Shown: positions 1 to 62,871 of the stretch, piece by piece
How positions within the stretch are numbered: position 1 is the first letter of the stretch
How the letters are laid out: every line of letters begins with the position of its first letter
Source of the DNA: a virus
Length of the DNA: 62,871 bases
Strand: one strand, 5' to 3'
Virus record (IMG/VR): IMGVR_UViG_3300046012_000093
Span: 1-62,871 of that record
Notes under the pieces: model-generated
Seen by the model: only the letters and a program-made list of their open reading frames with translations
Told to the model about the DNA's origin: nothing
Databases searched by the model: none
Program-made: the position numbers and the translations under genes

Positions 1-1
1 G

Positions 2-124
2 GATCCCTGATCCCCTGATGCATACGTTCGTCCTCATATTGACGATATTCACTTACGGTGTCCAAGAAGAAGGACCCCAGGTACTGACTGACGTCTTCAC
101 GACTAAAGAAGCCTGTCTCTCTGA
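2..124 (+). repeat. Terminal direct repeat, left copy
   Basis: These 123 bases recur exactly at 62746-62868. The flanks differ: base 1 is G where the right copy has T, and bases 125-127 AGC are replaced by TCT at the window's end. The simplest reading is a circular genome sequenced slightly past its start; a genuine short terminal redundancy is the alternative. The P22-like packaging genes nearby would fit headful packaging and circular permutation. Confidence 0.9.
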
Positions 125-218
125 AGCCTTGAGAGTCAAGACTGAGATAGAGAAGAACGACAAAGTCCGATACGTCTACAGTGACTGTATCGACATCCCC
201 CAGAGAGACAACATATGA
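18..218 (+). CDS. Small exported or membrane-anchored protein
   Basis: A 66-residue protein. Residues 1-15 are hydrophobic (MHTFVLILTIFTYG), like a signal peptide or a single anchor, followed by a charged domain with two Cys (residues 33 and 57). It starts just after the last lipoprotein gene once the genome is circularised and overlaps the terminase small subunit start by 4 bases (ATGA), so it belongs to the late operon. Similar small proteins with an N-terminal hydrophobic segment and paired Cys are common near phage terminases, but the function is unknown. Confidence 0.7.
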   Translation: MHTFVLILTIFTYGVQEEGPQVLTDVFTTKEACLSEALRVKTEIEKNDKVRYVYSDCIDIPQRDNI

Positions 219-790
219 GATCAGACTATACTCAACCTCGGAATGCCCTAGGTAAGAAGGTCTTCGCCGAAGCCCGTGAAGCCTATAATCTAGGTCGTCC
301 TTACAAGAACCCACAGTCTCTCCTCCAGTATATGACAGAGTTCCAACGGAACTTCGTCATCGAGTATCTCGATTCTCTAGACGGGACGAAGTCAGTCGTC
401 AACGCAGGGTCGAAGTCAGAACACCCAGCCCAGATCGCCCACCAACTCCTCAAGAACGAGAACATCGTCCTCGCTATCGAGTTGATCCAGGGCGAGAGGG
501 CTAGGAAGTCTCAGATCACGAAGGACGTCGTCATCAAGCGCGTCATGAAGATCATCGACGACTGTGAGAAAGACGACACTTACAACCCTAACGCAGCCCT
601 CAGAGGTCTCGAACTCATCGCCAGACATCTAGGGATGTTCGTCGAGAAACATGAAATCTCAGGTAAAGACGGTGAAGCAATCAAGTATGAAAAAGTAGAA
701 GAAGATGCTCAAAAATTGGACGATGCAATTAATTCTCTCGTAGAACGTTCTAAACATCCACTAAAAATTGTTGGTGGAAAAGATGCATGA
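215..790 (+). CDS. Terminase small subunit
   Basis: A 191-residue protein directly before the large terminase. Residues about 43-90 look like the helix-turn-helix DNA-recognition part of small terminases (an AGSKSEHPAQIAHQLLKN-type segment after FVIEYLDSLDG). Small subunits recognise the packaging site and load the large subunit on concatemeric DNA. The last third (bases from about 655) becomes strikingly AT-rich with different codon use, continuous with the next gene, which suggests the 3' end was replaced by recombination. Assigned from position plus weak sequence resemblance. Confidence 0.75.
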   Translation: MRSDYTQPRNALGKKVFAEAREAYNLGRPYKNPQSLLQYMTEFQRNFVIEYLDSLDGTKSVVNAGSKSEHPAQIAHQLLKNENIVLAIELIQGERARKSQITKDVVIKRVMKIIDDCEKDDTYNPNAALRGLELIARHLGMFVEKHEISGKDGEAIKYEKVEEDAQKLDDAINSLVERSKHPLKIVGGKDA

Positions 791-1127
791 TACTTGGGAA
801 GAAGCAAAAGCTGCTGGTGAAAAGTATTACTATGGAAAACCTTGTAAAAACGGTCATCTTTCTATACGACGAGTAATAAGTGCTCATTGTATATTTTGTG
901 AAAGAGAAAGACATAATCGTGACTATGCATCAGGGAAATACCATTCTAGAGATCAAAATTTAATTGATCCAAAAAGGGTCTCTTGGAGACAGAAATACCC
1001 TGGAATGAAAGCCTTTAAACGAGAAATCGAAAAACTTAAAGAAAAAGAAAAACATTTCGATTATGTAAAACTAAATAAAGAGCTTTCAGCGTGGGTCCAT
1101 TCCATAGAAGAATATGTCAGAAATTAG
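783..1127 (+). CDS. Small Cys/His-rich protein between the terminase genes
   Basis: 114 residues counted from ATG 783; a TTG at 768 in the same frame would add five. The N-terminal half carries a zinc-knuckle pattern GKPCKNGH followed by CIFC, a motif seen in many short phage proteins and at the N-terminus of some HNH/endonuclease VII-type nucleases; no HNH catalytic core is visible. The gene overlaps both neighbours and sits in the middle of an AT-rich island (about 655-1225) unlike the surrounding late genes, suggesting recent acquisition. It could be a remnant of a homing endonuclease or a DNA-binding accessory protein. Confidence 0.65.
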   Translation: MHDTWEEAKAAGEKYYYGKPCKNGHLSIRRVISAHCIFCERERHNRDYASGKYHSRDQNLIDPKRVSWRQKYPGMKAFKREIEKLKEKEKHFDYVKLNKELSAWVHSIEEYVRN

Positions 1128-2538
1128 TCCAGCTCAAATTCTTGTATTAGCTTCAGAAGAAGAGCGTGTTGAATTTTTTTCTAAACTCTCTATTGAAGAT
1201 AAAGCAAATTTAAATTACCACTGGCCGTTCTGGGCGAGACCTTCTCAACTCGAACCCGGTACAGAAGGCTCCGCCTCAGACAGGACTGACTGGGACACCT
1301 GGCTCATTCTATCGGGTCGGGGCTTCGGTAAGTCTAGAACTGGTTCAGAGACTATCCGTAAATGGGTCTGTGGAGACACACCACTCTCAGGGAACCAGTG
1401 TCAACACATCGCTCTCATCGCTGAGACTGCGTCAGACGCCAGAGACGTCATGGTCGAAGGACCTGCCGGTCTCCTAGCCTGCCACCCTAAAGACTTCCGT
1501 CCTATCTACGAACCTTCTAAACGTCGAGTCACCTGGAAGAACGGAGCTACGGCGACCCTCTTCAACGCGACCGAACCAGACCAACTCCGAGGACCTAACC
1601 ACGACGGAGCATGGTGGGACGAACTCGCGAAGTATCAATACGCCCAAGAGACTTGGGACCAAGGACAATTCGGTCTCCGCCTCGGGAAGCATCCACGACA
1701 AATAGTGACTACGACTCCTAGACCAATTCCTCTCATCAAGAAGTTGATCTCTGATCCTAGGACTGTCGTAACAAGAGGAAGTACGTTTGACAACAAGGCA
1801 AACCTCGCTGAACCATTTCTACGTCAAATACAAGAACGGTATGGTGGTACACGTCTCGGTCGTCAGGAACTCGAAGGTGAAGTCCTTGATGACATCCCAG
1901 GTTCACTATTCTCAAGAGAAGACATAGAAGTCACGAGAATACTTCCGAAAGACCTTCCTGACCTCGAACGTATCGTCGTAGCGATTGATCCGGCTGTCTC
2001 CTCTGAAGAAGACTCTGACGAGACAGGTATCATCGTCTGTGGGATAGCCAGAGACAACGACGGGTATATCCAAGGGTATATCCTCGAAGACGGTACGACT
2101 AAGGGGACTCCTGACGAGTGGGCAAGGAAGGCAGTCCATCTATATCGGAAGTACTCCGCCGACAGGATCATCGCAGAACGTAACAACGGCGGTGAGATGG
2201 TCGAATCAGTCATCCGTTCAGTCGACAGGTCTCTCCCGATTAAGACGGTCTTCGCCTCTAGAGGTAAGCACGTCCGGGCAGAACCTATCTCGGCATTATA
2301 CGAACAACACCGTATCCACCACGTCGGTCGACTAGACAAACTAGAAGACCAGATGGTGACTTTCTCGATAGACAATCTGAAGTCTTCTGCCTTCGGTTCA
2401 CCTGACAGAGTCGACGCTCTAGTCTGGGGACTGACAGACCTCTTCGGAAGAATCACGGGAAAGAGAAAAGCAGACACAGAAAAACCACCTAAGCCAGCGC
2501 CTGTCTTTTCAGGACAAGGTGCATGGTTAGGGCGATAA
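1114..2538 (+). CDS. terL: Terminase large subunit (packaging ATPase-nuclease)
   Basis: 474 residues. The ATPase domain has Walker A SGRGFGKS (residues 67-74) and Walker B-like GAWWDE ending D169-E170. The nuclease domain begins near VVAIDPAVSS (D292), with a further acidic site in DRVDALVWG near the C-terminus. It drives ATP-powered DNA translocation into the procapsid through the portal and cuts the DNA. The first about 35 codons are AT-rich with codon use unlike the rest; composition returns to the genome norm at about 1225. A tRNA gene begins at the base after its stop codon. Confidence 0.97.
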   Translation: MSEISPAQILVLASEEERVEFFSKLSIEDKANLNYHWPFWARPSQLEPGTEGSASDRTDWDTWLILSGRGFGKSRTGSETIRKWVCGDTPLSGNQCQHIALIAETASDARDVMVEGPAGLLACHPKDFRPIYEPSKRRVTWKNGATATLFNATEPDQLRGPNHDGAWWDELAKYQYAQETWDQGQFGLRLGKHPRQIVTTTPRPIPLIKKLISDPRTVVTRGSTFDNKANLAEPFLRQIQERYGGTRLGRQELEGEVLDDIPGSLFSREDIEVTRILPKDLPDLERIVVAIDPAVSSEEDSDETGIIVCGIARDNDGYIQGYILEDGTTKGTPDEWARKAVHLYRKYSADRIIAERNNGGEMVESVIRSVDRSLPIKTVFASRGKHVRAEPISALYEQHRIHHVGRLDKLEDQMVTFSIDNLKSSAFGSPDRVDALVWGLTDLFGRITGKRKADTEKPPKPAPVFSGQGAWLGR

Positions 2539-2613
2539 GGCGATATAGTTCAACGGCAGAACGGGTGTTTTGTAATCATCAGATGACAGTTCGATTCTAG
2601 TCTTTCGCCTCCA
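2539..2613 (+). tRNA. tRNA-Thr (anticodon UGU)
   Basis: 75 nt with encoded CCA (2611-2613). Acceptor GGCGATA pairs with TTTCGCC apart from one mismatch; D stem GTTC/GAAC is perfect; the anticodon arm has loop TTTGTAA with anticodon TGT, closed by a weak U:U pair; the T arm has the TTCGATT loop but an imperfect stem. It begins at the base after the terL stop codon, so it is presumably processed from the late operon transcript. The stem defects leave it uncertain whether it is fully functional. Confidence 0.8.
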
Positions 2614-2680
2614 ATACTACCAGAAAGCCGGTCACTGTTCTGGACTCATAGTAAATTGACCGACCAGAAAAGGAGGAGTA

Positions 2681-3262
2681 ATGGCATTCCCGCCTAATTA
2701 TACTCAATTCACGAACGGGTTCCGTCTCATCGCAGGCGATGCTCTCAATAACATCTTCAGCGGTCGCTGGGCTATTACTCCGGCAATCGCCGCAGGTAAT
2801 GGTGGTAGCACTATCAATCCTGAGGGGTTGCTTTCTGCTAACCTGACATCTACAGGTACAGCGGCAGGGACGGCCGAACAGACCCTCTTGACTTTCTCAC
2901 TTCCGGCTAAGACTCTGTCTGCCGCTAAGAAGGGCGTCAAGATCAAAGCCTGGGGCGTCACCGCTGCTAACGCTAACAACAAGACTATGAAGTTGTATTT
3001 CGGGGCCGCTGTAATTACGACCCTGACTGCCGCAACTAACAACAAAGGCTGGGAACTCGAACTTGAAGTCTATAAGACTGGTTCAAGTACTCAAGTCGTG
3101 TTCGGTAAAGGTCAAGTCGATACTACTAACGTCACCGCACTCGTGACGACTGGTACTGAGACTGATACGGCTGCCATCGTGATCAAGGTCACAGGAACTG
3201 ACGGGACTGACTCTGCCGGTGACATCGTCGCCAAGGGTCTGACTGTCGAGATGGTCAATTAA
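2681..3262 (+). CDS. Putative virion protein, beta-rich
   Basis: 193 residues, Ala/Thr/Gly-rich with alternating short strands and no charged coiled coil, as in phage decoration or fibre proteins. Preceded by a strong Shine-Dalgarno AAGGAGG 6 bases before ATG. It lies between terL and portal, where this genome keeps a group of accessory structural or secreted genes. No signal peptide. No family recognised; function inferred from position and composition only. Confidence 0.75.
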   Translation: MAFPPNYTQFTNGFRLIAGDALNNIFSGRWAITPAIAAGNGGSTINPEGLLSANLTSTGTAAGTAEQTLLTFSLPAKTLSAAKKGVKIKAWGVTAANANNKTMKLYFGAAVITTLTAATNNKGWELELEVYKTGSSTQVVFGKGQVDTTNVTALVTTGTETDTAAIVIKVTGTDGTDSAGDIVAKGLTVEMVN

Positions 3263-3292
3263 CAACTTCAACCTAACAAAAGGAATCTATAC

Positions 3293-3928
3293 ATGCCCGG
3301 TTGGCTAACTAATGGTATTCAAAACGCTGCCGCATTCTACGGTGGTGAAGTCTTTCCTGCTGACACTCGCCTCTCAGGCGGTCAACAGCCTCAGTCTGAA
3401 AAGATCGGCATCCTCCCTCTCGCGGCTGCCATCAACTATTTCAACACGACATCCAGCAAGACTATGGTCGCCGGTACTCGGTACTACAGTTGGTTCGATG
3501 TCCTAGCGCCTAACCCGTCTGCCGCTGACGGTGGTGCCGTCGAGGCTGCTCCTGTAGCTCTCATTACCGGCGTCATGGTCAAGGTCGGTGGGACTGGTGG
3601 GACTGACAACTGGATCGTCGAACTCCACGACGTCAACGGTGTCCTCGTCGCTACGTCTGCCCTCGCCGGTACTCTCGCCGGTACTGCAAATACGTGGCAG
3701 CAAATCCCGTTCACCAGTACTGTCTCTCTCGTCCCTGGTGTCTACTTCTTGACTGTCCAGTCAAACGGTAACACCGCGACGTTCGCCGCCTATAACTTCC
3801 CTGCTCCTGCCTTTGCGACTACTCCGCTAGTCACAGGTTCGGTCACAGGGGTGTTCGGGACTTCGGCTAACTTCACTCCAGCTACGACCTATACCGTCAA
3901 CCTAGGTCCTATGGCTCTTCTCTACTAA
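3293..3928 (+). CDS. Putative virion protein, beta-sandwich-like
   Basis: 211 residues, rich in Gly, Ala and Thr, with repeated short hydrophobic strands; the segment from about residue 85 (VALITGVMVKVGG...WIVELHDVNGVLVATS) resembles a jelly-roll or Ig-like decoration domain. Follows the previous gene by 30 bases with an AAAAGGA ribosome site. A likely terminator hairpin follows its stop. Probably a capsid decoration or tail-associated protein; this is inferred from composition and location. Confidence 0.7.
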   Translation: MPGWLTNGIQNAAAFYGGEVFPADTRLSGGQQPQSEKIGILPLAAAINYFNTTSSKTMVAGTRYYSWFDVLAPNPSAADGGAVEAAPVALITGVMVKVGGTGGTDNWIVELHDVNGVLVATSALAGTLAGTANTWQQIPFTSTVSLVPGVYFLTVQSNGNTATFAAYNFPAPAFATTPLVTGSVTGVFGTSANFTPATTYTVNLGPMALLY

Positions 3929-3937
3929 CGACAGATT

Positions 3938-3967
3938 CTGAGTCCTCTTCGGGGGACTCAGTTTCTT
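3938..3967 (+). terminator. Probable intrinsic terminator
   Basis: Perfect 8-bp stem CTGAGTCC/GGACTCAG with an 8-base loop, followed by TTTCTT. It lies 10 bases after the stop of the preceding gene and would end or attenuate transcription between the first virion genes and the secreted-protein genes. Confidence 0.65.
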
Positions 3968-4009
3968 AAAGATTTAGACAAAAGCTTTAGAGCCAGAGGA
4001 CTTCCACAG

Positions 4010-4141
4010 ATGAATATTCTGATGCGCCAACGATATCTGGAACTAAAGAAGAGTGTCGATAAAGAAGACACGACGAAGTTCCAGACTAAGAATTCTCAAG
4101 ACGGTCTCCGTAGAACGCCTGCCAGACCACGTAGTACATAG
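4010..4141 (+). CDS. Small basic protein, unknown
   Basis: 43 residues (starts MNILMRQRYLELKK, ends RPRST), strongly basic. ATG 4010 has AGAGGA 8 bases upstream; the gene ends 8 bases before the next start. Its codon use matches the phage. No family recognised. Confidence 0.5.
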   Translation: MNILMRQRYLELKKSVDKEDTTKFQTKNSQDGLRRTPARPRST

Positions 4142-4149
4142 GAAAATAT

Positions 4150-4854
4150 ATGAAAAACATCTCTGTTCTCTGTGGCGTTCTGGTGATACTCGGACTTCCA
4201 GTCGTCTCATTTGCTGCCCCTCCTAAATCCCCACCGCCTTATTACTCTGTAATTTGTGACGGGAATTCACCGACACACTGTACGGCCCCTAATTCTGACG
4301 GATCATTCAACGTTAAAGTAACCGGCGGAACTGGTGGTGCTATCAATCAAGGCACACCGAATGCCGGTGGATCGACTAGTTCTTGGTTCACGCAAGGTGC
4401 AGAAGTCCAAGGGGCTGCTGCGACTGGTGGTGTCACAAGAGACGGTTGTCGTGCAGCTACTGCAATTCCGACGGCTGTCGCCGATACTCAGGCTGTCGAT
4501 CCGATGTGTTCTAAGGAAGGTCGTGTCGTCACCGCTCCTTTTGCACCTACCGATCTTGCAGCTAAAGGCTATGCGACGACTAACGCTAACACAGCGACGA
4601 CTGTCATCGCTTCTCCAGGCGCTAGTGTCAAGTTGTACATCACTTCGATGCAATGTTTCAACACGAGTGCCGTCACTGTGACTGTAGCACTCAACGACAG
4701 TGTCGCGACAAGTCTGATTGTTCCTGCCGGTGGCGGAAACAACCCTTCCTTCTCTGTTCCTCTAGATGTCGCCGCTAATACTGCGTTGACATTTACTTCT
4801 TCGACGGCTCAGACTTCTGTCGCTTGTGCCGCACAAGGCTATAAAGGTTCATAA
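4150..4854 (+). CDS. Secreted protein with Sec signal peptide
   Basis: 234 residues. Residues 1-22 form a classical signal peptide (basic start, hydrophobic core, cleavage likely after SFA-A). The mature part is Ser/Thr/Gly/Ala-rich, with several Cys (for example CDG, HCTAP, DGC, MCSKEG) that could form periplasmic disulfides; the C-terminal half looks like a beta-sandwich. Its last base overlaps the start of the next gene (TAATG), which is also signal-peptide-bearing. An exported protein inside a head-gene operon is unusual; a role at the host envelope or a signal-like virion N-terminus are both possible. Confidence 0.75.
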   Translation: MKNISVLCGVLVILGLPVVSFAAPPKSPPPYYSVICDGNSPTHCTAPNSDGSFNVKVTGGTGGAINQGTPNAGGSTSSWFTQGAEVQGAAATGGVTRDGCRAATAIPTAVADTQAVDPMCSKEGRVVTAPFAPTDLAAKGYATTNANTATTVIASPGASVKLYITSMQCFNTSAVTVTVALNDSVATSLIVPAGGGNNPSFSVPLDVAANTALTFTSSTAQTSVACAAQGYKGS

Positions 4855-5792
4855 TGAAACTCTCTAGAATCTTAAGTATAGTGGCTCTCTTGGTCTTTCC
4901 AAGTGTAGACGCTTACGCGAATTCTAGTAACTTTTCACTCCTCGGTGCGAGTTCGGCGACGTCTTCATATGTAGGTCCTGGGAATTTAGCTAGTTATAAA
5001 GCCTGGTACGGTCTCAGAGCCTATAACACTAACGTTGCCACGACAGGTAATATGCCTATCGCGAACTTCCTAAGAATCTCTGATTCACATACCTGTGACA
5101 TCACAGTAGCTCCAGACGGAAGTGGTGGTATCGGAAATACTGCGAACTGTTCAACTCCAGGAGATAACGGTCAGACTGCTTCTGCCTTCTGTAATGCGAC
5201 GACTTGTACTCTTGCGACACTCTATGACCAGACAGGCCATGGTTTTCCTATCGCGCAGACGACTGCCGCGAACCAACCTCCTATCGTCTTCAACTGTGTC
5301 GGAACGAAGCCTTGTTGGCAGATGACGAGTGCGACTATCGGTCTGATCACGGTAGGGACATACACTCCTGCTACAGGTGTCCTCACCTGGAGTATCATCG
5401 CTGATCGGACAGTCGGTACTGGAGTCGTTCGTTGGCTGCAAGCTAACACGACAGCCAACAGTATTTCTAGTGGTGGTGCGAACGTAGTCGTCCTAGAAGC
5501 TAATTCTGTTACTTTTTCTGCGGCTATGTCTGATAACCATCTTCATGCAATCACGGCAGTAGTTAACGGAGCTTCTTCAGTCATAAACATCGACGGTGTC
5601 GAAACTACAGGAACTGTCGGCGCGAGTACTACAGGAGCGGCTCTCCGTGATCTTGGTGCCGCTGCTACGACAGCCCACACTATCGAGATGGGAGTCGTAG
5701 ATAACGTCGCAGCGTCTTCGTCTCTACGTACTAGCCTTTGTCAGAATGAACAAGCTTTTTATATTTCGAGTAACTTCGGAGCTGTCTGCTAA
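4854..5792 (+). CDS. Secreted protein, arabinofuranosidase B/LamG-like
   Basis: 312 residues with an N-terminal Sec signal peptide (about residues 1-22, cleavage after AYA). The core carries features of the concanavalin-like catalytic domain of alpha-L-arabinofuranosidase B found in many phage and surface proteins: YGLRAYNT, CDITVAPDG, the TLYDQTGHG segment, then QTTAANQPPIV. At least eight Cys suggest disulfides outside the cytoplasm. It could bind or hydrolyse host surface polysaccharide. Translationally coupled to the preceding secreted protein and overlapping the portal start (TAATG). Confidence 0.65.
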   Translation: MKLSRILSIVALLVFPSVDAYANSSNFSLLGASSATSSYVGPGNLASYKAWYGLRAYNTNVATTGNMPIANFLRISDSHTCDITVAPDGSGGIGNTANCSTPGDNGQTASAFCNATTCTLATLYDQTGHGFPIAQTTAANQPPIVFNCVGTKPCWQMTSATIGLITVGTYTPATGVLTWSIIADRTVGTGVVRWLQANTTANSISSGGANVVVLEANSVTFSAAMSDNHLHAITAVVNGASSVINIDGVETTGTVGASTTGAALRDLGAAATTAHTIEMGVVDNVAASSSLRTSLCQNEQAFYISSNFGAVC

Positions 5793-7933
5793 TGAGTGAA
5801 CTCTTTTTAGACGACGACTCAGAAACATCAGAAGAGCATTCTGATCTTATCCGTGAGGCCAAGCAGCGGTTCAAGCGTTCTGATCTCTGGGAATCTATCG
5901 CTCGGATGCGTTTCCTCGAAGATTTCAAGTTCTACAACGCCGACGCCTATAACATGTATCAATGGCCTGACACGGCCAGGAATGCCCGTGGTTTCGGTAC
6001 TGGTGACGAACGTCCTTGTCTGACTGTCAACAAGTCAGCCAAACACTGTGACATGGTCATCAACGACTCTCTCCAGAACAAGACTTCTATCCGTATCAAG
6101 CCTGTCGGAGACGAAGCGTCTTATGACGCTGCCGAGGTCCTAGAGGGTATCGTCCGTCATATTGAATATGCCTCGGACGCCCAGAGCCATTACAGTAACG
6201 CCTTCAAGACACAAGTCATCTCTGGATTCGGTGTCCTCCGTGTCACGACTGACTACGTCGACGACTCTTCGTTCGATCAAGACCTGAAGATCACATCTAT
6301 TCCTGATCCTTTGTCAGTCTATATCGATCCAGACTCTGTCGAACCAGACGGTTCAGACGCTCGATATGCCTTCGTCTTCACTGACATGCCTCGTGACGAA
6401 TTCGAGGTTCAATATCCTGAGTATAAAGACAGAATGATCCATACAGCGTTAGGCAATGACGACGGTTGGATCGCTGAGAAACATGTCCGTATCGCTGAGT
6501 ACTTCTACAAGAAGGAAATCCGAGACAAACTGATAGTCTTCACTGATCCTGTCTCTAAGGCTCAGACACCGATCTTCAAGTCAGACACTTCTGGTTGGAA
6601 GGGTGCTCTAAGGAAAGCCCTGAACGAACAACTAGACGATCCTATGACTAGGACTCGTGACGTCATCCGTAACCAGATCAAGTGGTGTAAGATCGTCGGT
6701 GACGACATCCACGAGATGAAAGACTGGGCAGGAGAGACCATTCCAATCGTCCCTGTCGTCGGTTACAAGACTGTCATCGAAGGTGAGATGGACCGGAAAG
6801 GTCACATCAGGGCGATGATCGATTCTCAACGGATGATCAACTATAACGCCTCTGCCGCCATCGAATACGGTGCTCTCCAGACTAAGACTCCTTGGGTCGC
6901 TCCTGCGGCTTCAATTGAGGGTCAAGACGCCTGGGGTAACGCTAACCTAGTGAATTATTCCGTCCTCGTCTGGAACCATATGGACGACGACGGCAATCCT
7001 ATCCCTCCTCCTATTCGACCGATGCCTCCGTCTGGAGCTCCGTTGTATCAAGAGGGTATGAAGAACGCCTCTGACGACATGATGATGGTCTCAGGACAGT
7101 ACGCTCCACTTCTGGGTCAACCTAGTAACGAACGTTCTGGGACTGCGATCAACGCGAGACAACGTCAAGGCGAGAACGCGACTTATCACTTCATCGATCA
7201 CCAAGCCAGAGCGATTCGTCGGTTAGGTAAAATCATCATCAACCTGATTCCGAAGATTTATGACACCCCTCGTGTCATCCACATCATGGCTGAAGACGGG
7301 ACACTCTCGACTGTCAAACTCGATCCTCAAGCTAAACAGGCTTTCGAACAGAAGAGAGCTGCCGCTGCCGACGTCATCGAACAGGTCATCCTGAACCCGA
7401 CTATCGGTAAGTATGAAGTCATCAGTGACGTCGGTCCTGACTATGCGACGAGGAGACAAGAGGCGTTCAACGCACTGTCTCAGATCGCTACTGTCAATCC
7501 GTCGTTGATGGCTGTCATCGGTGACCTAGTTCTACTCGCTGCCGACTTCCCGATGGCTGAACAAGCCGCCGAACGTCTGAAGAGAATGGTTCCTGCACAG
7601 GCACTAGGAGAAGAGAATCTCCAGGTCCAGCAACTCCAGCAAGAACTCCAGGCTTCACAAGCTCTGTCATCTTCTATGGCTGAGAAGTTGACTGAACTCC
7701 AGTCGAAGATCAGGAACAAGGACATCCAGAAAGACGTCGACGTCTATAAGGCTATCACTGACAGGATTGACGTCCTGCTTCAGACCCAACCTTCGAAGAC
7801 AGACATCCTCCAGTTCCAACATGATCTCGCTATGCAAGAACATGCCGGTAATTTGACGATGGCTTCTAAAGCTCTAGACAACGCCCTCGCACCAGAAGCT
7901 GCTGGTGAGATGGACAACGCGGATTCAGTTTGA
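5792..7933 (+). CDS. Portal protein, P22 gp1-like
   Basis: 713 residues, close to the 725 of P22 gp1. Shows the P22-type portal pattern: a helical N-terminus, conserved WPDTARNARG and RPCLTVNKS segments (residues about 50-75), a central DPLSVYIDPDS region, RSGTAINARQRQGE, and a long C-terminal helical barrel region with Gln-rich coiled coil (about 600-690). It forms the ring through which DNA enters and leaves and to which terminase and gp4 bind. The stop overlaps the next gene start (ATGA). Confidence 0.95.
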   Translation: MSELFLDDDSETSEEHSDLIREAKQRFKRSDLWESIARMRFLEDFKFYNADAYNMYQWPDTARNARGFGTGDERPCLTVNKSAKHCDMVINDSLQNKTSIRIKPVGDEASYDAAEVLEGIVRHIEYASDAQSHYSNAFKTQVISGFGVLRVTTDYVDDSSFDQDLKITSIPDPLSVYIDPDSVEPDGSDARYAFVFTDMPRDEFEVQYPEYKDRMIHTALGNDDGWIAEKHVRIAEYFYKKEIRDKLIVFTDPVSKAQTPIFKSDTSGWKGALRKALNEQLDDPMTRTRDVIRNQIKWCKIVGDDIHEMKDWAGETIPIVPVVGYKTVIEGEMDRKGHIRAMIDSQRMINYNASAAIEYGALQTKTPWVAPAASIEGQDAWGNANLVNYSVLVWNHMDDDGNPIPPPIRPMPPSGAPLYQEGMKNASDDMMMVSGQYAPLLGQPSNERSGTAINARQRQGENATYHFIDHQARAIRRLGKIIINLIPKIYDTPRVIHIMAEDGTLSTVKLDPQAKQAFEQKRAAAADVIEQVILNPTIGKYEVISDVGPDYATRRQEAFNALSQIATVNPSLMAVIGDLVLLAADFPMAEQAAERLKRMVPAQALGEENLQVQQLQQELQASQALSSSMAEKLTELQSKIRNKDIQKDVDVYKAITDRIDVLLQTQPSKTDILQFQHDLAMQEHAGNLTMASKALDNALAPEAAGEMDNADSV

Positions 7934-8253
7934 TGCAAAAGATTTGTCACCGCCTCGTCGCTGAGACAGCGAAAGACATCGCTAGATCAGTCTACGAAGC
8001 CTGTGCCCCTAACAACGATTTCTATCGAGAATATCCAGACCAACAGACTTTTGTCAATCGACAATGGTCGTATTTCATCGGTGACGCCCGTCGTGCTCTT
8101 ACTACGATGTTGAAGCCTAAGTCAGATTCTGATCCGAGAAATCCAGAGTTCTACTACTCAGAACATATCAGAGACGAAATCTTCGAGGCTCTAGTAGCCG
8201 AAGGTGAGATGAAAGGACCCGCACCATTACCATCGTCAAGAGTCCTGAACTGA
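7930..8253 (+). CDS. Conserved hypothetical, head region
   Basis: 107 residues, soluble and helical (CHRLVAETAKDIARSVYEACA, later WSYFIGDARRALTTML). Coupled to the portal by ATGA overlap and overlaps the next small gene at its 3' end. Small proteins of this type between portal and scaffold are frequent in P22-like podoviruses. No enzymatic motif visible. Confidence 0.8.
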   Translation: MMQKICHRLVAETAKDIARSVYEACAPNNDFYREYPDQQTFVNRQWSYFIGDARRALTTMLKPKSDSDPRNPEFYYSEHIRDEIFEALVAEGEMKGPAPLPSSRVLN

Positions 8254-8360
8254 CTAAGAAGAGGACTTATTCAGACGAGGAAAAGAAATTGATCCGTCTG
8301 AAGATAGTCGAACAACAGTGGGGTCAATCTCCATACAATCAGAAAAACTTCCGGTCATAG
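8226..8360 (+). CDS. Small basic protein with apparent AUU start
   Basis: 44 residues reading (M)TIVKSPELTKKRTYSDEEKKL and ending NQKNFRS. In this frame an in-frame TGA lies just upstream and no ATG, GTG or TTG precedes the body; the only well-placed start is ATT 8226, with AAAGGA 8 bases before it. It overlaps the 3' end of the preceding gene by 28 bases. Codon use is phage-like. The start codon is inferred; a CTG at 8253 or no gene at all are the alternatives. Confidence 0.5.
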   Translation: MTIVKSPELTKKRTYSDEEKKLIRLKIVEQQWGQSPYNQKNFRS

Positions 8361-8407
8361 TGACCGTGCAGCCCGTCAGTGCTAGAACTGACTAGAAGGA
8401 ACTAAAG

Positions 8408-9226
8408 ATGGGTATCGTCCCTAATCCAAATGAATCTGTCGAACAAATCGCTATAGATCAACGTGCTGTCGACCCTCGTCTTGAGAATCAAGAAGTAGTT
8501 GCTCCAGAGACCCCCGAGACTCCAGTAGAGGCTGTCGAAGGTGAAGAGCATCAAGAGGTTCCTGTACAGAAACCTCGTAAGACGGCCGAAGAAGTCCTCA
8601 AAGGTCGCGTCGGTCATCTGACTAAGACATTGTCTTCGAAGGATCAAGAACTCGTAGACGCGAGAAACCGTCTCGCTGCTGCTGAAGCTCTCCTCGCTTC
8701 TCGGACGAACGAAGACGGAACTCCTGTCACGCCTCCTGCTCCTGCGACGACTCCACACAGTTACAGCCCAGAAGAATTCGAAGCTGCCGTCGAGGCTCGT
8801 GCCCAGGCAGACGCCTTCAACCAGAAGGCTGACGACATGTACAACGAAGGTTCTGGAAAGTTTAACGACTGGAAGGACACCGTCGACACACTCGTCGCTT
8901 CAGGGTTTATGAACAAAGACCTCTTGGATGCAGCTATGGCTGTCGGTAACGGCGCTGAAGTTCTCCATCATCTCGGTTCTAATCTAGACGAAGCCGAACG
9001 GATCAACGCTTTGACACCGATCCATAAGGCAGCCGCTCTAGCTAAAATCTCTTCGACGTTGACAGTTCCAAGGACGACCCCGATTTCGAGTGCTCCTGCA
9101 CCGATCCAACCAGTCCATGGTTCTCCTTCTCCGACTATCGACCTCCAACGTGTCGCCGACACTGACGACATGAGTGCGTATATCGCCGCTCGTGCCAAGC
9201 AGGGTTCTCGCTGGGCGACTCGTTGA
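8408..9226 (+). CDS. Scaffolding protein
   Basis: 272 residues, acidic and rich in Glu, Ala and Pro, with predicted coiled coil (residues about 60-100, TAEEVLKGRVGHLTKTL...) and a helical C-terminus ending in basic residues (KQGSRWATR), as in P22-type scaffolds whose basic C-terminal helix-turn-helix binds coat protein. It lies between portal and coat. Directs procapsid assembly and leaves before packaging. Assigned mostly from order and composition. Confidence 0.85.
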   Translation: MGIVPNPNESVEQIAIDQRAVDPRLENQEVVAPETPETPVEAVEGEEHQEVPVQKPRKTAEEVLKGRVGHLTKTLSSKDQELVDARNRLAAAEALLASRTNEDGTPVTPPAPATTPHSYSPEEFEAAVEARAQADAFNQKADDMYNEGSGKFNDWKDTVDTLVASGFMNKDLLDAAMAVGNGAEVLHHLGSNLDEAERINALTPIHKAAALAKISSTLTVPRTTPISSAPAPIQPVHGSPSPTIDLQRVADTDDMSAYIAARAKQGSRWATR

Positions 9227-9265
9227 TAATAAAGTGTCCCGATCACACTAAAGATCGTGTAGAAC

Positions 9266-9283
9266 GCCAGTTCTCTAACTGGC
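9266..9283 (+). other. Hairpin in the coat gene leader
   Basis: The 185-base gap between scaffold and coat (9227-9411) holds a perfect 7-bp hairpin, GCCAGTT-CTCT-AACTGGC. No T run follows, so it is not an obvious terminator. It may stabilise or regulate the abundant coat mRNA; no open reading frame or promoter was recognised in the gap. Confidence 0.5.
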
Positions 9284-9411
9284 AGAGTCCGGCCTCTTGA
9301 TGTCCGTGCGTCGCCTGTATCTTAATCGGCCCTGGCACCGAACGTTCAACAAACTAAATGCAGTCTCGGCGATTGTATTTGAACCTCGCCAGAGCATGAA
9401 AGGACATTACT

Positions 9412-10641
9412 GTGGCTAACAGCCTTCTCACTATCTCCATGATCACGGCCGAAGCGGTCATGATCTTCAAGAACTCCAACGCATTCATGCAGAACCTAAG
9501 TACTCAGTACGATAGCTCTTTCGCTATCACTGGTGCTAAGATCGGTTCTCAACTGCGTGTCCGACTGCCCCTTGACTATACCGTCACCGACGGCCCAGGT
9601 CTCCAGGCACAGGACTCCCAAGAGCAACAACTCACACTGGCTCTTGCTACTCAACGTCACGTCGATCTGAGCTTCAGTTCGGCTGAACAGACATTGAGTG
9701 TCGACGACTACGCCGAACGCTTCCTCCTGCCCGCTATGAACAACCTCGCTGGTAACGTCGCCAGTACTATCATGGCTGGTTCTGAGGGTGGCATCGCTAA
9801 CCTCGTCGCTAACTTCGACGCAAGCAACAACATTCTGTCTCCTGGCCTTCAACAAGTCCTGGACTCTCGGGCTGTCCTTGCTGACAACTCTGCACCGTTG
9901 CTCGACCGGAAGATCGTCCTCGATCCTCACTCGATGGCTCGACTGACTGGTTCTCTGTCAGGTCTGCTGAACCCAGCGACTGACATCTCGAAGCAATATC
10001 GAGACGGTTCTGTCTACAACGCCGCAGGTTATACCTGGCTAGAAGACCAGACTGCTATCAAGCATGTCACTGGTACATTCTCTGCCGGTACTGTAAACGG
10101 TGCTGGTCAGACTGGTACGACTCTCGTGACAAACGCCATCACTGGTACTCTGAACGTCGGTGACATCATCACCATCGCCAGCGTCAACGCCGTCAACCGT
10201 GTGACTAAGCAGTCTCTCCAGACTGTCCGTCAGTTCGTCGTGACTGCCAACGTCCTGTCCGGTGCGACTTCTATTCCGATCTATCCTGCGATCACTCCTG
10301 GTGGTCTCGGTTATGTCGCGACTACAGGTCAAGGTGCCCAACAGTACCAGACTGTCGATGTCTCTCCGGCTAACTCGGCTGTGATTTCTCTAGTCACTAA
10401 CGCCTCTAGTACTTTCCGGAAGAACATCTCCTTCGCTCCTGAAGCGATCACCATGGTGACGGCTGACCTCGAAAAGCCGCCTATGACTGAGTGCTCTCGT
10501 AAGGAATACGACGGTGTGTCGATGCGTATCCTTCGTAGTTATGTCCCTGGTACTGACCAGACCGTGACTCGTTGTGACGTCCTCTTCGGATACCTCTACA
10601 TCCGACCTGAGTGGGGTGTCATCGTAGCCGACGCCATCTAA
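9412..10641 (+). CDS. Major capsid protein, P22 gp5-like
   Basis: 409 residues from a GTG start with AAAGGA upstream. Matches the P22 coat pattern: N-terminal LLTISMITAEAVMIFKNSN, a beta-rich region LRVRLPLDYTVTDG, a SFSSAEQTLSVDDYAERFL segment, then an inserted domain in the middle (residues about 215-300, GAGQTGTTLVTNAITGT...) and a C-terminal HK97-fold part. The length is near P22 gp5 (430). It forms the icosahedral shell. Confidence 0.95.
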   Translation: MANSLLTISMITAEAVMIFKNSNAFMQNLSTQYDSSFAITGAKIGSQLRVRLPLDYTVTDGPGLQAQDSQEQQLTLALATQRHVDLSFSSAEQTLSVDDYAERFLLPAMNNLAGNVASTIMAGSEGGIANLVANFDASNNILSPGLQQVLDSRAVLADNSAPLLDRKIVLDPHSMARLTGSLSGLLNPATDISKQYRDGSVYNAAGYTWLEDQTAIKHVTGTFSAGTVNGAGQTGTTLVTNAITGTLNVGDIITIASVNAVNRVTKQSLQTVRQFVVTANVLSGATSIPIYPAITPGGLGYVATTGQGAQQYQTVDVSPANSAVISLVTNASSTFRKNISFAPEAITMVTADLEKPPMTECSRKEYDGVSMRILRSYVPGTDQTVTRCDVLFGYLYIRPEWGVIVADAI

Positions 10642-10650
10642 GGAAACTAC

Positions 10651-10690
10651 GCTCCGGGTAAGCCTCTGCCGAAAGGTATGCCCCCGGAGC
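10651..10690 (+). terminator. Hairpin after the coat gene (possible attenuator)
   Basis: An 8-bp perfect stem GCTCCGGG/CCCGGAGC encloses a 24-base loop that can itself fold (GCC-GAAA-GGT). It is followed by AAGTTTTAGG and lies 9 bases after the coat stop. It may be a leaky terminator that lowers expression of downstream tail genes, or a 3'-end stabiliser of the coat mRNA. Confidence 0.5.
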
Positions 10691-10706
10691 AAGTTTTAGG
10701 TAAGAA

Positions 10707-11150
10707 ATGTCAGACGCTAAATCAAAATCTGGAACTGCCAAAGCCGTGTCTCGTGGAGGACATCCGTCTTCTGGAGGACATTTCGGTAAAGCAACACCCG
10801 GACGTGCTCTGAGACAAAACAACAACCCGATGTCTAGACTCAACAGAAGTCGTTGGGACTATGACCCCGGATCAAACGGAGGCGAAATGCCGTATCAATT
10901 CCAAGAATATCCTAAACACGTCTATCCCAATCCCCATAAGCTCAAGGAATATGTAGTCGTCAACAGCGAAGACGAAGAACGTCTAGCTCTACGTGGTGAA
11001 GAAATCGTCAGAGAAGACGAAGAACGTAAGAGACTAGTGACTCTCGCTGAAGTAAACCATGTCCAGGTAGACAAGCGTTGGGGCATCCATAAACTCACTA
11101 AGGCTCTAGACGACGCCGGTTTCGATTCTTCTGCTAATCCATTCGTATAG
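10707..11150 (+). CDS. Conserved hypothetical head-tail region protein
   Basis: 147 residues. N-terminal third is basic and Gly/Ser/Arg-rich (likely disordered); the C-terminal part is acidic-basic helical (LRGEEIVREDEERKRL) and ends TKALDDAGFDSSANPFV. It lies between coat and the gp4-like gene, where podoviruses often encode small connector or RNA-binding accessory proteins. No catalytic motif. Confidence 0.75.
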   Translation: MSDAKSKSGTAKAVSRGGHPSSGGHFGKATPGRALRQNNNPMSRLNRSRWDYDPGSNGGEMPYQFQEYPKHVYPNPHKLKEYVVVNSEDEERLALRGEEIVREDEERKRLVTLAEVNHVQVDKRWGIHKLTKALDDAGFDSSANPFV

Positions 11151-11163
11151 ATAGGACACTCCC

Positions 11164-11886
11164 TTGACCACTGTCAACGACTTTCTGACACTTGCTCTGA
11201 TTGATGCTGGTATTCTAGGTCAGGGACAAATCGCCCAAGCCGAGGACCTCAACAACGCCTTCACTAGAGTCAACTGGATCATATCACAGTGGAACCGTCG
11301 TCGTTGGCTCCTCTATAATCTGACAGACGTCTCTGTAGTCACGACAGGTGCTGAGAGTTATACTATCGGTCCTGGACAGAATTTCAATACACCGAGACCA
11401 GATCGTCTAGAAGACGGAAGTTTCCTACGACAGTTGAATACCTCAGGCGGTCAACAAGTCGATTATCCTCTCCAGTTGCTGTCGTCTCACGAAGACTACA
11501 ACCGTATCAGATTGAAGACTATGGGTACTTGGCCTTCAATCATCTTCTATGACTCGAACTGGCCGACAGGGACGATCTTCGCGTGGCCTGTTCCTGCGTC
11601 TGGACTCTACGAACTCCACATCCTAGTCAAGCATCAACTGACGGCCTTTACTTCGTTGACACAGACGATCAACCTACCTCCTGAATACGAAGTCGCTCTG
11701 TCTTATAACCTTCAAGTCCGTCTCCGTGTCGCTTATAGGATGCCTGCCGATCCTGCTATGGTCCAACTAGCGAAAGACGGTCTGAATGTCATCCGTGGTG
11801 CGAACATCCAAGTCCCCTCAATGAAGATGCCCCCGGCAGTCATCGGTGCCCAACGGAGTTATAACGTCTACAGTGACGGTTACTGA
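11164..11886 (+). CDS. Tail accessory/head completion protein, P22 gp4-like
   Basis: 240 residues from a TTG start (MTTVNDFLTLALIDAGILGQGQ). The N-terminus matches the gp4-like pattern found in many podoviruses: a helix, LNDAFTRVNWIISQWNRRRWLLYNL (written with variations), then TVSTGAESYTIGPG-type strands and a C-terminal ALSYNLQVRLR helix. gp4 caps the portal after packaging and starts tail assembly. Its stop overlaps the next start (TGATG). Confidence 0.88.
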   Translation: MTTVNDFLTLALIDAGILGQGQIAQAEDLNNAFTRVNWIISQWNRRRWLLYNLTDVSVVTTGAESYTIGPGQNFNTPRPDRLEDGSFLRQLNTSGGQQVDYPLQLLSSHEDYNRIRLKTMGTWPSIIFYDSNWPTGTIFAWPVPASGLYELHILVKHQLTAFTSLTQTINLPPEYEVALSYNLQVRLRVAYRMPADPAMVQLAKDGLNVIRGANIQVPSMKMPPAVIGAQRSYNVYSDGY

Positions 11887-13367
11887 TGTCTCTAGTAAAA
11901 GTCCCACTCACCGGAGGAATGTACCAAGCAAGAAGTGTTATCGCTTCTGCCCAGAGGTGTGTCAATCTCTATCCTGAGAAGAACGCCGAAGACGCTCCGT
12001 TTCCTGTGACGTGTCAATTGACACCAGGACTGACTAGACTCATCACCGGATCAGGTGGAGCTTGTCGTTGTGCCTTCACGGCATCTAACGGACAGCTATA
12101 TGAAGTCGTCGGCCCTAATGTCTATATGACTTCTTCTTCATGGGTCAGGACGGCTCTCGGGACTATCAGGGACGGAACGACACCTGTCTCTATGGCAGAC
12201 AACGGCCTCGTCGTTCTAATCGTAGACGGGACAGACCAAGGATATTGCATCGAACTGAGTTCTAACTCCTTCGGTGTCGTAGCCGGTCAAGCTGGTGCCT
12301 TCTACGGTGCTGACAGAGTCGACGTCGTAGATACGTTCTTTCTGTTGAATCGTCCTGGTACGAACCAATGGTACATCTCGTTGTCCAACGTGACCTTCGC
12401 TAATCTGACAGGGACTATCTCTATCGACGCGACGGCTGCTGCATTCGATCCGTTAGACATCGCAGCTAAGACAGGTAATCCTGATCCAATCCAAGGTGTC
12501 ATTGTCATGCACAGGGAACCTTGGTTAGTCGGGTCAGAGACTACAGAAGTCTGGTATGACTCTGGTAACGCCCAGTTCGCATTCTCTGAACTCCCAGGTG
12601 TCTTCATTGAACACGGGACTGTCGCTCCGTATTCACTCTGCAAACAAGACCTGTCTGTCTATTGGTTGAGCCAAGACCGTCAAGGAACCCGTATCGTCTT
12701 CGCTGGTAATCAGTATGCCGCTAAACGGATATCGACCCATTCCATCGAACAACAACTCTCGACATACTCTGACGTCTCTGACTGTATCGGATTCACTTAT
12801 CAACAGTTAGGTCACGTCTTTCTCGTCTTGATATTCCCGACTGCTAACGTGACTTGGGTCTATGACATCGCGGAAGAGTTATGGCATGAAAGAACCTGGA
12901 CAGACAACAACGGACAAGAGAACAGAATTCGTGCGAATACATGTGCTTCTGCTTATGGGACAGTCGTCGTAGGAGATTGGGAGAATGGAAATCTATACGA
13001 GTATGACTTGACCGCTTATACGGATGACGGTTCACCGATTGTCCGTCGTAGAGGATTTCCTGATATCCAACTCGAAAATCGTCGGACTGAACACGCAAGG
13101 ATTGTCTTTGACATGGACGTCGGAGACAGTGGAGATACATTGACGACTGACGGTCCTATGATTAATTTACGATACAGTGACAACCGTGGTGAGACCTTCG
13201 GTAATCCTCTCGTCTATTCTATAGGTTCCACGGGTCAGTTCGACAAATCCGTCCTATTTACTCGTCTAGGTCTGGCACGAAATCGTGTCTATGAAATATT
13301 CTGGGAATTCGATGCATTCACGGCATTGAACGGGGGAGACGTCTGGCTGGAGGCTTCTGAGACATGA
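11886..13367 (+). CDS. Packaged DNA stabilization protein, P22 gp10-like (tail hub)
   Basis: 493 residues, near the 472 of P22 gp10. Begins KVPLTGGMYQARSVIASAQR, the typical gp10 start in which Arg/Ser precedes RCVNLYPEKN; the body is beta-propeller-like with repeated Trp/Gly strands (TTEVWYDSGNAQFAFSELPG, ...). gp10 forms the tail hub plug and keeps DNA in the head. Follows the gp4-like gene and overlaps the next start by 4 bases. Confidence 0.92.
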   Translation: MSLVKVPLTGGMYQARSVIASAQRCVNLYPEKNAEDAPFPVTCQLTPGLTRLITGSGGACRCAFTASNGQLYEVVGPNVYMTSSSWVRTALGTIRDGTTPVSMADNGLVVLIVDGTDQGYCIELSSNSFGVVAGQAGAFYGADRVDVVDTFFLLNRPGTNQWYISLSNVTFANLTGTISIDATAAAFDPLDIAAKTGNPDPIQGVIVMHREPWLVGSETTEVWYDSGNAQFAFSELPGVFIEHGTVAPYSLCKQDLSVYWLSQDRQGTRIVFAGNQYAAKRISTHSIEQQLSTYSDVSDCIGFTYQQLGHVFLVLIFPTANVTWVYDIAEELWHERTWTDNNGQENRIRANTCASAYGTVVVGDWENGNLYEYDLTAYTDDGSPIVRRRGFPDIQLENRRTEHARIVFDMDVGDSGDTLTTDGPMINLRYSDNRGETFGNPLVYSIGSTGQFDKSVLFTRLGLARNRVYEIFWEFDAFTALNGGDVWLEASET

Positions 13368-14662
13368 TTACTCAACAAGGTTTTCCTAACGTATCGTCAC
13401 AACTCGTCGACGGTAGTGGACAGATTCAACAGGCTTGGCTCCAACTCTTGATCCAACTCTGGAACAGGACTGGTGGCGCTTCGGGTGTCATTACTAGTGA
13501 TGCCGACATCCAAAATGCTATCCTATCTGCACGACCATTACCCGTCTTTGATGGTATCCCTCTAGATTTACCACCTATTGTTCAGACCCCTCTTATAGCG
13601 TCGGACGACGTCTCTCTAGGGTCTCTAGTTCTCCAGAAGCCACAGGGTAGTGCTGCTGTTGAGAACATAGGAGTCACTGGTCACTATGTACCGCTCTTAG
13701 ATGGTATCAATACCTGGAACGCCCTGAATACGTACAGTGCTGACGTCGCTGCAACTGTCACACCATATATGTCATGGAAGCCGACAGACTACGGAGTCGG
13801 AAAGACCCAACTCGAAATAATCAAACAGTCCGCTACGGATTGGCAGATTGCTATCTCTGACGGTTCTTCTGCGACAGGGACGATCAACTTCTCTTCTACA
13901 GGACTACAGTGGAGTGGTAACACTATCCTGACTGTCGCTGACACAGGGACGTCAGGACATAAGCTTCCGTATCTCGATGGAGCTAACACTTGGTCGACGA
14001 CTCAGACATTTACAGTCGCACCAGTATTTACTGCTCAAGCTGCTACAAGAACTGCCTTAGGGTTAGGTACTGCCGCGACCCAGAACACTGGCACCTCAGG
14101 AGCGAACGTCCCGTTATTGAACGGGGCTAACACCTGGAGTAGCACTCAGACGTTGACTGTCGCTCCGGTCTTTACAGACCAGTCAGGTTCAAGGACAGCT
14201 CTTGGACTAGGTACGACAGCCACTACAAATACCGGAACAACCAGCGGGACAGTCCCTCTGATTACTACTGGGTCATGGACACCGACACTCGTCTATGCGA
14301 CACCCGGATCAGGAACAGTAGCTTATACGACACAAGCCGGAAATTGGTTCAGGATAGGTAATCTGATTTTTATCGATTTCTTTCTAATCTTTACTCCGAC
14401 GAAAGGTACTGCCTCTGGTGTCTTGACTATGCCGACGTTACCTTTTGGTGTCACCGACGCCGGACGGATTGGTGGTACTCTAGCCTCTATGTCAGGAGGA
14501 TGGACTGGTCTGACTAATACAATCTTACTGTCTACAGGATCACCTAACACGACTCTAGCTATATTTACGACAAATGGTACGGCAACTACCCAAGCTACTG
14601 TGGCTAATCTCACGAATGCCGCTTCACATCTAATCTCTGGATCAATGATCTATAACATCTAA
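13364..14662 (+). CDS. Repeat-containing tail fibre or needle-like protein
   Basis: 432 residues. N-terminus (about 1-60) is helical and may anchor to the gp10 hub. The middle has three copies of a roughly 42-residue repeat built on GANTWSTTQTFTVAPVF...RTALGLGT (residues about 195-300), typical of trimeric phage fibres. The C-terminal 130 residues look like a beta-rich knob. Its place after gp10 is that of P22 gp26, but the sequence is fibre-like rather than a pure coiled coil, so the exact role is inferred. Confidence 0.75.
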   Translation: MITQQGFPNVSSQLVDGSGQIQQAWLQLLIQLWNRTGGASGVITSDADIQNAILSARPLPVFDGIPLDLPPIVQTPLIASDDVSLGSLVLQKPQGSAAVENIGVTGHYVPLLDGINTWNALNTYSADVAATVTPYMSWKPTDYGVGKTQLEIIKQSATDWQIAISDGSSATGTINFSSTGLQWSGNTILTVADTGTSGHKLPYLDGANTWSTTQTFTVAPVFTAQAATRTALGLGTAATQNTGTSGANVPLLNGANTWSSTQTLTVAPVFTDQSGSRTALGLGTTATTNTGTTSGTVPLITTGSWTPTLVYATPGSGTVAYTTQAGNWFRIGNLIFIDFFLIFTPTKGTASGVLTMPTLPFGVTDAGRIGGTLASMSGGWTGLTNTILLSTGSPNTTLAIFTTNGTATTQATVANLTNAASHLISGSMIYNI

Positions 14663-14673
14663 AGGAGTCTGGA

Positions 14674-15021
14674 ATGGCTGTCACACCAGTCGTAATCTAT
14701 AGCGGCGGACAACTCTCTAATGTCGCAGCCGCAGTCGCTACTGCCAAGACAAACATCACGGCATTCATCGTGACGTCGGCTGTCTTCACTAATACCGACA
14801 GTGTTCCCCATACGTTTTCTGTCTGGGTCGTAAGATCAGGCGGAACGAATACTTCGGCGAACCAACTCGTCGTCAGTAAACAACTGACAGCTAACCAAGA
14901 CTACATCGCTGTCGATCTCCAGGGACAGATGCTCAGTCCAGGTGATGCGATTTGGCTCCAGGCTGACGCAGCTTCGAAGATCACCTGTGTCGGTATCTCA
15001 GGTTATCAGATAACTCAGTGA
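14674..15021 (+). CDS. Small structural protein, unknown
   Basis: 115 residues, beta-rich (AVTPVVIYSGGQLSNVAAAVATAK; AVDLQGQMLSPGDAIWLQADA), with no charged coiled coil. Resembles the small tail-associated beta proteins found next to fibre genes in many phages. Strong AAAGGAG upstream. Overlaps the next gene by 4 bases (GTGA). Confidence 0.7.
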   Translation: MAVTPVVIYSGGQLSNVAAAVATAKTNITAFIVTSAVFTNTDSVPHTFSVWVVRSGGTNTSANQLVVSKQLTANQDYIAVDLQGQMLSPGDAIWLQADAASKITCVGISGYQITQ

Positions 15022-16055
15022 CACCTTTCGTTGTTTTCTCTCTTCCACGCTCTCGTTCTGCGTGGTTGTCGACTGTCCTCTGTTCCTCTGGAAGACTAGT
15101 CGGTCATGACATAGGAATAAATTGTAAGACACCTGAAGATTTTATTTCTGAGTTGACGTCTCGTGGTGGGACTTGTGAGACAGGTGCGTCATTTGCTTGG
15201 AGAGAAATTCGGAAAGTCTTTCCTTATGCTCCATTTGTCGTCATACTTAGAAATCCAAAAGACGTCGATGAGTCTCTACAGAAGTTTGGACTCGCCGGTT
15301 ATCTCCCAGAGTTAGAAAAAAGATACGAAGAACTCATTGAAATTTCTTCTCAACCGAATGTCTTTTCATGTCGTTATGAAGATTTGTCAAGTTCTGAAAT
15401 CATTTCCGATCTGTATAGACATTGCACCGGACAAGAATCTTCTTTAGATTGGATCAACAAATTACAAGACACGAATATCCAAGTCGATATGGGGAGACGA
15501 ATCTCTACATTGTCTCAGAACAAGACCCAGATCGATCTATTGAAACAACAAATCAACGAACGAATCTCACGGGATTCATATGACATCAAAGTCGAAACAT
15601 GGTCGTCTGATCTTTGGAGAGACGCCAAACAATCTGCTGAATCTCATTTCGTTGAAGTCGATGGTGGTATAGAGCCTAATCGGAAATTCGTACTAGACGA
15701 AGACTTGATGCAAAACCTCCAAGACGCTGGACTTCTTCTTATCGTGACGGCCAGAAAGAACGGACAATTCATCGGGTACTTCACTTGGCAGATATCTCCC
15801 GATATTGAATCTAAAGGACTCTTGATTGCTCAACAAGGTGCGTGGTATGTCAATCCAGGGCACCCAAGAATTGCTTTCAAGATGTTTGATAAATCTGTCG
15901 ATGAACTAAAGAGACGTGGTGTCAAGTGTATCTTCCCACATCATAGGACACAGGGTCGTGGTGCTAATATTGGAAAATTCTTTGAAAAACGTGGGGCTAA
16001 ATTAATCCAACATACTTATAGTTTGTGGATTGGAGAAGACGAATGCCGAGTATAA
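15018..16055 (+). CDS. Sulfotransferase-like plus GNAT-like fusion protein
   Basis: 345 residues from a GTG start. The N-terminal domain opens with SLPRSRSAWLS (residues 8-18), the phosphosulfate-binding P-loop pattern of sulfotransferases, and has VVILRNPKDVDESL (about 74-87) resembling the 3'-phosphate-binding strand-helix. The C-terminal 150 residues (from about 200) look like a GNAT acetyltransferase fold (GYFTWQI, GAWYVNPGHPRIAFKMF, FFEKRGAKLIQHTYSLWIG), similar to acetyltransferase-like proteins in tail operons of podoviruses. Codons are more AT-rich than its neighbours. It could modify a virion protein or host polysaccharide; substrate unknown. Confidence 0.65.
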   Translation: MTPFVVFSLPRSRSAWLSTVLCSSGRLVGHDIGINCKTPEDFISELTSRGGTCETGASFAWREIRKVFPYAPFVVILRNPKDVDESLQKFGLAGYLPELEKRYEELIEISSQPNVFSCRYEDLSSSEIISDLYRHCTGQESSLDWINKLQDTNIQVDMGRRISTLSQNKTQIDLLKQQINERISRDSYDIKVETWSSDLWRDAKQSAESHFVEVDGGIEPNRKFVLDEDLMQNLQDAGLLLIVTARKNGQFIGYFTWQISPDIESKGLLIAQQGAWYVNPGHPRIAFKMFDKSVDELKRRGVKCIFPHHRTQGRGANIGKFFEKRGAKLIQHTYSLWIGEDECRV

Positions 16056-16792
16056 GTATCCCATCCGCCGTGGTCGGTGCAGCAGTATTAGGTAGCGCAG
16101 GTATTGCTGGTGCGGCTATCTCTAGTTCGGCTGCGAAGAGTGCATCTAAGACACAAGCCGCCGCAGAGACACAAGCCGCTGATACTATGCATCAACAGTA
16201 TCTCCAGACTCGGGCAGACCTTCTTCCGTATAACACGGCCGGACAGACAGCGACGACCCAACTCCAAGGCATGTCTCCGTTCAGTTTCCAACCGACACAG
16301 GCTCAACTCGAAGCGACACCCGGTTATCAGTTCAACCTGTCACAGGGTCTGAAGTCTACACAGAATGGTTATGCTGCTCAAGGACTAGGTACGTCAGGAG
16401 CAGCCCTGAAGGGCGCTGCGACGTATGCCAGTGGTCTTGCTGACACTACGTACCAGAACCAGTTCAAGAATGCCCTAGACAGCTATACGACTAACGTCAG
16501 TCGTCTACAAAACATTGCCAGCCTCGGTGAGAACGCCGGTGCTAACACAGGGAACTTCGGGACACAGACTGCCGCTAACATCGGTCAGACTGCCGTCGGA
16601 GCGGCTAACGCTTCTGCTGCGGGGACTATCGGTTCTGCGAATGCCATCACTGGTGGTATCAACAGCTTGTCTAACGCTTATCTGTTCAACCAGTTCTATG
16701 GTAATCCGGGTGGTGGTTCTGGTATGTTCCAAGTAGGAGGACCTTCTTCTGACTTAGGTCACGCAAATGACGCTCTAGGAGGGCTTTATTGA
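16043..16792 (+). CDS. Ejection (internal virion) protein, gp7-like
   Basis: 249 residues from ATG 16043; an in-frame ATG 18 bases earlier overlaps the previous gene further and lacks a site. N-terminal Ala/Gly/Ser-rich hydrophobic stretch (PSAVVGAAVLGSAGIAGAA) resembles a membrane-inserting segment. The LEATPGYQFNLSQGLKST-type segment and a long helical Gln/Asn/Ala-rich tail match a family of small podovirus ejection proteins. Followed by two larger putative ejection proteins in the same order as P22 gp7-gp20-gp16. Confidence 0.72.
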   Translation: MPSISIPSAVVGAAVLGSAGIAGAAISSSAAKSASKTQAAAETQAADTMHQQYLQTRADLLPYNTAGQTATTQLQGMSPFSFQPTQAQLEATPGYQFNLSQGLKSTQNGYAAQGLGTSGAALKGAATYASGLADTTYQNQFKNALDSYTTNVSRLQNIASLGENAGANTGNFGTQTAANIGQTAVGAANASAAGTIGSANAITGGINSLSNAYLFNQFYGNPGGGSGMFQVGGPSSDLGHANDALGGLY

Positions 16793-17190
16793 TGGGTTTC
16801 CCCAATCTTACACAACCTCAAGCTCAGCCTCAACCTCAACAAGCTCAGCCTGAGTACCAGACCTCTCCTGAAGAGATCAACCAAGGTCATCAACAAATCG
16901 ACGCTGTGATGGATGGCTTGATCAAACTCGTCAGTAAGCCTAAAGGACATCTGACTAAGAAAGACGTCTTCGACGAGACTTCTGAGATGATTGCCCGTGG
17001 AGCTTTTCCGACGGCTGAGGCGAAGCAACAACTCATCGGACAACTAGCGAAGCTTCCTAACGATGAAGAGAGTATTCGAAGAGGACTAGGGACTCAACTT
17101 CTTAATTTGTCTCAATTTAGGAATCACTTCCATAACGCCTTCGGGGCACCACCTGATCCGACAGAAGCTCTTAAACAGGGTAATCAATAA
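16789..17190 (+). CDS. Conserved hypothetical in the ejection-protein cluster
   Basis: 133 residues. N-terminus is Pro/Gln-rich (PQAQPQPQQAQPEYQ), followed by an acidic helical domain (EINQGHQQIDAVMDGLIKL; TKKDVFDETSEMIARG). Overlaps both neighbours by one to four bases. Probably an ejection-complex chaperone or minor virion protein; no known family. Confidence 0.7.
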   Translation: MMGFPNLTQPQAQPQPQQAQPEYQTSPEEINQGHQQIDAVMDGLIKLVSKPKGHLTKKDVFDETSEMIARGAFPTAEAKQQLIGQLAKLPNDEESIRRGLGTQLLNLSQFRNHFHNAFGAPPDPTEALKQGNQ

Positions 17191-18764
17191 TGGCTGGTTT
17201 TGACACGACGTCAGTCGCCGCTGACGTAAATACGAAGGGTCCTAATGCAATCGAGACTTTCACAGGTCTCGCTCAGATGCAGAACGCCCTCAATCAGAAC
17301 AGGCTGTTCCAAGCTAAGACTCTGGCTGGTCAATATCTAGAACAATCTATTGGTCCTGACGGTCAACCAGACCTCGGTCAATTCAGTGCAGCACTTCGCG
17401 GTGACAAGAGAACGGCGTCGTTCGCTCCTGAGATTCTCCAAGACGTCGCGACTCTTCGTGGTACTGGTATCTCTAACGTCCAGGCTGGGACAAACCTTGC
17501 TCAGTCACAGATGTTGAACTATCAACGTGATCTTGCGACAGCCGGGAACTCTAGTAAGGCTTCAGACCCTCAAGTCCGTCAACTCGAAAACCAACGAGCA
17601 GTAGCTTCTACGCTTGCTAACGGTGTCGCTAACGGAAGATATTCTCCTGAGATCGCTTCTGCTAAACTCGGTAACGGCGATGCGTTCCAAGATGCTGTCA
17701 GGACGGCCGCTATCTCTGGCGCTGGTGGTGCTGGAGCACAGGAAGCTCTGACTGGTACACCGACTCCTATCCAGACTGGTGAAGGCACTCAATTCGAGAA
17801 TGTCAACAGATTTGACAACACTTCCGCTCCTATGGGAGGCCAGGGGGCTTTCGTCCCGCAGGTCATTCCGACTACTGTCCAAACTGGTGGAGGGACACAA
17901 TTCGTCAACGTCCATCCGTCAGAAAATAAAGTCACGCCTACCGGATTCATAGCTAACGAGTTGTCACCACAAGACCTATCGACACAAGTCGAGACTATCG
18001 ACGCAGATGGTAACAAGTCAATGCATGTTCTAGGAGATTTCATCGATCAGAAGACACATACATGGAAAGACGGTGTCGCTCCTCCTATGACGGCTCTAGG
18101 CCCGTTGTCTAACACAGCTAAGGCTGCTCTAGGGTCTGCCTACGGCCCACAGATCGCACGGTTCGAGCAAGTCGCTGGTAATGCTCCGACTCAGAAACAA
18201 GTCATCGACATCATGCGGAAGTCTGGTGACGACTTCGACGCCGGTCCACATAGTAAGTTCTGGCAGAACTTCGGTGAAATCGCGAGTCAGTATCATGTCA
18301 AAGTCCCTGACGTCCCTGTTCTCAAGAACGGACAGATCGACCAAGTCCAGGCCAGAGAAGTCTTCGAGAAGACGGTCTCTATGGTCCTGTCTCAACAGGC
18401 TGCGGCGCTCCATCTAGACGACACTAACGAAGCTCGTCAGATGGCTCTCGCTTCTGTCCCGACGTCTTCGACTACACCACAAGGACGACGTAAGATTCTT
18501 GGACTCCTCGAAGGTAACGCCGACGCCCTAGATGCTATGGGTAAGGCATGGCTCCAACAGAAAGCCAAGGGTGGTGAAGGAACTTGGGGTCAATTCCAGA
18601 TCGAATTCCCCAATCGTGTCCCTCCGACGATCTTCCAGGCACAATATATGACACCTTCCGAGAAGGCTGATCTCATGAAAGGTTGGTCTGCACAGAAGAA
18701 GACACATTGGCAAGCGACTTATAACAAAGCAAAAGAACTCGGTTGGCTACCTAACGCAGAGTAA
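17190..18764 (+). CDS. Putative ejection protein
   Basis: 524 residues, helical, rich in Gln, Ala and Asn, with a Gly/Thr/Pro-rich linker around residues 185-260 containing two related segments (TPIQTGEGTQFENVN and TTVQTGGGTQFVNVH). No membrane segment. Position and composition are those of P22 gp20/gp16-type proteins that leave the head with the DNA. No enzymatic motif recognised. Confidence 0.7.
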   Translation: MAGFDTTSVAADVNTKGPNAIETFTGLAQMQNALNQNRLFQAKTLAGQYLEQSIGPDGQPDLGQFSAALRGDKRTASFAPEILQDVATLRGTGISNVQAGTNLAQSQMLNYQRDLATAGNSSKASDPQVRQLENQRAVASTLANGVANGRYSPEIASAKLGNGDAFQDAVRTAAISGAGGAGAQEALTGTPTPIQTGEGTQFENVNRFDNTSAPMGGQGAFVPQVIPTTVQTGGGTQFVNVHPSENKVTPTGFIANELSPQDLSTQVETIDADGNKSMHVLGDFIDQKTHTWKDGVAPPMTALGPLSNTAKAALGSAYGPQIARFEQVAGNAPTQKQVIDIMRKSGDDFDAGPHSKFWQNFGEIASQYHVKVPDVPVLKNGQIDQVQAREVFEKTVSMVLSQQAAALHLDDTNEARQMALASVPTSSTTPQGRRKILGLLEGNADALDAMGKAWLQQKAKGGEGTWGQFQIEFPNRVPPTIFQAQYMTPSEKADLMKGWSAQKKTHWQATYNKAKELGWLPNAE

Positions 18765-18768
18765 ATGA

Positions 18769-21474
18769 ATGAACAGTGTTCTTGACGATTTAGGTTTCGA
18801 CGATACTCCGGAGACATCTACAAATGTCTCTAAGGGTGATCCTGCTGTTTGGACTGTTCTTGGTGAAGCCGGGACACATCCTGACGGTATGATTGCTGCT
18901 GCGTCGACCCTGTATAACCGTGCGAAGACATCTAAGACTAGGATGACAGACGTCGCTGTCGATCCAGGTCAAGGCTATGAAGCATGGCAAAATACAGACG
19001 CCCGTAAGAAAGTCCAACAACTCTATCCTGTCAATTCCCCCTCGTATAAGAAAGCCGCTGACGTACTGAAGCGTCTGGAGACGGGTGACATTGATCCGTT
19101 ACCATATACCCACTTCTATAGTCCGACTGCCCAGGCTTCTCTGTCGAAGATAGACGGTCGTCCTGTGAAGCCGTCATTCGATGACGGGACTGGTGTAGAC
19201 ATCGGTGGAAATCGTTTCTTCACTCATGGATCAGGTCCGGCTAGTCCAACATTTAACATCTTGAACGATCTAGGTTTCAACAATACAGCCGAAGCTGCTC
19301 CTACCCCTGCTCTCGCCCCTGACGATCCTCCTGCTCCCGCTCCTAAGCCAGGAGAACCTGGGTTCGTCGATCCGGCTGCTGCTGCTGACACTACAGTCAA
19401 GGCTAATGCTGCTGGGGACAATCCTTCCTGGCCTGTCTATGACCAGTACAACAAAGTCGGTCGTAACGCAGACGGAAGTATCGCCTATATCGGTGATTTA
19501 GGTTCTCAGTCTGTCGAACAACAGAAGCTCGACGCTGAGAGAAAGCCAGGTGGTCCTAAAGAGATCGCACTAGGGACGTCGTCTCATCCTGACGCGATTG
19601 CGGCATGGCTGAAGGCACACCCTCTCGATCCTGCCAACGCCGTCCAGAAGCCTCAGAAAGACACACCGTCTAGTGATAATCTCCTGACCCCTGAGGGACA
19701 GGCTGCGTTGTCTGGTGTCGGACAAGGGTTGAGTAACGTTTCTCACTCTGTCGAGGGTCTTGAGTCTGTCGTCAGATCGAATCCTATAGGTGACTTCGTC
19801 GCTGGTATGACGACTGGTCGTAGCCGTGATCAAGTCATGGCTGATCTAGCCTCTGCTGTGACGAACCGAAATAGGAATGACGTCAAGTACTCTGGTAGTA
19901 CAGACTACGGTCTCGGTAAGTTCGGTGGAGAGATGGCTGCGACTGTCCCGTTGATGGCCGCAGGTGACGAAGCTGCCGGTGCCATTCCTTTGGGTCGTTT
20001 CGGAAAGTTCCTCGCAGGGACTCAACCAGGAAATCTTCTAGTCCGTGGTGCTTCTCTAGGTGCCCGTGGAGCTATTCAGGGTACTGAAGCCGCAGGACTG
20101 ACGTCTGCCGGAAACTCTGAGAGTATTCCGTCACAACTCGCCAGGGGTGCGATGACTGGTGCTGTAGTGAACCCTCTCCTCGCGACAGGTGTCGGTGCGG
20201 TCAATTCTGTCAAACCTACACTGGGTCTGTTCACACAGAAAGGTCGTGACAAGATTCTCGACAACAACATCTCGGCTGTTCTCGGTGGAAAATCCTTAAA
20301 CGCCGATCTGACAGAATATGTCTCTGGGTCGAGACCTACACTACCTGAAGCGACTCAGAACCCTGCTCTCGCTGTGACACAGAGGACACTAAAAGCCGAA
20401 GGTGGTCCTGCGATTTCGAATGCTTTCGGAGCCAGGGCTGACGCCAATCAAGTGGCTCGTGAAGCTCATGTCGAAAAACTTCTTGGGACACCAGAAGACA
20501 TCAAAGACCTCGACGCTGCTCGTGAATCTACGACGTCTCAACTTCGAGACGTCGCGTTTGCAAACAAGACACCGACAGATTCCTCTCCTGTCATCAAGAA
20601 GATCGACGAAATATTGAAGAGTCCTGCCGGACAACGAGGGGCTGTCAGGTCAAATCTCATGGCTATCAGAGAGAAGATCGCCAAAGACATCGATCTAGGT
20701 AAGGGTAAGGTCGTGACCCAACTAGAGAATGACCCAGAACAACTCTACGGTATCAGGAAAGACATCAACGACAGACTGTCTCCGTTGGCTTCTAGGGACA
20801 AGGACAACGCCCAACTCGCTGCCCATGAGTTGACTGAAGTCAAGAAGGTCCTAGACCAATCTATCACGAACGGCGCTCCTGGGTTTGACAAGTATATAAA
20901 AGCTTACAGTGAGGCGTCAAAGCCTATCAATGCTCTGAGTTCGTTACAGTCTCTTGGCTTGACCGATATGAGAGGTAACCTGACACTCGGTAAAGTCAAC
21001 TCCGCTATCACTCGTCTCGAAAAAGCACGAGCCTCTTCTGGTGTCGATCCTGCGAAAGACATCACAGACGACCAGATGAAAGCTTTATATAATCTCCGTG
21101 AAGACATGAGACGTTCTGATCTGACTGTCCCTTTGGGTCATGCTTCTAGATCGGCTAACGTCACAGGTAATCTTGATAACCAAGGCTTCATGGAGAATCT
21201 GATGAATCCTTATACTACGGCAGTCCTAGGTGCGATTTCACATCACCCTGTCGGTGCGTTTGCCGTAGGTGCCGGACGTATGGCAGTCAAGACACAGAAG
21301 AATCAAATCACCAGGGCTCTCGCAGACAGGATGTTAAACCCAGACATGAACGTCGTACCATTGAGACCAGTCCAAGTCCAGACGCAGTCTCCGATTCCAA
21401 AGGTCAACCCATTTATCACGGGACCTGTCATCCTAGGTAACCAACAAGACAAGAACAAATTTAACGTCCGTTAA
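18769..21474 (+). CDS. Large ejection protein with N-terminal cell-wall hydrolase domain
   Basis: 901 residues. Residues about 25-135 resemble SleB-type cell wall hydrolases (WTVLGEAGTHPDGMIAAASTLYNRA, where E in GEAG would be catalytic, and later HFYSP). Two Pro/Ala-rich linkers follow (about 185-215), then a large helical region with Gly/Ala-rich hydrophobic segments (about 395-500) that could span the inner membrane during ejection. An enzyme at the front of an ejection protein would help DNA cross the peptidoglycan. The two segments NSVLDDLGFDDT and FNILNDLGFNNT are internal repeats of one another. Confidence 0.75.
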   Translation: MNSVLDDLGFDDTPETSTNVSKGDPAVWTVLGEAGTHPDGMIAAASTLYNRAKTSKTRMTDVAVDPGQGYEAWQNTDARKKVQQLYPVNSPSYKKAADVLKRLETGDIDPLPYTHFYSPTAQASLSKIDGRPVKPSFDDGTGVDIGGNRFFTHGSGPASPTFNILNDLGFNNTAEAAPTPALAPDDPPAPAPKPGEPGFVDPAAAADTTVKANAAGDNPSWPVYDQYNKVGRNADGSIAYIGDLGSQSVEQQKLDAERKPGGPKEIALGTSSHPDAIAAWLKAHPLDPANAVQKPQKDTPSSDNLLTPEGQAALSGVGQGLSNVSHSVEGLESVVRSNPIGDFVAGMTTGRSRDQVMADLASAVTNRNRNDVKYSGSTDYGLGKFGGEMAATVPLMAAGDEAAGAIPLGRFGKFLAGTQPGNLLVRGASLGARGAIQGTEAAGLTSAGNSESIPSQLARGAMTGAVVNPLLATGVGAVNSVKPTLGLFTQKGRDKILDNNISAVLGGKSLNADLTEYVSGSRPTLPEATQNPALAVTQRTLKAEGGPAISNAFGARADANQVAREAHVEKLLGTPEDIKDLDAARESTTSQLRDVAFANKTPTDSSPVIKKIDEILKSPAGQRGAVRSNLMAIREKIAKDIDLGKGKVVTQLENDPEQLYGIRKDINDRLSPLASRDKDNAQLAAHELTEVKKVLDQSITNGAPGFDKYIKAYSEASKPINALSSLQSLGLTDMRGNLTLGKVNSAITRLEKARASSGVDPAKDITDDQMKALYNLREDMRRSDLTVPLGHASRSANVTGNLDNQGFMENLMNPYTTAVLGAISHHPVGAFAVGAGRMAVKTQKNQITRALADRMLNPDMNVVPLRPVQVQTQSPIPKVNPFITGPVILGNQQDKNKFNVR

Positions 21475-21488
21475 GAGAGGATCATCCT

Positions 21489-23468
21489 TTGACTAATATC
21501 GTAGCACAAGTCCCCCCCGGACGTGTCCAATTCTTTGATAGCAACGGCAACCCTCTAGTAGGTGGAACCGTTGCCTTCTATATCCCGACGACACTGACAC
21601 CGAAGACGACTTGGCAAGACAGTGGCGGTGTGACTTCGAATGCCAATCCGCTCACTCTAGACGCCCTAGGATCGGCTGTTATCTGGGGCGATGGTTCTTA
21701 CCGTCAGATCGTCAAAGACGCCTCAGGGAACGTCGTCTGGGACGCTGTGACATCTTCTGTCAATACGACAGTCGGAAACGTCTATAACACTGTAGCAGCC
21801 TTCGAAGCCGCTCTAATCCCTAGTTCTCTGACGGCTGTCCAAGTCTTAGGATATTTCAACGCCAACGACGGCGGTGGTGCGACATACGTCCACTCAGGAG
21901 TCTCTGGTCCTGGTCCTGGTCTTGTCCAGAATTCGAATGACGCGATCTGGTGGGTCCTAGCTAATTCACCGTTGAATGTCCTTCAGTTCGGTGCTGATCC
22001 GACAGGAACGGCGTCTTCAGTGGCGGCGTTCAACAACGCCATCGCCTGGGCGAATGCCAAGTCTACTACTGACAGTGGTGTCAACATCGGTATCCCTCCT
22101 GGTCAATACAAGATAGACTCTTCGTTGACAGCGATCACTTCTAACAACGTCTGGTTCACAGGGAGTCGGGCGTCTGTCCTTATGCTGAGTGCTTCAGGCT
22201 CGACGTTTACCTATTCTGGTGGAGCGACTTATTGTGGCATCAGAGGGGCTTCTCTTATTTATCCGGCGACTCCAGCCAGTACGGCTATCGTCATCACCGT
22301 GTCGAATGCCGGTAATCTGACGTTTGAAGGGTTTCAAGTCCAGAATGTAAACACTCTGGCAGTCCTCGGGACAGACGTCAGCCATACGGCTCACTCTGTC
22401 GAGTTCCGTAATATCCAAGGCGGCTTCTATAACTCTGGCAAACCGTCGTTTGATTTCCGTTGGGGTGCTGACGCTGTTCTTGACAATGTCAATATCTTTG
22501 TCGATGGTATCGCTGTTCCGACGTTCAACCGGACGTCTACGATGACGACAGTCGCTAACACGAACTGTCTGAATTTCACTAACGGTGGCTGGGACGATCT
22601 CCATTGTACGAACGTCCAGACTAACCGTTATTGGCACGCCGTCTGTGTCAAGATGACAGCCGCCGGAAGTGTGACAAATCTCTGGCTGAGTGAATGCGTC
22701 TGGGATTTCAATTCCGACGATGCGATCTCTTTCGATACGACGACTAGTACTAATACGATAGCAAACATCTTCATTAATAACTCATACATCGCTTCATGGA
22801 GTGGTAACGGTATTGCCGTCTATGGTGATAATCTAGGTGTGAGTGAGTTCTTAGACTTCTCAGGAACACACGTCTATATCGCAGGTAAGGACGGAGTTTT
22901 CCTACAGGGAGTGAATACGAATAACGTCCGTCTAGACGGGATGCGGTTTAATGCAGTCAACCGTCTGAACGGTGGGACAAATTCCGGTATTAACATCTCT
23001 AACGTCCTCGGTGGATATTGGACAGTCATCGGAGCACAGTGTCACCAAGACGCGACACTCATCGCTTCATTAGGCCCTGGTGCTTATAACGGGATTAGTG
23101 TCGCAGCCAGTAATTTCAACTGGACTGTCACTAATTGTGGTATGGTCGGAAGTAACAAGAACTATAACGTCACACTTGATTCGAGCTTTACTTCTTTCAT
23201 CACCAAACGCATCATGACGAATAACATGAACTCAGACTATCAAGGTCTCCAGACATCTGCACCATTCGTCATCCCGGCTACGACTGTCGCTTGGCAGAAC
23301 AACACTCCATGGGTCGTGATGGTGAGTTTTTCTGGAATGACAGACATGGGTATGGATACAACAGGACAGATGTTCACTACTAGTGGACAAGTCCTCGTCC
23401 AACCAGGACATACTCTCGAACCTATCTATAGCGGGACACCCCACGCAGTCTTTCTGGTGATGGCGTGA
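21489..23468 (+). CDS. Tailspike, beta-helix receptor-binding protein
   Basis: 659 residues from a TTG start with GAGAGGA upstream. Residues about 10-90 match a head-binding N-terminal domain common in podovirus spikes (FFDSNGNPLVGGTVAFYIP and WGDGSYRQIVKDASGN). The rest begins with FGADPTGTASSVAAFNNAI, the classic start of a pectate-lyase right-handed beta-helix, followed by many N/S/G-rich rungs. It should bind, and probably cleave, surface polysaccharide. Its stop overlaps the endolysin GTG start. Confidence 0.9.
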   Translation: MTNIVAQVPPGRVQFFDSNGNPLVGGTVAFYIPTTLTPKTTWQDSGGVTSNANPLTLDALGSAVIWGDGSYRQIVKDASGNVVWDAVTSSVNTTVGNVYNTVAAFEAALIPSSLTAVQVLGYFNANDGGGATYVHSGVSGPGPGLVQNSNDAIWWVLANSPLNVLQFGADPTGTASSVAAFNNAIAWANAKSTTDSGVNIGIPPGQYKIDSSLTAITSNNVWFTGSRASVLMLSASGSTFTYSGGATYCGIRGASLIYPATPASTAIVITVSNAGNLTFEGFQVQNVNTLAVLGTDVSHTAHSVEFRNIQGGFYNSGKPSFDFRWGADAVLDNVNIFVDGIAVPTFNRTSTMTTVANTNCLNFTNGGWDDLHCTNVQTNRYWHAVCVKMTAAGSVTNLWLSECVWDFNSDDAISFDTTTSTNTIANIFINNSYIASWSGNGIAVYGDNLGVSEFLDFSGTHVYIAGKDGVFLQGVNTNNVRLDGMRFNAVNRLNGGTNSGINISNVLGGYWTVIGAQCHQDATLIASLGPGAYNGISVAASNFNWTVTNCGMVGSNKNYNVTLDSSFTSFITKRIMTNNMNSDYQGLQTSAPFVIPATTVAWQNNTPWVVMVSFSGMTDMGMDTTGQMFTTSGQVLVQPGHTLEPIYSGTPHAVFLVMA

Positions 23469-23908
23469 TCACAGAAGAAGTCATCAAAGCTGCTCAGGAT
23501 GCCGAGAAGAACTGGAAAGTCCCGGCTTCGGTGACTATCGCTCAATACGGTTTGGAGTCTGGTTGGGGGAAGCACATGCCATCAGGGAGTAACAACCCGT
23601 TTGGTATCAAAGCTTCTAAGGGAATACCGTCAGTCCTCGTCAGTACTCATGAGTTCATCCATGGAAGATTCGTCGTCGTCAAAGCTCCGTTCAGAGTCTT
23701 CAAAGACTTGTCAGAAGCTTTCGACTATCATGCGAAACTTCTCGCGACCGGAACAGTCTATAAACCAGCGATGTCAGTTCTTCCTGACGCCGATCTTTTC
23801 GTGACTAAGATGGCTAAAGTCTACGCGACTGATCCTAATTATGCGAAGACACTTCTAGAAATTATCAATGAAGATAATCTCAATCAATATAACATAGGTG
23901 CCAAATGA
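23465..23908 (+). CDS. Endolysin, GH73 glucosaminidase-like
   Basis: 147 residues from GTG (GTGA overlap with the tailspike stop). The QYGLESGWGKH segment places the expected catalytic Glu at residue 31, and NNPFGIKAS and FRVFKDLSEAFDYHAKLL are typical of the FlgJ/glucosaminidase family that cuts glycan strands. There is no signal peptide, so release should depend on the holin encoded next (ATGA overlap). Confidence 0.9.
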   Translation: MITEEVIKAAQDAEKNWKVPASVTIAQYGLESGWGKHMPSGSNNPFGIKASKGIPSVLVSTHEFIHGRFVVVKAPFRVFKDLSEAFDYHAKLLATGTVYKPAMSVLPDADLFVTKMAKVYATDPNYAKTLLEIINEDNLNQYNIGAK

Positions 23909-24102
23909 ACAGTTTCTTATCAGCCTTGAAGTCAGAGCCTAACGTCGTCTTCGCTTTCGTCCAGTCGTTGATCGGACTAGGAACGGCCTTCGGGCTCCAT
24001 TGGTCTGCCGAACAAGTCGCGGCAGTCCTCGTAGTGACTCAGATCGGATTGTCTCTAGTGACTCGCCAGATGGTGACACCAAACGTCAAACCAGTAGCTT
24101 AA
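23905..24102 (+). CDS. Putative holin
   Basis: 65 residues with two short hydrophobic segments (about 14-32, VVFAFVQSLIGLGTAFGLH, and 37-52, QVAAVLVVTQIGLSLV) and a charged tail. Overlaps the endolysin by ATGA. Small two-segment membrane proteins directly after an endolysin are usually holins, which permeabilise the inner membrane at a set time. Confidence 0.75.
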   Translation: MNSFLSALKSEPNVVFAFVQSLIGLGTAFGLHWSAEQVAAVLVVTQIGLSLVTRQMVTPNVKPVA

Positions 24103-24112
24103 GGAGGTCTTA

Positions 24113-24334
24113 GTGAATGAGATTATATTCAGATCAGACGCAGAAAGACTCGCCGGTCTAGAAGCTAGAATGCATACATTAGAAGGTTATTACGGAGAGA
24201 TCAACGGAAAACTCGACAGCCTTATGGAATTGAAGAATAAGGGGGCTGGAATTTTCTGGCTTGCGAGTGCTCTTTTCGGGACGTTGATTGTCTTAGCCGG
24301 AACTAACATAATGAATTGGTTCAAACACCTATGA
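24113..24334 (+). CDS. Lysis-cassette membrane protein
   Basis: 73 residues from GTG with AAGGAGG upstream. N-terminal coiled coil (ERLAGLEARMHTLEGYYG, residues about 10-40) and one C-terminal transmembrane segment (about 47-68, GIFWLASALFGTLIVLAGT). This topology is typical of small holin-associated or antiholin proteins. No outer-membrane spanin lipoprotein was seen beside it. Confidence 0.7.
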   Translation: MNEIIFRSDAERLAGLEARMHTLEGYYGEINGKLDSLMELKNKGAGIFWLASALFGTLIVLAGTNIMNWFKHL

Positions 24335-24480
24335 GACATCCTTTACTTCGTATGGTCAGGAAGTGTCTAGACCAAGGAATGTACGATCCTGACGAAATCT
24401 TCTTGAAGATAGCTAGTCAGAGAATCGGTGTCCATTACTCAGTAATTCGTAAAGCGATACATCTGGAGAAATGTCGATAA
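24331..24480 (+). CDS. Small HTH-like protein, end of late operon
   Basis: 49 residues (starts MRHPLLRMVRKCLDQG, ends AIHLEKCR). Overlaps the preceding stop by ATGA. The segment DEIFLKIASQRIGVHYSVIRKAI resembles a helix-turn-helix. Last gene before the bidirectional terminator. Function unknown. Confidence 0.6.
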   Translation: MRHPLLRMVRKCLDQGMYDPDEIFLKIASQRIGVHYSVIRKAIHLEKCR

Positions 24481-24515
24481 CAGGCCAGAGAATCTCAGAG
24501 TCCAGATACAAAGAA

Positions 24516-24547
24516 GCCCGCCGGAGAAACACTCTAGCGGGCTTTTT
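24516..24547. terminator. Bidirectional intrinsic terminator between convergent operons
   Basis: Perfect stem GCCCGC/GCGGGC with a 15-base loop, followed by TTTTT on the plus strand; on the minus strand the stem is followed by TTCTTTG. It separates the rightward late operon from the leftward replication operon exactly where they converge. Confidence 0.9.
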
Positions 24548-24562
24548 GCTGTCTCAGTCTAA

Positions 24563-24754
24563 TCAGATATGAGGAAGTCTCGGCTGACTCTGCCATTCTT
24601 TGAGTCCGAAATCAATCGACCGAATTGCACCTTCGATGATATATGCTTCGTCAGTCGTAGTCAACTTACCCTCCTTGACTGCTTGGTTCAGGAAGGTCGT
24701 CAACTCTGCGCGGACGAAAGCTTCCGCACCGGCCTTGAGTAGTTCATTCAGCAT
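24563..24754 (-). CDS. Small helical protein after ribonucleotide reductase
   Basis: 63 residues, amphipathic helices (LNELLKAGAEAFVRAELTTF). AAGGAG lies 6 bases before ATG. Last gene of the leftward operon. Unknown function. Confidence 0.6.
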   Translation of the reverse strand: MLNELLKAGAEAFVRAELTTFLNQAVKEGKLTTTDEAYIIEGAIRSIDFGLKEWQSQPRLPHI

Positions 24755-24763
24755 TTCTTCTCC

Positions 24764-25671
24764 TTAGATTTCACAATATCCAGCGACACAGGCGAGTTCT
24801 TGTGTGCCTGTCGTAGTATCTTCAAACTCATATTCACTCAGTCTCGACCAGTCGATATTCTGGGGCATTCTCAAGACAGCGAGATCATATTCTTCTTTCG
24901 TACACTCTTGATACGGAGCTTGTCGATAAGAGTGTTCTGAGTATGGCAAGAATGACACACCCGACAAGACGTCGAAGTTGTCAAAGACCCAGGCCCCGAC
25001 AGAGAGCCATTCGTCTTCTTTTACGTTGACGGTGATGCTCGGCTTATGTTCACACCAAGCGTTCTGTACATTTTTCCAAATCTCCAAGTGATCCAGAGAC
25101 CCGAGCTGTTCTCGAACCATAGCCTTCTCAGGCGCTTTCTGAGGAAAGTAAAACACGACCGTATCTTGCGGCTTTGTGACGTCAGGCTCATTAGGAATTC
25201 CTTCATCGATCATGAGTTGTGTCAATGGGTCTTTACGATCCATCCTGACAGAACGAATATAATACTCAGACCAGCGAGGATGAATCCCACTAGCTGAATC
25301 GACCAACTGAGACACCGTCCCTGACGGTTTGACACAAGTGATAGCAGTAGATACAGGGATACCAAGAATAGAAGCATATTCTTGATTCGTCTCTATCGCG
25401 ACTTCCTTGAGTCTTTGCAACAGACCCATATCTCGGCTGAGGTCGTCATGATCAAGAATACCAGTAAGAGATACACCTAGTAGTCTTTCTTCTTCTGTGT
25501 TGGTTTTCCAGATTCTACGGAGATACTTAAAGTCCGTAAGAGTCGATTGGAGCGTTCCAAGGATTGTAGCCAGACGAACTTTTCGTCGTAGGTCGTCTTC
25601 TGTATCTCCGGCTCGGACAACGACTTCGGACAGATTGCACATTTGGAAATTTCGAAGAATTATTTCGCTAC
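24764..25671 (-). CDS. Class II ribonucleotide reductase, exon 2
   Basis: Encodes residues 320(part)-621 of the spliced protein. It opens at the second base of the catalytic Cys codon and continues SEIILRNFQMCNLSEV, the thiyl/glutamate active-site block. Later blocks include CVKPSGTVSQLVDSASGIHPRW (residues split by variation) and the C-terminal redox pair CVAGYCEI. The apparent ATG at 25690 lies in the intron and is not the real start. Together with exon 1 it forms a monomeric, adenosylcobalamin-dependent reductase that makes dNTPs from NTPs. Confidence 0.92.
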
Positions 25672-26445
25672 CCCACACAACAAGTATCAATAACTTTCTT
25701 GTCGTGCGCTGGACTATCGCATATATTAAATATGTTTCCAGTTCTTTCCACTACGGATAAAACCAATAACATATGGCTTGACATTAAACTTTACTGAAAT
25801 TTCTTCATTTGATAGACCTAATGGTAATAATTCGTATTTTATGATACGGACATTTTCATTTGTTAAGATAGCACGAGGATTCTTGTCCCCTTGAACTTTA
25901 CCGAGATAAGAATCTTTATGTTTTTGAAAGGCTATCTTTTGTCTTAATGATCGTTTTTCAGTAGAGTCTTTAATCCCTATAGCGATCTTAGTTGCTATAG
26001 ATGTCGCCTGTTTGTGTTTATTCGAATTCTCTAATAAATGGTACCACTCTGAATTTACACCCAGATAACCACCGCGTTGAGAATTCCATCCAATATTCTC
26101 ATCAGGACGAATATTGTTCTCAATCATGAGTGCGTCTTCTAAAGATAGATTTTCACATAAAATCTCTTTAATCAAGCTATCCCAACCATATTTATTTATG
26201 GCGTACTTGAAATGGGATTTTTGTTTATTAGACTTATGTGCGTATAACCTATTTCTGAAGTTCTTAGTGATTCCAATATATCCTGATTCATATGGATCAT
26301 TATGATCTTCTAAATGAATCCAGTAAACACAATACAATAATATCCCTCTCGCTTAGTCTCTCACGCTGGCATTACCCTTGCGCCCTGTCGGTTTGTTATT
26401 ACCTTCCAAGTCAATCAGAGAGGGTTTTAAATCCCCATAGTGTTT
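25672..26445 (-). other. Group I intron in ribonucleotide reductase
   Basis: 774 nt. P1 is clear: exon end AAUCCCU pairs with intron GGGGAUU, leaving the U-G wobble at the 5' splice site. Core element R includes GAGAGACUAAGCGA and S includes GCGAUAGUCC; GACUA (26354-26358) and UAGUC (25712-25716) form P7. The intron ends in G (25672). Splicing joins CCC-U to GU-AGC, restoring NPCSE. The GIY-YIG gene lies between R and S, so in the P8 loop. Both exons are in frame with the predicted junction. Confidence 0.93.
25726..26337 (-). CDS. Intron-encoded GIY-YIG homing endonuclease
   Basis: 203 residues. GIY-YIG motifs YCVYWIHL (2-9) and SGYIGIT (18-24), catalytic Arg in NFRNRLYAHK (R27 or R30) and Glu in MIENN (E73). 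The C-terminal part (SNEEISVKFNVKPYVIGFI) is a helix-turn-helix DNA-binding module like those of I-TevI-type enzymes. AT-rich unlike its neighbours. It should cleave intron-less reductase genes and spread the intron. Confidence 0.92.
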   Translation of the reverse strand: MYCVYWIHLEDHNDPYESGYIGITKNFRNRLYAHKSNKQKSHFKYAINKYGWDSLIKEILCENLSLEDALMIENNIRPDENIGWNSQRGGYLGVNSEWYHLLENSNKHKQATSIATKIAIGIKDSTEKRSLRQKIAFQKHKDSYLGKVQGDKNPRAILTNENVRIIKYELLPLGLSNEEISVKFNVKPYVIGFIRSGKNWKHI

Positions 26446-27403
26446 AGGGATTAGTTCCAAACTCGTGCTCTACGTCACGTCTTCCATTCAATCCTGCTTG
26501 TCGCTGGCTTGCGGCACGAGAGAATAGACCCCGTTCTCCCGATCTACTAGCGTATATAGATTTCCACTCATCAAGAAATAGTCCGACAGATGGACGTTCT
26601 TCATAGACGGCCGAGTTGTTACTGAGGGCTCTTTGGACGTCTTCTTCCCACCACGCACCTTGCTTCGCATCACGCATCCTTTGATCTGATAAATCCGAAA
26701 GAGAAATCATCGCAGAACGACGAACACCGCCGACTACTACTACCTCAGCGATTTTACATAAGATGTCGTGGCATTCTAATGTATTGAGACGACGTCCTGC
26801 GGCTTTTCTAAATGCCGCAACAGTGAATCCAAAGAGTGCGTCAAGGGGGCCAGGTCCACTAGAACGACCTCCAAAAGTCTTAAGTCTTGACCCGGCTGGC
26901 CTGAGGCAACTAAGGTCCCATGAAGGTTCTTGGCCTGCATAAAGAAGCGAGATAAGCTCTCGAAAAGCTCGGCACCATCCTGCCTTACTGTCTTCGACGG
27001 AAATGACAGTTCCGGATTTTTCGAAGTGTTCATTTACGACAGGCAGCCTTTCGACGTACTTACTTTCTACCGAAAAACCTACCCCACTACCATTCATCAA
27101 GATGTGCATCGTCTCGTCGAATGAGCGGGGTGAGTCTATTGGTAGATAAGAACAATTATAGGCACAGCCATGATCACGAGTCAATCCTGGTCCGGCAGAC
27201 ATTAGAATTCTCATCGACGGCATGACTTCTAGATTATAGATAGCCTGTCGAAGTTCATCAAATGGAATATCTTGCCCTTGGAATCTATCTCGAAACCAAT
27301 CAATCGTTCGATCTACAGTTTCATCCCAAGTTTCCCTACGGTTGTATTTGTCGATCCATCGTGAGTACCGACTAAGGTGTATAAATTTCTGGTAGTCGTT
27401 CAA
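26446..27403 (-). CDS. Class II ribonucleotide reductase, exon 1
   Basis: Encodes residues 1-319 and the first base of codon 320. Start is TTG 27403 with GAGGAG 5 bases upstream, overlapping the small upstream gene (TTGA). Conserved blocks: PSMRILMSAGPGLTRDHGC, YNCSYLPIDS, MNGSGVGFSVE, and a nucleotide-binding region with GGVRRSAMI. The pattern is that of monomeric B12-dependent RTPR-like enzymes. It ends EFGTNP before the intron; the in-frame TAA there is removed by splicing. Spliced length 621 residues. Confidence 0.93.
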
Positions 27404-27579
27404 TCGTTCTCCTCATAATTTTTATATCTCCGGAGTCTTCGCTCCGCTTCTTCTTCATGTCTCAGACTCGGAACGATCTGATGACGATACTTAGGGCTTC
27501 TTAAGTCCCTCGCGACGTGGTTCCGACGACGTTGCTCTCGCCTGTCTTTAGGTTGGAGAGACTTGATTCCTTTTACCAT
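27400..27579 (-). CDS. Small very basic protein
   Basis: 59 residues (starts MVKGIKSLQPKDRREQRRRN, ends YKNYEEND), about one third Arg/Lys. Stop TGA overlaps the TTG start of ribonucleotide reductase. The segment HVARDLRSPKYRHQIVPS is of a kind seen in many small phage proteins. Possibly nucleic-acid binding; not tested. Confidence 0.65.
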   Translation of the reverse strand: MVKGIKSLQPKDRREQRRRNHVARDLRSPKYRHQIVPSLRHEEEAERRLRRYKNYEEND

Positions 27580-27826
27580 AATACCAAACTAGATAAAGCC
27601 ATAGAAGATTGACACAGACGATAGACAATCCACCTACGAATGACAAAGGTTGATTCAGGCTCGGATAGTAGAACAGATTCCAGAGACCCCAGAGACTAAA
27701 GAAGACCGTAGGTATCCAGGAGACACCGTCTAACTTCTTGTCTTTCAAGATACGTCTGACGTTCAAGAGGTTGAACAGTCCTGCTCCGAACTCGAAGGTT
27801 CCGTTGACGACGTCATTCAGTTGCAT
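27548..27826 (-). CDS. Small integral membrane protein (PQ-loop-like)
   Basis: 92 residues with three hydrophobic segments (about 10-22, 36-52 and 62-84). The LDGVSWIPTVFFSLWGLWNLF motif recalls half of a PQ-loop/SWEET transporter repeat and recurs in phage membrane proteins of unknown role. Lies between thyX (overlapping ATG) and the small basic gene. Confidence 0.7.
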   Translation of the reverse strand: MQLNDVVNGTFEFGAGLFNLLNVRRILKDKKLDGVSWIPTVFFSLWGLWNLFYYPSLNQPLSFVGGLSIVCVNLLWLYLVWYYGKRNQVSPT

Positions 27827-28455
27827 AGGATTTTCTTCAGGACTGGATATTCCGACAGGACTATCTCTCGTATCTCTTCTGCGATGTCTCGGTGTTCCTT
27901 CTGAGTGTGTTCGTCACAGCGGACTTCCCAGTAATGAATCCAGGAACGTAGAGAACCGTTCATGTACATCCTCGTAGGCGTCAAACCCTCGGGGAGGACG
28001 ACACGGGCGACTTCGGCTGCTATGCCGTTGTCTATCGCATGTCGATAAGCACGACGAGCTACGAAGCTGACTTCGTCTTGGAGACCTTCCCAATCTAGGA
28101 CTGTGTCTTCTTCGTCGCTTGTTTCAGGAAGTCTAGAAGACTGTCGATTTGTCGTCCCTCGAAAGCGACATTGTCGCAAGGGCAGAGGTTCCGAAGTGTC
28201 AACGTCAGCGTACCGTTGAGAGAACTCTTGAAAAGAGAAGCTTCTGTGCCGTAGTATTTGCCTTCCAACGTCTCTCGTCGTATTAATTTCCACACAGGCG
28301 TTAACCATTTCAAATGGAGAGAAGTGTTTGTTATCGAGTAGATATTTGATGAGTCTTTCATAGTCAGGATTGTCTTGATTATTCGAAGACACCCTAGCCA
28401 TGTATGCTATGAGTCCTTCACCGTCAGGTGTCGACCAGACTAGTTTGACTGTCAT
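27817..28455 (-). CDS. thyX: Flavin-dependent thymidylate synthase
   Basis: 212 residues. Carries the ThyX signature as RHRSFSFQEFSQRY (residues about 69-82), and C-terminal helices with RVVLPEGLTPTRMYMNGSLRSW typical of the dUMP/FAD site. Converts dUMP to dTMP using methylenetetrahydrofolate and FADH2, complementing the ribonucleotide reductase. Its start overlaps the end of the upstream gene. Confidence 0.96.
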   Translation of the reverse strand: MTVKLVWSTPDGEGLIAYMARVSSNNQDNPDYERLIKYLLDNKHFSPFEMVNACVEINTTRDVGRQILRHRSFSFQEFSQRYADVDTSEPLPLRQCRFRGTTNRQSSRLPETSDEEDTVLDWEGLQDEVSFVARRAYRHAIDNGIAAEVARVVLPEGLTPTRMYMNGSLRSWIHYWEVRCDEHTQKEHRDIAEEIREIVLSEYPVLKKILCN

Positions 28456-28679
28456 AGGTTGTTCAAGAAATCCCTCAACGCTGTCACTTCTTTAGAATTC
28501 AACGTTATCGAAGAACCCATGATGAAATGGAGGTCTCGCCATAGAGATAAAGAAGGAGGCTGACATTTATTGTCAGTTGTGACGATACTATAGTCAACTA
28601 CAAGATCACCGATACGGATAGACGTTGTCTCTTTGGTCGTTGTCTTAGTCGTAGTCATTTTCTTAGGTTCTTTCGTCAT
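28452..28679 (-). CDS. Conserved hypothetical, 75 residues
   Basis: Thr/Lys-rich N-terminus (KKMTTTKTTTKETTS) then a compact domain ending EVTALRDFLNNL. Linked by ATGA overlaps to both thyX and the DUF5664 gene, so co-translated with nucleotide metabolism genes. No family recognised. Confidence 0.6.
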   Translation of the reverse strand: MTKEPKKMTTTKTTTKETTSIRIGDLVVDYSIVTTDNKCQPPSLSLWRDLHFIMGSSITLNSKEVTALRDFLNNL

Positions 28680-29011
28680 AGCTTTACCCTGTCATCAAAA
28701 GACGTCATCTTTCGTTTCTGATACGTCATCAGAGAGAAAGCACCCCAGGCTACGGATGACATATGGTTCAGTCCGTGTTCTGGGTCGTTGTCTTCACCTC
28801 GGAACCACGCCCAGGCGTGTCGCATCATAGCTCCAAAGATACGGGAGAAAGACAGGCCCTTCTCCCAATTCCTGTCTGCGTACTTTCTCGCACCGAAGGT
28901 GTAGACACGGGCGAGTTCTTCTAGAGCTTCTGGAGGAATCAGATCATATCTGATCTTACCTCCGTCGTCTTTCGTACCCATCTTAGTAGTCAAGTCAATC
29001 TTGTCGTTCAT
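28676..29011 (-). CDS. DUF5664-type dATP/dGTP diphosphohydrolase-like protein
   Basis: 111 residues matching the small helical family annotated as the N-terminal dATP/dGTP diphosphohydrolase domain: GGKIRYDLIPPEALEELARVYTFGARKYADRNWEKG, then HAWAWFRGEDNDPEHGLNHMSSVAW (key residues R26-Y27, E34, Y43, K47, H69, D78, H85). Probably acts in nucleotide pool control beside the HD hydrolase; the substrate is not established. Confidence 0.75.
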   Translation of the reverse strand: MNDKIDLTTKMGTKDDGGKIRYDLIPPEALEELARVYTFGARKYADRNWEKGLSFSRIFGAMMRHAWAWFRGEDNDPEHGLNHMSSVAWGAFSLMTYQKRKMTSFDDRVKL

Positions 29012-29550
29012 GACGTGAGCCTATAGAAGTTCGTCAGCCACTCTTTAGAGGCTTCATTGAACCGTAGAATCTTGACGTCACGACGATCTTCAGGACCACC
29101 CCGGATGATATGGTTTCGTTCCCAGAAGTACTGTTCGGCGTCTGCCTGCTTGACTTCCTTAGGCCACGGATAGATAGCCCCGAACTGTTCTGCAATCGCG
29201 GAAGACACACGGTCTTCTATGACTCGATATTCAGGAATCAGACTCTTCAGTGGGGACGGAACGTCACACATGAAAGCCTCAGAAGCGTCATGGAGGAGAG
29301 CTTCGAGGGGATACTTCTCGCACCTCTCCATGACATGGAGACAATGTTGTGCGACTGAGAAGAACACAGGAGATTGTCCTGCAAATCGACACGCATGGGA
29401 TAGTCCGATTGCGATGTCTTCAGGACTGAAGTCCTTCGGATCAGAGAAGATCAGATACCTTCCACTGACTGTCCTGATATGTGGATCGGCTTCAAGAGGT
29501 TGATCGATTGCCGTTCCGTCGTCGTCAAATAGACGTGATAGATTATTCAA
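29008..29550 (-). CDS. HD-domain phosphohydrolase (YfbR/DatZ-like)
   Basis: 180 residues from TTG 29550, overlapping the upstream stop (TTGA). Metal ligands: SVAQHCLH (His in helix), LLHDASEAF (HD pair), and a distal Asp in KQADAEQYF. The arrangement GLSHACRFAGQ...FSVAQH fits deoxynucleotide phosphohydrolases of the YfbR/DatZ group. It could remove unwanted dNTPs or dNMPs; no purZ gene accompanies it, so a 2-aminoadenine genome is not indicated. Confidence 0.85.
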   Translation of the reverse strand: MNNLSRLFDDDGTAIDQPLEADPHIRTVSGRYLIFSDPKDFSPEDIAIGLSHACRFAGQSPVFFSVAQHCLHVMERCEKYPLEALLHDASEAFMCDVPSPLKSLIPEYRVIEDRVSSAIAEQFGAIYPWPKEVKQADAEQYFWERNHIIRGGPEDRRDVKILRFNEASKEWLTNFYRLTS

Positions 29551-29705
29551 TTCTTATCCCAAGTTCTAATGATGAAAGTTGGCCGTTCTTTGAGTTTTGA
29601 ACACTCCTCACAACGAAACAACTGTTTCAGTTCTCGATAGTTATATGTATAACCGATAATCTTGACCCAATACTCTTTCTCTAGTTTCCACTTATGGAAG
29701 TGCAT
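29547..29705 (-). CDS. Small CxxC protein
   Basis: 52 residues (starts MHFHKWKLEKEYWVKI, ends FIIRTWDKN) with one CEEC motif. Its stop overlaps the TTG start of the HD gene; its ATG overlaps the end of the upstream gene. Phage-like codon use and tight overlaps support it. Confidence 0.6.
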   Translation of the reverse strand: MHFHKWKLEKEYWVKIIGYTYNYRELKQLFRCEECSKLKERPTFIIRTWDKN

Positions 29706-29859
29706 CTAGATTCTCAAGGAGTTCTTTGTTGTTGATCCACTTGTATTCGAATGCGTCTAGAATTTCGAAAGCAGTCAGACCTAGAATTTCACACAATTCT
29801 TCTGCTGTGTATCTCAGTTCAATCTTTTCCATCAATGCATAAGTCCGGTCGTATTCCAT
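29692..29859 (-). CDS. Small helical protein, HTH-like
   Basis: 55 residues from ATG 29859 (MEYDRTYALMEKIELRYTAE), overlapping the exonuclease stop (TGATG). The segment AEELCEILGLTAFEILDAF looks like a helix-turn-helix, as in short regulators found beside replication genes in T7-like phages. A longer reading from 29976 is unlikely because it would lie inside the exonuclease. Confidence 0.65.
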   Translation of the reverse strand: MEYDRTYALMEKIELRYTAEELCEILGLTAFEILDAFEYKWINNKELLENLDALP

Positions 29860-30563
29860 CAGACTTTGGCTCTCTTGCCAGTCGACCAAGAATGACAGAC
29901 TTGGCACTGAAGACGTTGGACCTTGAAGTACTTCGTCCTCCGATAGCCCCGTTGTTGGACATGGTCTGATCCACAAGAACCACAGAGACCCTTGTTGTCT
30001 CCGAGATGTGGGTGGTCAAGAATATAAGGCTGAATCTTCTTATAGAGTGCAGCCGTGACCTTGACGTCTTTGATACAGTACCGCTGCATCCTCTTCTGGG
30101 CTGCTTGATTCCCTTCGAGTACAGATCGCCAGAGATTGAACCCTTCATGCTTCATCTTCGATCCGACTTCAAGAAGTGGTGCGATGTAAGCGAGTCGGTT
30201 CATGACGAAGCCGAGCCCCTTGACTGTCTTGATCAGATCGATAGATGTCGGAGGGGCGAAAGGTGGGATGCCCTCTAGGAGAAGGTGTCCCTTGATCTTA
30301 GGAAGATCATACTTGTTAGAGTTGTACCCGATGACGGCGTCTGCCTCGTCGAGGAGTTCTCGTAGAGCCAGAGCCATCGTATGCTTACCATGTTCCCATT
30401 CTGAATAGAAGATGTAATCCTTCGATCCGATCCAATGGGCACAAAAACATAATAGACCACCAGGATCGATCAGTTGGGCCGGAGAAATGTTCTCGTCCCA
30501 CATCCGCCAGACATAGGCGACAGCAGGCGACCATTCAATGTCTATAACGAGGAGCTTACTCAA
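29859..30563 (-). CDS. DnaQ-like 3'-5' exonuclease with C-terminal zinc ribbon
   Basis: 234 residues. RNase H-fold exonuclease motifs: LVIDIEW (Asp-Glu at 7 and 9), GYNSNKYDLP (Asp about 83), and YCIKDV (Asp about 162). The last 45 residues hold two pairs of Cys, CGSCG and CQVCHSW, forming a zinc ribbon. Likely degrades host DNA or trims recombination intermediates. Confidence 0.88.
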   Translation of the reverse strand: MSKLLVIDIEWSPAVAYVWRMWDENISPAQLIDPGGLLCFCAHWIGSKDYIFYSEWEHGKHTMALALRELLDEADAVIGYNSNKYDLPKIKGHLLLEGIPPFAPPTSIDLIKTVKGLGFVMNRLAYIAPLLEVGSKMKHEGFNLWRSVLEGNQAAQKRMQRYCIKDVKVTAALYKKIQPYILDHPHLGDNKGLCGSCGSDHVQQRGYRRTKYFKVQRLQCQVCHSWSTGKRAKV

Positions 30564-30791
30564 TCAGATATCCTCGATGACACGACCGTGCTCAGACTGG
30601 AGAGCCCCGATGACATCGATGTCTTCTTCGTCGAAGAACCCTTGTTCACGGGCTAGGTCACAGGCGTAGTCATAGCCGTCCCAGTTGTCGACACCGGCTT
30701 CTTCGAGATACTCTAGCCATTCGGCCCTGACGAGCAGGTTGTTATACTCTTCGGCTGAGATAGTTACAGTTTCTTGTTCTTGATTTTCCAT
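30564..30791 (-). CDS. Small acidic protein
   Basis: 75 residues from ATG 30791 (MENQEQETVTISAEEYNNLL), strongly acidic. A short EYNNLLVRAEWLEYLEEAGVDNW segment is helical. Sits between the exonuclease and another small gene. Acidic phage proteins of this size often bind host proteins as DNA mimics, but nothing here shows that. Confidence 0.6.
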   Translation of the reverse strand: MENQEQETVTISAEEYNNLLVRAEWLEYLEEAGVDNWDGYDYACDLAREQGFFDEEDIDVIGALQSEHGRVIEDI

Positions 30792-30792
30792 A

Positions 30793-31137
30793 TCAGTTCT
30801 CAAATGCTTTCAACAGTTCTAGAGCTTCATCTGCATCCCCTAGGATCAACTGATCCAGAAGATTTTGGTATCCAAGTCGAAGTTCTTCTAATTCCTTGTC
30901 AAGTCTAACGGTGTCTTGTTGTGACATATCGCTGAAGACGACATATTGATACCAATAGTGAGAGTTTTGGTCGTCTCGTCCGCGATTATTAATAGAGAAG
31001 CGACCATTTTCGAGAGCTTGTAGTCGTTCTCCACAAGTCATCGGAGTGATCTTGTACTTGTCATTGACGGCAGTACGTCTCTTACTATAGATCGCAGTAG
31101 CTCGTTCACGAGCATACTTCAATTGTGTTCCGTTCAC
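30793..31137 (-). CDS. Conserved hypothetical, 114 residues
   Basis: Basic N-terminal helix (QLKYARERATAIYSKRR), aromatic centre (HYWYQYVVFS) and acidic C-terminal helices (ELRLGYQNLLDQLILGD). Overlaps the upstream gene by 4 bases. No family recognised. Confidence 0.65.
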   Translation of the reverse strand: MNGTQLKYARERATAIYSKRRTAVNDKYKITPMTCGERLQALENGRFSINNRGRDDQNSHYWYQYVVFSDMSQQDTVRLDKELEELRLGYQNLLDQLILGDADEALELLKAFEN

Positions 31138-31322
31138 TTTACCACCCTCACAATAGTAGGATTATTTGGATTCTTTTCTGGATTAAACTTATATAAATCT
31201 GCCAGAGCACTTTTTTCTTTGGAGTATGATCCTATATTTGAATCTCTCCATTCGTCTTGACGAAGACCCTCGACTTGAAGATAGAATCTTCCGTCTGACT
31301 TTTCTACTACACGATAGTTCAT
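31134..31322 (-). CDS. Small hypothetical, 62 residues
   Basis: Starts at ATG 31322 (MNYRVVEKSDGRFYLQVEG), overlapping the phosphoesterase stop as ATGA. Short beta-strand pattern followed by a helix and ends IVRVVK. Unknown function. Confidence 0.6.
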   Translation of the reverse strand: MNYRVVEKSDGRFYLQVEGLRQDEWRDSNIGSYSKEKSALADLYKFNPEKNPNNPTIVRVVK

Positions 31323-32029
31323 GGATTGATCTCGATAGTCAGTGGTTTCCAATCAGGATTCTCACGAGGATAACCACGAGGATTACAGACGGTCCTTACA
31401 CCGTCGACGATTTGATCGGCTGGCGCATGGGTATGTCCGTGGTTCCAGACGAGAATGGTGTCGTGGAATTCTTTCCGGAGGTTTGCCATACGTGGATTCA
31501 TGTACCAGACGTTTGAGAAATGACCGTCGAAATCTTTGTTCAACGTGTCTTCAGACGGTGCTGTATGAGTAGTAATGACTACCTTCTGATTGGCCTGTCG
31601 TGCGAACAGGAGTTGGTCATAGACGAACATCGCGTCTAGTTCAGCCTGAGTGTTGACATCTTCAGAAGGACCGACTAAGCCTCCGTCTGTCATGTAACCA
31701 GCCCAGAGACCCTCATCTTCGACGTAGTACCATCCGTTGACCTGGATGAACCGCAATCCGTCGATGTCTACGACACTTGGGAATTCCGAATTGAACCTCT
31801 CTGTCGTCTCTCTGATCGAACGTCCTTTATTCTTGTTCGAATAGTGTTCATGATTACCGTCACAGGCTATCACGACATGTCCAGAGCGTCTGAGCTTGTT
31901 CATGTACTTCAGACCTGCAAGACCATTAGCAGAGTCACCGGCGACTACGACGACATCTTCATAAGCTTCGACAGGGATATGTACCTGTGGATGATCTAAA
32001 TGAAGATCGGACACGAGTGAGTACTTCAC
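31319..32029 (-). CDS. Calcineurin-like metallophosphoesterase
   Basis: 236 residues from GTG 32029, which overlaps the stop of the upstream HNH gene (GTGA). Metal-binding motifs in order: SDLHLD, VVAGDSANG, CDGNHEHY, ITTHTAPS and NHGHTH, complete for the family. A longer reading from 32074 would overlap the HNH coding region. Could act on nucleotides, cyclic nucleotides or phosphorylated DNA ends; the substrate is not predictable. Confidence 0.9.
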   Translation of the reverse strand: MKYSLVSDLHLDHPQVHIPVEAYEDVVVVAGDSANGLAGLKYMNKLRRSGHVVIACDGNHEHYSNKNKGRSIRETTERFNSEFPSVVDIDGLRFIQVNGWYYVEDEGLWAGYMTDGGLVGPSEDVNTQAELDAMFVYDQLLFARQANQKVVITTHTAPSEDTLNKDFDGHFSNVWYMNPRMANLRKEFHDTILVWNHGHTHAPADQIVDGVRTVCNPRGYPRENPDWKPLTIEINP

Positions 32030-32508
32030 TTCTTTTTCTTTCGTTTCTTGGGTTTCTTCTTCGGGACGAACCATCCCGTATGTGGACCGTCGATGTAATC
32101 AGCTACCTTACGAAGCAATATCGGATCAGTATGTTTTCCAACAACTCTATGATTATGATATGAACATAGAATGCCCCGAATCTCACCAACATTAGAACCC
32201 GAATGAATATGGTCTACGGCTAGATTTTTACCTTCTTGTTCTGGTGTTTTACCACAGATAGCACAACCACCACCTTGTCGTTGAAGAAGTTCATCATATT
32301 GATTTTGCGTAATACCGTAACGATTTAACAGATAATAATTTCTTGTCGCAATCATTTCTCTCCAACGTTTCTTATGTCCTTGTCTTTCAGGACTTTTCTC
32401 TATACTTCGACCACAACAATACTTAGAACAAAATCGTTGAAAAGCTCGATAGGCTTGAAATTCTATACCACACTCTTCACAAATTTTATGAATATTTTGA
32501 GATTTCAA
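32026..32508 (-). CDS. HNH endonuclease, endonuclease VII-like (free-standing)
   Basis: 160 residues from TTG 32508 (TTGA overlap with the exonuclease stop). N-terminal zinc knuckle CEECG...FCSKYC, then the endonuclease VII fold: YGITQNQYDELLQRQGGGC, AICGK, AVDHIHSG and GILCSYHNH. C-terminus is Lys-rich. AT-rich compared with neighbours and fitted exactly between two genes with minimal overlaps. Most likely a free-standing homing endonuclease; a junction-resolving role is the alternative. Confidence 0.85.
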   Translation of the reverse strand: MKSQNIHKICEECGIEFQAYRAFQRFCSKYCCGRSIEKSPERQGHKKRWREMIATRNYYLLNRYGITQNQYDELLQRQGGGCAICGKTPEQEGKNLAVDHIHSGSNVGEIRGILCSYHNHRVVGKHTDPILLRKVADYIDGPHTGWFVPKKKPKKRKKKK

Positions 32509-33326
32509 GATCGGGTCTCAAAGACGTCCGGTTCACGGATAATTCTCGTCATGTACCTAGGACCAGTTGAATACTGAAATACACGGAGATTATCCCAACA
32601 GACGAATTTGTGGTTGCAGTAACTGCACCCTACTCCGAGTTTACGATTTCCAGATTTTCCATCTGGTTCATCTGAATAACAACGTTCAGGAGGTGTCTCT
32701 TGTGCTACGACTTTCTTGAGGTGTTCAATCCGAGATTTGACATCAGGGAGGTCTTTCTTGTCCTTGATGAACAACGCTATGTGTCCGAGCTGTTTGTCAA
32801 TAACTAAAAGACCCCCACGTCCAGTCTCTGTGCCCTCTACATAACCAGACACCTGATAAGAATAAGAGAACAAACCAGGAGTAAGCTTATCAGAAAAGTT
32901 CTTAAAGGATTGGCTTGAAGCAGATTTACAATCGACCAACACGCCATCAACAGTACAATCAATACTGCCTCTGATACCGTCAACGACGATTTCTTTTTGT
33001 CGATCAAAAACATCGTGCCCTGCTTCTACCGCGAGGAAGAGGAGGAGTTCTTCGAGGATGTCTCCGAACAGAAATTTGATCTTAGCGGAGGGTGGAAGAT
33101 CGTCCGTTGATTCAGTCCTGATCTCGTACCAGAGTTGTCGGTCTGGCTTGTCGAGGTTGGACATTCTAAGAGAGCCCTTCCCGGACCTGACCTCAGAGAG
33201 CCGTCGCCCAACCATGTCAGATATCCCTCTTCCGAGGATTTCGAGATTTGCTTCGTCACAGACATGAGGTTCCTTTCCAAAGAGAGCATAAATATCTTGC
33301 GTCAGAGTTTCAATCGTCTTAACCAA
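32505..33326 (-). CDS. RecB/Cas4-like PD-(D/E)XK exonuclease
   Basis: 273 residues from TTG 33326. The nuclease core is GSIDCTVDGVLVDCKSAS (Asp, then Asp-x-Lys), preceded by a helical region FLFGDILEELLLFLAVEAGHDV. C-terminal Cys residues (CYSD, GVGCSYCNHKFVCW) suggest an iron-sulfur or zinc site as in Cas4/AddB-type nucleases. Such enzymes act in phage recombination and replication. Its start overlaps 25 bases of the upstream HNH gene. Confidence 0.87.
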   Translation of the reverse strand: MVKTIETLTQDIYALFGKEPHVCDEANLEILGRGISDMVGRRLSEVRSGKGSLRMSNLDKPDRQLWYEIRTESTDDLPPSAKIKFLFGDILEELLLFLAVEAGHDVFDRQKEIVVDGIRGSIDCTVDGVLVDCKSASSQSFKNFSDKLTPGLFSYSYQVSGYVEGTETGRGGLLVIDKQLGHIALFIKDKKDLPDVKSRIEHLKKVVAQETPPERCYSDEPDGKSGNRKLGVGCSYCNHKFVCWDNLRVFQYSTGPRYMTRIIREPDVFETRS

Positions 33327-33748
33327 CTACAGACCTTTTCTAATTCTTCTAAAGAAGCGTCGTTCTTTATTCTATTAGCTTTCATAGAAATAACTGCGAC
33401 GTTATCCTTAGTATATCCTTTTGATGGATCAATTTTATCTATAGAGGGGCTATTATCTTTATTAGAAATGTTATAGTTTATTTGTAATGGAATTCCTAAC
33501 ACAGGACATTTATCAGGAATCTGTAAATCATCTTCTGTCAAATCAAAAGACCATCCCCTCTTTTTTGATGCATATCTTTTTTGACTGACTTGTGATCTAG
33601 CCCAATTACTACGATAAGCTCTCTGTGTATATGTCAATCCTGATCCAGTTGAACAAAATGCACAATACCAATATCTTTTATTTTGTGCTACAAACTGAAG
33701 TTTACAAGAGCGACAGATACGATTTTGTGTAGGAGCCTTAGGCGTCAT
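33302..33748 (-). CDS. HNH-type endonuclease (free-standing)
   Basis: 148 residues. N-terminal Cys pairs CRSC and CAFC form a zinc site; the C-terminal half SPSIDKIDPSKGYTKDNV-type segment with VISMKANRIKND matches a well-known phage HNH family in which Asp-Lys-Ile-Asp replaces the classic His. AT-rich, unlike flanking genes. It overlaps the start of the nuclease gene and probably spread as a homing endonuclease. Confidence 0.8.
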   Translation of the reverse strand: MTPKAPTQNRICRSCKLQFVAQNKRYWYCAFCSTGSGLTYTQRAYRSNWARSQVSQKRYASKKRGWSFDLTEDDLQIPDKCPVLGIPLQINYNISNKDNSPSIDKIDPSKGYTKDNVAVISMKANRIKNDASLEELEKVCSWLRRLKL

Positions 33749-33753
33749 AAATG

Positions 33754-33966
33754 TCAGACAACGTCAAAAGCCCCTGTATCTTCGACGATCTCGAAACTGT
33801 CTTCGATTGGAGATTCTACGAGGACCTGTTCAGTCACGAGATATCTCTCGTAATGCTTCTCGGAGAAGAGCCTCTTGGCATGTGCTTCGTTGTCTGCGAG
33901 GACTTGTGCAGACACAGTCCTTATACCTTGGACTTCAGTCTTAAATCTGATTTTGTAATGTCTCAT
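33754..33966 (-). CDS. Small hypothetical, 70 residues
   Basis: Starts at ATG 33966 (MRHYKIRFKTEVQGIRTVS) with AGAGG upstream. Alternating strand-helix pattern, acidic end. Lies just before the HNH gene. No family recognised. Confidence 0.6.
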   Translation of the reverse strand: MRHYKIRFKTEVQGIRTVSAQVLADNEAHAKRLFSEKHYERYLVTEQVLVESPIEDSFEIVEDTGAFDVV

Positions 33967-34096
33967 TATGCCTCTAAGAATAAAATTGGGGACACCTGAC
34001 AAGTCCTACGTCTGCAATTCGTCTGCTTATATGGGAAAGTAGGAAAATCATATAATTGACTCTGAGGTGTGTGCCTACTTGACAACCCCAATTCTT

Positions 34097-34273
34097 CTAG
34101 TTAATCACGACCTGTGGGGGACCGTTGATGATGAAGTTATAGAAGACAGCAGCAGCGTTAGTGATCTCAGGAACAGTCTTGAGTACGCCGTTCTCTCCAG
34201 AGAGACCAATGGCCCAATTCAGCGCCGTATAACGACGTTGAGCTTCTTCATACACTACTTGATTTTCTTCCAT
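34097..34273 (-). CDS. Small hypothetical after SSB
   Basis: 58 residues (starts MEENQVVYEEAQRRYTALN, ends GPPQVVIN), coupled to the SSB-like gene by TAATG. Helical; small proteins with a similar EAQ...ALN helix often follow single-strand-binding genes in podoviruses. The 94 bases between its stop and the next gene show no further feature. Confidence 0.65.
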   Translation of the reverse strand: MEENQVVYEEAQRRYTALNWAIGLSGENGVLKTVPEITNAAAVFYNFIINGPPQVVIN

Positions 34274-34746
34274 TAAGCTACCTCTTCTAGTCCTTCAGGT
34301 TCATCCCAAGCTTCTTGTTTAGTCTCGGCTTGGTTCTTTACAGGGAAATCTTCTTCACGTCCGGCGTATTCGACTAGGTCCCAGACTTGAATCTTGTTGA
34401 CCCAGACAGACGTGTTCTTGAACTTGTTCTCGAAGATAGACAACGAGACGTTCAGAGTACTGCCGTTACCGATCTTGTCACGACCCCAGGGTTGACCATG
34501 ATGGTCGATGATTTCGATGGGGGCGTTTCGTTCACCCTTACCGTTCAGTTCCTTCCGACGTAGACGGATAAAAGTCTCACCGTCCTTCGTCTGCTTGAAC
34601 GTCCCGGTGAAACCGGCCTTCGTAAGAGCTTCTTGGGTCTTCTTGTCGACGACTAGATCGACCGTCCATTCGTTATATGTGTTGCCATATCCGGCTACGG
34701 GCGAGCCAGTAATTTTCGCCCAAAGACTCTTGCCTTGAATTAGCAT
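34273..34746 (-). CDS. Single-stranded DNA-binding protein-like
   Basis: 157 residues. Beta-rich OB-fold-like body (SLWAKITGSPVAGYGNTYNEW, then VDLVVDKKTQ) and an acidic C-terminal tail (WDEPEGLEEVA), the layout of T7 gp2.5-type SSBs that recruit polymerase and helicase. Position next to PolA supports this. Sequence identity to known SSBs not established. Confidence 0.75.
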   Translation of the reverse strand: MLIQGKSLWAKITGSPVAGYGNTYNEWTVDLVVDKKTQEALTKAGFTGTFKQTKDGETFIRLRRKELNGKGERNAPIEIIDHHGQPWGRDKIGNGSTLNVSLSIFENKFKNTSVWVNKIQVWDLVEYAGREEDFPVKNQAETKQEAWDEPEGLEEVA

Positions 34747-34771
34747 TGTTTTTCCTTGGTTACTTACTTAA

Positions 34772-34987
34772 TCAGTTGCCTAGTAGTGTCTGTACTGCCT
34801 TCAGGGCGTTCGTAGCCTGGATAGACAGCTTCTGTTGGACTTCGGCCTCATGGGCATGGAAGTCAGCCAGTTCGGAGTGAAAATCCAAGACGTCTTCTAG
34901 ATCACTCTGGAGCTTTGAAAACTTCAGGAGGACAGAAGTTACCGTCTTCGTACCGAAGAGATTCTTAAACATAGTCAGTAGATTCAT
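34772..34987 (-). CDS. Small helical protein before SSB
   Basis: 71 residues with a heptad-like helical middle (FSKLQSDLEDVLDFHSELADF) and ATG preceded by AGGAAAG. First gene downstream of the promoter at 35004-35032, followed by the SSB-like gene. Function unknown. Confidence 0.65.
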   Translation of the reverse strand: MNLLTMFKNLFGTKTVTSVLLKFSKLQSDLEDVLDFHSELADFHAHEAEVQQKLSIQATNALKAVQTLLGN

Positions 34988-35003
34988 TTTCTTTCCTATT
35001 ATT

Positions 35004-35032
35004 ATTATATCAAATTATACGCTTGTCGTCAA
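35004..35032 (-). promoter_or_regulatory. Sigma70-type promoter, leftward
   Basis: -35 TTGACG (35027-35032), 17-base spacer, -10 TATAAT (35004-35009). It sits in the only sizeable gap after PolA and would start transcripts near 34997 for the small helical gene, SSB and downstream nucleotide genes. Same hexamers and spacing as the 52469 promoter. Confidence 0.85.
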
Positions 35033-35073
35033 CTACTTTTTAATAACCAGCTAACCAAGATCGAATACCCCAT

Positions 35074-37659
35074 CTAGTGTGTCTCTGCCCACGTAGGCCC
35101 GATCTTGAATGATCCGGCGAGTGGGACACGGAAATTGAGTTCCTCACCGGCGTCTCTGATTGCGTCCTCGGTGATCTTTCCGAGTTCTTCTGCATCTCTA
35201 TGGATGACTTGATGTTGTCCTTCGTCATGGACATCAGCGACCTTCCTGTGTTCGATTCCCTTCTCACGACCCTTTTGATCTATCATGACTGAGGCGGTCT
35301 TCATGACGATGGCTTCTGCGGGTTGAATCTTATAGTTGAGCGCAGCAGACCTGTTAGGGCACCTGACGTACCCTCCGTCAGGACAGAGTAGAAACCCTCC
35401 GTTCCTATCGAACTCGGCCTGTGCGGCCTCTGTAGCCTCTTTAAGACCAGGACAGACTAGATACATCTGTTCCTGAATCCAAGTCCCGTAAGTTTCTATT
35501 TCTTGTCTAGTACCAACCATACCCGCTGTTGACGCCAGTTTCGGAGGATACGCACCGAAGAGGTTAGCAAAGAAGACATTCTTGACAGGTTTTCGAGCGA
35601 TACCAATGATGTCAGCATTCTCTTGATGTGGGTCTGGGCAGAATTCTGTGTCGTAATATCTTCGACCTGTTGAAGGGTCAGGTAGAACGTTAGCGAAACA
35701 TCGCATCTGAATTGACTTGGCGTCGTACCCAAGGAGCGTCCATACGGAGTGATCCGGAACTGTCCAAAGGCGGCGGCATTCTTGTCCATATTCTGCCTCG
35801 GTGCTTGGTATGTTAGCTGTGTTACCCGTTATGGTAATGAAGTCATCTTGTTTCATTACCCATGTACCAAATTCTGTCGTAGGACACCAGACAGGTTCAA
35901 TTCCCTCATAACGGAGAGACATGTCCTTCGTCCGCATGAAGACACTTTTCGTTTGGACTACGTTATAACCCATCCGTTGATTCAAACCCTTGAGTTTTCT
36001 TTTCTGACAAGCAGAAATTCGTGTCTCTGAAATAAGATATAAGCATGTCAGAAACGCATCTAACAACGATCCTTCAGCTTGTGCAAAAGTCCAGGTTTCA
36101 CGTCCTCTAGGACGACACCCATCAGCTAATAAGAACCCTTGCATCATAGCTTTGAGTTCTGGATCAGAGAGTTTACAAATCTCCGATGTCCAGTCTCTTT
36201 CATATTTCTCTTGGATTAATTCAAAGTCAGACTCTTTGACATCATTATCGAAAGGAGCATTAATTCTAATTCGAGCGTTATGTCGAAGTTTGTGTGCTTC
36301 GACTAGTTTTTCTTTAAGATCATTTTTGTGACCAGAACTATCTCTAGCTGTATTGACCCACGAATGGTTTCGCGTACAAAAGAATCTTTTATCAGGATGT
36401 TTCTGACCGAAACTATATATTTCTGCTTGATCAAAAGTTGAGACGTCAAGTAGTGGCGTCCACTTTTTAGTCTTAGTGTTTAAGTCATATGCTAGAATAT
36501 CTTCACCGACAACTAACTCATTATAATATCTCCAACCATTTCGAGTAAGTGCTTGAGAATACAACGGTACACAATTCGGTCCCGTGTGAGTCATCCGTCT
36601 TGAAGCTGCTCCACAAGAGAAGACCTTGCCGTGAATCCTCGAATCTCCAGAGACGTGATTCAGCCAAGTGTCGATCATGTTAGCTCGACCGAAGACTACG
36701 AGATAGTCAGCGATGGCGGTGATCTTTTCGCCCGTCTCTCCTTGGAGAGTCTTCGCGAAGTCCTTCAGAGAATCTTCGTCGACTTGGGGATTACCTTTCT
36801 TGGTGAACTTCTTAGGTTCCCAGCCCAGATCAGTGAGACGACGGAGACGCTGGAGAGGAGACGCGATGTTAAAATCTTGGTGTTCATAGACTGAGTATGT
36901 TCCGTCATTGTTGTGCTCTACTTTGTCATATTCTTCAAGGTGTCGTACATAACTGCTATATGGTCGTCCATCTCTTGTAACCCGATACTGATAGTCGCCA
37001 GCTCTGACGAGTTCAGCCGGGAAGATTTCGCGGATAGACTCTTCAAGACTTTGCTGGCGTGTTCTAAGCGAGGCGTACAGAGACTTAGCTGCGCCTGTAT
37101 CAAAGTGAAATCCATTCCGTTGTTGCTTGTCGATGACGTGGCGAATTCTATGTTCGAGGTAGCAACTCTTTTCCGAGAAACCGACATGACGCATCTTCCT
37201 CGTTAGAATTTCCAACAGCTTGAAATTAATCCTAGCATCAGAAACACAACGCTCCAGTAGAGCAGGCGTGTATCGTGTAAAGTCTTCAATACCTACACCT
37301 TCTTTTTTAATCCCAAGACGCTCTCCATAAGACTCCAGACTATGACCACCGGGAAGACGAGGATGATATAGATAACTAAGTACAAGAGTGTCCAGAATAC
37401 GACTAACGGGAATAGAAGTCCCCAACAGACGATTAATCGTAGGAATGTCGAAAGAGAGAGCATTATGGCCTACCCATATCGTGTCTCGATCCGCTTCTTG
37501 AATGAACTTAAGAACGGCGTCTCGACCGACCAAGCGATGGACAACACCGTCATGGCAAGATATAACAACCGCACAATGAATAACGGTAGCTTTGAGATCA
37601 TCTGTTTCAATGTCTATGATCTTGTATTTAGATTTGTTCTGTTCCCAATTTAGATACAT
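35074..37659 (-). CDS. DNA polymerase I family (PolA) with intein
   Basis: 861 residues before splicing, 610 after. 3'-5' exonuclease: IIDIETD (D16, E18), VGHNALSFD (D71), CVSDARIN (D141). Polymerase motif A GYDAKSI (D646), motif B RKPVKNVFFANLFGAY (R689, K693, Y704), motif C VHDEGQ (H811, D812). An intein interrupts the conserved MTHTGPN/TANIPS segment at residues 363-613. T7-like family A replicative polymerase working with the primase-helicase encoded upstream. AAGGAAAC precedes ATG. Confidence 0.95.
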   Translation of the reverse strand: MYLNWEQNKSKYKIIDIETDDLKATVIHCAVVISCHDGVVHRLVGRDAVLKFIQEADRDTIWVGHNALSFDIPTINRLLGTSIPVSRILDTLVLSYLYHPRLPGGHSLESYGERLGIKKEGVGIEDFTRYTPALLERCVSDARINFKLLEILTRKMRHVGFSEKSCYLEHRIRHVIDKQQRNGFHFDTGAAKSLYASLRTRQQSLEESIREIFPAELVRAGDYQYRVTRDGRPYSSYVRHLEEYDKVEHNNDGTYSVYEHQDFNIASPLQRLRRLTDLGWEPKKFTKKGNPQVDEDSLKDFAKTLQGETGEKITAIADYLVVFGRANMIDTWLNHVSGDSRIHGKVFSCGAASRRMTHTGPNCVPLYSQALTRNGWRYYNELVVGEDILAYDLNTKTKKWTPLLDVSTFDQAEIYSFGQKHPDKRFFCTRNHSWVNTARDSSGHKNDLKEKLVEAHKLRHNARIRINAPFDNDVKESDFELIQEKYERDWTSEICKLSDPELKAMMQGFLLADGCRPRGRETWTFAQAEGSLLDAFLTCLYLISETRISACQKRKLKGLNQRMGYNVVQTKSVFMRTKDMSLRYEGIEPVWCPTTEFGTWVMKQDDFITITGNTANIPSTEAEYGQECRRLWTVPDHSVWTLLGYDAKSIQMRCFANVLPDPSTGRRYYDTEFCPDPHQENADIIGIARKPVKNVFFANLFGAYPPKLASTAGMVGTRQEIETYGTWIQEQMYLVCPGLKEATEAAQAEFDRNGGFLLCPDGGYVRCPNRSAALNYKIQPAEAIVMKTASVMIDQKGREKGIEHRKVADVHDEGQHQVIHRDAEELGKITEDAIRDAGEELNFRVPLAGSFKIGPTWAETH
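35821..36573 (-). other. Intein in DNA polymerase
   Basis: Residues 363-613 (251 residues). Begins with Cys363 (CVPLYSQALTRNGWRYYNE, block A), block B FFCTRNHSW (T429, H432), one LAGLIDADG-like helix GFLLADGC (D513), a degenerate second half, and ends FITITGN613 before Thr614. The usual penultimate His is Gly. Removing it rejoins MTHTGPN and TANIPS. The Thr +1 nucleophile is standard. The endonuclease domain seems partly decayed. Confidence 0.9.
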
Positions 37660-37804
37660 TCGTTTCCTTGTCCTGTTCAGTCAGGATTCTATTTATAGTT
37701 TGTGAAGCTTCATCAAGTAACTTACAAACGGCCATCGATGCGTTACAAACTCTCACCATCATCATACAATCATCTGCAACATCTGACGGAGTTCTCATTG
37801 TCAT
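37628..37804 (-). CDS. Small hypothetical overlapping polA start
   Basis: 58 residues (starts MTMRTPSDVADDCMMMVRV, ends NVSKLGTEQI). Starts by ATGA overlap with the upstream stop and runs 32 bases into the polymerase gene in another frame. Cys- and Met-rich helical peptide; function unknown. Confidence 0.55.
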   Translation of the reverse strand: MTMRTPSDVADDCMMMVRVCNASMAVCKLLDEASQTINRILTEQDKETNVSKLGTEQI

Positions 37805-38022
37805 GGTGTCTCAAATGAATGAGTCGGATCGGACTTTCCGAAATCCTCAGACAGATAAGGCCACAGATGACGTGTCAGAAAGTTCTGTAATTCTTCTCCA
37901 TCTGTAATGACTTGACCATCATTACTACTAGTCCATTTAAGAATCAAACTTTCTAAACTCTTCTTGAGACCTTCTTTAGTGGATACATCGAGCCAGAATT
38001 CTGCTGATTTACTCACGCCCAT
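37801..38022 (-). CDS. Small hypothetical, 73 residues
   Basis: Helical protein (EFWLDVSTKEGLKKSLESLIL, later EELQNFLTRHLWPYL) overlapping the primase-helicase stop. Between primase-helicase and polymerase, so possibly a replisome accessory factor; unproven. Confidence 0.65.
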   Translation of the reverse strand: MGVSKSAEFWLDVSTKEGLKKSLESLILKWTSSNDGQVITDGEELQNFLTRHLWPYLSEDFGKSDPTHSFETP

Positions 38023-39653
38023 ATCTCCTGTGACGTCTTTTGTTCGTAGTTCATCGCCTGTTCTTTCGAGAGTTCGACGAGACGACCAGTCATCGAGTCA
38101 TAGAAGAGGTGACAAGCTGGACCTGTCCGACCTGTAAACCTGTTCTTCTGTACCATCAACTTAGTCGTGTTCCTCCGAGTCTCGTCGGCGTCTTCCTTGT
38201 CTCTGACACATTTGAGAACTAGATTACCTAATTGTTCGACACCGGCAGAACCTCTGATCTTACCCTCACGATTCAGGTGGATCACAGCTAGGACAAAGAT
38301 CGACAACTCCATACAGAGTGTCTTGATCTTAGTGGCGATCTCGTCTAGTTGCTTTCGCTCGTCTCCACTTTGATCAGAGACGACAATGCTAAGGTGGTCC
38401 AGGAAAACATATTTGCACCCCATGGCCACCATATGGCGGATTTTGGCAAGAACTTCATGTACACTGTTAGACCCGAAGTGATCCCAAACGACAACCCTGT
38501 CACTGTCAAGAGTATCAGTAAAGTACTTACGTAGTTCTTCTGTACTAACGGAGGATCGGACATCAGGAAGATGCAGAGGACGATTAGCTGTAATAGACAT
38601 GAGCCCGAGAGCAGTATCATAGTTCGGTTCCTCCAACATCATGAAACCGACACCATAGTCTTTCTTCTCTCGCTTGAGTTCTTCGAGGAAGTGGTGTCCA
38701 ATTTCTTTGAGAATAGTCGTCTTACCGTCACCAGTCTCAGCCGTCAGGATTACTAGTTCTGTCAGCCTAGCGCCGTAAGTCTTTTCATTCAGTCCTGCCC
38801 AAGGATAAGAGATCGTCTCGACTTCACGAGGCTTCGACACTTCGTCCCAGAGATCACGTCCTAGCTTCAGACCAGAAGGTGTGTAGACCGGAGCCTGCCA
38901 CCACTCTTGGATATAGCCTTGGGCTTTCCCATGAAGGAGATAGTCGTTAGGGTCTTTGTACTCCTTCAGTGTGAGGACATGGACCTTTCCGAGTGGGAAC
39001 AGCGCAGCGACAGCCAGAGCGGCTTCCTGACCGGGATAGCGGACTTCTCCGGTAGTCGGGTTGACCTTTGCGTCATCCTTGTCTAGGGCGACGACAATCC
39101 TGTCAAAGGAGTTCAGCCATTCGAAGTTATTCGCACACTGTCTGGCAGCCCCGTCAGCACTCTTGACGGCGACACAAGGAAATCGACTACCTGACATCTC
39201 GAAGGCTGCCATGGCGTCGCAGGCACCTTCTGTGATCGTCACAGCCCTGGCAGAACCAGGTTCGAAGAGTTGTTGGCCGAAGAGTTGACAGTCTGCACCG
39301 ACCTTACCTTCGGTGAAGAAGTCCTTCGTATTGATGATACGATATTGATTACCTGCGTGGATGCCGTCTCGATACCAAGGATATTGGTGTCGTTCACCGT
39401 CAGTCCACACACCATATTTAGCCGCCGTAGCGGCAGAGATTCCCCTGTCTTTCAACTCTGAGAAATCTTGAGCGACAGGTCTGATGCCTGTCTTAGTTTT
39501 GAATTCGTCCACTTGTTGTGGTTTCTTCTTTCTTTGAGTAGTTGTAGAACACGAGAAACAATGAGTATGACCGTCGTCATACACGGCTAGGGCGTCAGAA
39601 CTTCCACAAGTCGGGCAAGACTGATGCCCACGAAATCGACTCTCTGTCCTCAA
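38013..39653 (-). CDS. Primase-helicase, T7 gp4-like
   Basis: 546 residues from TTG 39653 (TTGA overlap with the small upstream gene). Zinc-binding domain CPTCGS...HCFSC (about 14-36), TOPRIM primase with VTITEGACDAMAAFE and VALDKDDAK, and a hexameric helicase with Walker A TAETGDGKTT and Walker B KYVFLDHLS. Primes and unwinds the fork for PolA. Complete relative to T7 gp4 (566). Confidence 0.95.
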   Translation of the reverse strand: MRTESRFRGHQSCPTCGSSDALAVYDDGHTHCFSCSTTTQRKKKPQQVDEFKTKTGIRPVAQDFSELKDRGISAATAAKYGVWTDGERHQYPWYRDGIHAGNQYRIINTKDFFTEGKVGADCQLFGQQLFEPGSARAVTITEGACDAMAAFEMSGSRFPCVAVKSADGAARQCANNFEWLNSFDRIVVALDKDDAKVNPTTGEVRYPGQEAALAVAALFPLGKVHVLTLKEYKDPNDYLLHGKAQGYIQEWWQAPVYTPSGLKLGRDLWDEVSKPREVETISYPWAGLNEKTYGARLTELVILTAETGDGKTTILKEIGHHFLEELKREKKDYGVGFMMLEEPNYDTALGLMSITANRPLHLPDVRSSVSTEELRKYFTDTLDSDRVVVWDHFGSNSVHEVLAKIRHMVAMGCKYVFLDHLSIVVSDQSGDERKQLDEIATKIKTLCMELSIFVLAVIHLNREGKIRGSAGVEQLGNLVLKCVRDKEDADETRRNTTKLMVQKNRFTGRTGPACHLFYDSMTGRLVELSKEQAMNYEQKTSQEIWA

Positions 39654-39799
39654 ATGTCTTGCGTATAATCGTCTTGTAGGACCCTGTTGATGTCTAGTTC
39701 ATGTAGATCGTCATCAAAGAAGTCCTTCTGGTCGTCTAGGAAGTCTCCGTCGACTTCGATGTAATCGGATTGGTTCTCTGGTGTTTCATTCTCTAGCAT
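39650..39799 (-). CDS. Small acidic protein before primase-helicase
   Basis: 49 residues (starts MLENETPENQSDYIEVDG), with 16 Asp/Glu and a DFLDDQKDFFDDD run. GAAAGGAAAG lies upstream. Stop overlaps the helicase TTG. Could be a DNA-mimic or protein-binding peptide; unproven. Confidence 0.6.
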   Translation of the reverse strand: MLENETPENQSDYIEVDGDFLDDQKDFFDDDLHELDINRVLQDDYTQDI

Positions 39800-39810
39800 C
39801 GTCTTTCCTT

Positions 39811-41280
39811 TCAGGAGAATAACCTGTTACGAATCTGTTCTAGCGTCTGATAGTTCTCGATCTGACCGTTCCGGAAGACTTCTTTCAGAAGGCCCGACTT
39901 TTCTTGTTCGTGTGTCTGTTGGTCGTAGAGGATGAACTTTCCGTCTTCTTCTTCGACACGGAGGAGACCACGGGCAGATTTCTTCAGCCCTGAGTCTGTC
40001 TTCGGGTCTTTGAAGAGTTCTCTGTCTTGCCCGTCGACGACACCGAACGTCGCCTTGATCGCGGTTCCGAAGTTGTCCCTCGTGACGTGTTGGTACGTAT
40101 AACTTCCGATACCGAAGACGACATTCCCAGACGAGAAGCCCTTCTGCTTCAGACCTTCGAGGATTGCAGTAGCACGTTCAAGCGTGATCGAATCTCCGTA
40201 GATCAGTCCGACGTGACTGTCGAGCGTCCTGTGACCGTTCTCAGTGACAGTCCCACCAAAGACGTCCCAGAGACATTCGACTGCACCCTTGTAAGCAGGA
40301 GAACCTTCTTCTGCATCAGGATCACCGACGATGATCTTCACAGGATCACCAGAGTCAGGACGGAAGACTACCTTACCAGTCCTAGAAAGGATTTCTTCCT
40401 TCAACTCGACAGTGAATTCTGTCAATACTTGCCAGAAATCCCAGGTGTCAGACACGATGCTGACTATCCCTTCTGGGTAGGTCTCAGTCACTAGACGTCT
40501 GAACGTCTCGATTTCGTCGTCTTGTCCGCCCATACACATCACTGAGTGTTCTGTAGCAGGGACTGAGCCACCGACGAACGTCTCTCCACCGGCGTAGTAG
40601 TCTTCGAGGTAGTCAATCGCGGAGACTGTGTCTGTTCCTGTGAATGACAGGAGATGTCCTGCACCAGACTGAGCGGCGTCGTAGATACCCGACTGACCTC
40701 TCATAGAGAAGTCATGTCCCTGCCAAGGAACGAAACCTTCGTCTGCTCCAGTCGCCTTCGTGTACTTCTCGATCAGACGACGATATTCATAGGCTGTCGT
40801 CGCCGACGTGATAGATTTCCAGATCGAGGCGGATAGTTGTGTCTCGACGTAGTTCGTCAACCAGAAGAAACGAGGGTCTGTGTTCTTGATCGTAAACAAC
40901 GGGACACGGATGTCGACTCGACTACCTTCTGGGAGGGCCTTGATCGACAACGGGAGGAATCCTAGATCGTGAAGTTCCTCGATGTGTGAGACATCGACGT
41001 TCTTCAGTCCGAGCGATTGTTCTAACCGACGTCGATAACGACTGACGATCTCTTTCTTCGGTCTGTCGAAGAACTCCTTGTTCCATAGGTCTGTCAGCAA
41101 CCACTGACAAACACCTTGGAGTCCGAAGAACACGACCTTGTGATCGAAGTCAGGAAGGACACTCGCGAACTTGTCAGAACGACAGGTGAAGTTCGAGTAG
41201 ACGAGTTCAGTCCCCGGAGGGTACTGTTGTCTGTGTCCTGTCTTGTAGAAGTCTGTCGCATGTAGTGGAGAGAGTTTCAT
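39811..41280 (-). CDS. nadV: Nicotinamide phosphoribosyltransferase
   Basis: 489 residues. Joins nicotinamide and PRPP to give NMN. Conserved features: DFYKTGHRQQYPPGT at the N-terminus, GHDFSMRG (D190, R194) and the phosphorylated-His motif VPATEHS (H245). Its partner prs lies 2 bases upstream and supplies PRPP. NadV-Prs pairs occur in other phages such as KVP40, and NAMPT-based pathways are known to restore NAD+ consumed by host defence. No NMN adenylyltransferase was seen, so the host enzyme would finish NAD+. Confidence 0.96.
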   Translation of the reverse strand: MKLSPLHATDFYKTGHRQQYPPGTELVYSNFTCRSDKFASVLPDFDHKVVFFGLQGVCQWLLTDLWNKEFFDRPKKEIVSRYRRRLEQSLGLKNVDVSHIEELHDLGFLPLSIKALPEGSRVDIRVPLFTIKNTDPRFFWLTNYVETQLSASIWKSITSATTAYEYRRLIEKYTKATGADEGFVPWQGHDFSMRGQSGIYDAAQSGAGHLLSFTGTDTVSAIDYLEDYYAGGETFVGGSVPATEHSVMCMGGQDDEIETFRRLVTETYPEGIVSIVSDTWDFWQVLTEFTVELKEEILSRTGKVVFRPDSGDPVKIIVGDPDAEEGSPAYKGAVECLWDVFGGTVTENGHRTLDSHVGLIYGDSITLERATAILEGLKQKGFSSGNVVFGIGSYTYQHVTRDNFGTAIKATFGVVDGQDRELFKDPKTDSGLKKSARGLLRVEEEDGKFILYDQQTHEQEKSGLLKEVFRNGQIENYQTLEQIRNRLFS

Positions 41281-41282
41281 GA

Positions 41283-42086
41283 TCAGATTCTTTCTAGTTT
41301 CCAGTCTGATACGTCACCGAAGACGTTCGGACAATAAATCTTGTCGATAAGATCATCGAAGACGTTGAACCCTTTACTGAAGATACCGTGAGTCACATAG
41401 AGAGAGACTGATCCAGAACCATTTCGCTTCAACTCTTTAGCGAGTTCGATGAACGTCCGACCTCCGTCACAGATGTCGTCGACTATCAGACAAGGTTCGT
41501 CTGACAAGCGACCGTTGATATGGAGGACTGTACCAGTGATCTCACCTGTGTCGACGTCTCGTTTCTTGTCGGCGTTCAGGACATCGAGACCTAAGACCTT
41601 CGAGACTGCGTTGATCTTCTTCAACGCTCCGGCGTCAGGCGAGACGATGACAGTACGCTTCGGGAGGTTTCTGATTCCCTTGACGAAGGATTCTTGTCTG
41701 ACATTGTACGAACGGTCGAGTAGAGCCATAGCGACTTCACTGTGGATGTCCCAGACTTCGACTGAGTCATACTTCTGAGCGTTAATCAGATCAGCGAAGA
41801 CCTTCAACGACAGACTCTCACCAGGAGCACAGACTCTGTCCTGTCTGGCATACGGGACATACGGACAGACGAGGTTGATCGGGATGTATCCGTATGTCCG
41901 CCGGAGAGAGTCTGTCATGACGAGCAACTCCATGACGTCCGCCGAATTCCTCAGATCAGCCCTGATCAGAATACGACTAAGAGACTTCGGAATCTTATCT
42001 GTGTATAACTTGACGTGGATTTCTCCACCTGGAAAGATAAATGATTCGAACGAAATCTCAGTATCAGACGAGACTCGAAGTGACAT
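41283..42086 (-). CDS. prs: Ribose-phosphate pyrophosphokinase
   Basis: 267 residues from ATG 42086 (MSLRVSSDTE); a longer frame from 42233 overlaps the upstream gene and lacks homology. PRPP loop LIVDDICDGGRTF, ATP/ribose sites VCPYVPYARQDR and VSPDAGALKK. Makes PRPP from ribose-5-phosphate, feeding NadV. Shorter than bacterial Prs (about 315), with the N-terminus trimmed as in other phage Prs. Confidence 0.92.
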   Translation of the reverse strand: MSLRVSSDTEISFESFIFPGGEIHVKLYTDKIPKSLSRILIRADLRNSADVMELLVMTDSLRRTYGYIPINLVCPYVPYARQDRVCAPGESLSLKVFADLINAQKYDSVEVWDIHSEVAMALLDRSYNVRQESFVKGIRNLPKRTVIVSPDAGALKKINAVSKVLGLDVLNADKKRDVDTGEITGTVLHINGRLSDEPCLIVDDICDGGRTFIELAKELKRNGSGSVSLYVTHGIFSKGFNVFDDLIDKIYCPNVFGDVSDWKLERI

Positions 42087-42088
42087 AG

Positions 42089-42313
42089 TTACCTCTTCAT
42101 GAAACTCGGCGTCCCCCAACGACCGAAACCTACTTCGATCTCTTCGTCGTATTCGGACAGTGAACTCTCGATAGAGTTGATCTTTGCTTCCTTGTCGTAA
42201 TCCTGGAGCGTTTCTTGGACTACAGAGAGACACTCAGTACACGGCATGATTTTCTTGTCTCGTGGATCGAGACGGACTTCGTTCATCTCGGCGTTACAGA
42301 TATGGCACTTAAT
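42089..42313 (-). CDS. Zinc ribbon protein with apparent AUU start
   Basis: 74 residues if started at ATT 42313, 65 from ATG 42286. The extra N-terminal residues supply CHIC, which with CTEC at residues 25-28 completes a two-knuckle zinc ribbon (spacing like KCxxC...RLDPR...PCTEC, a common small phage protein). An in-frame TAG lies upstream and no ATG/GTG/TTG intervenes; GAAGAGGAAG ends 6-8 bases before ATT. The remainder is acidic and helical. Immediately upstream of prs. Confidence 0.7.
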   Translation of the reverse strand: MKCHICNAEMNEVRLDPRDKKIMPCTECLSVVQETLQDYDKEAKINSIESSLSEYDEEIEVGFGRWGTPSFMKR

Positions 42314-42332
42314 TGGAGTCTTCCTCTTCTTT

Positions 42333-42551
42333 TTATACTGAAGCTAATGTGAAAGCCAGACAGAGAAGAAATGACACGATTCCGATTCGGAGTGTCACTT
42401 TCTTGACCTGTCGATTCCGTAGAGTCGTGTCGTCGTCATCCCATGAATAGTGTTTCATGTCTGTACACGACCAACCTACCCACGAGACTATACAGACTAT
42501 TCCGGAGAATGCTGCCAAGATTATTGCGTATATCTGTGCTTTGTCAGTCAT
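42333..42551 (-). CDS. Small membrane protein, two segments
   Basis: 72 residues with two hydrophobic segments (about 6-28, IYAIILAAFSGIVCIVSW, and 55-70, IGIVSFLLCLAFTLA), separated by an acidic-basic loop (DDDDTTLRNRQVKK). Overlaps the end of the GNAT gene. Unknown role. Confidence 0.7.
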   Translation of the reverse strand: MTDKAQIYAIILAAFSGIVCIVSWVGWSCTDMKHYSWDDDDTTLRNRQVKKVTLRIGIVSFLLCLAFTLASV

Positions 42552-42861
42552 TTCTCTTCCTCACACACGACCAGAGTTCGACAGTATGTCCTGTCTTTCG
42601 TGAATCAAACGCTTCACAGAGTTTCCAGCCTGTAGAAGCTAGGAGATGTCGTTGAGCGACATTCTCACGATCTACGGTACAGATCATCATGTCATAGCCG
42701 AATTCGTCGAAGACTATCCTCTGACGTTCCAGATTGGCCTTCGTCCCAACACCGTTACCCCTGTGGTCTTTAGGAACGTAGACCGAATGTGAGACGACGA
42801 CTTGTGAACATCCAGGGAGGCTGGTGAGTTCACCTATGACATCTTCGATGTTCATTCTCAT
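42544..42861 (-). CDS. GNAT acetyltransferase-like protein
   Basis: 105 residues. Acetyl-CoA loop as VYVPKDHRGNGVGTKA (R/Q-x-x-G-x-G/A type: RGNGVG) followed by a helix and FGYDMMICTVDRENVAQRHLLASTGWKL, the GNAT C-terminal pattern. Overlaps the ATP-grasp stop by ATGA. GNAT-like enzymes accompany amidoligase systems in other genomes, so it may N-acylate the product. Confidence 0.8.
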   Translation of the reverse strand: MRMNIEDVIGELTSLPGCSQVVVSHSVYVPKDHRGNGVGTKANLERQRIVFDEFGYDMMICTVDRENVAQRHLLASTGWKLCEAFDSRKTGHTVELWSCVRKRND

Positions 42862-43607
42862 GAGTAGTGTTTCCTGAATGCTTCTGCGTACTTTTGGATC
42901 GTCTGGCCTTCGAGACCGGGACCTGTGTTGATCTCTAGGCAGTAGGCGGAGGCTTGCTTGCGATTATAAATAACATCGACAGCACCAAAATCAAGACCAG
43001 AAGCATCGAAGATCAACTTCGCTTGGTCGTTGACATCGTCTGGAACAACGACACCGTCTCTCGCAAAGATAAACCCGTTAACGTGAGATCGAACCTTCCA
43101 GTCTGTGGGTTCTTTCTCAGGGTCACGGATTTTTCTCTGGACGTCAATGCATTCCCCTCCGACAAAATGCAGACGGTATTCAGAGTCCTTTTTAATGTAT
43201 TTCGTATAGAGCGGCGCCTGTGGTAACTCGGTCTCATCTTCGTCTCCACATATAATTATACCATTACCAGAATGGCCTGTCAAGACCTTTCTGGCGACGA
43301 CGACATGTCCTTCTCTCCGCCATTCTTCGGCGGCTTCTTTCTCGTCTGTCCAAGGAACGCAACGACCACTGTCATGCATATGATCGAAGAACTCAAGCTT
43401 GTTGGCCATCCGACCGACGCACTCAGGACTATTGATGACACGACAACCAAACAGAGAGTCAGGAAGATGAGAACAACCCCAATTGATGACCGTTCTGCCG
43501 GACCGAGGTCTGAATGCTGATCCTTCACGTCGTATTCTCCTGAAGCCTCCGGCGACAGCCAGGGCTTTCATTCCGTTGCTTGGTCTCGATGAATAGAGAT
43601 ATAACAC
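42858..43607 (-). CDS. ATP-grasp ligase
   Basis: 249 residues from GTG 43607 with AGGAG upstream. Features: pre-ATP strand MANKLEFFDHM, glycine loop KVLTGHSGNGI, YTKYIKKDSEYRLHFV and the Mg-binding EINTGPGLEG. ATP-grasp enzymes join a carboxyl group to an amine through an acyl-phosphate. Sits between GNAT and amidoligase, in a cluster predicted to make or modify peptides. An internal consensus promoter lies at 43255-43283. Confidence 0.9.
   Translation of the reverse strand: MLYLYSSRPSNGMKALAVAGGFRRIRREGSAFRPRSGRTVINWGCSHLPDSLFGCRVINSPECVGRMANKLEFFDHMHDSGRCVPWTDEKEAAEEWRREGHVVVARKVLTGHSGNGIIICGDEDETELPQAPLYTKYIKKDSEYRLHFVGGECIDVQRKIRDPEKEPTDWKVRSHVNGFIFARDGVVVPDDVNDQAKLIFDASGLDFGAVDVIYNRKQASAYCLEINTGPGLEGQTIQKYAEAFRKHYS
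43255..43283 (-). promoter_or_regulatory. Consensus sigma70 promoter inside the ATP-grasp gene
   Basis: -35 TTGACA (43278-43283), 17-base spacer, -10 TATAAT (43255-43260): identical to consensus at all 12 positions. The overlapping codons (GGT ATA ATT ATA) are rare in this genome, which usually writes Ile as ATC, suggesting the promoter is selected. It would drive the GNAT, membrane protein, zinc ribbon, prs and nadV genes separately from the amidoligase genes. Confidence 0.75.
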
Positions 43608-43615
43608 CTGATCTC

Positions 43616-44812
43616 CTATAGGTTGTCGTCGAATATCCGACGCGGTCGAGCAGCACGACGACGAGGTGGTTGGGGCTGAGGTTGTGGAGCAGGTTCAGGT
43701 GCTCGTGGACCGTTCGGATTGAGACCAATACCAGCAAGGAGTTCCGCGGCCCTAATCCTCTCCCTGAGTCTGTCATGTTCGCGGACTCTGATTTCTTCTT
43801 CGACTGGTGCGGGAGGGACTAGATCATGAATATCTACAAACCTATGCCTAAGTGGCATCGGACGTTGCGCCTGTATATCTAGTCGGCCAGCAGCGAGAGC
43901 ACCATCGAATTCAGCATCCCATCCACCAGGTTCACGTTCTTTCTTCTCCTCGATCTTCCCTTCTCCTTTCGGAGCCCAGACTGGGATCGCATAGGCTAGG
44001 TCCTGAGCTAACCTGAGACCTTCCCAGAGCTTTGCCTGGAAGTCTGGAATACGCCAGAGGAGATAGTTGAAATCACGGAAGACATTCTGACAGAAGACTT
44101 GGAGACCTTTCTGAGAGAACTCTCTGACGACGTCTTGAGGGTTGTCATATTCGAGTGAGGCGTCCTTCAACCGAAGAAGTATCGAGACCCAACGGCTTAT
44201 ATCAGTCGGATTGTCACATCCTCGGTGCTGTCTGAATTCGAGCGATCCGAAACTAGCGAGAGCGGCGACGTTACACGCATGATACTTCAGGTGTTCAGGG
44301 TCGTTCAGATAACCGACATTCTGGTTCTTCAACGACTGACCCAGAAGATTCAAGACGTTCTCGGCGTCCTTCAACCTCAGACAGAAGAGGTTACCAGAAC
44401 GGAGCTTACCTCCGACGTAGTCCGTCAAGACCTCTTCGAAGATGTAATACAACGTCAGCCATGTCATGACTTGACGGAACGACAACTCCTGGGCGTTGAC
44501 GTGGACATGGACAGACGTCCTCTGTGACAACTGGACTTCAGCGAAAGACGACGTCAGTTTCTTCTTCAGATATTCGAGTGACTTCAAGACGTCGTCACGG
44601 GAGATTGCCCGCTTCAACGTATATTCTTGAGGGTTATGACCTTGGAACGGACGGAGTGATCCGTCGTTGTGGGCGTTCCAGTAATACTGCATCGCCCCGG
44701 CAGGAAGATTCAATCCTTCGAGTTCGATCTCGATTCCGACTTCACCTTCTACCTTATGTCCGACATTTCTAAGACCGAAGAGATCATAGATTGTCTTGTC
44801 GTACCAAGTCAT
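43616..44812 (-). CDS. Amidoligase family protein (type 2)
   Basis: 398 residues. Begins with the glutamine-synthetase-fold signature VGIEIELEG (residues about 24-32) and has the SVHVHVNAQELS segment and LEFRQHRGCDNP, where Glu, His and Arg form the ATP/metal site of amidoligases. C-terminal 70 residues are Pro/Arg-rich and disordered (EPAPQPQPQPPRRRAARPRR). Predicted to ligate an amino group to a carboxylate using ATP. Next to a second, distinct amidoligase. Confidence 0.85.
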   Translation of the reverse strand: MTWYDKTIYDLFGLRNVGHKVEGEVGIEIELEGLNLPAGAMQYYWNAHNDGSLRPFQGHNPQEYTLKRAISRDDVLKSLEYLKKKLTSSFAEVQLSQRTSVHVHVNAQELSFRQVMTWLTLYYIFEEVLTDYVGGKLRSGNLFCLRLKDAENVLNLLGQSLKNQNVGYLNDPEHLKYHACNVAALASFGSLEFRQHRGCDNPTDISRWVSILLRLKDASLEYDNPQDVVREFSQKGLQVFCQNVFRDFNYLLWRIPDFQAKLWEGLRLAQDLAYAIPVWAPKGEGKIEEKKEREPGGWDAEFDGALAAGRLDIQAQRPMPLRHRFVDIHDLVPPAPVEEEIRVREHDRLRERIRAAELLAGIGLNPNGPRAPEPAPQPQPQPPRRRAARPRRIFDDNL

Positions 44813-45450
44813 TTCACAGGGACTCCGATTTCATTCAGTGATTCGAGGAGATGTCGACACCGTTCAGGAAGGACGAACTGTTGACTCTCATGACGACGAG
44901 CGACGGGGCTTCCTTTGTAATAGAGGTTCTGACTTCCGAATCCGTCTACGGCGACTGAGAACCTCCGATGGACCGCCCAAGGACGGACGAATTCATGCGT
45001 CTTGTAATGATCAGAAGACTTCTTGACGGCTTCTTCCATCGACGGATATTTGTTTGACACGAGGTCATTCAGATAGTCTGTCTGAAGGATGTTGTTCCAC
45101 GAGAAGTGTGACGGGTACGTCTGTTCGTCGTCTTGATACACGACGTTACGTTGGTTCACACCTTGCTGTCGTCCTCTCATCGCGACACGACGGAGATAAG
45201 TCGCTCCCCGGTCTCCGTAGTTGATGTAACCCAACGGGAAGACCGTATAGATGAGTCGCTCGTCTTCTAACGGTACGATGAAGAATTTAGACTCGCTGTA
45301 CGGAAGTCTGGACAATCTGACAGCTACCTTCCGTTCACCGCCGACCTCGACAGTAGTTTCTCTGTCGACGAACGCAGCCTGTCCGTCATAGATGACGTAA
45401 GTATGACGGAGACGATAGTTGCATTCTTCTATGTTGTCATACGCAGGCAT
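44809..45450 (-). CDS. Hypothetical in the amidoligase cluster
   Basis: 213 residues, Tyr/Arg-rich, mixed strand pattern (VIYDGQAAFVDRETTVEV; FFIVPLEDERLIYTVFPLGYINYGDRG). ATGA-linked to the amidoligase. Placement between two amidoligases suggests it is a substrate or scaffold; no known family. Confidence 0.7.
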   Translation of the reverse strand: MPAYDNIEECNYRLRHTYVIYDGQAAFVDRETTVEVGGERKVAVRLSRLPYSESKFFIVPLEDERLIYTVFPLGYINYGDRGATYLRRVAMRGRQQGVNQRNVVYQDDEQTYPSHFSWNNILQTDYLNDLVSNKYPSMEEAVKKSSDHYKTHEFVRPWAVHRRFSVAVDGFGSQNLYYKGSPVARRHESQQFVLPERCRHLLESLNEIGVPVK

Positions 45451-45453
45451 GTC

Positions 45454-46287
45454 TTACCCCTGAAGAACCGACAGATCAAGTCCGACGGCTTGTGATAGAT
45501 TCTTTCCGTGGACCGTCGTGTGCCAGTCGATGACGTTACAGTTGATGATGTCTTGGGCATGGTTCTGGTACATGCTCTCGGCTGACTTACCGTCGAAGAG
45601 ATCACGAGTCGCCTTGACCGAGTTATCGAAGACGAACTTCATCAATTTCTCAGACCTCAACCAGGCGTTACTCGGAACCCTGTACTCGACACCGTACGGC
45701 TTGATCCGACACGCTCCGGCTCGACCGTACATCGTCCGACGACGGTTATCGTGGTCCCATATCAGAGATGGCATCCCGACGTAATAGTCGAGTTGTCGAG
45801 CGACAGCCATACAGTCCATGACGTGGGCGACGTCAGTCACTTCATGGTTCTCTGTCCATCCGATGTGGATGTGACCTGCGGCAGTCCTCATCGGTTGAGA
45901 ACAGTCAGGGGGAACGTTCGGTTGTTGCATCCAGGCGTCGAAGTCTGGATTACACCCGAGTTCCTTCGCGAAGTCTGGGATGGTCTCGAAATATGTCTCG
46001 TCGAAGACTGCGACAGGAAAGTCCGAGAAGACATACCCTGGAGTCGTCTCTGCTGTCATTTCTCGGAGAGTCTTCATGACAGACTGGATATTTCGGATGA
46101 ACTCGTGTGACGTCACCGCAGGGTTGATGTTGAATTCGACGGCCGTTCCGTCTACTTGGACAGCACCGTATGGGACGTTGAAGGGCTTCTCCTTCGTCCC
46201 AGGTACTGCCATGTGAGCCGAGATTGGTGCTCCGCTGTTAGGGTTATAAAGGAAAATCTCGGGATCACAACCGATCTTGATTTGCAT
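45454..46287 (-). CDS. phiEco32-like amidoligase-type 2 protein
   Basis: 277 residues. Opening KIGCDPEIFLYN, then QVDGTAVEFNINPA, TAAGHIHIGWTE and GVEYRVPSNAW give the acidic and His residues of the amidoligase/GS-like active site. Best described as the phiEco32-like phage amidoligase family. Could use ATP and ammonia or an amine to modify an acid, with ammonia delivered by the amidotransferase upstream. Confidence 0.88.
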   Translation of the reverse strand: MQIKIGCDPEIFLYNPNSGAPISAHMAVPGTKEKPFNVPYGAVQVDGTAVEFNINPAVTSHEFIRNIQSVMKTLREMTAETTPGYVFSDFPVAVFDETYFETIPDFAKELGCNPDFDAWMQQPNVPPDCSQPMRTAAGHIHIGWTENHEVTDVAHVMDCMAVARQLDYYVGMPSLIWDHDNRRRTMYGRAGACRIKPYGVEYRVPSNAWLRSEKLMKFVFDNSVKATRDLFDGKSAESMYQNHAQDIINCNVIDWHTTVHGKNLSQAVGLDLSVLQG

Positions 46288-46316
46288 CTCTGTCCTGTCC
46301 TAGTTTGATGCGATTA

Positions 46317-47825
46317 TTACTTGATGATTCGTCCGCCCTGCTTCAACATGGCAGCGACGTTCTCGTCTACGTCGTCTAGATGATCGATACAATAGACTTG
46401 ACCCAGATAGAAGACACAAGGGTCTTGCCAACTGATGTCGTCTCCACACCAGTTACAACCTTCGACGGTGCGATCTTCGAACTGCTTCTTAGATAACTTG
46501 TCGCCGTGCTCGTCGATGTACGTCAGTTGACGATTCTTCTTGTTGTCGTGAGCATGGATGTGACGGTGCTTCTGCTTCCTGTTCTCACGGACACGATCAG
46601 CGAGACTGATCACTTCATGGGCTTCGTTCTTTTCGTGGGTCTCGTTGACTTTCTCAGTGATTTCTCGCGCTTGTTCTAGAATCGTATCAGTCTGATTCTC
46701 GATAGTCTGTGCGAATTCTTCTCGGAGTTCTTCCGGTGTCTTTCCTCCGAAGAGACGCTCACCGACTGTCGTCGGTACTGCCGTAGTCGAGACAGGGATC
46801 ACGATAGGTTTACACCTAGGACAGATACATTCCTTCCGGTGTGGGATGTTTGGATTCGGAGGAATCAGAACGGTAGTGGACACCGCAGTCGACGTCGTTC
46901 CTGCTTGAGCAATAGCCTTTCTCTCTTCCGCTCTCTCCTTGAGAGCCTCGTCGAAGGGAATCCAACGCTTCCTGTTGTTACAGTAGTATCCGTTCTGTCG
47001 TTTGGGGTCCCAGTTAAAAGGAGGTGCTCCGTATCCTGCCGAGACTTGTCCGTACTCAAATTCCGAACTGCTCGTCGATCCACTCTCGTAGGTTGGGCTG
47101 ATGCGAAAAAAATCGTCCTTCCTACCCTCCAGCTTTTCCCTCTCTGGAGCTTCGAAGACGCCACTACCCTTCGGAATCTCCCAAGAGAGAACCGTGTTCG
47201 CCGGGACTTCATAGACCTTGTCGTACTTGATCGCATTCCGAAGAAGTGCGGCGTGGAGCATCGGAATCTCAGACGCCCAGAAAATCTTCTGTCGGTTCTC
47301 AGAGAACGCATAGAAGAGAGGACGCTGATGATTCCTCAAGAAATTCAATCGCTTGTAAGTCTTGTCGTACCACGTCAGAGCCCAAGCTCCGAACATCAGC
47401 TTCAACGTCTCGTCGTAACCGATGTCTTCGAACGCATGAAAGATGCTCTCAGAGTCTGTGTCGAAGTGTGTGTTACCGGGTAGGGCGTTCTTACTCGACC
47501 TAGACAGGGTCCCGTTATGACATCCGACTAGACTCTTGAACTCGAACGGATGGGCGTTGTCGTAGTTGATCTTTCCTTGTGTCGCCTTCCGACAATGTCC
47601 GATGATGACACGATCACTCGGGTTGACTAGTTGATGGAAGCCCTTCGTGTTGACGAAGTCGTATGATGGAATAGTCGCCTTGAACAACCTCGTGTTGAAT
47701 CCGCCATCGACGGCGGCGATACCAGTGCTGTCATCACCTCGGAGAGCCGTCATGTATAGAAGGTCTCGAAATGCGTCACAGTCCGGTGAATAGAGGTTTC
47801 CGGCGATTCCTGCTAAGCCGCAGAT
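46317..47825 (-). CDS. Class II glutamine amidotransferase, apparent AUC start
   Basis: 502 residues if started at ATC 47825; 478 from ATG 47753. The family's nucleophile must be residue 2 after Met. Here the codons read ATC-TGC-GGC, giving (M)CGLAGIAGN, preceded by CAGGAGAG 6-8 bases upstream; an in-frame TAA at 47844-47846 and no other start lie between. The ATG reading loses the Cys. Other motifs: GDDSTGIA, GHCRKATQG, HNGTLSRSS. The C-terminal part has a zinc-like CNWCG...C...CIDH site. Releases ammonia from Gln, probably for the amidoligases. Confidence 0.88.
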   Translation of the reverse strand: MCGLAGIAGNLYSPDCDAFRDLLYMTALRGDDSTGIAAVDGGFNTRLFKATIPSYDFVNTKGFHQLVNPSDRVIIGHCRKATQGKINYDNAHPFEFKSLVGCHNGTLSRSSKNALPGNTHFDTDSESIFHAFEDIGYDETLKLMFGAWALTWYDKTYKRLNFLRNHQRPLFYAFSENRQKIFWASEIPMLHAALLRNAIKYDKVYEVPANTVLSWEIPKGSGVFEAPEREKLEGRKDDFFRISPTYESGSTSSSEFEYGQVSAGYGAPPFNWDPKRQNGYYCNNRKRWIPFDEALKERAEERKAIAQAGTTSTAVSTTVLIPPNPNIPHRKECICPRCKPIVIPVSTTAVPTTVGERLFGGKTPEELREEFAQTIENQTDTILEQAREITEKVNETHEKNEAHEVISLADRVRENRKQKHRHIHAHDNKKNRQLTYIDEHGDKLSKKQFEDRTVEGCNWCGDDISWQDPCVFYLGQVYCIDHLDDVDENVAAMLKQGGRIIK

Positions 47826-47843
47826 TGTAGTCTCTCCTGGGTT

Positions 47844-48185
47844 TTAGATTCGGGTGAACGTCTCGTTCCAACGGTCGATGGATGTCGGCGCTGGGTGACT
47901 CTTCAATAGAACACCACCGTTATAAGATAACGAGAAGACGTAACCCTCTTCGATGGCGACGATTTTTCTAGTCCAATTAGGGAGAGTACTTCCCTTGAAT
48001 ATGAATGTCTGGCCGACCTCTGGTGGTTCAGGCAGAGGGGGAAGGACTTCCTTTATGTCCTCTGGTGTGAGATAACAAAAACGACCACCCGAAGTGAGAG
48101 CATTCCAGTATTTAACACCGGAAAAATTCACACTGTCACCCAGAGTGAGTTTGACGAGGACTCGACACTTAGGGGCTGGGGTCAT
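47844..48185 (-). CDS. Member 1 of a five-paralogue family
   Basis: 113 residues. Shares with the tandem genes at 50.0-51.4 kb an N-terminal LGDSVNF, a central PEDIKEVLPPLPEPPEVGQTF and a C-terminal IVAIEEGYVFSLSYNG plus TSIDRWNETF. Its stop is the TAA just before the amidotransferase start, and its own start overlaps the class I amidotransferase stop. Small beta-barrel domain likely. Separated from the other four by 1.8 kb. Confidence 0.75.
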   Translation of the reverse strand: MTPAPKCRVLVKLTLGDSVNFSGVKYWNALTSGGRFCYLTPEDIKEVLPPLPEPPEVGQTFIFKGSTLPNWTRKIVAIEEGYVFSLSYNGGVLLKSHPAPTSIDRWNETFTRI

Positions 48186-48862
48186 TGTTCGTCCTTCCGA
48201 TCAAAGAAACGGTCGAGTAGTTCGAAGAAGTACTTCGTACACTCAGGGTAACCGTCATATTCAGGATGTGGTTGGAAACACAGAGACCTGTTATTCGGAT
48301 ACCAGAGGACTTCGTCGTCGAAGAGGATTTCTTTCAGTCCGAACTTCGGGTCTGTTATGGCGTCCCAGCCACAATTCGATCCACGTTTGAACCGGGCTTG
48401 ATTCGTCGCCGCTACTCGGATGAGATCACCCTTCGAATTCGGCATCATCATCTGGTGGTGTGTGCTAGACACCGGAATGACCCGACCAGACTTGATGTCG
48501 ACGACAGGATGGTCGATAGTGTGTTGGCCGACGTGTTGCCACAGACGGCCGCCGTTCATGACGTTCAGAAACTGAGCGCCGCGACACACACCGACAAGAA
48601 ACTTATGACGGCGTGTCGAATTCTCGAATACAGAGACATCTTGTCGGTCCCTTTCTGGATCGAATCTCGTAGTGCCTAACGGCTTCTCACCGTACAATTC
48701 AGGGTTGATGTCGAGTCCGCCGGTGAAGAGGACGATGTCGGCTTCGGCGGCTGTTTTGACACCGTAGTATTCGTCTTTCTTCTGGGCGAACATCTGGACG
48801 AAGCCGAACTGTCCAGGCCCCTGGATGAAGACAGACAGTTTGTCGTTATTCTGGGTCGTCAT
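48182..48862 (-). CDS. Class I glutamine amidotransferase-like / gamma-glutamyl hydrolase
   Basis: 226 residues. Nucleophile Cys93 in GVCRGAQ, catalytic His199 and Glu201 in FQPHPEY; FTGGLDINPELYG is typical of the PuuD/peptidase C26 branch that cleaves gamma-glutamyl amides. In an amidoligase cluster it may trim or recycle gamma-glutamyl products, or supply ammonia. Start overlaps the next gene upstream. Confidence 0.9.
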   Translation of the reverse strand: MTTQNNDKLSVFIQGPGQFGFVQMFAQKKDEYYGVKTAAEADIVLFTGGLDINPELYGEKPLGTTRFDPERDRQDVSVFENSTRRHKFLVGVCRGAQFLNVMNGGRLWQHVGQHTIDHPVVDIKSGRVIPVSSTHHQMMMPNSKGDLIRVAATNQARFKRGSNCGWDAITDPKFGLKEILFDDEVLWYPNNRSLCFQPHPEYDGYPECTKYFFELLDRFFDRKDEQ

Positions 48863-49208
48863 CGTTGAATGTGTTCTCCGAGGCTGGGTTGTTCTTCAGG
48901 AAGTATAGATAAATCCTGTGGTCGTGGTTCTTGTTGACAGAAGGCTTCGTACACTGGAAGCCTTGTTCTTTCAGAAGACGACCGAATCGTTGATGTTGGT
49001 ATCCGTTCAGGAAAGCCACCGAGAACGCCAGATGCTTTCCGGCTGCGACTTGGTCTTTCAGACCCTGGGCATACTTTTCCTTGACGTATTCAAACGCTTC
49101 TTCATTGAGTTCGTCGTCTTCACCTTCTGTATCGTCAGAATCACGAAAACCGAAACCATGGATGATTTGTGCGCCGCAACAATCGACGACACCAGACCGT
49201 TGAAACAT
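48846..49208 (-). CDS. Hypothetical, amidoligase cluster
   Basis: 120 residues. Opens with VDCCGAQIIHGFGF and has an acidic linker, then KHLAFSVAFLNGYQHQRFGRLLKEQGFQ. Cys-Cys start and an alpha/beta core could be enzymatic, but no family is recognised. Overlaps both neighbours. Confidence 0.68.
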   Translation of the reverse strand: MFQRSGVVDCCGAQIIHGFGFRDSDDTEGEDDELNEEAFEYVKEKYAQGLKDQVAAGKHLAFSVAFLNGYQHQRFGRLLKEQGFQCTKPSVNKNHDHRIYLYFLKNNPASENTFNDDDPE

Positions 49209-49708
49209 CAGACTTCCTCTTCTTGGAACGCGGCTTTATATTGAGGTTGTTGGAGTTCTTTGAGACTACCCTTCTCACCTTTTTCCAGAGGTGGTAAATA
49301 AGGTGATCTAGGCATCTCTGAATTGACGGGGCATGGATATGGATTGATCCAGAGGTAATAGCCGAGATTTGATCCCGGAGGGTGTGCCGGATTAGGACGT
49401 TGTCCGACCTTGATGAATCCTACGTCTAGAAATAGGTCCTCGTACTTCAACATCTGGGAACCCATCAAGACGGCATAGACGAACGCCTTCTTGTACATCG
49501 GATAATGTGGAGGGGCTATTACACCCTTTTTTCCTTGTTCAGTATAGTGATCTTGATTCTCGGGTTCTCCTGGAAGTCCTGAGAATTGGAAGTCTTTACT
49601 CGCCAACCTCTTGAGTTCATTTCCGACTGCTTCTCTAGAGAGGCCGGCGATTTGAGAATAGACACCACAGTCCCCACAGCCGGTGCCACGGACATACGTA
49701 AACATCAC
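49208..49708 (-). CDS. Hypothetical, amidoligase cluster
   Basis: 166 residues. N-terminal GTGCGDCGVYSQIAGLSREAVGNEL segment with three Cys and Pro/Tyr-rich C-terminal half (PRSPYLPPLEKGEKGS). Start overlaps the deaminase stop (ATGA). Unknown function. Confidence 0.68.
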   Translation of the reverse strand: MMFTYVRGTGCGDCGVYSQIAGLSREAVGNELKRLASKDFQFSGLPGEPENQDHYTEQGKKGVIAPPHYPMYKKAFVYAVLMGSQMLKYEDLFLDVGFIKVGQRPNPAHPPGSNLGYYLWINPYPCPVNSEMPRSPYLPPLEKGEKGSLKELQQPQYKAAFQEEEV

Positions 49709-50085
49709 TCAGTCCATTCGATCCTTTTTATGTCAAACGCATCAAGGGCAGCCATACAGCCCAGGCATGGTCTTGCGAGGGCAGGCTGTCCGTTTTTAAG
49801 AACACGGGCGATTGCGACACGATCTATCGTAATCCCTTTCTGGAATGCCCGCGCGAGCCCGTGAATCTCGGCGTGGAGATAGAGTCTGTCAGGGTGTGTG
49901 CAGAAACGAGCCTGAAGAGGATGGGTCTTGAATTGGTTCAGACCGACAGTGAAATCTCGGCCGTTACTGAAGACGGCCGCCATCCTAGGGAGTTTCTGTA
50001 TCGGGTTCCGTCTGGCGTGGAAGACGGCAGTATCAAGGAACGAGGACAAATTCTCTGTCGAAGTCCTTTCTCGGCCAAGAGACAT
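49705..50085 (-). CDS. Cytidine deaminase-like zinc enzyme
   Basis: 126 residues from ATG 50085, or 114 from TTG 50049. Zinc motif HAEIHGLARA (His and catalytic Glu) and RPCLGCMAAL (two Cys) define the deaminase fold. Substrate could be dCMP, another nucleotide, or an amino compound of the cluster. Its 5' end overlaps the upstream gene by about 50 bases, the longest overlap here, so the start is uncertain. Confidence 0.82.
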   Translation of the reverse strand: MSLGRERTSTENLSSFLDTAVFHARRNPIQKLPRMAAVFSNGRDFTVGLNQFKTHPLQARFCTHPDRLYLHAEIHGLARAFQKGITIDRVAIARVLKNGQPALARPCLGCMAALDAFDIKRIEWTE

Positions 50086-50398
50086 AGCCGGACAAATCAG
50101 ACTCAGACAAGTCTTTCCGTCTCGTCATGACGATGATGTCATTCATAAAGACGATGATTCGAATAGGGTCTGACGGTATATTCATATTACGGATGACAGT
50201 GTCACCGACCTTCAGGGGTCGTGGAAGGACCGTATGGACCTTGTCAGTGAAGAACAACATTCCGTTGGACGATACCATTGAGCCGTCTGGTTTACAGAGA
50301 TAAGCTTTGAAAGTGCTCCTCGATGCCTCAGAGGTGTTCTCCGCCACTTCAGAGACGAGCATCCGAACAAGGATATGGTCACCGATCTTGATTTTCAT
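50033..50398 (-). CDS. Member 2 of a five-paralogue family
   Basis: 121 residues, the most diverged copy. Shares KIGDHILVRMLV at the N-terminus and LPRPLKVGDTV in place of the PPEPPxPGE hinge, then a IIVFMNDIIVMTR strand pair. Start overlaps the next copy's stop by ATGA. Confidence 0.7.
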   Translation of the reverse strand: MKIKIGDHILVRMLVSEVAENTSEASRSTFKAYLCKPDGSMVSSNGMLFFTDKVHTVLPRPLKVGDTVIRNMNIPSDPIRIIVFMNDIIVMTRRKDLSESDLSGYVSWPRKDFDREFVLVP

Positions 50399-50730
50399 GT
50401 TTTCCTCTTATATGTATTCAGGAATGATCTTAATTGGGTCGCCTTCGCTGGCATCCAGTGATCACTCTTGTTTCGTAAACTATAGAAATAGAAGACATAG
50501 TCGTCTTGTACAGAGACGATCTTTGTCTCATAATCCCAACAGAACCAGATTTCCCCTGGATTCGGTGGTTCAGGAGGCTTGGGAATGACCTCCTTGATGT
50601 CGTCATTCATGACAGACAATTCATGAATCATCCCATGTATTCCCTTGAGATGGACTGTCGTCCATGTCTCAGGATTGTATCTATGGGTTGTCACATGGAG
50701 GACGACAGTGTCACCAGGATTAGATTTCAT
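50395..50730 (-). CDS. Member 3 of a five-paralogue family
   Basis: 111 residues. Clear family landmarks: NPGDTVVLHV, DDIKEVIPKPPEPPNPGEIW, IVSVQDDYVFYFYS and SDHWMPAKATQLRSFL. Closest by eye to members 1 and 5. Predicted two-part beta domain joined by a Pro-rich hinge. Confidence 0.75.
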   Translation of the reverse strand: MKSNPGDTVVLHVTTHRYNPETWTTVHLKGIHGMIHELSVMNDDIKEVIPKPPEPPNPGEIWFCWDYETKIVSVQDDYVFYFYSLRNKSDHWMPAKATQLRSFLNTYKRKT

Positions 50731-51059
50731 TTTTCCACCAACATGAAAGAAGACAGAAAGAGTCTGCGATTCATAGATTGATAAGACTTGACATCACTAC
50801 CAACCCTAAAGACTACGTCGTCTTTGTCAATTCCAAAGACGCTGACGATTTCTCCGTCTCGGAGTCTTTGAAATTTGTCGTCGACTTTTATTACCCTCTC
50901 TAAGAGAGTCGTCTTGTCTGCCTCGACAAAGTAGTTCACCGTCTGTGAATATCTGTCATACCGACGATTGAGGGGGCTGATTATGAGTTCTTTCTCATCC
51001 TCGACTCTATCAACACGAGCTTCAATCAGGACGGTGTCTCCGACACGGAATTTCATCAT
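50727..51059 (-). CDS. Member 4 of a five-paralogue family
   Basis: 110 residues. N-terminal FRVGDTVLIEARVDRVED and a C-terminal IVSVFGIDKDDVVFRVGSD strand pair and LFLSSFMLVE end correspond to the family, but the Pro-rich hinge is reduced to VIKVDDKFQ. ATGA overlaps on both sides. Confidence 0.7.
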   Translation of the reverse strand: MMKFRVGDTVLIEARVDRVEDEKELIISPLNRRYDRYSQTVNYFVEADKTTLLERVIKVDDKFQRLRDGEIVSVFGIDKDDVVFRVGSDVKSYQSMNRRLFLSSFMLVEK

Positions 51060-51409
51060 AACACCCTAGTCTTGAGTCCCATGAAATGAGCGACTGTACA
51101 AGGACACATACCAGGACGCCAGTCATCGGACGGATTATTTTTATAGAAAGAGAAGACGACACCGTCGACGATTGCAGCAATCTTCCATCGTCCGTCAGAC
51201 TCTTCTTTGTTCTTCCAGATTTCTCCGGGGACAGGAGGTTTCGGTGGACCCTTCTCATGATGACGGATGTCTGTCGAATCGAAATAGACGTGTTGAGTCG
51301 TCTTCTGCTCGTCTTTATTCAGAATTCGACCACAATGGAACTTATTGTTCTCACCCACATAGACAATCTCGATGCCCAGAGTGACGACATCACCCATTTC
51401 TAACTTCAT
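51056..51409 (-). CDS. Member 5 of a five-paralogue family
   Basis: 117 residues. LEMGDVVTLGIEIVYVGE, KGPPKPPVPGEIWKNK, IAAIVDGVVFSFYKNNPSDDW and CTVAHFMGLKTRV match members 1 and 3 in order. First of the four tandem copies in the direction of transcription. Confidence 0.75.
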   Translation of the reverse strand: MKLEMGDVVTLGIEIVYVGENNKFHCGRILNKDEQKTTQHVYFDSTDIRHHEKGPPKPPVPGEIWKNKEESDGRWKIAAIVDGVVFSFYKNNPSDDWRPGMCPCTVAHFMGLKTRVL

Positions 51410-51439
51410 GTCTTATCCCTCTCTAAACTCAATTCTGCC

Positions 51440-51901
51440 TCAGCGATTCTTCCAATCCCCAGAACGGATCGGCGACGCCGCGATGTCTCTGTTGAATTCG
51501 TAGACGTAGGCTGGAGTCCCGTGGACGTCGATGACCTTACGGAGATATAGACTTCCGGCGTGGTCATCTTCACGATAACCTTCGTATCCGTCAAGGGCTT
51601 GTAGGACATCTTCGTCTTTGATCTTGAAGAGATCACCACAAAAAGTAAAAACACCGGGACTATCAAGCCGTATGCCGGGAAAAGAACCAAGATTGAAAAT
51701 ACGACCAGGGACTCGATAGTTTCCCACATATTCCGTCCTATTTTCTAGTTTTTGGTACGCTCTCTCGCCGAGGCGGAGCGTACCATAGACGAATACGTGG
51801 TTGACTTCGGTCTTGGGGCTGATCTCAATCCTTAGGTCCCCAGTCTTGGCTTGATCTAAGTTCTTCGAGAGTTGAGAGTCGTTCGAAAGTCTGTCGTTCA
51901 T
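51440..51901 (-). CDS. Gamma-glutamylcyclotransferase-like (AIG2/GGCT)
   Basis: Up to 153 residues. Core: VFVYGTLRLGE (substrate loop YGTLR), LDGYEGYREDDHAG with the acidic catalytic region, and AYVYEFN. GGCT-type folds cleave gamma-glutamyl amines or recycle gamma-glutamyl tags and accompany amidoligases. ATG 51901 lies 77 bases inside the upstream gene; ATC 51823, 6 bases after AAGG, gives a natural (M)SPKTEVNHVFVYG start. Confidence 0.85.
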   Translation of the reverse strand: MNDRLSNDSQLSKNLDQAKTGDLRIEISPKTEVNHVFVYGTLRLGERAYQKLENRTEYVGNYRVPGRIFNLGSFPGIRLDSPGVFTFCGDLFKIKDEDVLQALDGYEGYREDDHAGSLYLRKVIDVHGTPAYVYEFNRDIAASPIRSGDWKNR

Positions 51902-52427
51902 CTTCTGTCATCCATGTGTGTTTACACTTGTTGAAGACCCGACCGTAGAGTCGGACGTCGTTGGTTGAGTTTCCGTTCTTCGCCGTCATCAACGGGAAGA
52001 ATCCACAGTCCAGAAGTATCGGTTCTAGTGGGACGTATAGTGGAAGGCCCGGCGAACCGTATGCCTGTGTCTGAGTCAGAGACGCGAAGACCATACCAGC
52101 CTTCTCGACGTAACTACTCCCCATCAACGCCGGATTCCACATCAACGTCGGTTCGTTACAGAATGACAGGAGTTGTTCCGTCATTTCTTTCTTGTAGTTC
52201 TCTACGGCCCGGTCTTTTCGTTCTTGATCTTTCTTGTAATATTCCCAGACGTTCGTCAGAGGTGAGAAACCATGGATACATATGATTCCACAGTCAGACG
52301 GCATCTTAGCCGCCACGAAATAATTATCAGCATGACGGCTCTGACGTCCGTTAGCATCCACGGTCTGTCCCCGGAACGGATACGTCTTGAAAGACGAGTC
52401 GTCTAGATCAAGAATCTTAGTCGTCAT
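51825..52427 (-). CDS. Hypothetical, first gene of the metabolic operon
   Basis: 200 residues, alpha/beta pattern (DCGIICIHGFSPLTN, TEQLLSFCNEPTLMWNPALMGSSYVEK). First gene after the promoter at 52469-52497. Gly/Ser-rich IHGFS recalls a hydrolase turn but no full family motif is present. Confidence 0.72.
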   Translation of the reverse strand: MTTKILDLDDSSFKTYPFRGQTVDANGRQSRHADNYFVAAKMPSDCGIICIHGFSPLTNVWEYYKKDQERKDRAVENYKKEMTEQLLSFCNEPTLMWNPALMGSSYVEKAGMVFASLTQTQAYGSPGLPLYVPLEPILLDCGFFPLMTAKNGNSTNDVRLYGRVFNKCKHTWMTEDERQTFERLSTLEELRSSQDWGPKD

Positions 52428-52468
52428 AGGTGCCTCTATCTTTAGGTATATACCGAACCGGCTTAGAT

Positions 52469-52497
52469 ATTATATCACCGAATCCGAGAGTCGTCAA
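52469..52497 (-). promoter_or_regulatory. Sigma70-type promoter, leftward
   Basis: -35 TTGACG (52492-52497), 17-base spacer, -10 TATAAT (52469-52474). It lies in the 248-base gap upstream of 52427 and would start the amidoligase-NAD operon. Identical hexamers to the 35004 promoter. The rest of the gap (52498-52675) is GC-rich with short hairpins and no gene. Confidence 0.85.
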
Positions 52498-52675
52498 GCG
52501 AAATCTTAGACTCTGGTATTGATGGTGAGCCTTTTACTGTCATGCTCAGGACGCACGTTTTAACGTCTTGCTCGTGACGGCACCGATCTCACGCCATCTG
52601 GTGCGACTGCCGGCTCGCTTGACCTACACGGCACAAGGCCGCCGGGATGTTGCCCGCTGCGAGCGGAGGTTCTTT

Positions 52676-53293
52676 CTAGTCTAATAGCGGAAGATACTTC
52701 ACCGCCGGGACTTTCATCTCGATGAGAATTCTCGCGACGTCTTCTGCGAAATCTGCCAGAACTTTGTCGTGAGCGAGACGGCCTGATTCGAGAGGCCACG
52801 TCACATCCTTTATAAACGCAGCGACGAATTTGGCAGAATACCTGACAGACCCGACGGCTTTCTTGATGGCGAGATCGAGTCGATAATCGTCAGTGGCATA
52901 CGCGGCAGACCTACCTGCTTCATAGACAGCCATGGAGTTGTCATCTGGGTTGATCTGTTTCGCATATTTCATCGAAAGTACGGACACCTTCTTAGCGAAG
53001 AGTTTACTGTCAAAGTCAGTAATTGTGCCGAGTTGGAGAACTGCAAGCTTCCGCAGACCTTTCGCCCGAGATGCATTCGAAGACCAGGTAGAGTCGTTCA
53101 AGGCAATCTTGAGCAACATGATTGTGTAGTCTACGCACTCTGGATCGTCTCCGTGTTCTAACCCGAGGGCGTAACAAACGGCGGCTTCGACACACATCCT
53201 TCCCGGAAAGGGTATTCCGAGTCCTCGGACGAGCCCGGCATCGACAGTCTCGATGATCTTCTTGACTTGCTTCCTCGACGGTAACATCGACAT
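52676..53293 (-). CDS. Conserved hypothetical, helical
   Basis: 205 residues from ATG 53293 (GTG at 53296 also possible; GAGG lies 5 bases upstream). Helical throughout, with RMCVEAAVCYALGLEHGDDPECV and repeated Ala-rich helices (SAKFVAAFIKDV, DFAEDVARILIEM). Resembles proteins shared by phages and plasmids with no known function. Confidence 0.7.
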   Translation of the reverse strand: MSMLPSRKQVKKIIETVDAGLVRGLGIPFPGRMCVEAAVCYALGLEHGDDPECVDYTIMLLKIALNDSTWSSNASRAKGLRKLAVLQLGTITDFDSKLFAKKVSVLSMKYAKQINPDDNSMAVYEAGRSAAYATDDYRLDLAIKKAVGSVRYSAKFVAAFIKDVTWPLESGRLAHDKVLADFAEDVARILIEMKVPAVKYLPLLD

Positions 53294-53317
53294 CACGACC
53301 TCATGTCTTAAGTTGTT

Positions 53318-53527
53318 TCACGCCTGGAATGGTCTAGGACGTGTTCTAGGCGGACAGTCAAAGACTTCCTCGTCTCTTGGAAGGCTTGGTTGTACAGGGG
53401 GTTGTCTTGGGTAGTCTGACTGAGGGACCGTCGCCGGTGCTGGATTTGTGACAAGGTACCGATCAGCAGCATGTTCCCTCCACTTGATGAAACGCGGGCC
53501 GTCACAGAGGTTGGTTCGTCGAAGCAT
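53318..53527 (-). CDS. Small Pro-rich protein
   Basis: 69 residues (starts MLRRTNLCDGPRFIKWREH). N-terminal basic half, C-terminal Pro/Arg-rich tail (PPRTRPRPFQA). ATG is preceded by AAGGTGATC. First ATG coincides with a repeated GATCTATCATG motif found elsewhere in the genome. Confidence 0.5.
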   Translation of the reverse strand: MLRRTNLCDGPRFIKWREHAADRYLVTNPAPATVPQSDYPRQPPVQPSLPRDEEVFDCPPRTRPRPFQA

Positions 53528-53533
53528 GATAGA

Positions 53534-53665
53534 TCACCTTGGATACGACATGTAGAGTCTATACCCGATGTAGAAGAGAATTCCGTAGGTCATCGCGAGG
53601 AGAACAATCGACAAGACGAGGACCTGGAGTCTAGACCTGACTCGATGGCGTGACTTCGCGCTCAT
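53534..53665 (-). CDS. Tiny membrane protein
   Basis: 43 residues: basic head (SAKSRHRVRSR), one hydrophobic segment (LQVLVLSIVLLAMTYGILF) and a short tail. ATGA overlap with the upstream gene. Part of a chain of small membrane genes; unknown role. Confidence 0.6.
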   Translation of the reverse strand: MSAKSRHRVRSRLQVLVLSIVLLAMTYGILFYIGYRLYMSYPR

Positions 53666-53823
53666 ATATAGTCGATCCTGTAACAGACTTGGGTGTTCTC
53701 GTCACCCCGATGGAACCACAGACAGGCCCAACGCTCGACGGCGTGTCCCTTACCGTCCCGGACCTTGAAGACTTCGCCCTTCTCGACGGGGAATGTCTTA
53801 CTAGCCTTGAATATCTTTCTCAT
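53662..53823 (-). CDS. Small soluble protein
   Basis: 53 residues (starts MRKIFKASKTFPVEKGEVF, ends CYRIDYI), with strand-rich VFKVRDGKGHAVERWACLWF. GGGATGA precedes ATG. The opposite-strand frame through here is longer but has no phage-like codon use. Confidence 0.6.
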   Translation of the reverse strand: MRKIFKASKTFPVEKGEVFKVRDGKGHAVERWACLWFHRGDENTQVCYRIDYI

Positions 53824-53843
53824 TTCATCCCCGATGGTGGTTG

Positions 53844-53939
53844 TTACTTCGCTAGAATTCGTACCAGACCCGCCGCGAAATACATCACGACAGACGAGAC
53901 GAATATGATCTTCCAGAAGACTAATTTATTCGTAGTCAT
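53844..53939 (-). CDS. Tiny membrane peptide
   Basis: 31 residues, one hydrophobic segment (WKIIFVSSVVMYFAAGL) between basic ends. ATGA overlap with the upstream membrane protein. Weak support because of size. Confidence 0.4.
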   Translation of the reverse strand: MTTNKLVFWKIIFVSSVVMYFAAGLVRILAK

Positions 53940-54319
53940 CTCGTCAGGTGATCCAGGACCTTCGCGGCGAGAGCCATTTTAGGCTCGTAGATCGCCATCC
54001 AAAGATCAGCATCACATAGACTGAGGGTGACCGGAATGAAGATGACGAGTCCGACGATGATACTGATTACCCCTAAGACCACCCAGCCCTCACAATCGTC
54101 GTTTTGCTTTGCTCGATACAAGCCACGACAAAACGAAAACACCCCGATCAAGACACAGGCAGAGGCGAGAGCGAAGAACGCGACGACTTCCATCAACGCC
54201 CAGACAGCCCTGTAGTGGACGATCCTCGCGGCTTCTTCGACAGCCGGTGGACCGTACTTCACGGCGTACTGTTCAATACTGTGCATGACAGTCGTGATTT
54301 GATCGGCGGCGTCAGACAT
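53936..54319 (-). CDS. Integral membrane protein
   Basis: 127 residues with two long hydrophobic segments (about 38-60, ALMEVVAFFALASACVLIGVF, and 78-100, VVLGVISIIVGLVIFIPVT). N-terminal amphipathic helix. Could influence the host membrane or be a superinfection factor; no family recognised. Confidence 0.68.
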   Translation of the reverse strand: MSDAADQITTVMHSIEQYAVKYGPPAVEEAARIVHYRAVWALMEVVAFFALASACVLIGVFSFCRGLYRAKQNDDCEGWVVLGVISIIVGLVIFIPVTLSLCDADLWMAIYEPKMALAAKVLDHLTR

Positions 54320-54361
54320 TTTGTTCCCCTTGAGTCCGTAAGAATCTGAATAGTTGGATCG

Positions 54362-54565
54362 TCATATGAATGACGTAGACGAGACCCAACATACAAGAAA
54401 TATCGGCCATATCAGACCCCCGAAGACGAACGGAAGTGCTGTCAGTTCGGCTGGTAACAGTCCATTTGAATCCTTAGGGTTTTCCTCAGATGCGATGTAA
54501 CACCCGAAGATACACACCAAGAACCAACCCGTCAGCCAAATCCAGAAGACGTCTAGGAGTGTCAT
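54362..54565 (-). CDS. Small membrane protein
   Basis: 67 residues with two hydrophobic segments (WIWLTGWFLVCIFGCYIA and PFVFGGLIWPIFLVCW). ATGA overlap with the upstream gene. Unknown function. A possible 17-codon frame in the 42-base gap downstream is too short to call. Confidence 0.6.
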   Translation of the reverse strand: MTLLDVFWIWLTGWFLVCIFGCYIASEENPKDSNGLLPAELTALPFVFGGLIWPIFLVCWVSSTSFI

Positions 54566-54783
54566 GACTTCACCAGGGTTATCGTCGTCTTGATGTCGTC
54601 AGTTGGGACAGCCGTCCCTTTGTATTCGATGAAGCATCCAGCCCCTAGGACGTACTTCGATTCCATCCCGAGTGCCACTCCAGTCTGATGACACCTGTAA
54701 CGACTCCCGGCATAGAGAATACCGAAGCCAAGGCCGAGCGCGAAGGCATAGATGCCTAAGATGACTAGGACGGTCTTTCGCAT
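54562..54783 (-). CDS. Membrane-anchored protein
   Basis: 73 residues from ATG 54783 with GGGGA upstream. Transmembrane segment at about 4-22 (TVLVILGIYAFALGLGFGI) and a soluble part with YRCHQTG, KYVLGAGCFIEYKG; two Cys could form a disulfide outside the inner membrane. Related small proteins are common in phages; function unknown. Confidence 0.65.
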   Translation of the reverse strand: MRKTVLVILGIYAFALGLGFGILYAGSRYRCHQTGVALGMESKYVLGAGCFIEYKGTAVPTDDIKTTITLVKS

Positions 54784-54802
54784 GTCATTCCCCGATCTGA
54801 AA

Positions 54803-54880
54803 GGACACACAGTCGCGCGTCTACTAGGATTCGAACCTACCGAGTACCGTGATTAACTCGGGGTCGTAGCCTGTGTGTCC
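54803..54880 (-). other. tRNA-like structured element
   Basis: 78 nt closed by a perfect 10-bp stem GGACACACAG/CTGTGTGTCC. Inside is a stem CCGAGT/ACTCGG and a T-arm-like TAGGTTCGAATCCTA with the exact TTCGAAT loop. It cannot be folded into a standard cloverleaf with a 7-bp acceptor, so it is either a degenerate tRNA or a tRNA mimic. It lies between membrane-protein genes. Confidence 0.5.
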
Positions 54881-54892
54881 ATTTAGAAAGTA

Positions 54893-55025
54893 CCGGGTGA
54901 TTTCTACTGTTGGCTCACCCGGCGAAGCCTCACCACATCTGCCGATCTATGCCCGGCTTGCTTCCGACAAGTCGGAGGACTCCGCTGGCGTCTCGACAGG
55001 TATGGAATAAACCCCGCAAGGGGGT
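54893..55025 (-). terminator. Hairpin cluster with probable leftward terminator
   Basis: The gap 54881-55041 has no gene. It holds stem CCGGGTGA/TCACCCGG (54893-54922), CCGA-CAAG-TCGG, and at 55011-55025 a stem ACCCC/GGGGT followed on the minus strand by TTTATT, a plausible intrinsic terminator downstream of 55042. Confidence 0.5.
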
Positions 55026-55041
55026 GTCTTAGGAGACCCTC

Positions 55042-55236
55042 TCAGGGCTTCCAATTCTTTCTCAGTAGGCCGTCAGACATCGGCTGGGACGGTGCTCTCA
55101 CCGTCAGTCGATTCAGTTCGTCCAGCATACCGCCGGATATCTTATAGAGTGTGCAGAGTGAGTCCATCGTCGGTCCCATCTCTTCAACTTCATCGGCGAG
55201 CAGCTTTAACGCGGAAACTATATCTGCCCGGTTCAT
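55042..55236 (-). CDS. Small helical protein
   Basis: 64 residues (starts MNRADIVSALKLLADEVEEM), helical, ending in a basic tail (SDGLLRKNWKP). Follows the small membrane gene closely. Unknown. Confidence 0.6.
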   Translation of the reverse strand: MNRADIVSALKLLADEVEEMGPTMDSLCTLYKISGGMLDELNRLTVRAPSQPMSDGLLRKNWKP

Positions 55237-55239
55237 AAA

Positions 55240-55416
55240 TCACCTACGAAGAAAAAGGAGTACTTGAGTCACGGTATATGACGTCAGTCCGGCGAGCATC
55301 ATCAACCAGAATGAGCCCCCGGATACCGACGATATCACTAGGAGGATGACTGCCATGACAGCGACGCAAAACAAGTGAGAAACTACGAAGAATACCAAAA
55401 TGTCGATGATCCGCAT
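55240..55416 (-). CDS. Small two-segment membrane protein
   Basis: 58 residues (starts MRIIDILVFFVVSHLFCV, ends QVLLFLRR), almost entirely hydrophobic with two membrane segments. A longer frame from 55528 in another register overlaps it but has no sensible sequence. Confidence 0.6.
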   Translation of the reverse strand: MRIIDILVFFVVSHLFCVAVMAVILLVISSVSGGSFWLMMLAGLTSYTVTQVLLFLRR

Positions 55417-55419
55417 CGT

Positions 55420-55584
55420 CTACCCGATCTGGAAATGAATATAGAACGCCGGTTGATAGTCGTCTAGGCAGTATCTCCCCCGCCCTATGACGAAAGCCCA
55501 CGGTCCCCATGAGACCTGGAAGTCCCACGAGTCCTCGCCGACTAGGTTCCGATACCGTCCGTGGCGGATTCTTGGGAGGCCCAT
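55420..55584 (-). CDS. Small Trp/Gly-rich protein
   Basis: 54 residues (starts MGLPRIRHGRYRNLVG, ends PAFYIHFQIG), containing DSWDFQVSWGPWAFVIGRG. AGGGA lies 5 bases before ATG. Unknown function. Confidence 0.6.
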   Translation of the reverse strand: MGLPRIRHGRYRNLVGEDSWDFQVSWGPWAFVIGRGRYCLDDYQPAFYIHFQIG

Positions 55585-55629
55585 GTCTGTCCCTGTTCCC
55601 TATGACGATCTATCATGATTTCTTTTTGA

Positions 55630-55913
55630 GCGGGCTTCTCACCCGCACGGACAGACTGTCCGACCTGTCTGTCCCCTGACTAGTACTCAGGGACGCTCCT
55701 AGTTGCGTGGATTCTGATTGAGTGTATCGAAAGGACGGACCAAGCCGGACATTCGTGGGGGGCGGGAAGTCTAGTTAAAGACAGCCGATCCGTCCATTTG
55801 ATACACTCACTACCTGTAAGAGAGAGCACAGAGGGTCTGCCTTATCCCCTGTCTAGACGAGGTCGGGCTGCGCTGGCAATGCGTTTAAGACGGGTTCTAG
55901 ACAGTCTGTGCTC
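55630..55913. other. Non-coding stretch of nested perfect inverted repeats
   Basis: No gene in 55585-55924. It contains stems GCGGG/CCCGC (55630-55646), GGACAGAC/GTCTGTCC (55649-55674), CCCTGA/TCAGGG (55674-55692), a nested pair GAGTGTATC/GATACACTC with GGACGGA/TCCGTCC inside (55720-55808), and another nested pair GAGCACAGA/TCTGTGCTC with CTGTCTAGA/TCTAGACAG inside (55824-55913). Stable in either strand. Could be structured leader RNA, processing sites around the tRNA, or replication elements. Confidence 0.7.
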
Positions 55914-55924
55914 ACTGTTACAGA

Positions 55925-56011
55925 TGGTGGGAGGGTGTGGAGTTGAACCACTCCGAGAGACTCGGCGACAGATTTACAGTCTGTCTGCTAGACCGCCAGC
56001 TTTCCCCGCCC
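55925..56011 (-). tRNA. tRNA-Tyr (anticodon GUA)
   Basis: 87 nt with encoded CCA. Acceptor GGGCGGG/CCCTCCC (one mismatch), anticodon stem ACAGA/TCTGT with loop CTGTAAA (anticodon GTA), long variable arm CCGAG-TCT-CTCGG expected of bacterial tRNA-Tyr, and T arm GTGG-TTCAACT-CCAC. May serve Tyr codons in late genes; processed from a leftward transcript. Confidence 0.92.
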
Positions 56012-56020
56012 ATAGTTAGT

Positions 56021-56050
56021 GAAAGGACAGTTTCACGCCATGTCCAGGGC
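56021..56050 (-). other. Predicted RNA pseudoknot, copy 1
   Basis: On the minus strand: GCC-CU-GGACA-U-GGC-GUG-AAAC-UGUCC-UUUC. GCC can pair with GGC while GGACA, inside that loop, pairs with the downstream UGUCC: an H-type pseudoknot. Two further copies conserve every paired base and AAAC. This copy lies between the 56192 gene and tRNA-Tyr. Confidence 0.6.
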
Positions 56051-56136
56051 GATGCGATGCACACTTGGGGCTCTGCCTTTCCCTAGTGAGTTGTCCTTTA
56101 AGCCGGACCGGCTATGATCCTAACGCATGACGACTC

Positions 56137-56190
56137 TCCCTCTTCAAGAGTATGCCTAGCCCCAACGCCAGACATACACTAGAAGAGGGA
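56137..56190. other. Long hairpin
   Basis: Perfect 9-bp stem TCCCTCTTC/GAAGAGGGA with an inner GTATG/CATAC stem, directly after the stop of the 56192 gene. A second hairpin AGCCG-GAC-CGGCT lies at 56101. No T run; possible RNA-processing or stability element. Confidence 0.5.
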
Positions 56191-56191
56191 C

Positions 56192-56365
56192 CTAGTAGGG
56201 TTCGCTGATATAACAGCCCTGATTCAAAGGCTTTGCGGGGACATACCGGCTAAGCATAATGGTAGGAATCCAGCCACTCGCCCTAACGAGTGTATACCAT
56301 TGTCCCTTGTTCCTGTCAGTGACTCTGACAATAGGACAGATGTCGCCGTCAGACGCTCTGATCAT
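56192..56365 (-). CDS. Small protein, unknown
   Basis: 57 residues (starts MIRASDGDICPIVRVTDRN, ends QGCYISEPY) with an SH3-like strand pattern (QWYTLVRASGWIP, TIMLSRYV). ATG 56365 has a perfect AAGGAGG 7 bases upstream, and pseudoknot copy 2 lies 25 bases upstream of that, so it may be regulated by it. A longer frame from 56632 is less likely. Confidence 0.68.
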   Translation of the reverse strand: MIRASDGDICPIVRVTDRNKGQWYTLVRASGWIPTIMLSRYVPAKPLNQGCYISEPY

Positions 56366-56389
56366 AGCCGCCTCCTTAGAAGAAAAGGT

Positions 56390-56415
56390 GGACAGTTTAC
56401 CGCCGTGTCCAGGGC
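56390..56415 (-). other. Predicted RNA pseudoknot, copy 2 (upstream of a ribosome site)
   Basis: Minus strand: GCC-CU-GGACA-C-GGC-GGU-AAAC-UGUCC. Same architecture as copies 1 and 3; the linker bases vary while the stems and AAAC are kept. It ends 11-15 bases before the AAGGAGG of the next gene, a position suited to translational control. Confidence 0.65.
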
Positions 56416-56465
56416 TTCCACCGGGGCTAGTGGGCGAGCCCCGGCTTAAGGTCGGCCGTGATAGA

Positions 56466-57548
56466 TCAGGCGGCGGCTTCCTCACCTTCGCCTTCGGCTT
56501 GGTTGATGTCGGCTTGTTGAAGTTCAGCCGGAGTTTCCACGTCAGTCTCCGGTTCGGGAGTCGCCTCGGCCGTCGGGGCGTCCTGGACGTCAGGATGCGG
56601 GAGAGCCTTGCCGTCACGAGCGGCAATCTCATTCTCCCCGCGCTTCCTCGCCAGTTCCCGGGCGGCTTGCGCCTTGGCGGCGATAGTCGATTGTTCGGCC
56701 ATCAACGCCTTGACTTCGACGGGATTCGCCATAGCGAACATGAACGCCCTTCTCGCCCAATGGATGGCGTTCAGGAGGGTTTCCGGATCACCTTCGACGC
56801 CCTTGAACTGACGGGACTCCTCTCGGGAAGGGTTGCCGTTGTTCTTCATGGCGTTACCCATGATGGCGAGGGCTCCTCCGTTGCCGACTCCAAGGAGAGT
56901 CATCACGGCTTCACTGGAGAACGGCTTCCGGTTGTCGGTATTGTTACCGGGATTCGCCCTCTCGGCCTTCGCCCCGGCGAGGTACTCAGTCACCGGCTTT
57001 GCCGTGGTGAGCCCTTGCCACGCGTCATCCTTGTTCCAGCCCTCTTTCATGGTGAGCTTGGCGACGCCACCGGCCTTGACCCTGTCGGTCTCCACCTTGA
57101 ACGGAAGCTTCGCCTCACGGAGCCACGTCTTCAGGCCGTCCAGATGGTAGCCGGACGGAATCGACTGGAGCAGCCGAAGCATCAAGGACGTATCGCCGTA
57201 GAGCTTGGCGTGGACAGCCGATTGGACTGCGTTTTCCAGGATCATGGAGTCGAGCGTCTTACCCGTCGCCTTGATCTTGTCCTGGTGAGCCTTGACAAGC
57301 TTGGCATTGCCTTTCTTGTCCTCACCCCAAGGCTTGGTGGAGATTTTCTGCCCGTTGATGGTCAGCGTCTCGGGCAGAGTGAAAGCTTGGGGAGTCGCCG
57401 TGGCGACTTGCTGGCCCTCGGCTTGACCTTCCGGCTGGCCTTCGACGTTGGCGTCGATGACAGTAGCCGTACCTTCGATGGTCGAAGGATCATCGGCGGC
57501 CCCGGCGAGTTCCCTTGCCAGTTCAGATTGCGACTTTTGGCGTTCCAT
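56466..57548 (-). CDS. Large early hypothetical protein
   Basis: 360 residues from ATG 57548 (GGAG 9 bases upstream; ATG 57569 has none). Acidic, disordered N-terminus with a GQPEGQAEGQ repeat, a compact centre (about 90-270, with GKTLDSMILENAVQSAV and AVMTLLGVGNGGALAIM) and a Glu-rich tail ending GEGEEAAA. GC-richer than most of the genome. An opposite-strand frame of 452 codons spans it but reads as a shadow. No family recognised. Confidence 0.72.
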   Translation of the reverse strand: MERQKSQSELARELAGAADDPSTIEGTATVIDANVEGQPEGQAEGQQVATATPQAFTLPETLTINGQKISTKPWGEDKKGNAKLVKAHQDKIKATGKTLDSMILENAVQSAVHAKLYGDTSLMLRLLQSIPSGYHLDGLKTWLREAKLPFKVETDRVKAGGVAKLTMKEGWNKDDAWQGLTTAKPVTEYLAGAKAERANPGNNTDNRKPFSSEAVMTLLGVGNGGALAIMGNAMKNNGNPSREESRQFKGVEGDPETLLNAIHWARRAFMFAMANPVEVKALMAEQSTIAAKAQAARELARKRGENEIAARDGKALPHPDVQDAPTAEATPEPETDVETPAELQQADINQAEGEGEEAAA

Positions 57549-57599
57549 TTCAACTATCTCCGTTTTCATGGTGACACGGTATGTGTCATGCCTAAGCGA

Positions 57600-58140
57600 A
57601 TGCCTAGGGGAGACTAGATCAAGTTGGAGAATGTAACGGGGTTTTCAAACGCTATTCGCTCGGGGATTATGCCGACTAACGTTGCGGCTACCTTCTGAAT
57701 CTAACGTTTCCCGACGCCCACCTAGACACGTTCTGGACGTATAAATGATCTAGTCACCTCTAGGCATTACCTAGAGTGAGACTTGTTTACCCTTGGGCTT
57801 ACGCCTGTAGTAATACGAGTCTCTGGCCTGTTTTGCTGCACCCGCCTCTTATGGCGTCCTGATAGTGGCATCCGTGAGGCCATTTCAAGTTCTCACGGCT
57901 ATCAGCTTTGACAGCGTCCCTAGGATTCCGTCCTAGTAGGATTTACGGATTGTCTCACCATTTCGCATCACTGGCGCACCGTTTAAGGATTTGCCAGTGA
58001 CCTAAGGTAAGGTCCCACCACGATGGCAAGAGGGTAACACTTGAGCCCTTGCCCGGCCCCCCGATAGGAACGGCCTCAATTCCGTTCCCCTTACTCACCC
58101 CTCCTAAAGGGTGTATCTCAGACTGTCAACACCCCTTGAA
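57600..58140. other. Non-coding array of perfect hairpins
   Basis: About 540 bases without a gene, carrying at least six separate perfect stems: CTCTAGG/CCTAGAG (57758-57776), CTGATAG/CTATCAG with CCGTGAG/CTCACGG inside (57859-57905), CTAGGA/TCCTAG (57920-57936), TCACTGGC/GCCAGTGA (57968-58000), GGCAA...TTGCC with GGG/CCC (58025-58053), GGAACGG/CCGTTCC (58067-58088). Stems differ in sequence, so this is not a simple repeat. A structured RNA or origin-like region; unknown. Confidence 0.65.
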
Positions 58141-58142
58141 AA

Positions 58143-58628
58143 TTAATCTTCAAAGGACGGAAGGTCGCGGCGACGGTTCCAAGTTGTCGGCCCGCGCGTC
58201 TTATCGTTAGGGTCCGACCGACCATCACGATAGAGCGTAGCCTTTCCAGCGTTGAAACCGGCTTGCGAAAACCTCTCGATTCCAGGGCGAGACCGTTCGG
58301 AACCGCTCGCCATTCCAGGGCCGTGAAAGCCCCTTGTGTGAGTGTTCCCTAACAGCCTCTCTTGCGTCACATAAGGTCGAATAGGCGCGAGAGTCAGTGC
58401 TTGCGAGTGGCGGACAGCCCCGGCGACGATTGCCGCCTTCATGGCCTCGCGTTCTCGCTTCCCGAGTCTCTGCGACTTGACCTTAGAGACCTTGCTGAGA
58501 GCATCGCCTAGGACGTCGCGCTTAGGGACAGGCCCCTTGCCTTGACGTTCAGCGGCGGATTTCCCGGCAAGGTTTACTAGCCCGATACGCCCGGTAGGGC
58601 GCTTAGCGACTTCGTCGCGTCTGGACAT
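58143..58628 (-). CDS. Basic early protein
   Basis: 161 residues from ATG 58628 (MSRRDEVAKRPTGRIGLVN) with CAGGGGA upstream; a frame from 58727 is less likely. Very basic, Gly/Arg/Lys-rich, with KSQRLGKREREAMKAAIVAGAV helix. First gene after the iteron/LexA-like region, so among the first made from that promoter. Possibly nucleic-acid binding; no family recognised. Confidence 0.65.
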   Translation of the reverse strand: MSRRDEVAKRPTGRIGLVNLAGKSAAERQGKGPVPKRDVLGDALSKVSKVKSQRLGKREREAMKAAIVAGAVRHSQALTLAPIRPYVTQERLLGNTHTRGFHGPGMASGSERSRPGIERFSQAGFNAGKATLYRDGRSDPNDKTRGPTTWNRRRDLPSFED

Positions 58629-58770
58629 AGTTATCCCCTGAAAGGTTGACATGTTCACGGTTAGGCCGAGACGAGTCAGACCACCGGAGCTAAAAGTCCC
58701 GAGGGAGAGGCCCGTCGCGGGATACACCGCCTAGCTGGCATATGACGCCAGCAAACCCCTTATCGGCTCA

Positions 58771-58933
58771 GACTGTGGCGGGAATGTGGCAAGAATGAGG
58801 TATTTTTGCCTTAATTCAGGGTCTCTCGCGTCATTATAATGAGTGGAACAGAAGTTGGCCTTTTGTTCGCTGTTTGTTCACCTTAGCACATGATTGTGGC
58901 GAGAATGAGGCAGAATTGTGGCAGAAATAAGGT
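58771..58933. repeat. Iteron-like direct repeats
   Basis: Three about 20-base copies related to AATTGTGGCAGAAATAAGGT: 58782-58801, 58892-58911 and 58914-58933, plus a half copy at 58771-58780. Core GTGGC-R-R-GAATGAGG. They flank a palindromic CATTATAATG (58834-58843) and the GTTC-N7-GTTC site. Could bind an initiator or regulator. Confidence 0.65.
58865..58879. promoter_or_regulatory. LexA-type operator (alphaproteobacterial GTTC-N7-GTTC)
   Basis: Reads GTTCGCTGTTTGTTC, an exact direct-repeat SOS box of the alphaproteobacterial type. It lies 21 bases upstream (leftward sense) of a TATAAT at 58836-58841 and between iteron copies. One or two such matches are expected by chance in 62 kb on both strands, so the placement, not the sequence alone, makes it notable. 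Confidence 0.45.
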
Positions 58934-58965
58934 CATATTGTGTCCAAATTATGTCATAGAGTAGA

Positions 58966-58990
58966 CAAAGAAAAAGCCCCACTAGGGGGC
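58966..58990 (-). terminator. Intrinsic terminator, leftward
   Basis: Minus-strand stem GCCCC-CTAGT-GGGGC followed by TTTTTCTTTG. It ends transcripts of the 59.1-60.4 kb early genes before the iteron region. Confidence 0.88.
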
Positions 58991-59047
58991 TCGGCTGTCA
59001 GTCTAAGGAACGATCTATCATGAATGGTCTAGTAGAGACAAGAGAGA

Positions 59048-59073
59048 GGACAGTTTAGAGCCATGTCCAGGGC
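59048..59073 (-). other. Predicted RNA pseudoknot, copy 3
   Basis: Minus strand: GCC-CU-GGACA-U-GGC-UCU-AAAC-UGUCC. Lies 7 bases after the stop of the 59080 gene. See copies at 56021 and 56390. Confidence 0.6.
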
Positions 59074-59079
59074 TTCCGT

Positions 59080-59286
59080 TTACTGTGAGACATGATGGCT
59101 GTAATCGAAGTCCGAGCTTAGAGACATCACTAGAGGTAGATGAACCTTGAGGAATTCGTGGATATGCTTACGAGTCCCTGTCCCTTCAATGACCGTCAAA
59201 GGGATAGGTTCGAACGGAAAGGATATCCACTCCTTTCCTACTTTGACGCGAATATCCGTGTAGATGATTGTCACAGTCTTAGACAT
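59080..59286 (-). CDS. Small early protein
   Basis: 68 residues (starts MSKTVTIIYTDIRVKVGKEW), strand-rich with an RKHIHEFLKVHLPLV helix. Overlaps the next gene upstream by 8 bases. Unknown. Confidence 0.62.
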   Translation of the reverse strand: MSKTVTIIYTDIRVKVGKEWISFPFEPIPLTVIEGTGTRKHIHEFLKVHLPLVMSLSSDFDYSHHVSQ

Positions 59287-59494
59287 CGGCCCTGTCCTTT
59301 ACTTGCTCGTCAATCCAGAGTCTTGCGTGGATTATGTTGTCACCTCGCCAGACTAGTTCGGAAAGCTCACCTTCATAGACTATGACAGAGAGTCCGCCAT
59401 GTCCTGATAGGTGAGCCGAGATTTCATATCCCCTGTAGTCTTGCTGATAGCAGTTGATGACTTCAAGGGCTGAGTCGTAAGGCCGCCTCTTCAT
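59279..59494 (-). CDS. Small early protein
   Basis: 71 residues (starts MKRRPYDSALEVINCYQQDY); alpha/beta with LVWRGDNIIHARLWIDEQV. ATGA overlap with the tiny membrane gene upstream. Unknown. Confidence 0.62.
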   Translation of the reverse strand: MKRRPYDSALEVINCYQQDYRGYEISAHLSGHGGLSVIVYEGELSELVWRGDNIIHARLWIDEQVKDRADV

Positions 59495-59619
59495 GGCCTG
59501 TCCAGTATGAGACAGACGAGGTTGAAGAGTAAGTGTAGTGCAATCCTGATAATCGCATAGGCGACATACAAGATGACTACAGCCGCGACTAACAGAATCA
59601 TAGTCAAGATTAAGAACAT
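59491..59619 (-). CDS. Tiny membrane protein
   Basis: 42 residues, one long hydrophobic segment (LILTMILLVAAVVILYVAY) and a second weaker one. AAAGGAG lies upstream of ATG. Unknown. Confidence 0.6.
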   Translation of the reverse strand: MFLILTMILLVAAVVILYVAYAIIRIALHLLFNLVCLILDRP

Positions 59620-59678
59620 ATCTTTCTCCTTTTACTTACTAGTTCGGAACACAAGGAAGGGGACTCTATTGTTTTAGA

Positions 59679-59852
59679 TTAGTGTCTGAACGTGTATTTC
59701 CACCATCCCCCGGTATCCTTACAGTAACCGAAGTGTAACAGTGCGCCTAGACAGACTAGGAGTTGTAAGTCTCCGGCTTTGTTACGCCAGAGACCGAATT
59801 CGATGAAGATGTCCGGTGAGAAAGTCTTAAAGGCGTGGATTATCTTAGTCAT
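59679..59852 (-). CDS. Small early protein
   Basis: 57 residues from ATG 59852 (MTKIIHAFKTFSPDIFIEF) with AAAGG upstream; an earlier ATG at 59927 lacks a ribosome site. Ends TGGWWKYTFRH. Unknown. Confidence 0.6.
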   Translation of the reverse strand: MTKIIHAFKTFSPDIFIEFGLWRNKAGDLQLLVCLGALLHFGYCKDTGGWWKYTFRH

Positions 59853-59936
59853 TGGGAGCCTTTCTATTGAAGAGAGAGTCCCCTTGCTAGTGTTCCGTCC
59901 CGGAATGCTGGAGTAATAGGGAGTCATGATAGATCG

Positions 59937-60128
59937 TTAGTTCAAGTCTTCTATTTCTGAGATTAGCCAGCCGTTGACAGTCAAGAATTGACAGGCGTCT
60001 GCGTCATAAGCTTTGAACGCATCGTCAAAGTCTGTGTCTGGCTTGACAAATAGGTGTAGGTCATAAGTAGAGATATAGACCATGACCTCTTTAGTGTAGC
60101 CTTGGAGTAGTGCTTTGTTGTCTGACAT
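59937..60128 (-). CDS. Small early acidic protein
   Basis: 63 residues (starts MSDNKALLQGYTKEVMVYI), acidic, with DTDFDDAFKAYDADACQFL. AAAGGA upstream. Unknown; small acidic early proteins are frequent host-takeover factors. Confidence 0.6.
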   Translation of the reverse strand: MSDNKALLQGYTKEVMVYISTYDLHLFVKPDTDFDDAFKAYDADACQFLTVNGWLISEIEDLN

Positions 60129-60160
60129 AGGATGTCCTTTCTAGTTCTAGTCTAGGAAGA

Positions 60161-60188
60161 CCCCCTATTGCTTCAACATTCCGGGGGG
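60161..60188 (-). other. Hairpin with conserved GUUGAAGCAAY core, copy 1
   Basis: CCCCC/GGGGG stem around UGUUG-AAG-CAAUA. A related core GTTG-AAG-CAAC stands at 60513-60523. Both lie in leader regions of small early genes. Confidence 0.45.
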
Positions 60189-60218
60189 ATGCGCTGGAGT
60201 AACGAGGCTGATAGGTGA

Positions 60219-60443
60219 TTAGTGACTTTCGGCGAAGTCTGAGACTTCACGTCCTGTAGGTTCGTGGTCGAATGTCTTACGATAGACCTTGATCTTGTAA
60301 TCTTCACGGTCGGCTTGGTCTCTCCAGCCTTCAATCTCGGCTGATACGTCAGTCTTGTCTGTAGAACCGAACGTCTCAGTCCAGAGGTATTCTTTCGACG
60401 GCCCGGACTCTTCGGCGAAGCATAGAGCGAGATAGTATTTCAT
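60219..60443 (-). CDS. Small early protein
   Basis: 74 residues (starts MKYYLALCFAEESGPSKEYL), acidic, alpha/beta pattern. First gene of the leftward early transcript. GAAACTCCCC precedes ATG. Unknown. Confidence 0.62.
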   Translation of the reverse strand: MKYYLALCFAEESGPSKEYLWTETFGSTDKTDVSAEIEGWRDQADREDYKIKVYRKTFDHEPTGREVSDFAESH

Positions 60444-60532
60444 GGGGAGTTTCCTTCTAGTCTCAGTGGCTCTCTAGAGCCTGTCTGAGCGTCTGACATA
60501 GAGAACAGCCCCGTTGCTTCAACGCATCCCTT

Positions 60533-60592
60533 GAGAGACCTAGAAGAGGCTTAGAACTGGCCTTTCAGCCATAGCTTCGCCCGAGGTCTCTC
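60533..60592. other. Long hairpin in the early leader
   Basis: Perfect 9-bp stem GAGAGACCT/AGGTCTCTC with inner GGC-TGAAAG-GCC. The gap 60444-61248 has no convincing gene; it carries this hairpin, three GTTAAC sites and an AT-rich tract (61150-61240). Confidence 0.55.
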
Positions 60593-60722
60593 AGTAGCTT
60601 CACGATGAGAAAGAACGAAATCCTTCCGTTCACCTTGTCGTTAGTTCTGTCAACCCCTTTCCGTCAAGGAAGCTTTACTTTACATGACAGAGTCGATCAC
60701 GATTGAGTTACTTAACGTATGA

Positions 60723-61012
60723 GTTAACTAACCCCGGAAAGAACTGTCTCTCGATGTTAGCGACGTAACATGAAAGAGCTATTTAACCAACACGTTAACT
60801 GTTCACATGGGATGAAACGAGAGAGCATTCGCAGCTTGATTGAGCCTTGAAAGTGTATGGATACTCTCTCGCTACCTCAGATTCCCCAGCGAATACCGTC
60901 TAGAAGACACAGAGAGCAGGCTACAGAGGCTTTGACTGATTTCGGGTACTCTCCCCTATGAACAGACCAAACAACGTCAGTGAGCTTCTACTGAAGACTA
61001 CTCATAGTTAAC
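60723..61012. promoter_or_regulatory. Three GTTAAC sites between the divergent operons
   Basis: GTTAAC at 60723-60728, 60794-60799 and 61007-61012, the last beside TTGAGTCAA. Spread across the probable early leftward promoter region, which has no consensus sigma70 match; could bind a regulator. Weak. Confidence 0.35.
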
Positions 61013-61248
61013 AGTTGAGTCAACTATATCGAAGTCTAGACCGACCAAGGGGAAGTAATTCTTTACTTGGGATGACTTCAGTTTACTTGAGGGGGAGGGG
61101 AGGGGCCTTGGCAGGGGGGATTGACGGTGATATGCACCACCCTCTTGACCTATATAAAATTTCAGGAATAAAAAATAAGAAAATTCTATAAAAATACAGA
61201 AATATCCATAAAAATACACAAATATACACAAAATACCCGTCTTAGGGG

Positions 61249-61277
61249 TTGACTTCATCTCCGTTTTATGGTATAAT
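61249..61277 (+). promoter_or_regulatory. Strong sigma70 promoter, rightward
   Basis: -35 TTGACT (61249-61254), 17-base spacer, -10 TATAAT (61272-61277). It precedes the first rightward gene and would transcribe through the circle junction into terminase and the late genes. Confidence 0.88.
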
Positions 61278-61311
61278 AGTGTTATACACGAGAGAGTGTT
61301 AAGACACCCTC

Positions 61312-61397
61312 GAATGACTAAGTCTACTGAAGACAATCATCTAATAAATACTTCAGTCTATTATTTAATAAATCACTTAGTCAATCTTAAGTCATTC
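61312..61397 (+). other. Alternative nested hairpins in the rightward leader
   Basis: GACTAAGT (61316-61323) pairs with ACTTAGTC (61375-61382), enclosing ACTGAAG/CTTCAGT (61326-61357). But GAATGACT (61312-61319) can pair instead with AGTCATTC (61390-61397), competing for the same bases. The AT-rich leader could switch between two folds. Confidence 0.55.
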
Positions 61398-61452
61398 ATT
61401 TATAGATTTATTTAGACCTTAACTTCATCAACTAAGGTTTTTCTTCTCTCTG

Positions 61453-61713
61453 ATGAACAAACAGGCGTACTATGCCTGTCTACGACCAGGCCCCTTAGGT
61501 ATAAGAGGTCCTTGGGTCGCCTCTAAGAGGTTCAGTCCTTTGGTCCTGACATTCTTCAAGAGACGTCTTCTCTTCCAGACATGGAAGAACGCCAACAGGA
61601 CGTGGTCTGTCCTCAGGGTCTCAGATTACAGTTCTTTCGGACAAGCTGTCTACGTCTCGACTCCTCTCTCTGTCTTTCTATTAATCTTTCCAAAGAAGTT
61701 CTCTTTATGGTAG
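61453..61713 (+). CDS. Small basic protein, first of rightward operon
   Basis: 86 residues (starts MNKQAYYACLRPGPLGIRGPW), Arg/Phe/Trp-rich with FQTWKNANRTWSVLRVSDYS. First frame after the promoter; overlaps the next start. No good ribosome site is visible, so support is moderate. Confidence 0.55.
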   Translation: MNKQAYYACLRPGPLGIRGPWVASKRFSPLVLTFFKRRLLFQTWKNANRTWSVLRVSDYSSFGQAVYVSTPLSVFLLIFPKKFSLW

Positions 61714-61970
61714 AATCAGCAGCCCGTCGAAAAGCCCAGTACAAGTACAACCAGAAGCCTGAACAAGTCAAGAAGCGTGAGGCCAGGAATAAGGCCCGCT
61801 ATCAGATGGAGAAGGCCGGAAAAGTCCATAAGGGTGACGGAAAGGACGTCGAACACATCGACGGCCATGCACTCAATAACAAGCCTTCGAACTGGCGAGT
61901 CGGGACTAAAGCACATAACAGGTCGTATGCAAGAACTTCCAAAGCTCACAAGAAGAATCCTTCCGACTAG
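61707..61970 (+). CDS. Small HNH-like protein
   Basis: 87 residues from ATG 61707 (MVESAARRKAQYKYNQKPEQ). Basic, with GDGKDVEHIDGHALNNKPSNW, the pattern of a widespread small phage protein related to HNH nucleases; a longer frame from 61581 is unlikely. Often encoded near terminase, where HNH proteins can aid packaging. Confidence 0.78.
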   Translation: MVESAARRKAQYKYNQKPEQVKKREARNKARYQMEKAGKVHKGDGKDVEHIDGHALNNKPSNWRVGTKAHNRSYARTSKAHKKNPSD

Positions 61971-62310
61971 TCTTTTAATCCTTCTGTCTTTCTTTCTCTC
62001 TGGTTGTGCCCTAGTCATAGTATCGACGTCAGACGGAAGACCTTCCCTCCATCCTTATCTTCTTGGTGTCAGCGTCTCACGAGGTACTTCAGACGCCCTG
62101 TCAGTCAAGACGATAGGGATCGGACTCCTGAAGTCCTGTTACGACGTAGGTCTCGGTGTCTATTCTTCGAAGTGTGTCGTCATAGACGACGAGTCATGTA
62201 CAGCCATCATAGTAGACAAGGCTTCTGAGCCTGTCAAGAATATCCTCAGAAACATAGCGAGACAGGCAGAGTCAGACTGTCTTTCCAAAGAAATCAAGGA
62301 AACCAAATGA
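61927..62310 (+). CDS. Putative lipoprotein
   Basis: 127 residues from ATG 61927 with AGG upstream. Lipobox LSFFLSGC (Cys about 26) after a basic start, then a mature domain with three more Cys. Overlaps the HNH-like gene by 44 bases; a longer frame from 61777 is an artefact. Would be anchored in the host envelope. Confidence 0.72.
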   Translation: MQELPKLTRRILPTSLLILLSFFLSGCALVIVSTSDGRPSLHPYLLGVSVSRGTSDALSVKTIGIGLLKSCYDVGLGVYSSKCVVIDDESCTAIIVDKASEPVKNILRNIARQAESDCLSKEIKETK

Positions 62311-62747
62311 TCTCTAAGTCAATTCTAATCCTTCTCTCTGGTCTATCTCTAGTCGGATGTACCTCAGTCATGAAGAATAACATCATCACTGGTAAGACTA
62401 CAGGTGGAGGTGTCGCTATTACGGGTGCTCCTACTCCTGGTATCCAGGCTGGTTATATCCAAGGTTCGTTCGCGTCTGTCCCTGCTCTCGACAGCAAGGG
62501 TCTCCCGATCTCGAACGAAGACCTCTGCGGTGTCAAGTCTGGTCTGAACGCCTTCTCGATCCAGAACGGCAACGCGACCTCAGCCTCGAACACGACTTCT
62601 GGTCCTGCGACTTCTATCGCGATCAACGAAGGTACGATCACCGGACGGGCAGCCGAACTAGCCGCTCTAGGTGGTGGCCAGGCTCCGACTCCTGCGGCTA
62701 TCGCCGCCGACAAGGACTGCACGAAGGCCGGTCCGACAGCTCCCTGA
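62307..62747 (+). CDS. Putative lipoprotein
   Basis: 146 residues with lipobox LSLVGC (Cys 18) after MISKSILILLSG; Gly/Thr/Ala-rich mature part with three Cys (residues 18, 74, 138). ATGA overlap with the previous lipoprotein. The next gene downstream is the 18..218 gene after circularisation. A role in envelope modification or superinfection exclusion is possible but unproven. Confidence 0.75.
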   Translation: MISKSILILLSGLSLVGCTSVMKNNIITGKTTGGGVAITGAPTPGIQAGYIQGSFASVPALDSKGLPISNEDLCGVKSGLNAFSIQNGNATSASNTTSGPATSIAINEGTITGRAAELAALGGGQAPTPAAIAADKDCTKAGPTAP

Positions 62748-62868
62748 TCCCTGATCCCCTGATGCATACGTTCGTCCTCATATTGACGATATTCACTTAC
62801 GGTGTCCAAGAAGAAGGACCCCAGGTACTGACTGACGTCTTCACGACTAAAGAAGCCTGTCTCTCTGA
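62746..62868 (+). repeat. Terminal direct repeat, right copy
   Basis: Identical to 2-124; begins within the stop codon of the last lipoprotein and holds the truncated second copy of the 18..218 gene (ATG at 62762). The final TCT (62869-62871) does not match the left copy. Confidence 0.9.
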
Positions 62869-62871
62869 TCT

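Follow-up and report, generated by a model that had tools for sequence, protein, structure and literature searches.

A strongly conserved enzyme set occurs in lytic phages that infect E. coli, Pseudomonas and Vibrio, and a virus genome of 62,871 nucleotides (IMG/VR record IMGVR_UViG_3300046012_000093, positions 1 to 62,871; the window) holds a further member of these phiEco32/RIO-1-type amidoligase cassettes. The conserved core comprises two ligases, an ATP-grasp enzyme, a class II glutamine amidotransferase (GATase) and a fifth protein that previously had neither name nor role. The four enzymes occur together in 107/107 well-flanked, non-redundant cassettes, so the set recurs far beyond chance. 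New here are the frequent AUU or AUC starts of the class II GATase, codons almost never used by bacteria; their recurrence suggests, at the level of sequence comparison, that the glutaminase may be dosed in a manner sensitive to initiation factor 3 (IF3).

The cassette itself is already known. It has been described as a ‘putative peptidoglycan modification cassette’ in RIO-1/PSA-HP1, phiEco32, 7-11, PA11, tf, LUZ24, PaP3 and CW02 (PMC5498523, after Iyer 2009 and Hardies 2013). An earlier note on the window had linked its genes to phiEco32-like phages, which do carry the same cassette; the pathway that the note called uncharacterised had nevertheless been recognised in phiEco32, RIO-1, LUZ24 and PA11-like phages (PMC5498523). 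Peptidoglycan modification by the cassette is a prediction in this literature (PMC5498523, PMC11945000), and a literature search found no metabolomics evidence for the cassette.

The cassette in the window

Positions 42544-51901 form a single leftward cluster with overlaps of 1-4 bases at several gene junctions, the operon that the earlier note had described, and every enzyme named there is found on the - strand (Table 1). That description had overlooked the AUC start as well as the fifth core gene. The proposal of a shared amide-bond pathway is supported: all expected catalytic residues are present across the cluster, active sites examined for degeneracy are intact in the cassette enzymes, and in all 107 cassettes the genes travel as a set rather than singly.

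Table 1. Features of the amidoligase cluster in the window
Feature	Position	Strand	Status	Evidence and remarks
GNAT acetyltransferase	42544-42861	-	accessory	PF00583, 21.6 bits (cut-off 20.7)
RimK-like ATP-grasp ligase	42858-43607	-	core	phrog_2599, E 2.8e-76; conserved residues present
Amidoligase_2	43616-44812	-	core	PF12224, 34.1 bits, above cut-off; phrog_7469; invariant catalytic-type residues present
Unnamed fifth protein	44809-45450	-	core	phrog_11055
COOH-NH2 ligase type 2	45454-46287	-	core	PF14395, 37 bits, above cut-off; phrog_3815
Class II GATase (glutamine amidotransferase)	46317-47825	-	core	PF13522; 502 aa
Shine-Dalgarno AGGAG	47834-47838	-		8 nt ahead of AUC; sequence read ...CCCAGGAGAGACTACA-ATC-TGC
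Small paralogue	47844-48185	-	window-specific	same family as 50395-50730 and 51056-51409
Class I GATase / Peptidase C26 (gamma-glutamyl hydrolase type)	48182-48862	-	near-core	PF07722, 70 bits
Unknown protein	48846-49208	-	accessory	phrog_8299; 28 loci, window included
Cytidine-deaminase-like zinc enzyme	49705-50085	-	accessory	PF00383, 22.5 bits (cut-off 25)
Run of four small genes	50033-50398, 50395-50730, 50727-51059, 51056-51409	-		at least two in the paralogue family
GGCT/GGACT (gamma-glutamyl(amine) cyclotransferase)	51440-51901	-	near-core alternative to C26	PF06094, 58.6 bits; real start may be further in

The COOH-NH2 ligase has 22/22 of the residues that are invariant in a 76-sequence alignment, the conserved acidic and His metal/ATP residues of its family, and a GS-type fold. 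Its AF2 model (pLDDT 94.5) finds glutamate-cysteine ligase as the top fold match in the PDB, with YbdK and glutamine synthetase also among the best; as these enzymes make gamma-glutamyl or glutamine amides, the matches support a gamma-glutamyl amide module. The ligase profile gave no match to PDB sequences at E<=1, whereas the fold comparison did find relatives. For the ATP-grasp enzyme, the closest solved relatives are the alpha-L-glutamate ligases/RimK. The Pfam RimK profile stays below its cut-off (12.8 bits against 21) and the family is backed by phrog_2599 and the solved relatives, so the enzyme is filed as RimK-like only. The name of phrog_2599 refers to S6 modification, PHROG names being given on similarity.

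The class I GATase of the C26/PuuD type has its Cys-His-Glu triad in GVCRG (nucleophile), HHQ and HPE motifs and a profile score above cut-off; the GGCT protein, likewise above cut-off, has the YGTL loop and the catalytic Glu in EGY. The fifth core protein also gives a confident AF2 model (pLDDT 92.1), which has no PDB match at E<=0.001: SH3/Tudor-like domains are matched in part, and the whole corresponds to no known fold. Its sequence is highly divergent and its matches are confined to phage proteins. The AF2 models were built from alignments without rows from phage records.

Conservation among relatives

The comparison of loci shows that the two GS-superfamily ligases, the RimK-like ATP-grasp enzyme and the class II GATase with its intact Cys form, as far as gene content can tell, an obligate set with the fifth protein, which is present in 105/107 flanked cassettes. 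C26 occurs in 76/107 and GGCT in 43/107 (at least one of the two in 103/107), a complementarity that is confounded with phage clade. Gene order is the same in most cassettes, and in most relatives the cassette adjoins DNA replication genes. The cassette sits among nucleotide and replication genes. Knowing the five-gene core tells which genes to delete or reconstitute together.

The window shares the enzymes and mostly the order of the RIO-1/phiEco32-type cassettes, with a GGCT and a class I GATase beside the four core enzymes in one operon, but it adds GNAT, deaminase and small paralogues, and its GATase begins at AUC. The earlier note's view of the whole cluster as one pathway holds for the core enzymes, which are conserved together; outside the conserved core lie GNAT, the deaminase and the small genes of unknown function. 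GNAT has no relative in the compared loci. The deaminase, found at 14 loci with the window included, keeps an intact HAE...PCLGC zinc motif although its profile is sub-threshold.

A megablast of the cluster against phages gave no match, and the window proteins are less than 60% identical to those of every phage in the collection. Cellular genomes essentially lack the cassette (15 matches among 84,980 species, each of them on a metagenome-assembled contig).

Proposed function

The most likely reading is an early-expressed gamma-glutamyl amide pathway, whose acceptor would most probably be an envelope peptide. Expression of cassette genes is reported immediately upon infection in phage HP1 (PMC7082346) and they are early genes in phage SU10 (PMC4281155), which makes the virion, a target entertained by the earlier note, less likely. 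In such a pathway the GATase would free ammonia from glutamine, and the ligases would spend ATP to couple a glutamyl-type carboxylate with ammonia, an amine or an amino acid; extension of the product might fall to the ATP-grasp enzyme, C26 or GGCT would remove or resolve the gamma-glutamyl group, and the fifth protein could act as scaffold or substrate binder. The least certain step is the acceptor, presumed to be a host envelope peptide (the peptidoglycan stem peptide), through which the surface would be altered early, for example against superinfection. The AUC or AUU start would lower GATase synthesis and sensitise it to IF3, so that free glutaminase would be scarce relative to the ligases. 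Taken whole, a lytic-phage-specific module that early in infection makes gamma-glutamyl-type amide bonds and is able to trim them, with a low-yield, IF3-sensitive GATase start, has about an even chance of being correct.

We infer the peptidoglycan assignment by analogy. Amidation of diaminopimelate by AsnB/LtsA-type enzymes is a precedent for modifying the stem peptide. A second is MurT-GatD, for which glutamine-dependent stem-peptide amidation is an established reaction (PMC5871853, PMC3267633). Unlike these systems, the cassette of the window has neither a Mur ligase nor an asparagine-synthase domain, and instead encodes its class II GATase and its GS-superfamily and ATP-grasp ligases as separate proteins. 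The gamma-glutamyl shuttles PuuA/PuuD and butirosin BtrJ/BtrG pair a GS-like or ATP-grasp ligase with C26 or GGCT. The cassette shares this pairing but combines it with a class II GATase and two GS-superfamily ligases, and no oxidase or carrier protein was found with it.

Puu-type gamma-glutamyl pathways are marked by a GS-like ligase that is paired with a C26 hydrolase. The pairing in the cassette matches this, the C26 here carries the HHQ motif, and the location among nucleotide and replication genes would suit a soluble metabolism, making Puu-like gamma-glutamylated amines or another amide, that feeds replication or counters host defence. This is unlikely, as two further ligases, the ATP-grasp enzyme and the class II GATase would be superfluous to a Puu-type pathway and the set comes without an oxidase or dehydrogenase. 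If the RimK-like enzyme tagged a protein of host or phage with glutamate-type residues, as its closest solved relatives and the S6-derived family name could indicate, the other enzymes would make or remove the tag; this is less probable still, because the name rests on similarity and the highly divergent fifth protein is the one conserved candidate for a carrier or substrate. An amide-linked hypermodification of DNA bases would fit the adjoining replication genes, but is most improbable: HaeIII cuts tf DNA, which has also been cloned from RsaI, HpaI, EcoRV and SmaI digests (PMC3517423), and among the subset of window proteins scanned there is only an ordinary ThyX thymidylate synthase, with no base hydroxylase or hypermodification enzyme seen.

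Start codons of the class II GATase

In the window the class II GATase starts at ATC (47823-47825), immediately ahead of the codon of its nucleophile Cys2 (TGC, 47820-47822), because the stretch from the preceding stop to the Cys has no ATG, GTG or TTG. The gene thus has an AUU/AUC-class codon behind a Shine-Dalgarno site and no usable canonical start; the ATG at 47753, taken by a mechanical ORF call, was rejected. Cys2 aligns to Cys1 of PurF/GlmS, and Arg79, Thr82, Asn104, Gly105 and Asp124 are present, which places the protein among the class II GATases with an N-terminal nucleophile only if translation begins at this ATC. The C-terminal part is variable, with Cys-rich motifs.

Among 178 relatives the GATase starts with AUG in 134 and with AUU or AUC in 34 (19%), the latter behind good Shine-Dalgarno sites. 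The neighbouring ligase lacks a canonical start in 0/191 (Fisher p 3e-12), and two other cassette ligases in 0/183 and 0/151, controls weakened by a deeper anchor. At least 25 switches of the GATase start codon are placed on the tree. An independent pattern scan of IMG/VR recovered at least 41 class II GATases started by AUU or AUC, all scoring as the cassette type, whereas GlmS/AsnB/PurF-like members start with AUG. The idea that such starts are confined to the GATase was rejected, and the codon is shared with genes outside the cassette: in the same phages, 10/120 primases and 7/74 DNA polymerases lack a canonical start and have AUU/AUC/AUA/CUG-like ones. Four ATP-grasp genes that seemed to lack a start codon were an anchor artefact, gone with a better anchor.

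PurF-type enzymes can carry a short propeptide, and in a few relatives a canonical codon lies in frame 5-26 codons upstream, so that the apparent starts might reflect an upstream start with propeptide removal, sequencing errors or readthrough. This is highly unlikely, given that in about 22/150 loci no canonical codon follows the preceding stop ahead of the Cys, that the isolates phiEco32, SU10, Bas89, IME180 and RHph_N3_13 agree on AUU/AUC, that members of near-identical pairs have different codons at precisely this place (TTG/ATC, ATG/ATT) and that the Shine-Dalgarno spacing is correct for it. In SU10 the GATase was detected by mass spectrometry with 9 peptides (PMC4281155), even though its record annotates an ATT start. 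That the starts are real and the product of neutral drift, strong Shine-Dalgarno sites and operon coupling making the codon unimportant, is somewhat unlikely, though frequent back-and-forth switching among close relatives and the strength of those sites speak for it. The absence of AUA starts, once read as an argument from mutation bias, can be explained mechanically, since ATA-TGY contains an ATG in another frame. Under drift the neighbouring ligases would be expected to change just as much, yet their counts are all zero, the last two with the deeper anchor.

Dosing by IF3 has its model in infC and sigR, where IF3 represses such starts: ATT in E. coli infC, ATC in Streptomyces infC and GTC in sigR (PMC5472188). 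The phage GATase likewise has an AUU/AUC-class start behind a strong Shine-Dalgarno, and its dose may matter; in contrast to infC and sigR, the phage starts recur across many lineages and are interchangeable with AUG. Weak initiation is not required, since 134/178 GATases use AUG, and the slightly stronger, not weaker, Shine-Dalgarno matches at AUU/AUC starts could be compensation for a poor codon rather than selection for low yield. An obligate five-protein amide-bond module, kept by a large group of lytic phages and including a fold unseen in solved structures, with the glutaminase and sometimes the primase or DNA polymerase repeatedly dosed by IF3 through AUU/AUC-class starts, is put forward as tentative and less likely than not. 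If true, it would be a layer of translational control undescribed for phages in the literature found.

Characterised bacterial genes with starts of this kind are very few (PMC5472188), which gives the phage cases their general interest; the GATases offer a natural series of dozens, including the near-identical pairs that differ at the start codon. Public annotations of IME180, RHph_N3_13 and 172-1 begin the GATase after its catalytic Cys, and a clone built on any of these would be without the nucleophile.

The cassette and its relatives

Every gene of the enzyme cluster proposed in the earlier note was found in this 62,871-base virus record, in a single leftward run with several short overlaps. 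Profile searches placed GNAT, Amidoligase_2, the COOH-NH2 ligase, the class II glutamine amidotransferase (GATase), Peptidase C26/class I GATase (C26) and GGCT above the cut-off. The ATP-grasp protein has a clear PHROGs match (phrog_2599, E 2.8e-76) and a sub-threshold Pfam match to RimK; the deaminase falls slightly under the profile cut-off, with its zinc motif intact. All residues looked up among those invariant in eight-member alignments of the two ligases, the ATP-grasp enzyme and the GATase are kept in the window proteins.

The suggested phiEco32-like link is borne out by the same neighbourhood in annotated PA11, CW02, PaP3, phiEco32, Slicky01 and two oyster-associated Zobellviridae. The gene set has already been named a putative peptidoglycan modification cassette or module (PMC5498523, PMC11945000) and its genes are listed without that name elsewhere (PMC3890496, PMC3517423, PMC6209634); the idea is credited to Iyer and colleagues and Hardies and colleagues (2013) by PMC5498523 and PMC10580990. 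The window cluster is a divergent member of this known cassette. Relatives were found in 317 phage records via the COOH-NH2 ligase and 313 via the GATase, with nearly alike lists of host genera and less than 60% identity to the window proteins throughout.

Annotated records and four alignment scans (three over IMG/VR, the fourth over 84,980 genomes of bacteria and archaea) yielded 261 loci, 199 once duplicates were removed; co-occurrence was counted where the ligase is flanked by 6 kb or more on either side, which left 107 loci. The GATase, amidoligase and ATP-grasp enzyme occur in all 107 and an unnamed fifth protein in 105. C26 (76) and GGCT (43), one or both of which are present in 103, tend toward mutual exclusion (Fisher p 2e-10), a tendency that tracks phage clade membership and does not count as independent evidence. 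Five genes, those of the four core enzymes and of the fifth protein, make up the conserved core. For GNAT, the deaminase and the small paralogues, the compared loci hold hardly any counterparts or none. In the cellular genomes the ligase occurs only 15 times, each time on a contig of a metagenome-assembled genome, and these contigs may be phage.

The three small paralogues are scattered through the operon and have no relatives among the compared loci; two further proteins may be diverged members of their family. Another two proteins of unknown function share weak similarity, and relatives of the first (48846-49208) occur in 28 loci, the window included. The ATP-grasp enzyme is 628 aa in Slicky01, 397 aa in phiEco32 and 249 aa in the window; the first two carry long C-terminal extensions and the window version none.

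Positions of features in the window and in relative loci (L numbers; L006, Slicky01; L008, phiEco32)
Feature	Locus	Position	Strand	Remark
GNAT	window	42544-42861	-	
Fifth protein	window	44809-45450	-	
Class II GATase	window	46317-47825	-	502 aa
C26	window	48182-48862	-	
Deaminase	window	49705-50085	-	
GGCT	window	51440-51901	-	
Unknown pair	window	48846-49208, 51825-52427	-	
Small paralogues	window	47844-48185, 50395-50730, 51056-51409	-	
Possible diverged paralogues	window	50033-50398, 50727-51059		
NAMPT	window	39811-41280	-	directly downstream of cassette, same strand
Ribose-phosphate pyrophosphokinase	window	41283-42233	-	directly downstream of cassette, same strand
Split ribonucleotide reductase	window	24764-27403	-	parts 26444-27403 and 24764-25690
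GIY-YIG homing endonuclease	window	25726-26337	-	between the two reductase parts
tRNA-Tyr (ARAGORN)	window	55925-56010	-	Rfam tRNA-Sec, to 56011
Weak tRNA	window	2539-2609	+	
ATP-grasp	L006	11477-13363		
ATP-grasp	L008	12857-14050		
Polymerase	L006	16611-18491		apparent ATT/ATC/ATA/CTG start
Polymerase	L171, L249, L169, L201			apparent ATT/ATC/ATA/CTG start
Primase/helicase	L014, L029, L074, L169, L171, L021/L024			apparent ATT/ATC/ATA/CTG start

Start codons of the class II GATase

The mechanical ORF of the window GATase begins at ATG 47753, which would leave the protein without its nucleophile, Cys2. The in-frame upstream sequence reads stop-AAC CCA GGA GAG ACT ACA ATC TGC GGC, in which no start other than ATC (47823-47825) is available immediately ahead of the Cys; an AGGAG lies 8 bases before this ATC. 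PHROG scores rise when the ORF is extended to this ATC, and the family profile aligns residue 2 with Cys1 of PurF and GlmS.

In the 178 GATase genes that could be used, the nucleophile Cys is preceded by ATG in 134, ATT in 25, ATC in 9, TTG in 6 and GTG in 4; ATA is absent because ATA followed by TGY creates an out-of-frame ATG. The Shine-Dalgarno match at ATT/ATC is equal or slightly better (means 5.26 vs 4.78, p 0.02). By a strict count, 22/150 GATase genes are without any ATG, GTG or TTG from the preceding stop to the Cys, against 0/167 ligase genes. With another anchor set, genes without a canonical start number 0/191 for the COOH-NH2 ligase and, in controls weakened by deeper anchors, 0/183 for the amidoligase, 0/151 for ATP-grasp, 0/92 for C26 and 2/72 for GGCT. 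The trait switches at least 25 times on the GATase tree, and near-identical pairs of loci differ at the start codon (L177 TTG vs L046 ATC; L208 ATG vs L199 ATT). An unbiased pattern scan of IMG/VR DNA, whose counts are not frequencies, gave 41 ATT/ATC-started genes scoring as cassette GATase, 38 on stretches with another cassette gene and 3 on stretches with none found; the GlmS-, AsnB- and PurF-like genes among the matches listed are all ATG-started.

Such starts might be assembly errors, an explanation ruled out by isolates. The GATase of phiEco32, SU10 and Bas89 starts with ATT and is annotated as such, while IME180 (ATC) and RHph_N3_13 (ATT) have public annotations 42 bases too late; these, and that of 172-1, placed still further downstream, leave out the catalytic Cys. 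Nine peptides of the SU10 GATase were detected (PMC4281155), so the ATT-annotated gene is translated.

In the same loci, 10/120 primase/helicase and 7/74 DNA polymerase genes have no canonical start before the first conserved motif, and in most of these a Shine-Dalgarno sequence is followed, where the start should lie, by ATT, ATC, ATA or CTG, as in the Slicky01 polymerase. Because these genes share the feature, non-canonical starts are, judging from sequence, a habit of these phages, strongest in the GATase. The infC (ATT/ATC) and sigR (GTC) starts are repressed by initiation factor 3, and few such genes have been characterised (PMC5472188). A literature search found no report of a phage AUU/AUC-start pattern; a single ATT start is itself not new, being already annotated in deposited phage records.

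Predicted chemistry and target

The COOH-NH2 ligase model is nearest to glutamate-cysteine ligase, YbdK and glutamine synthetase, with TM-scores of about 0.45 that indicate superfamily level only. These enzymes activate a glutamate carboxylate, class II GATases are a source of ammonia, and gamma-glutamyl amides are the substrates that C26 and GGCT enzymes cut; from this combination, the best-supported prediction is the assembly of amide bonds around glutamate. The fifth protein has no Pfam match in profile searches. Its AlphaFold2 model (100 aligned sequences, mean pLDDT 92) strongly matches viral models, including that of the CW02 homologue; a comparison with solved structures gave no match at E 0.001, and its top hits were 60-residue stretches from SH3/Tudor-like domains. 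It could be a scaffold or substrate-binding subunit.

Of the two targets suggested earlier, cell wall or virion, early or immediate expression of cassette genes in HP1 (PMC7082346) and SU10 (PMC4281155) fits host modification better than virion modification. The cassette might alternatively serve bulk DNA modification, against which stands the normal restriction of tf DNA, for that relative only (PMC3517423).

Other features of the window

NAMPT and ribose-phosphate pyrophosphokinase form an NAD salvage pair of a kind linked to defence evasion. The same pair lies ~3 kb upstream of the class II GATase in Slicky01, and it is near the cassette in a few phiEco32-like loci. The upstream part of the ribonucleotide reductase ends ...EHEFGTNP and the other resumes in the same conserved stretch; an intron within the active-site region is the probable cause of the split, and Rfam gave no intron match. 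The weak tRNA was found by Rfam only and not called by ARAGORN. The tRNA at 55925-56011, which has a long variable arm and scores barely above the cut-off as tRNA-Sec, is most likely Tyr.
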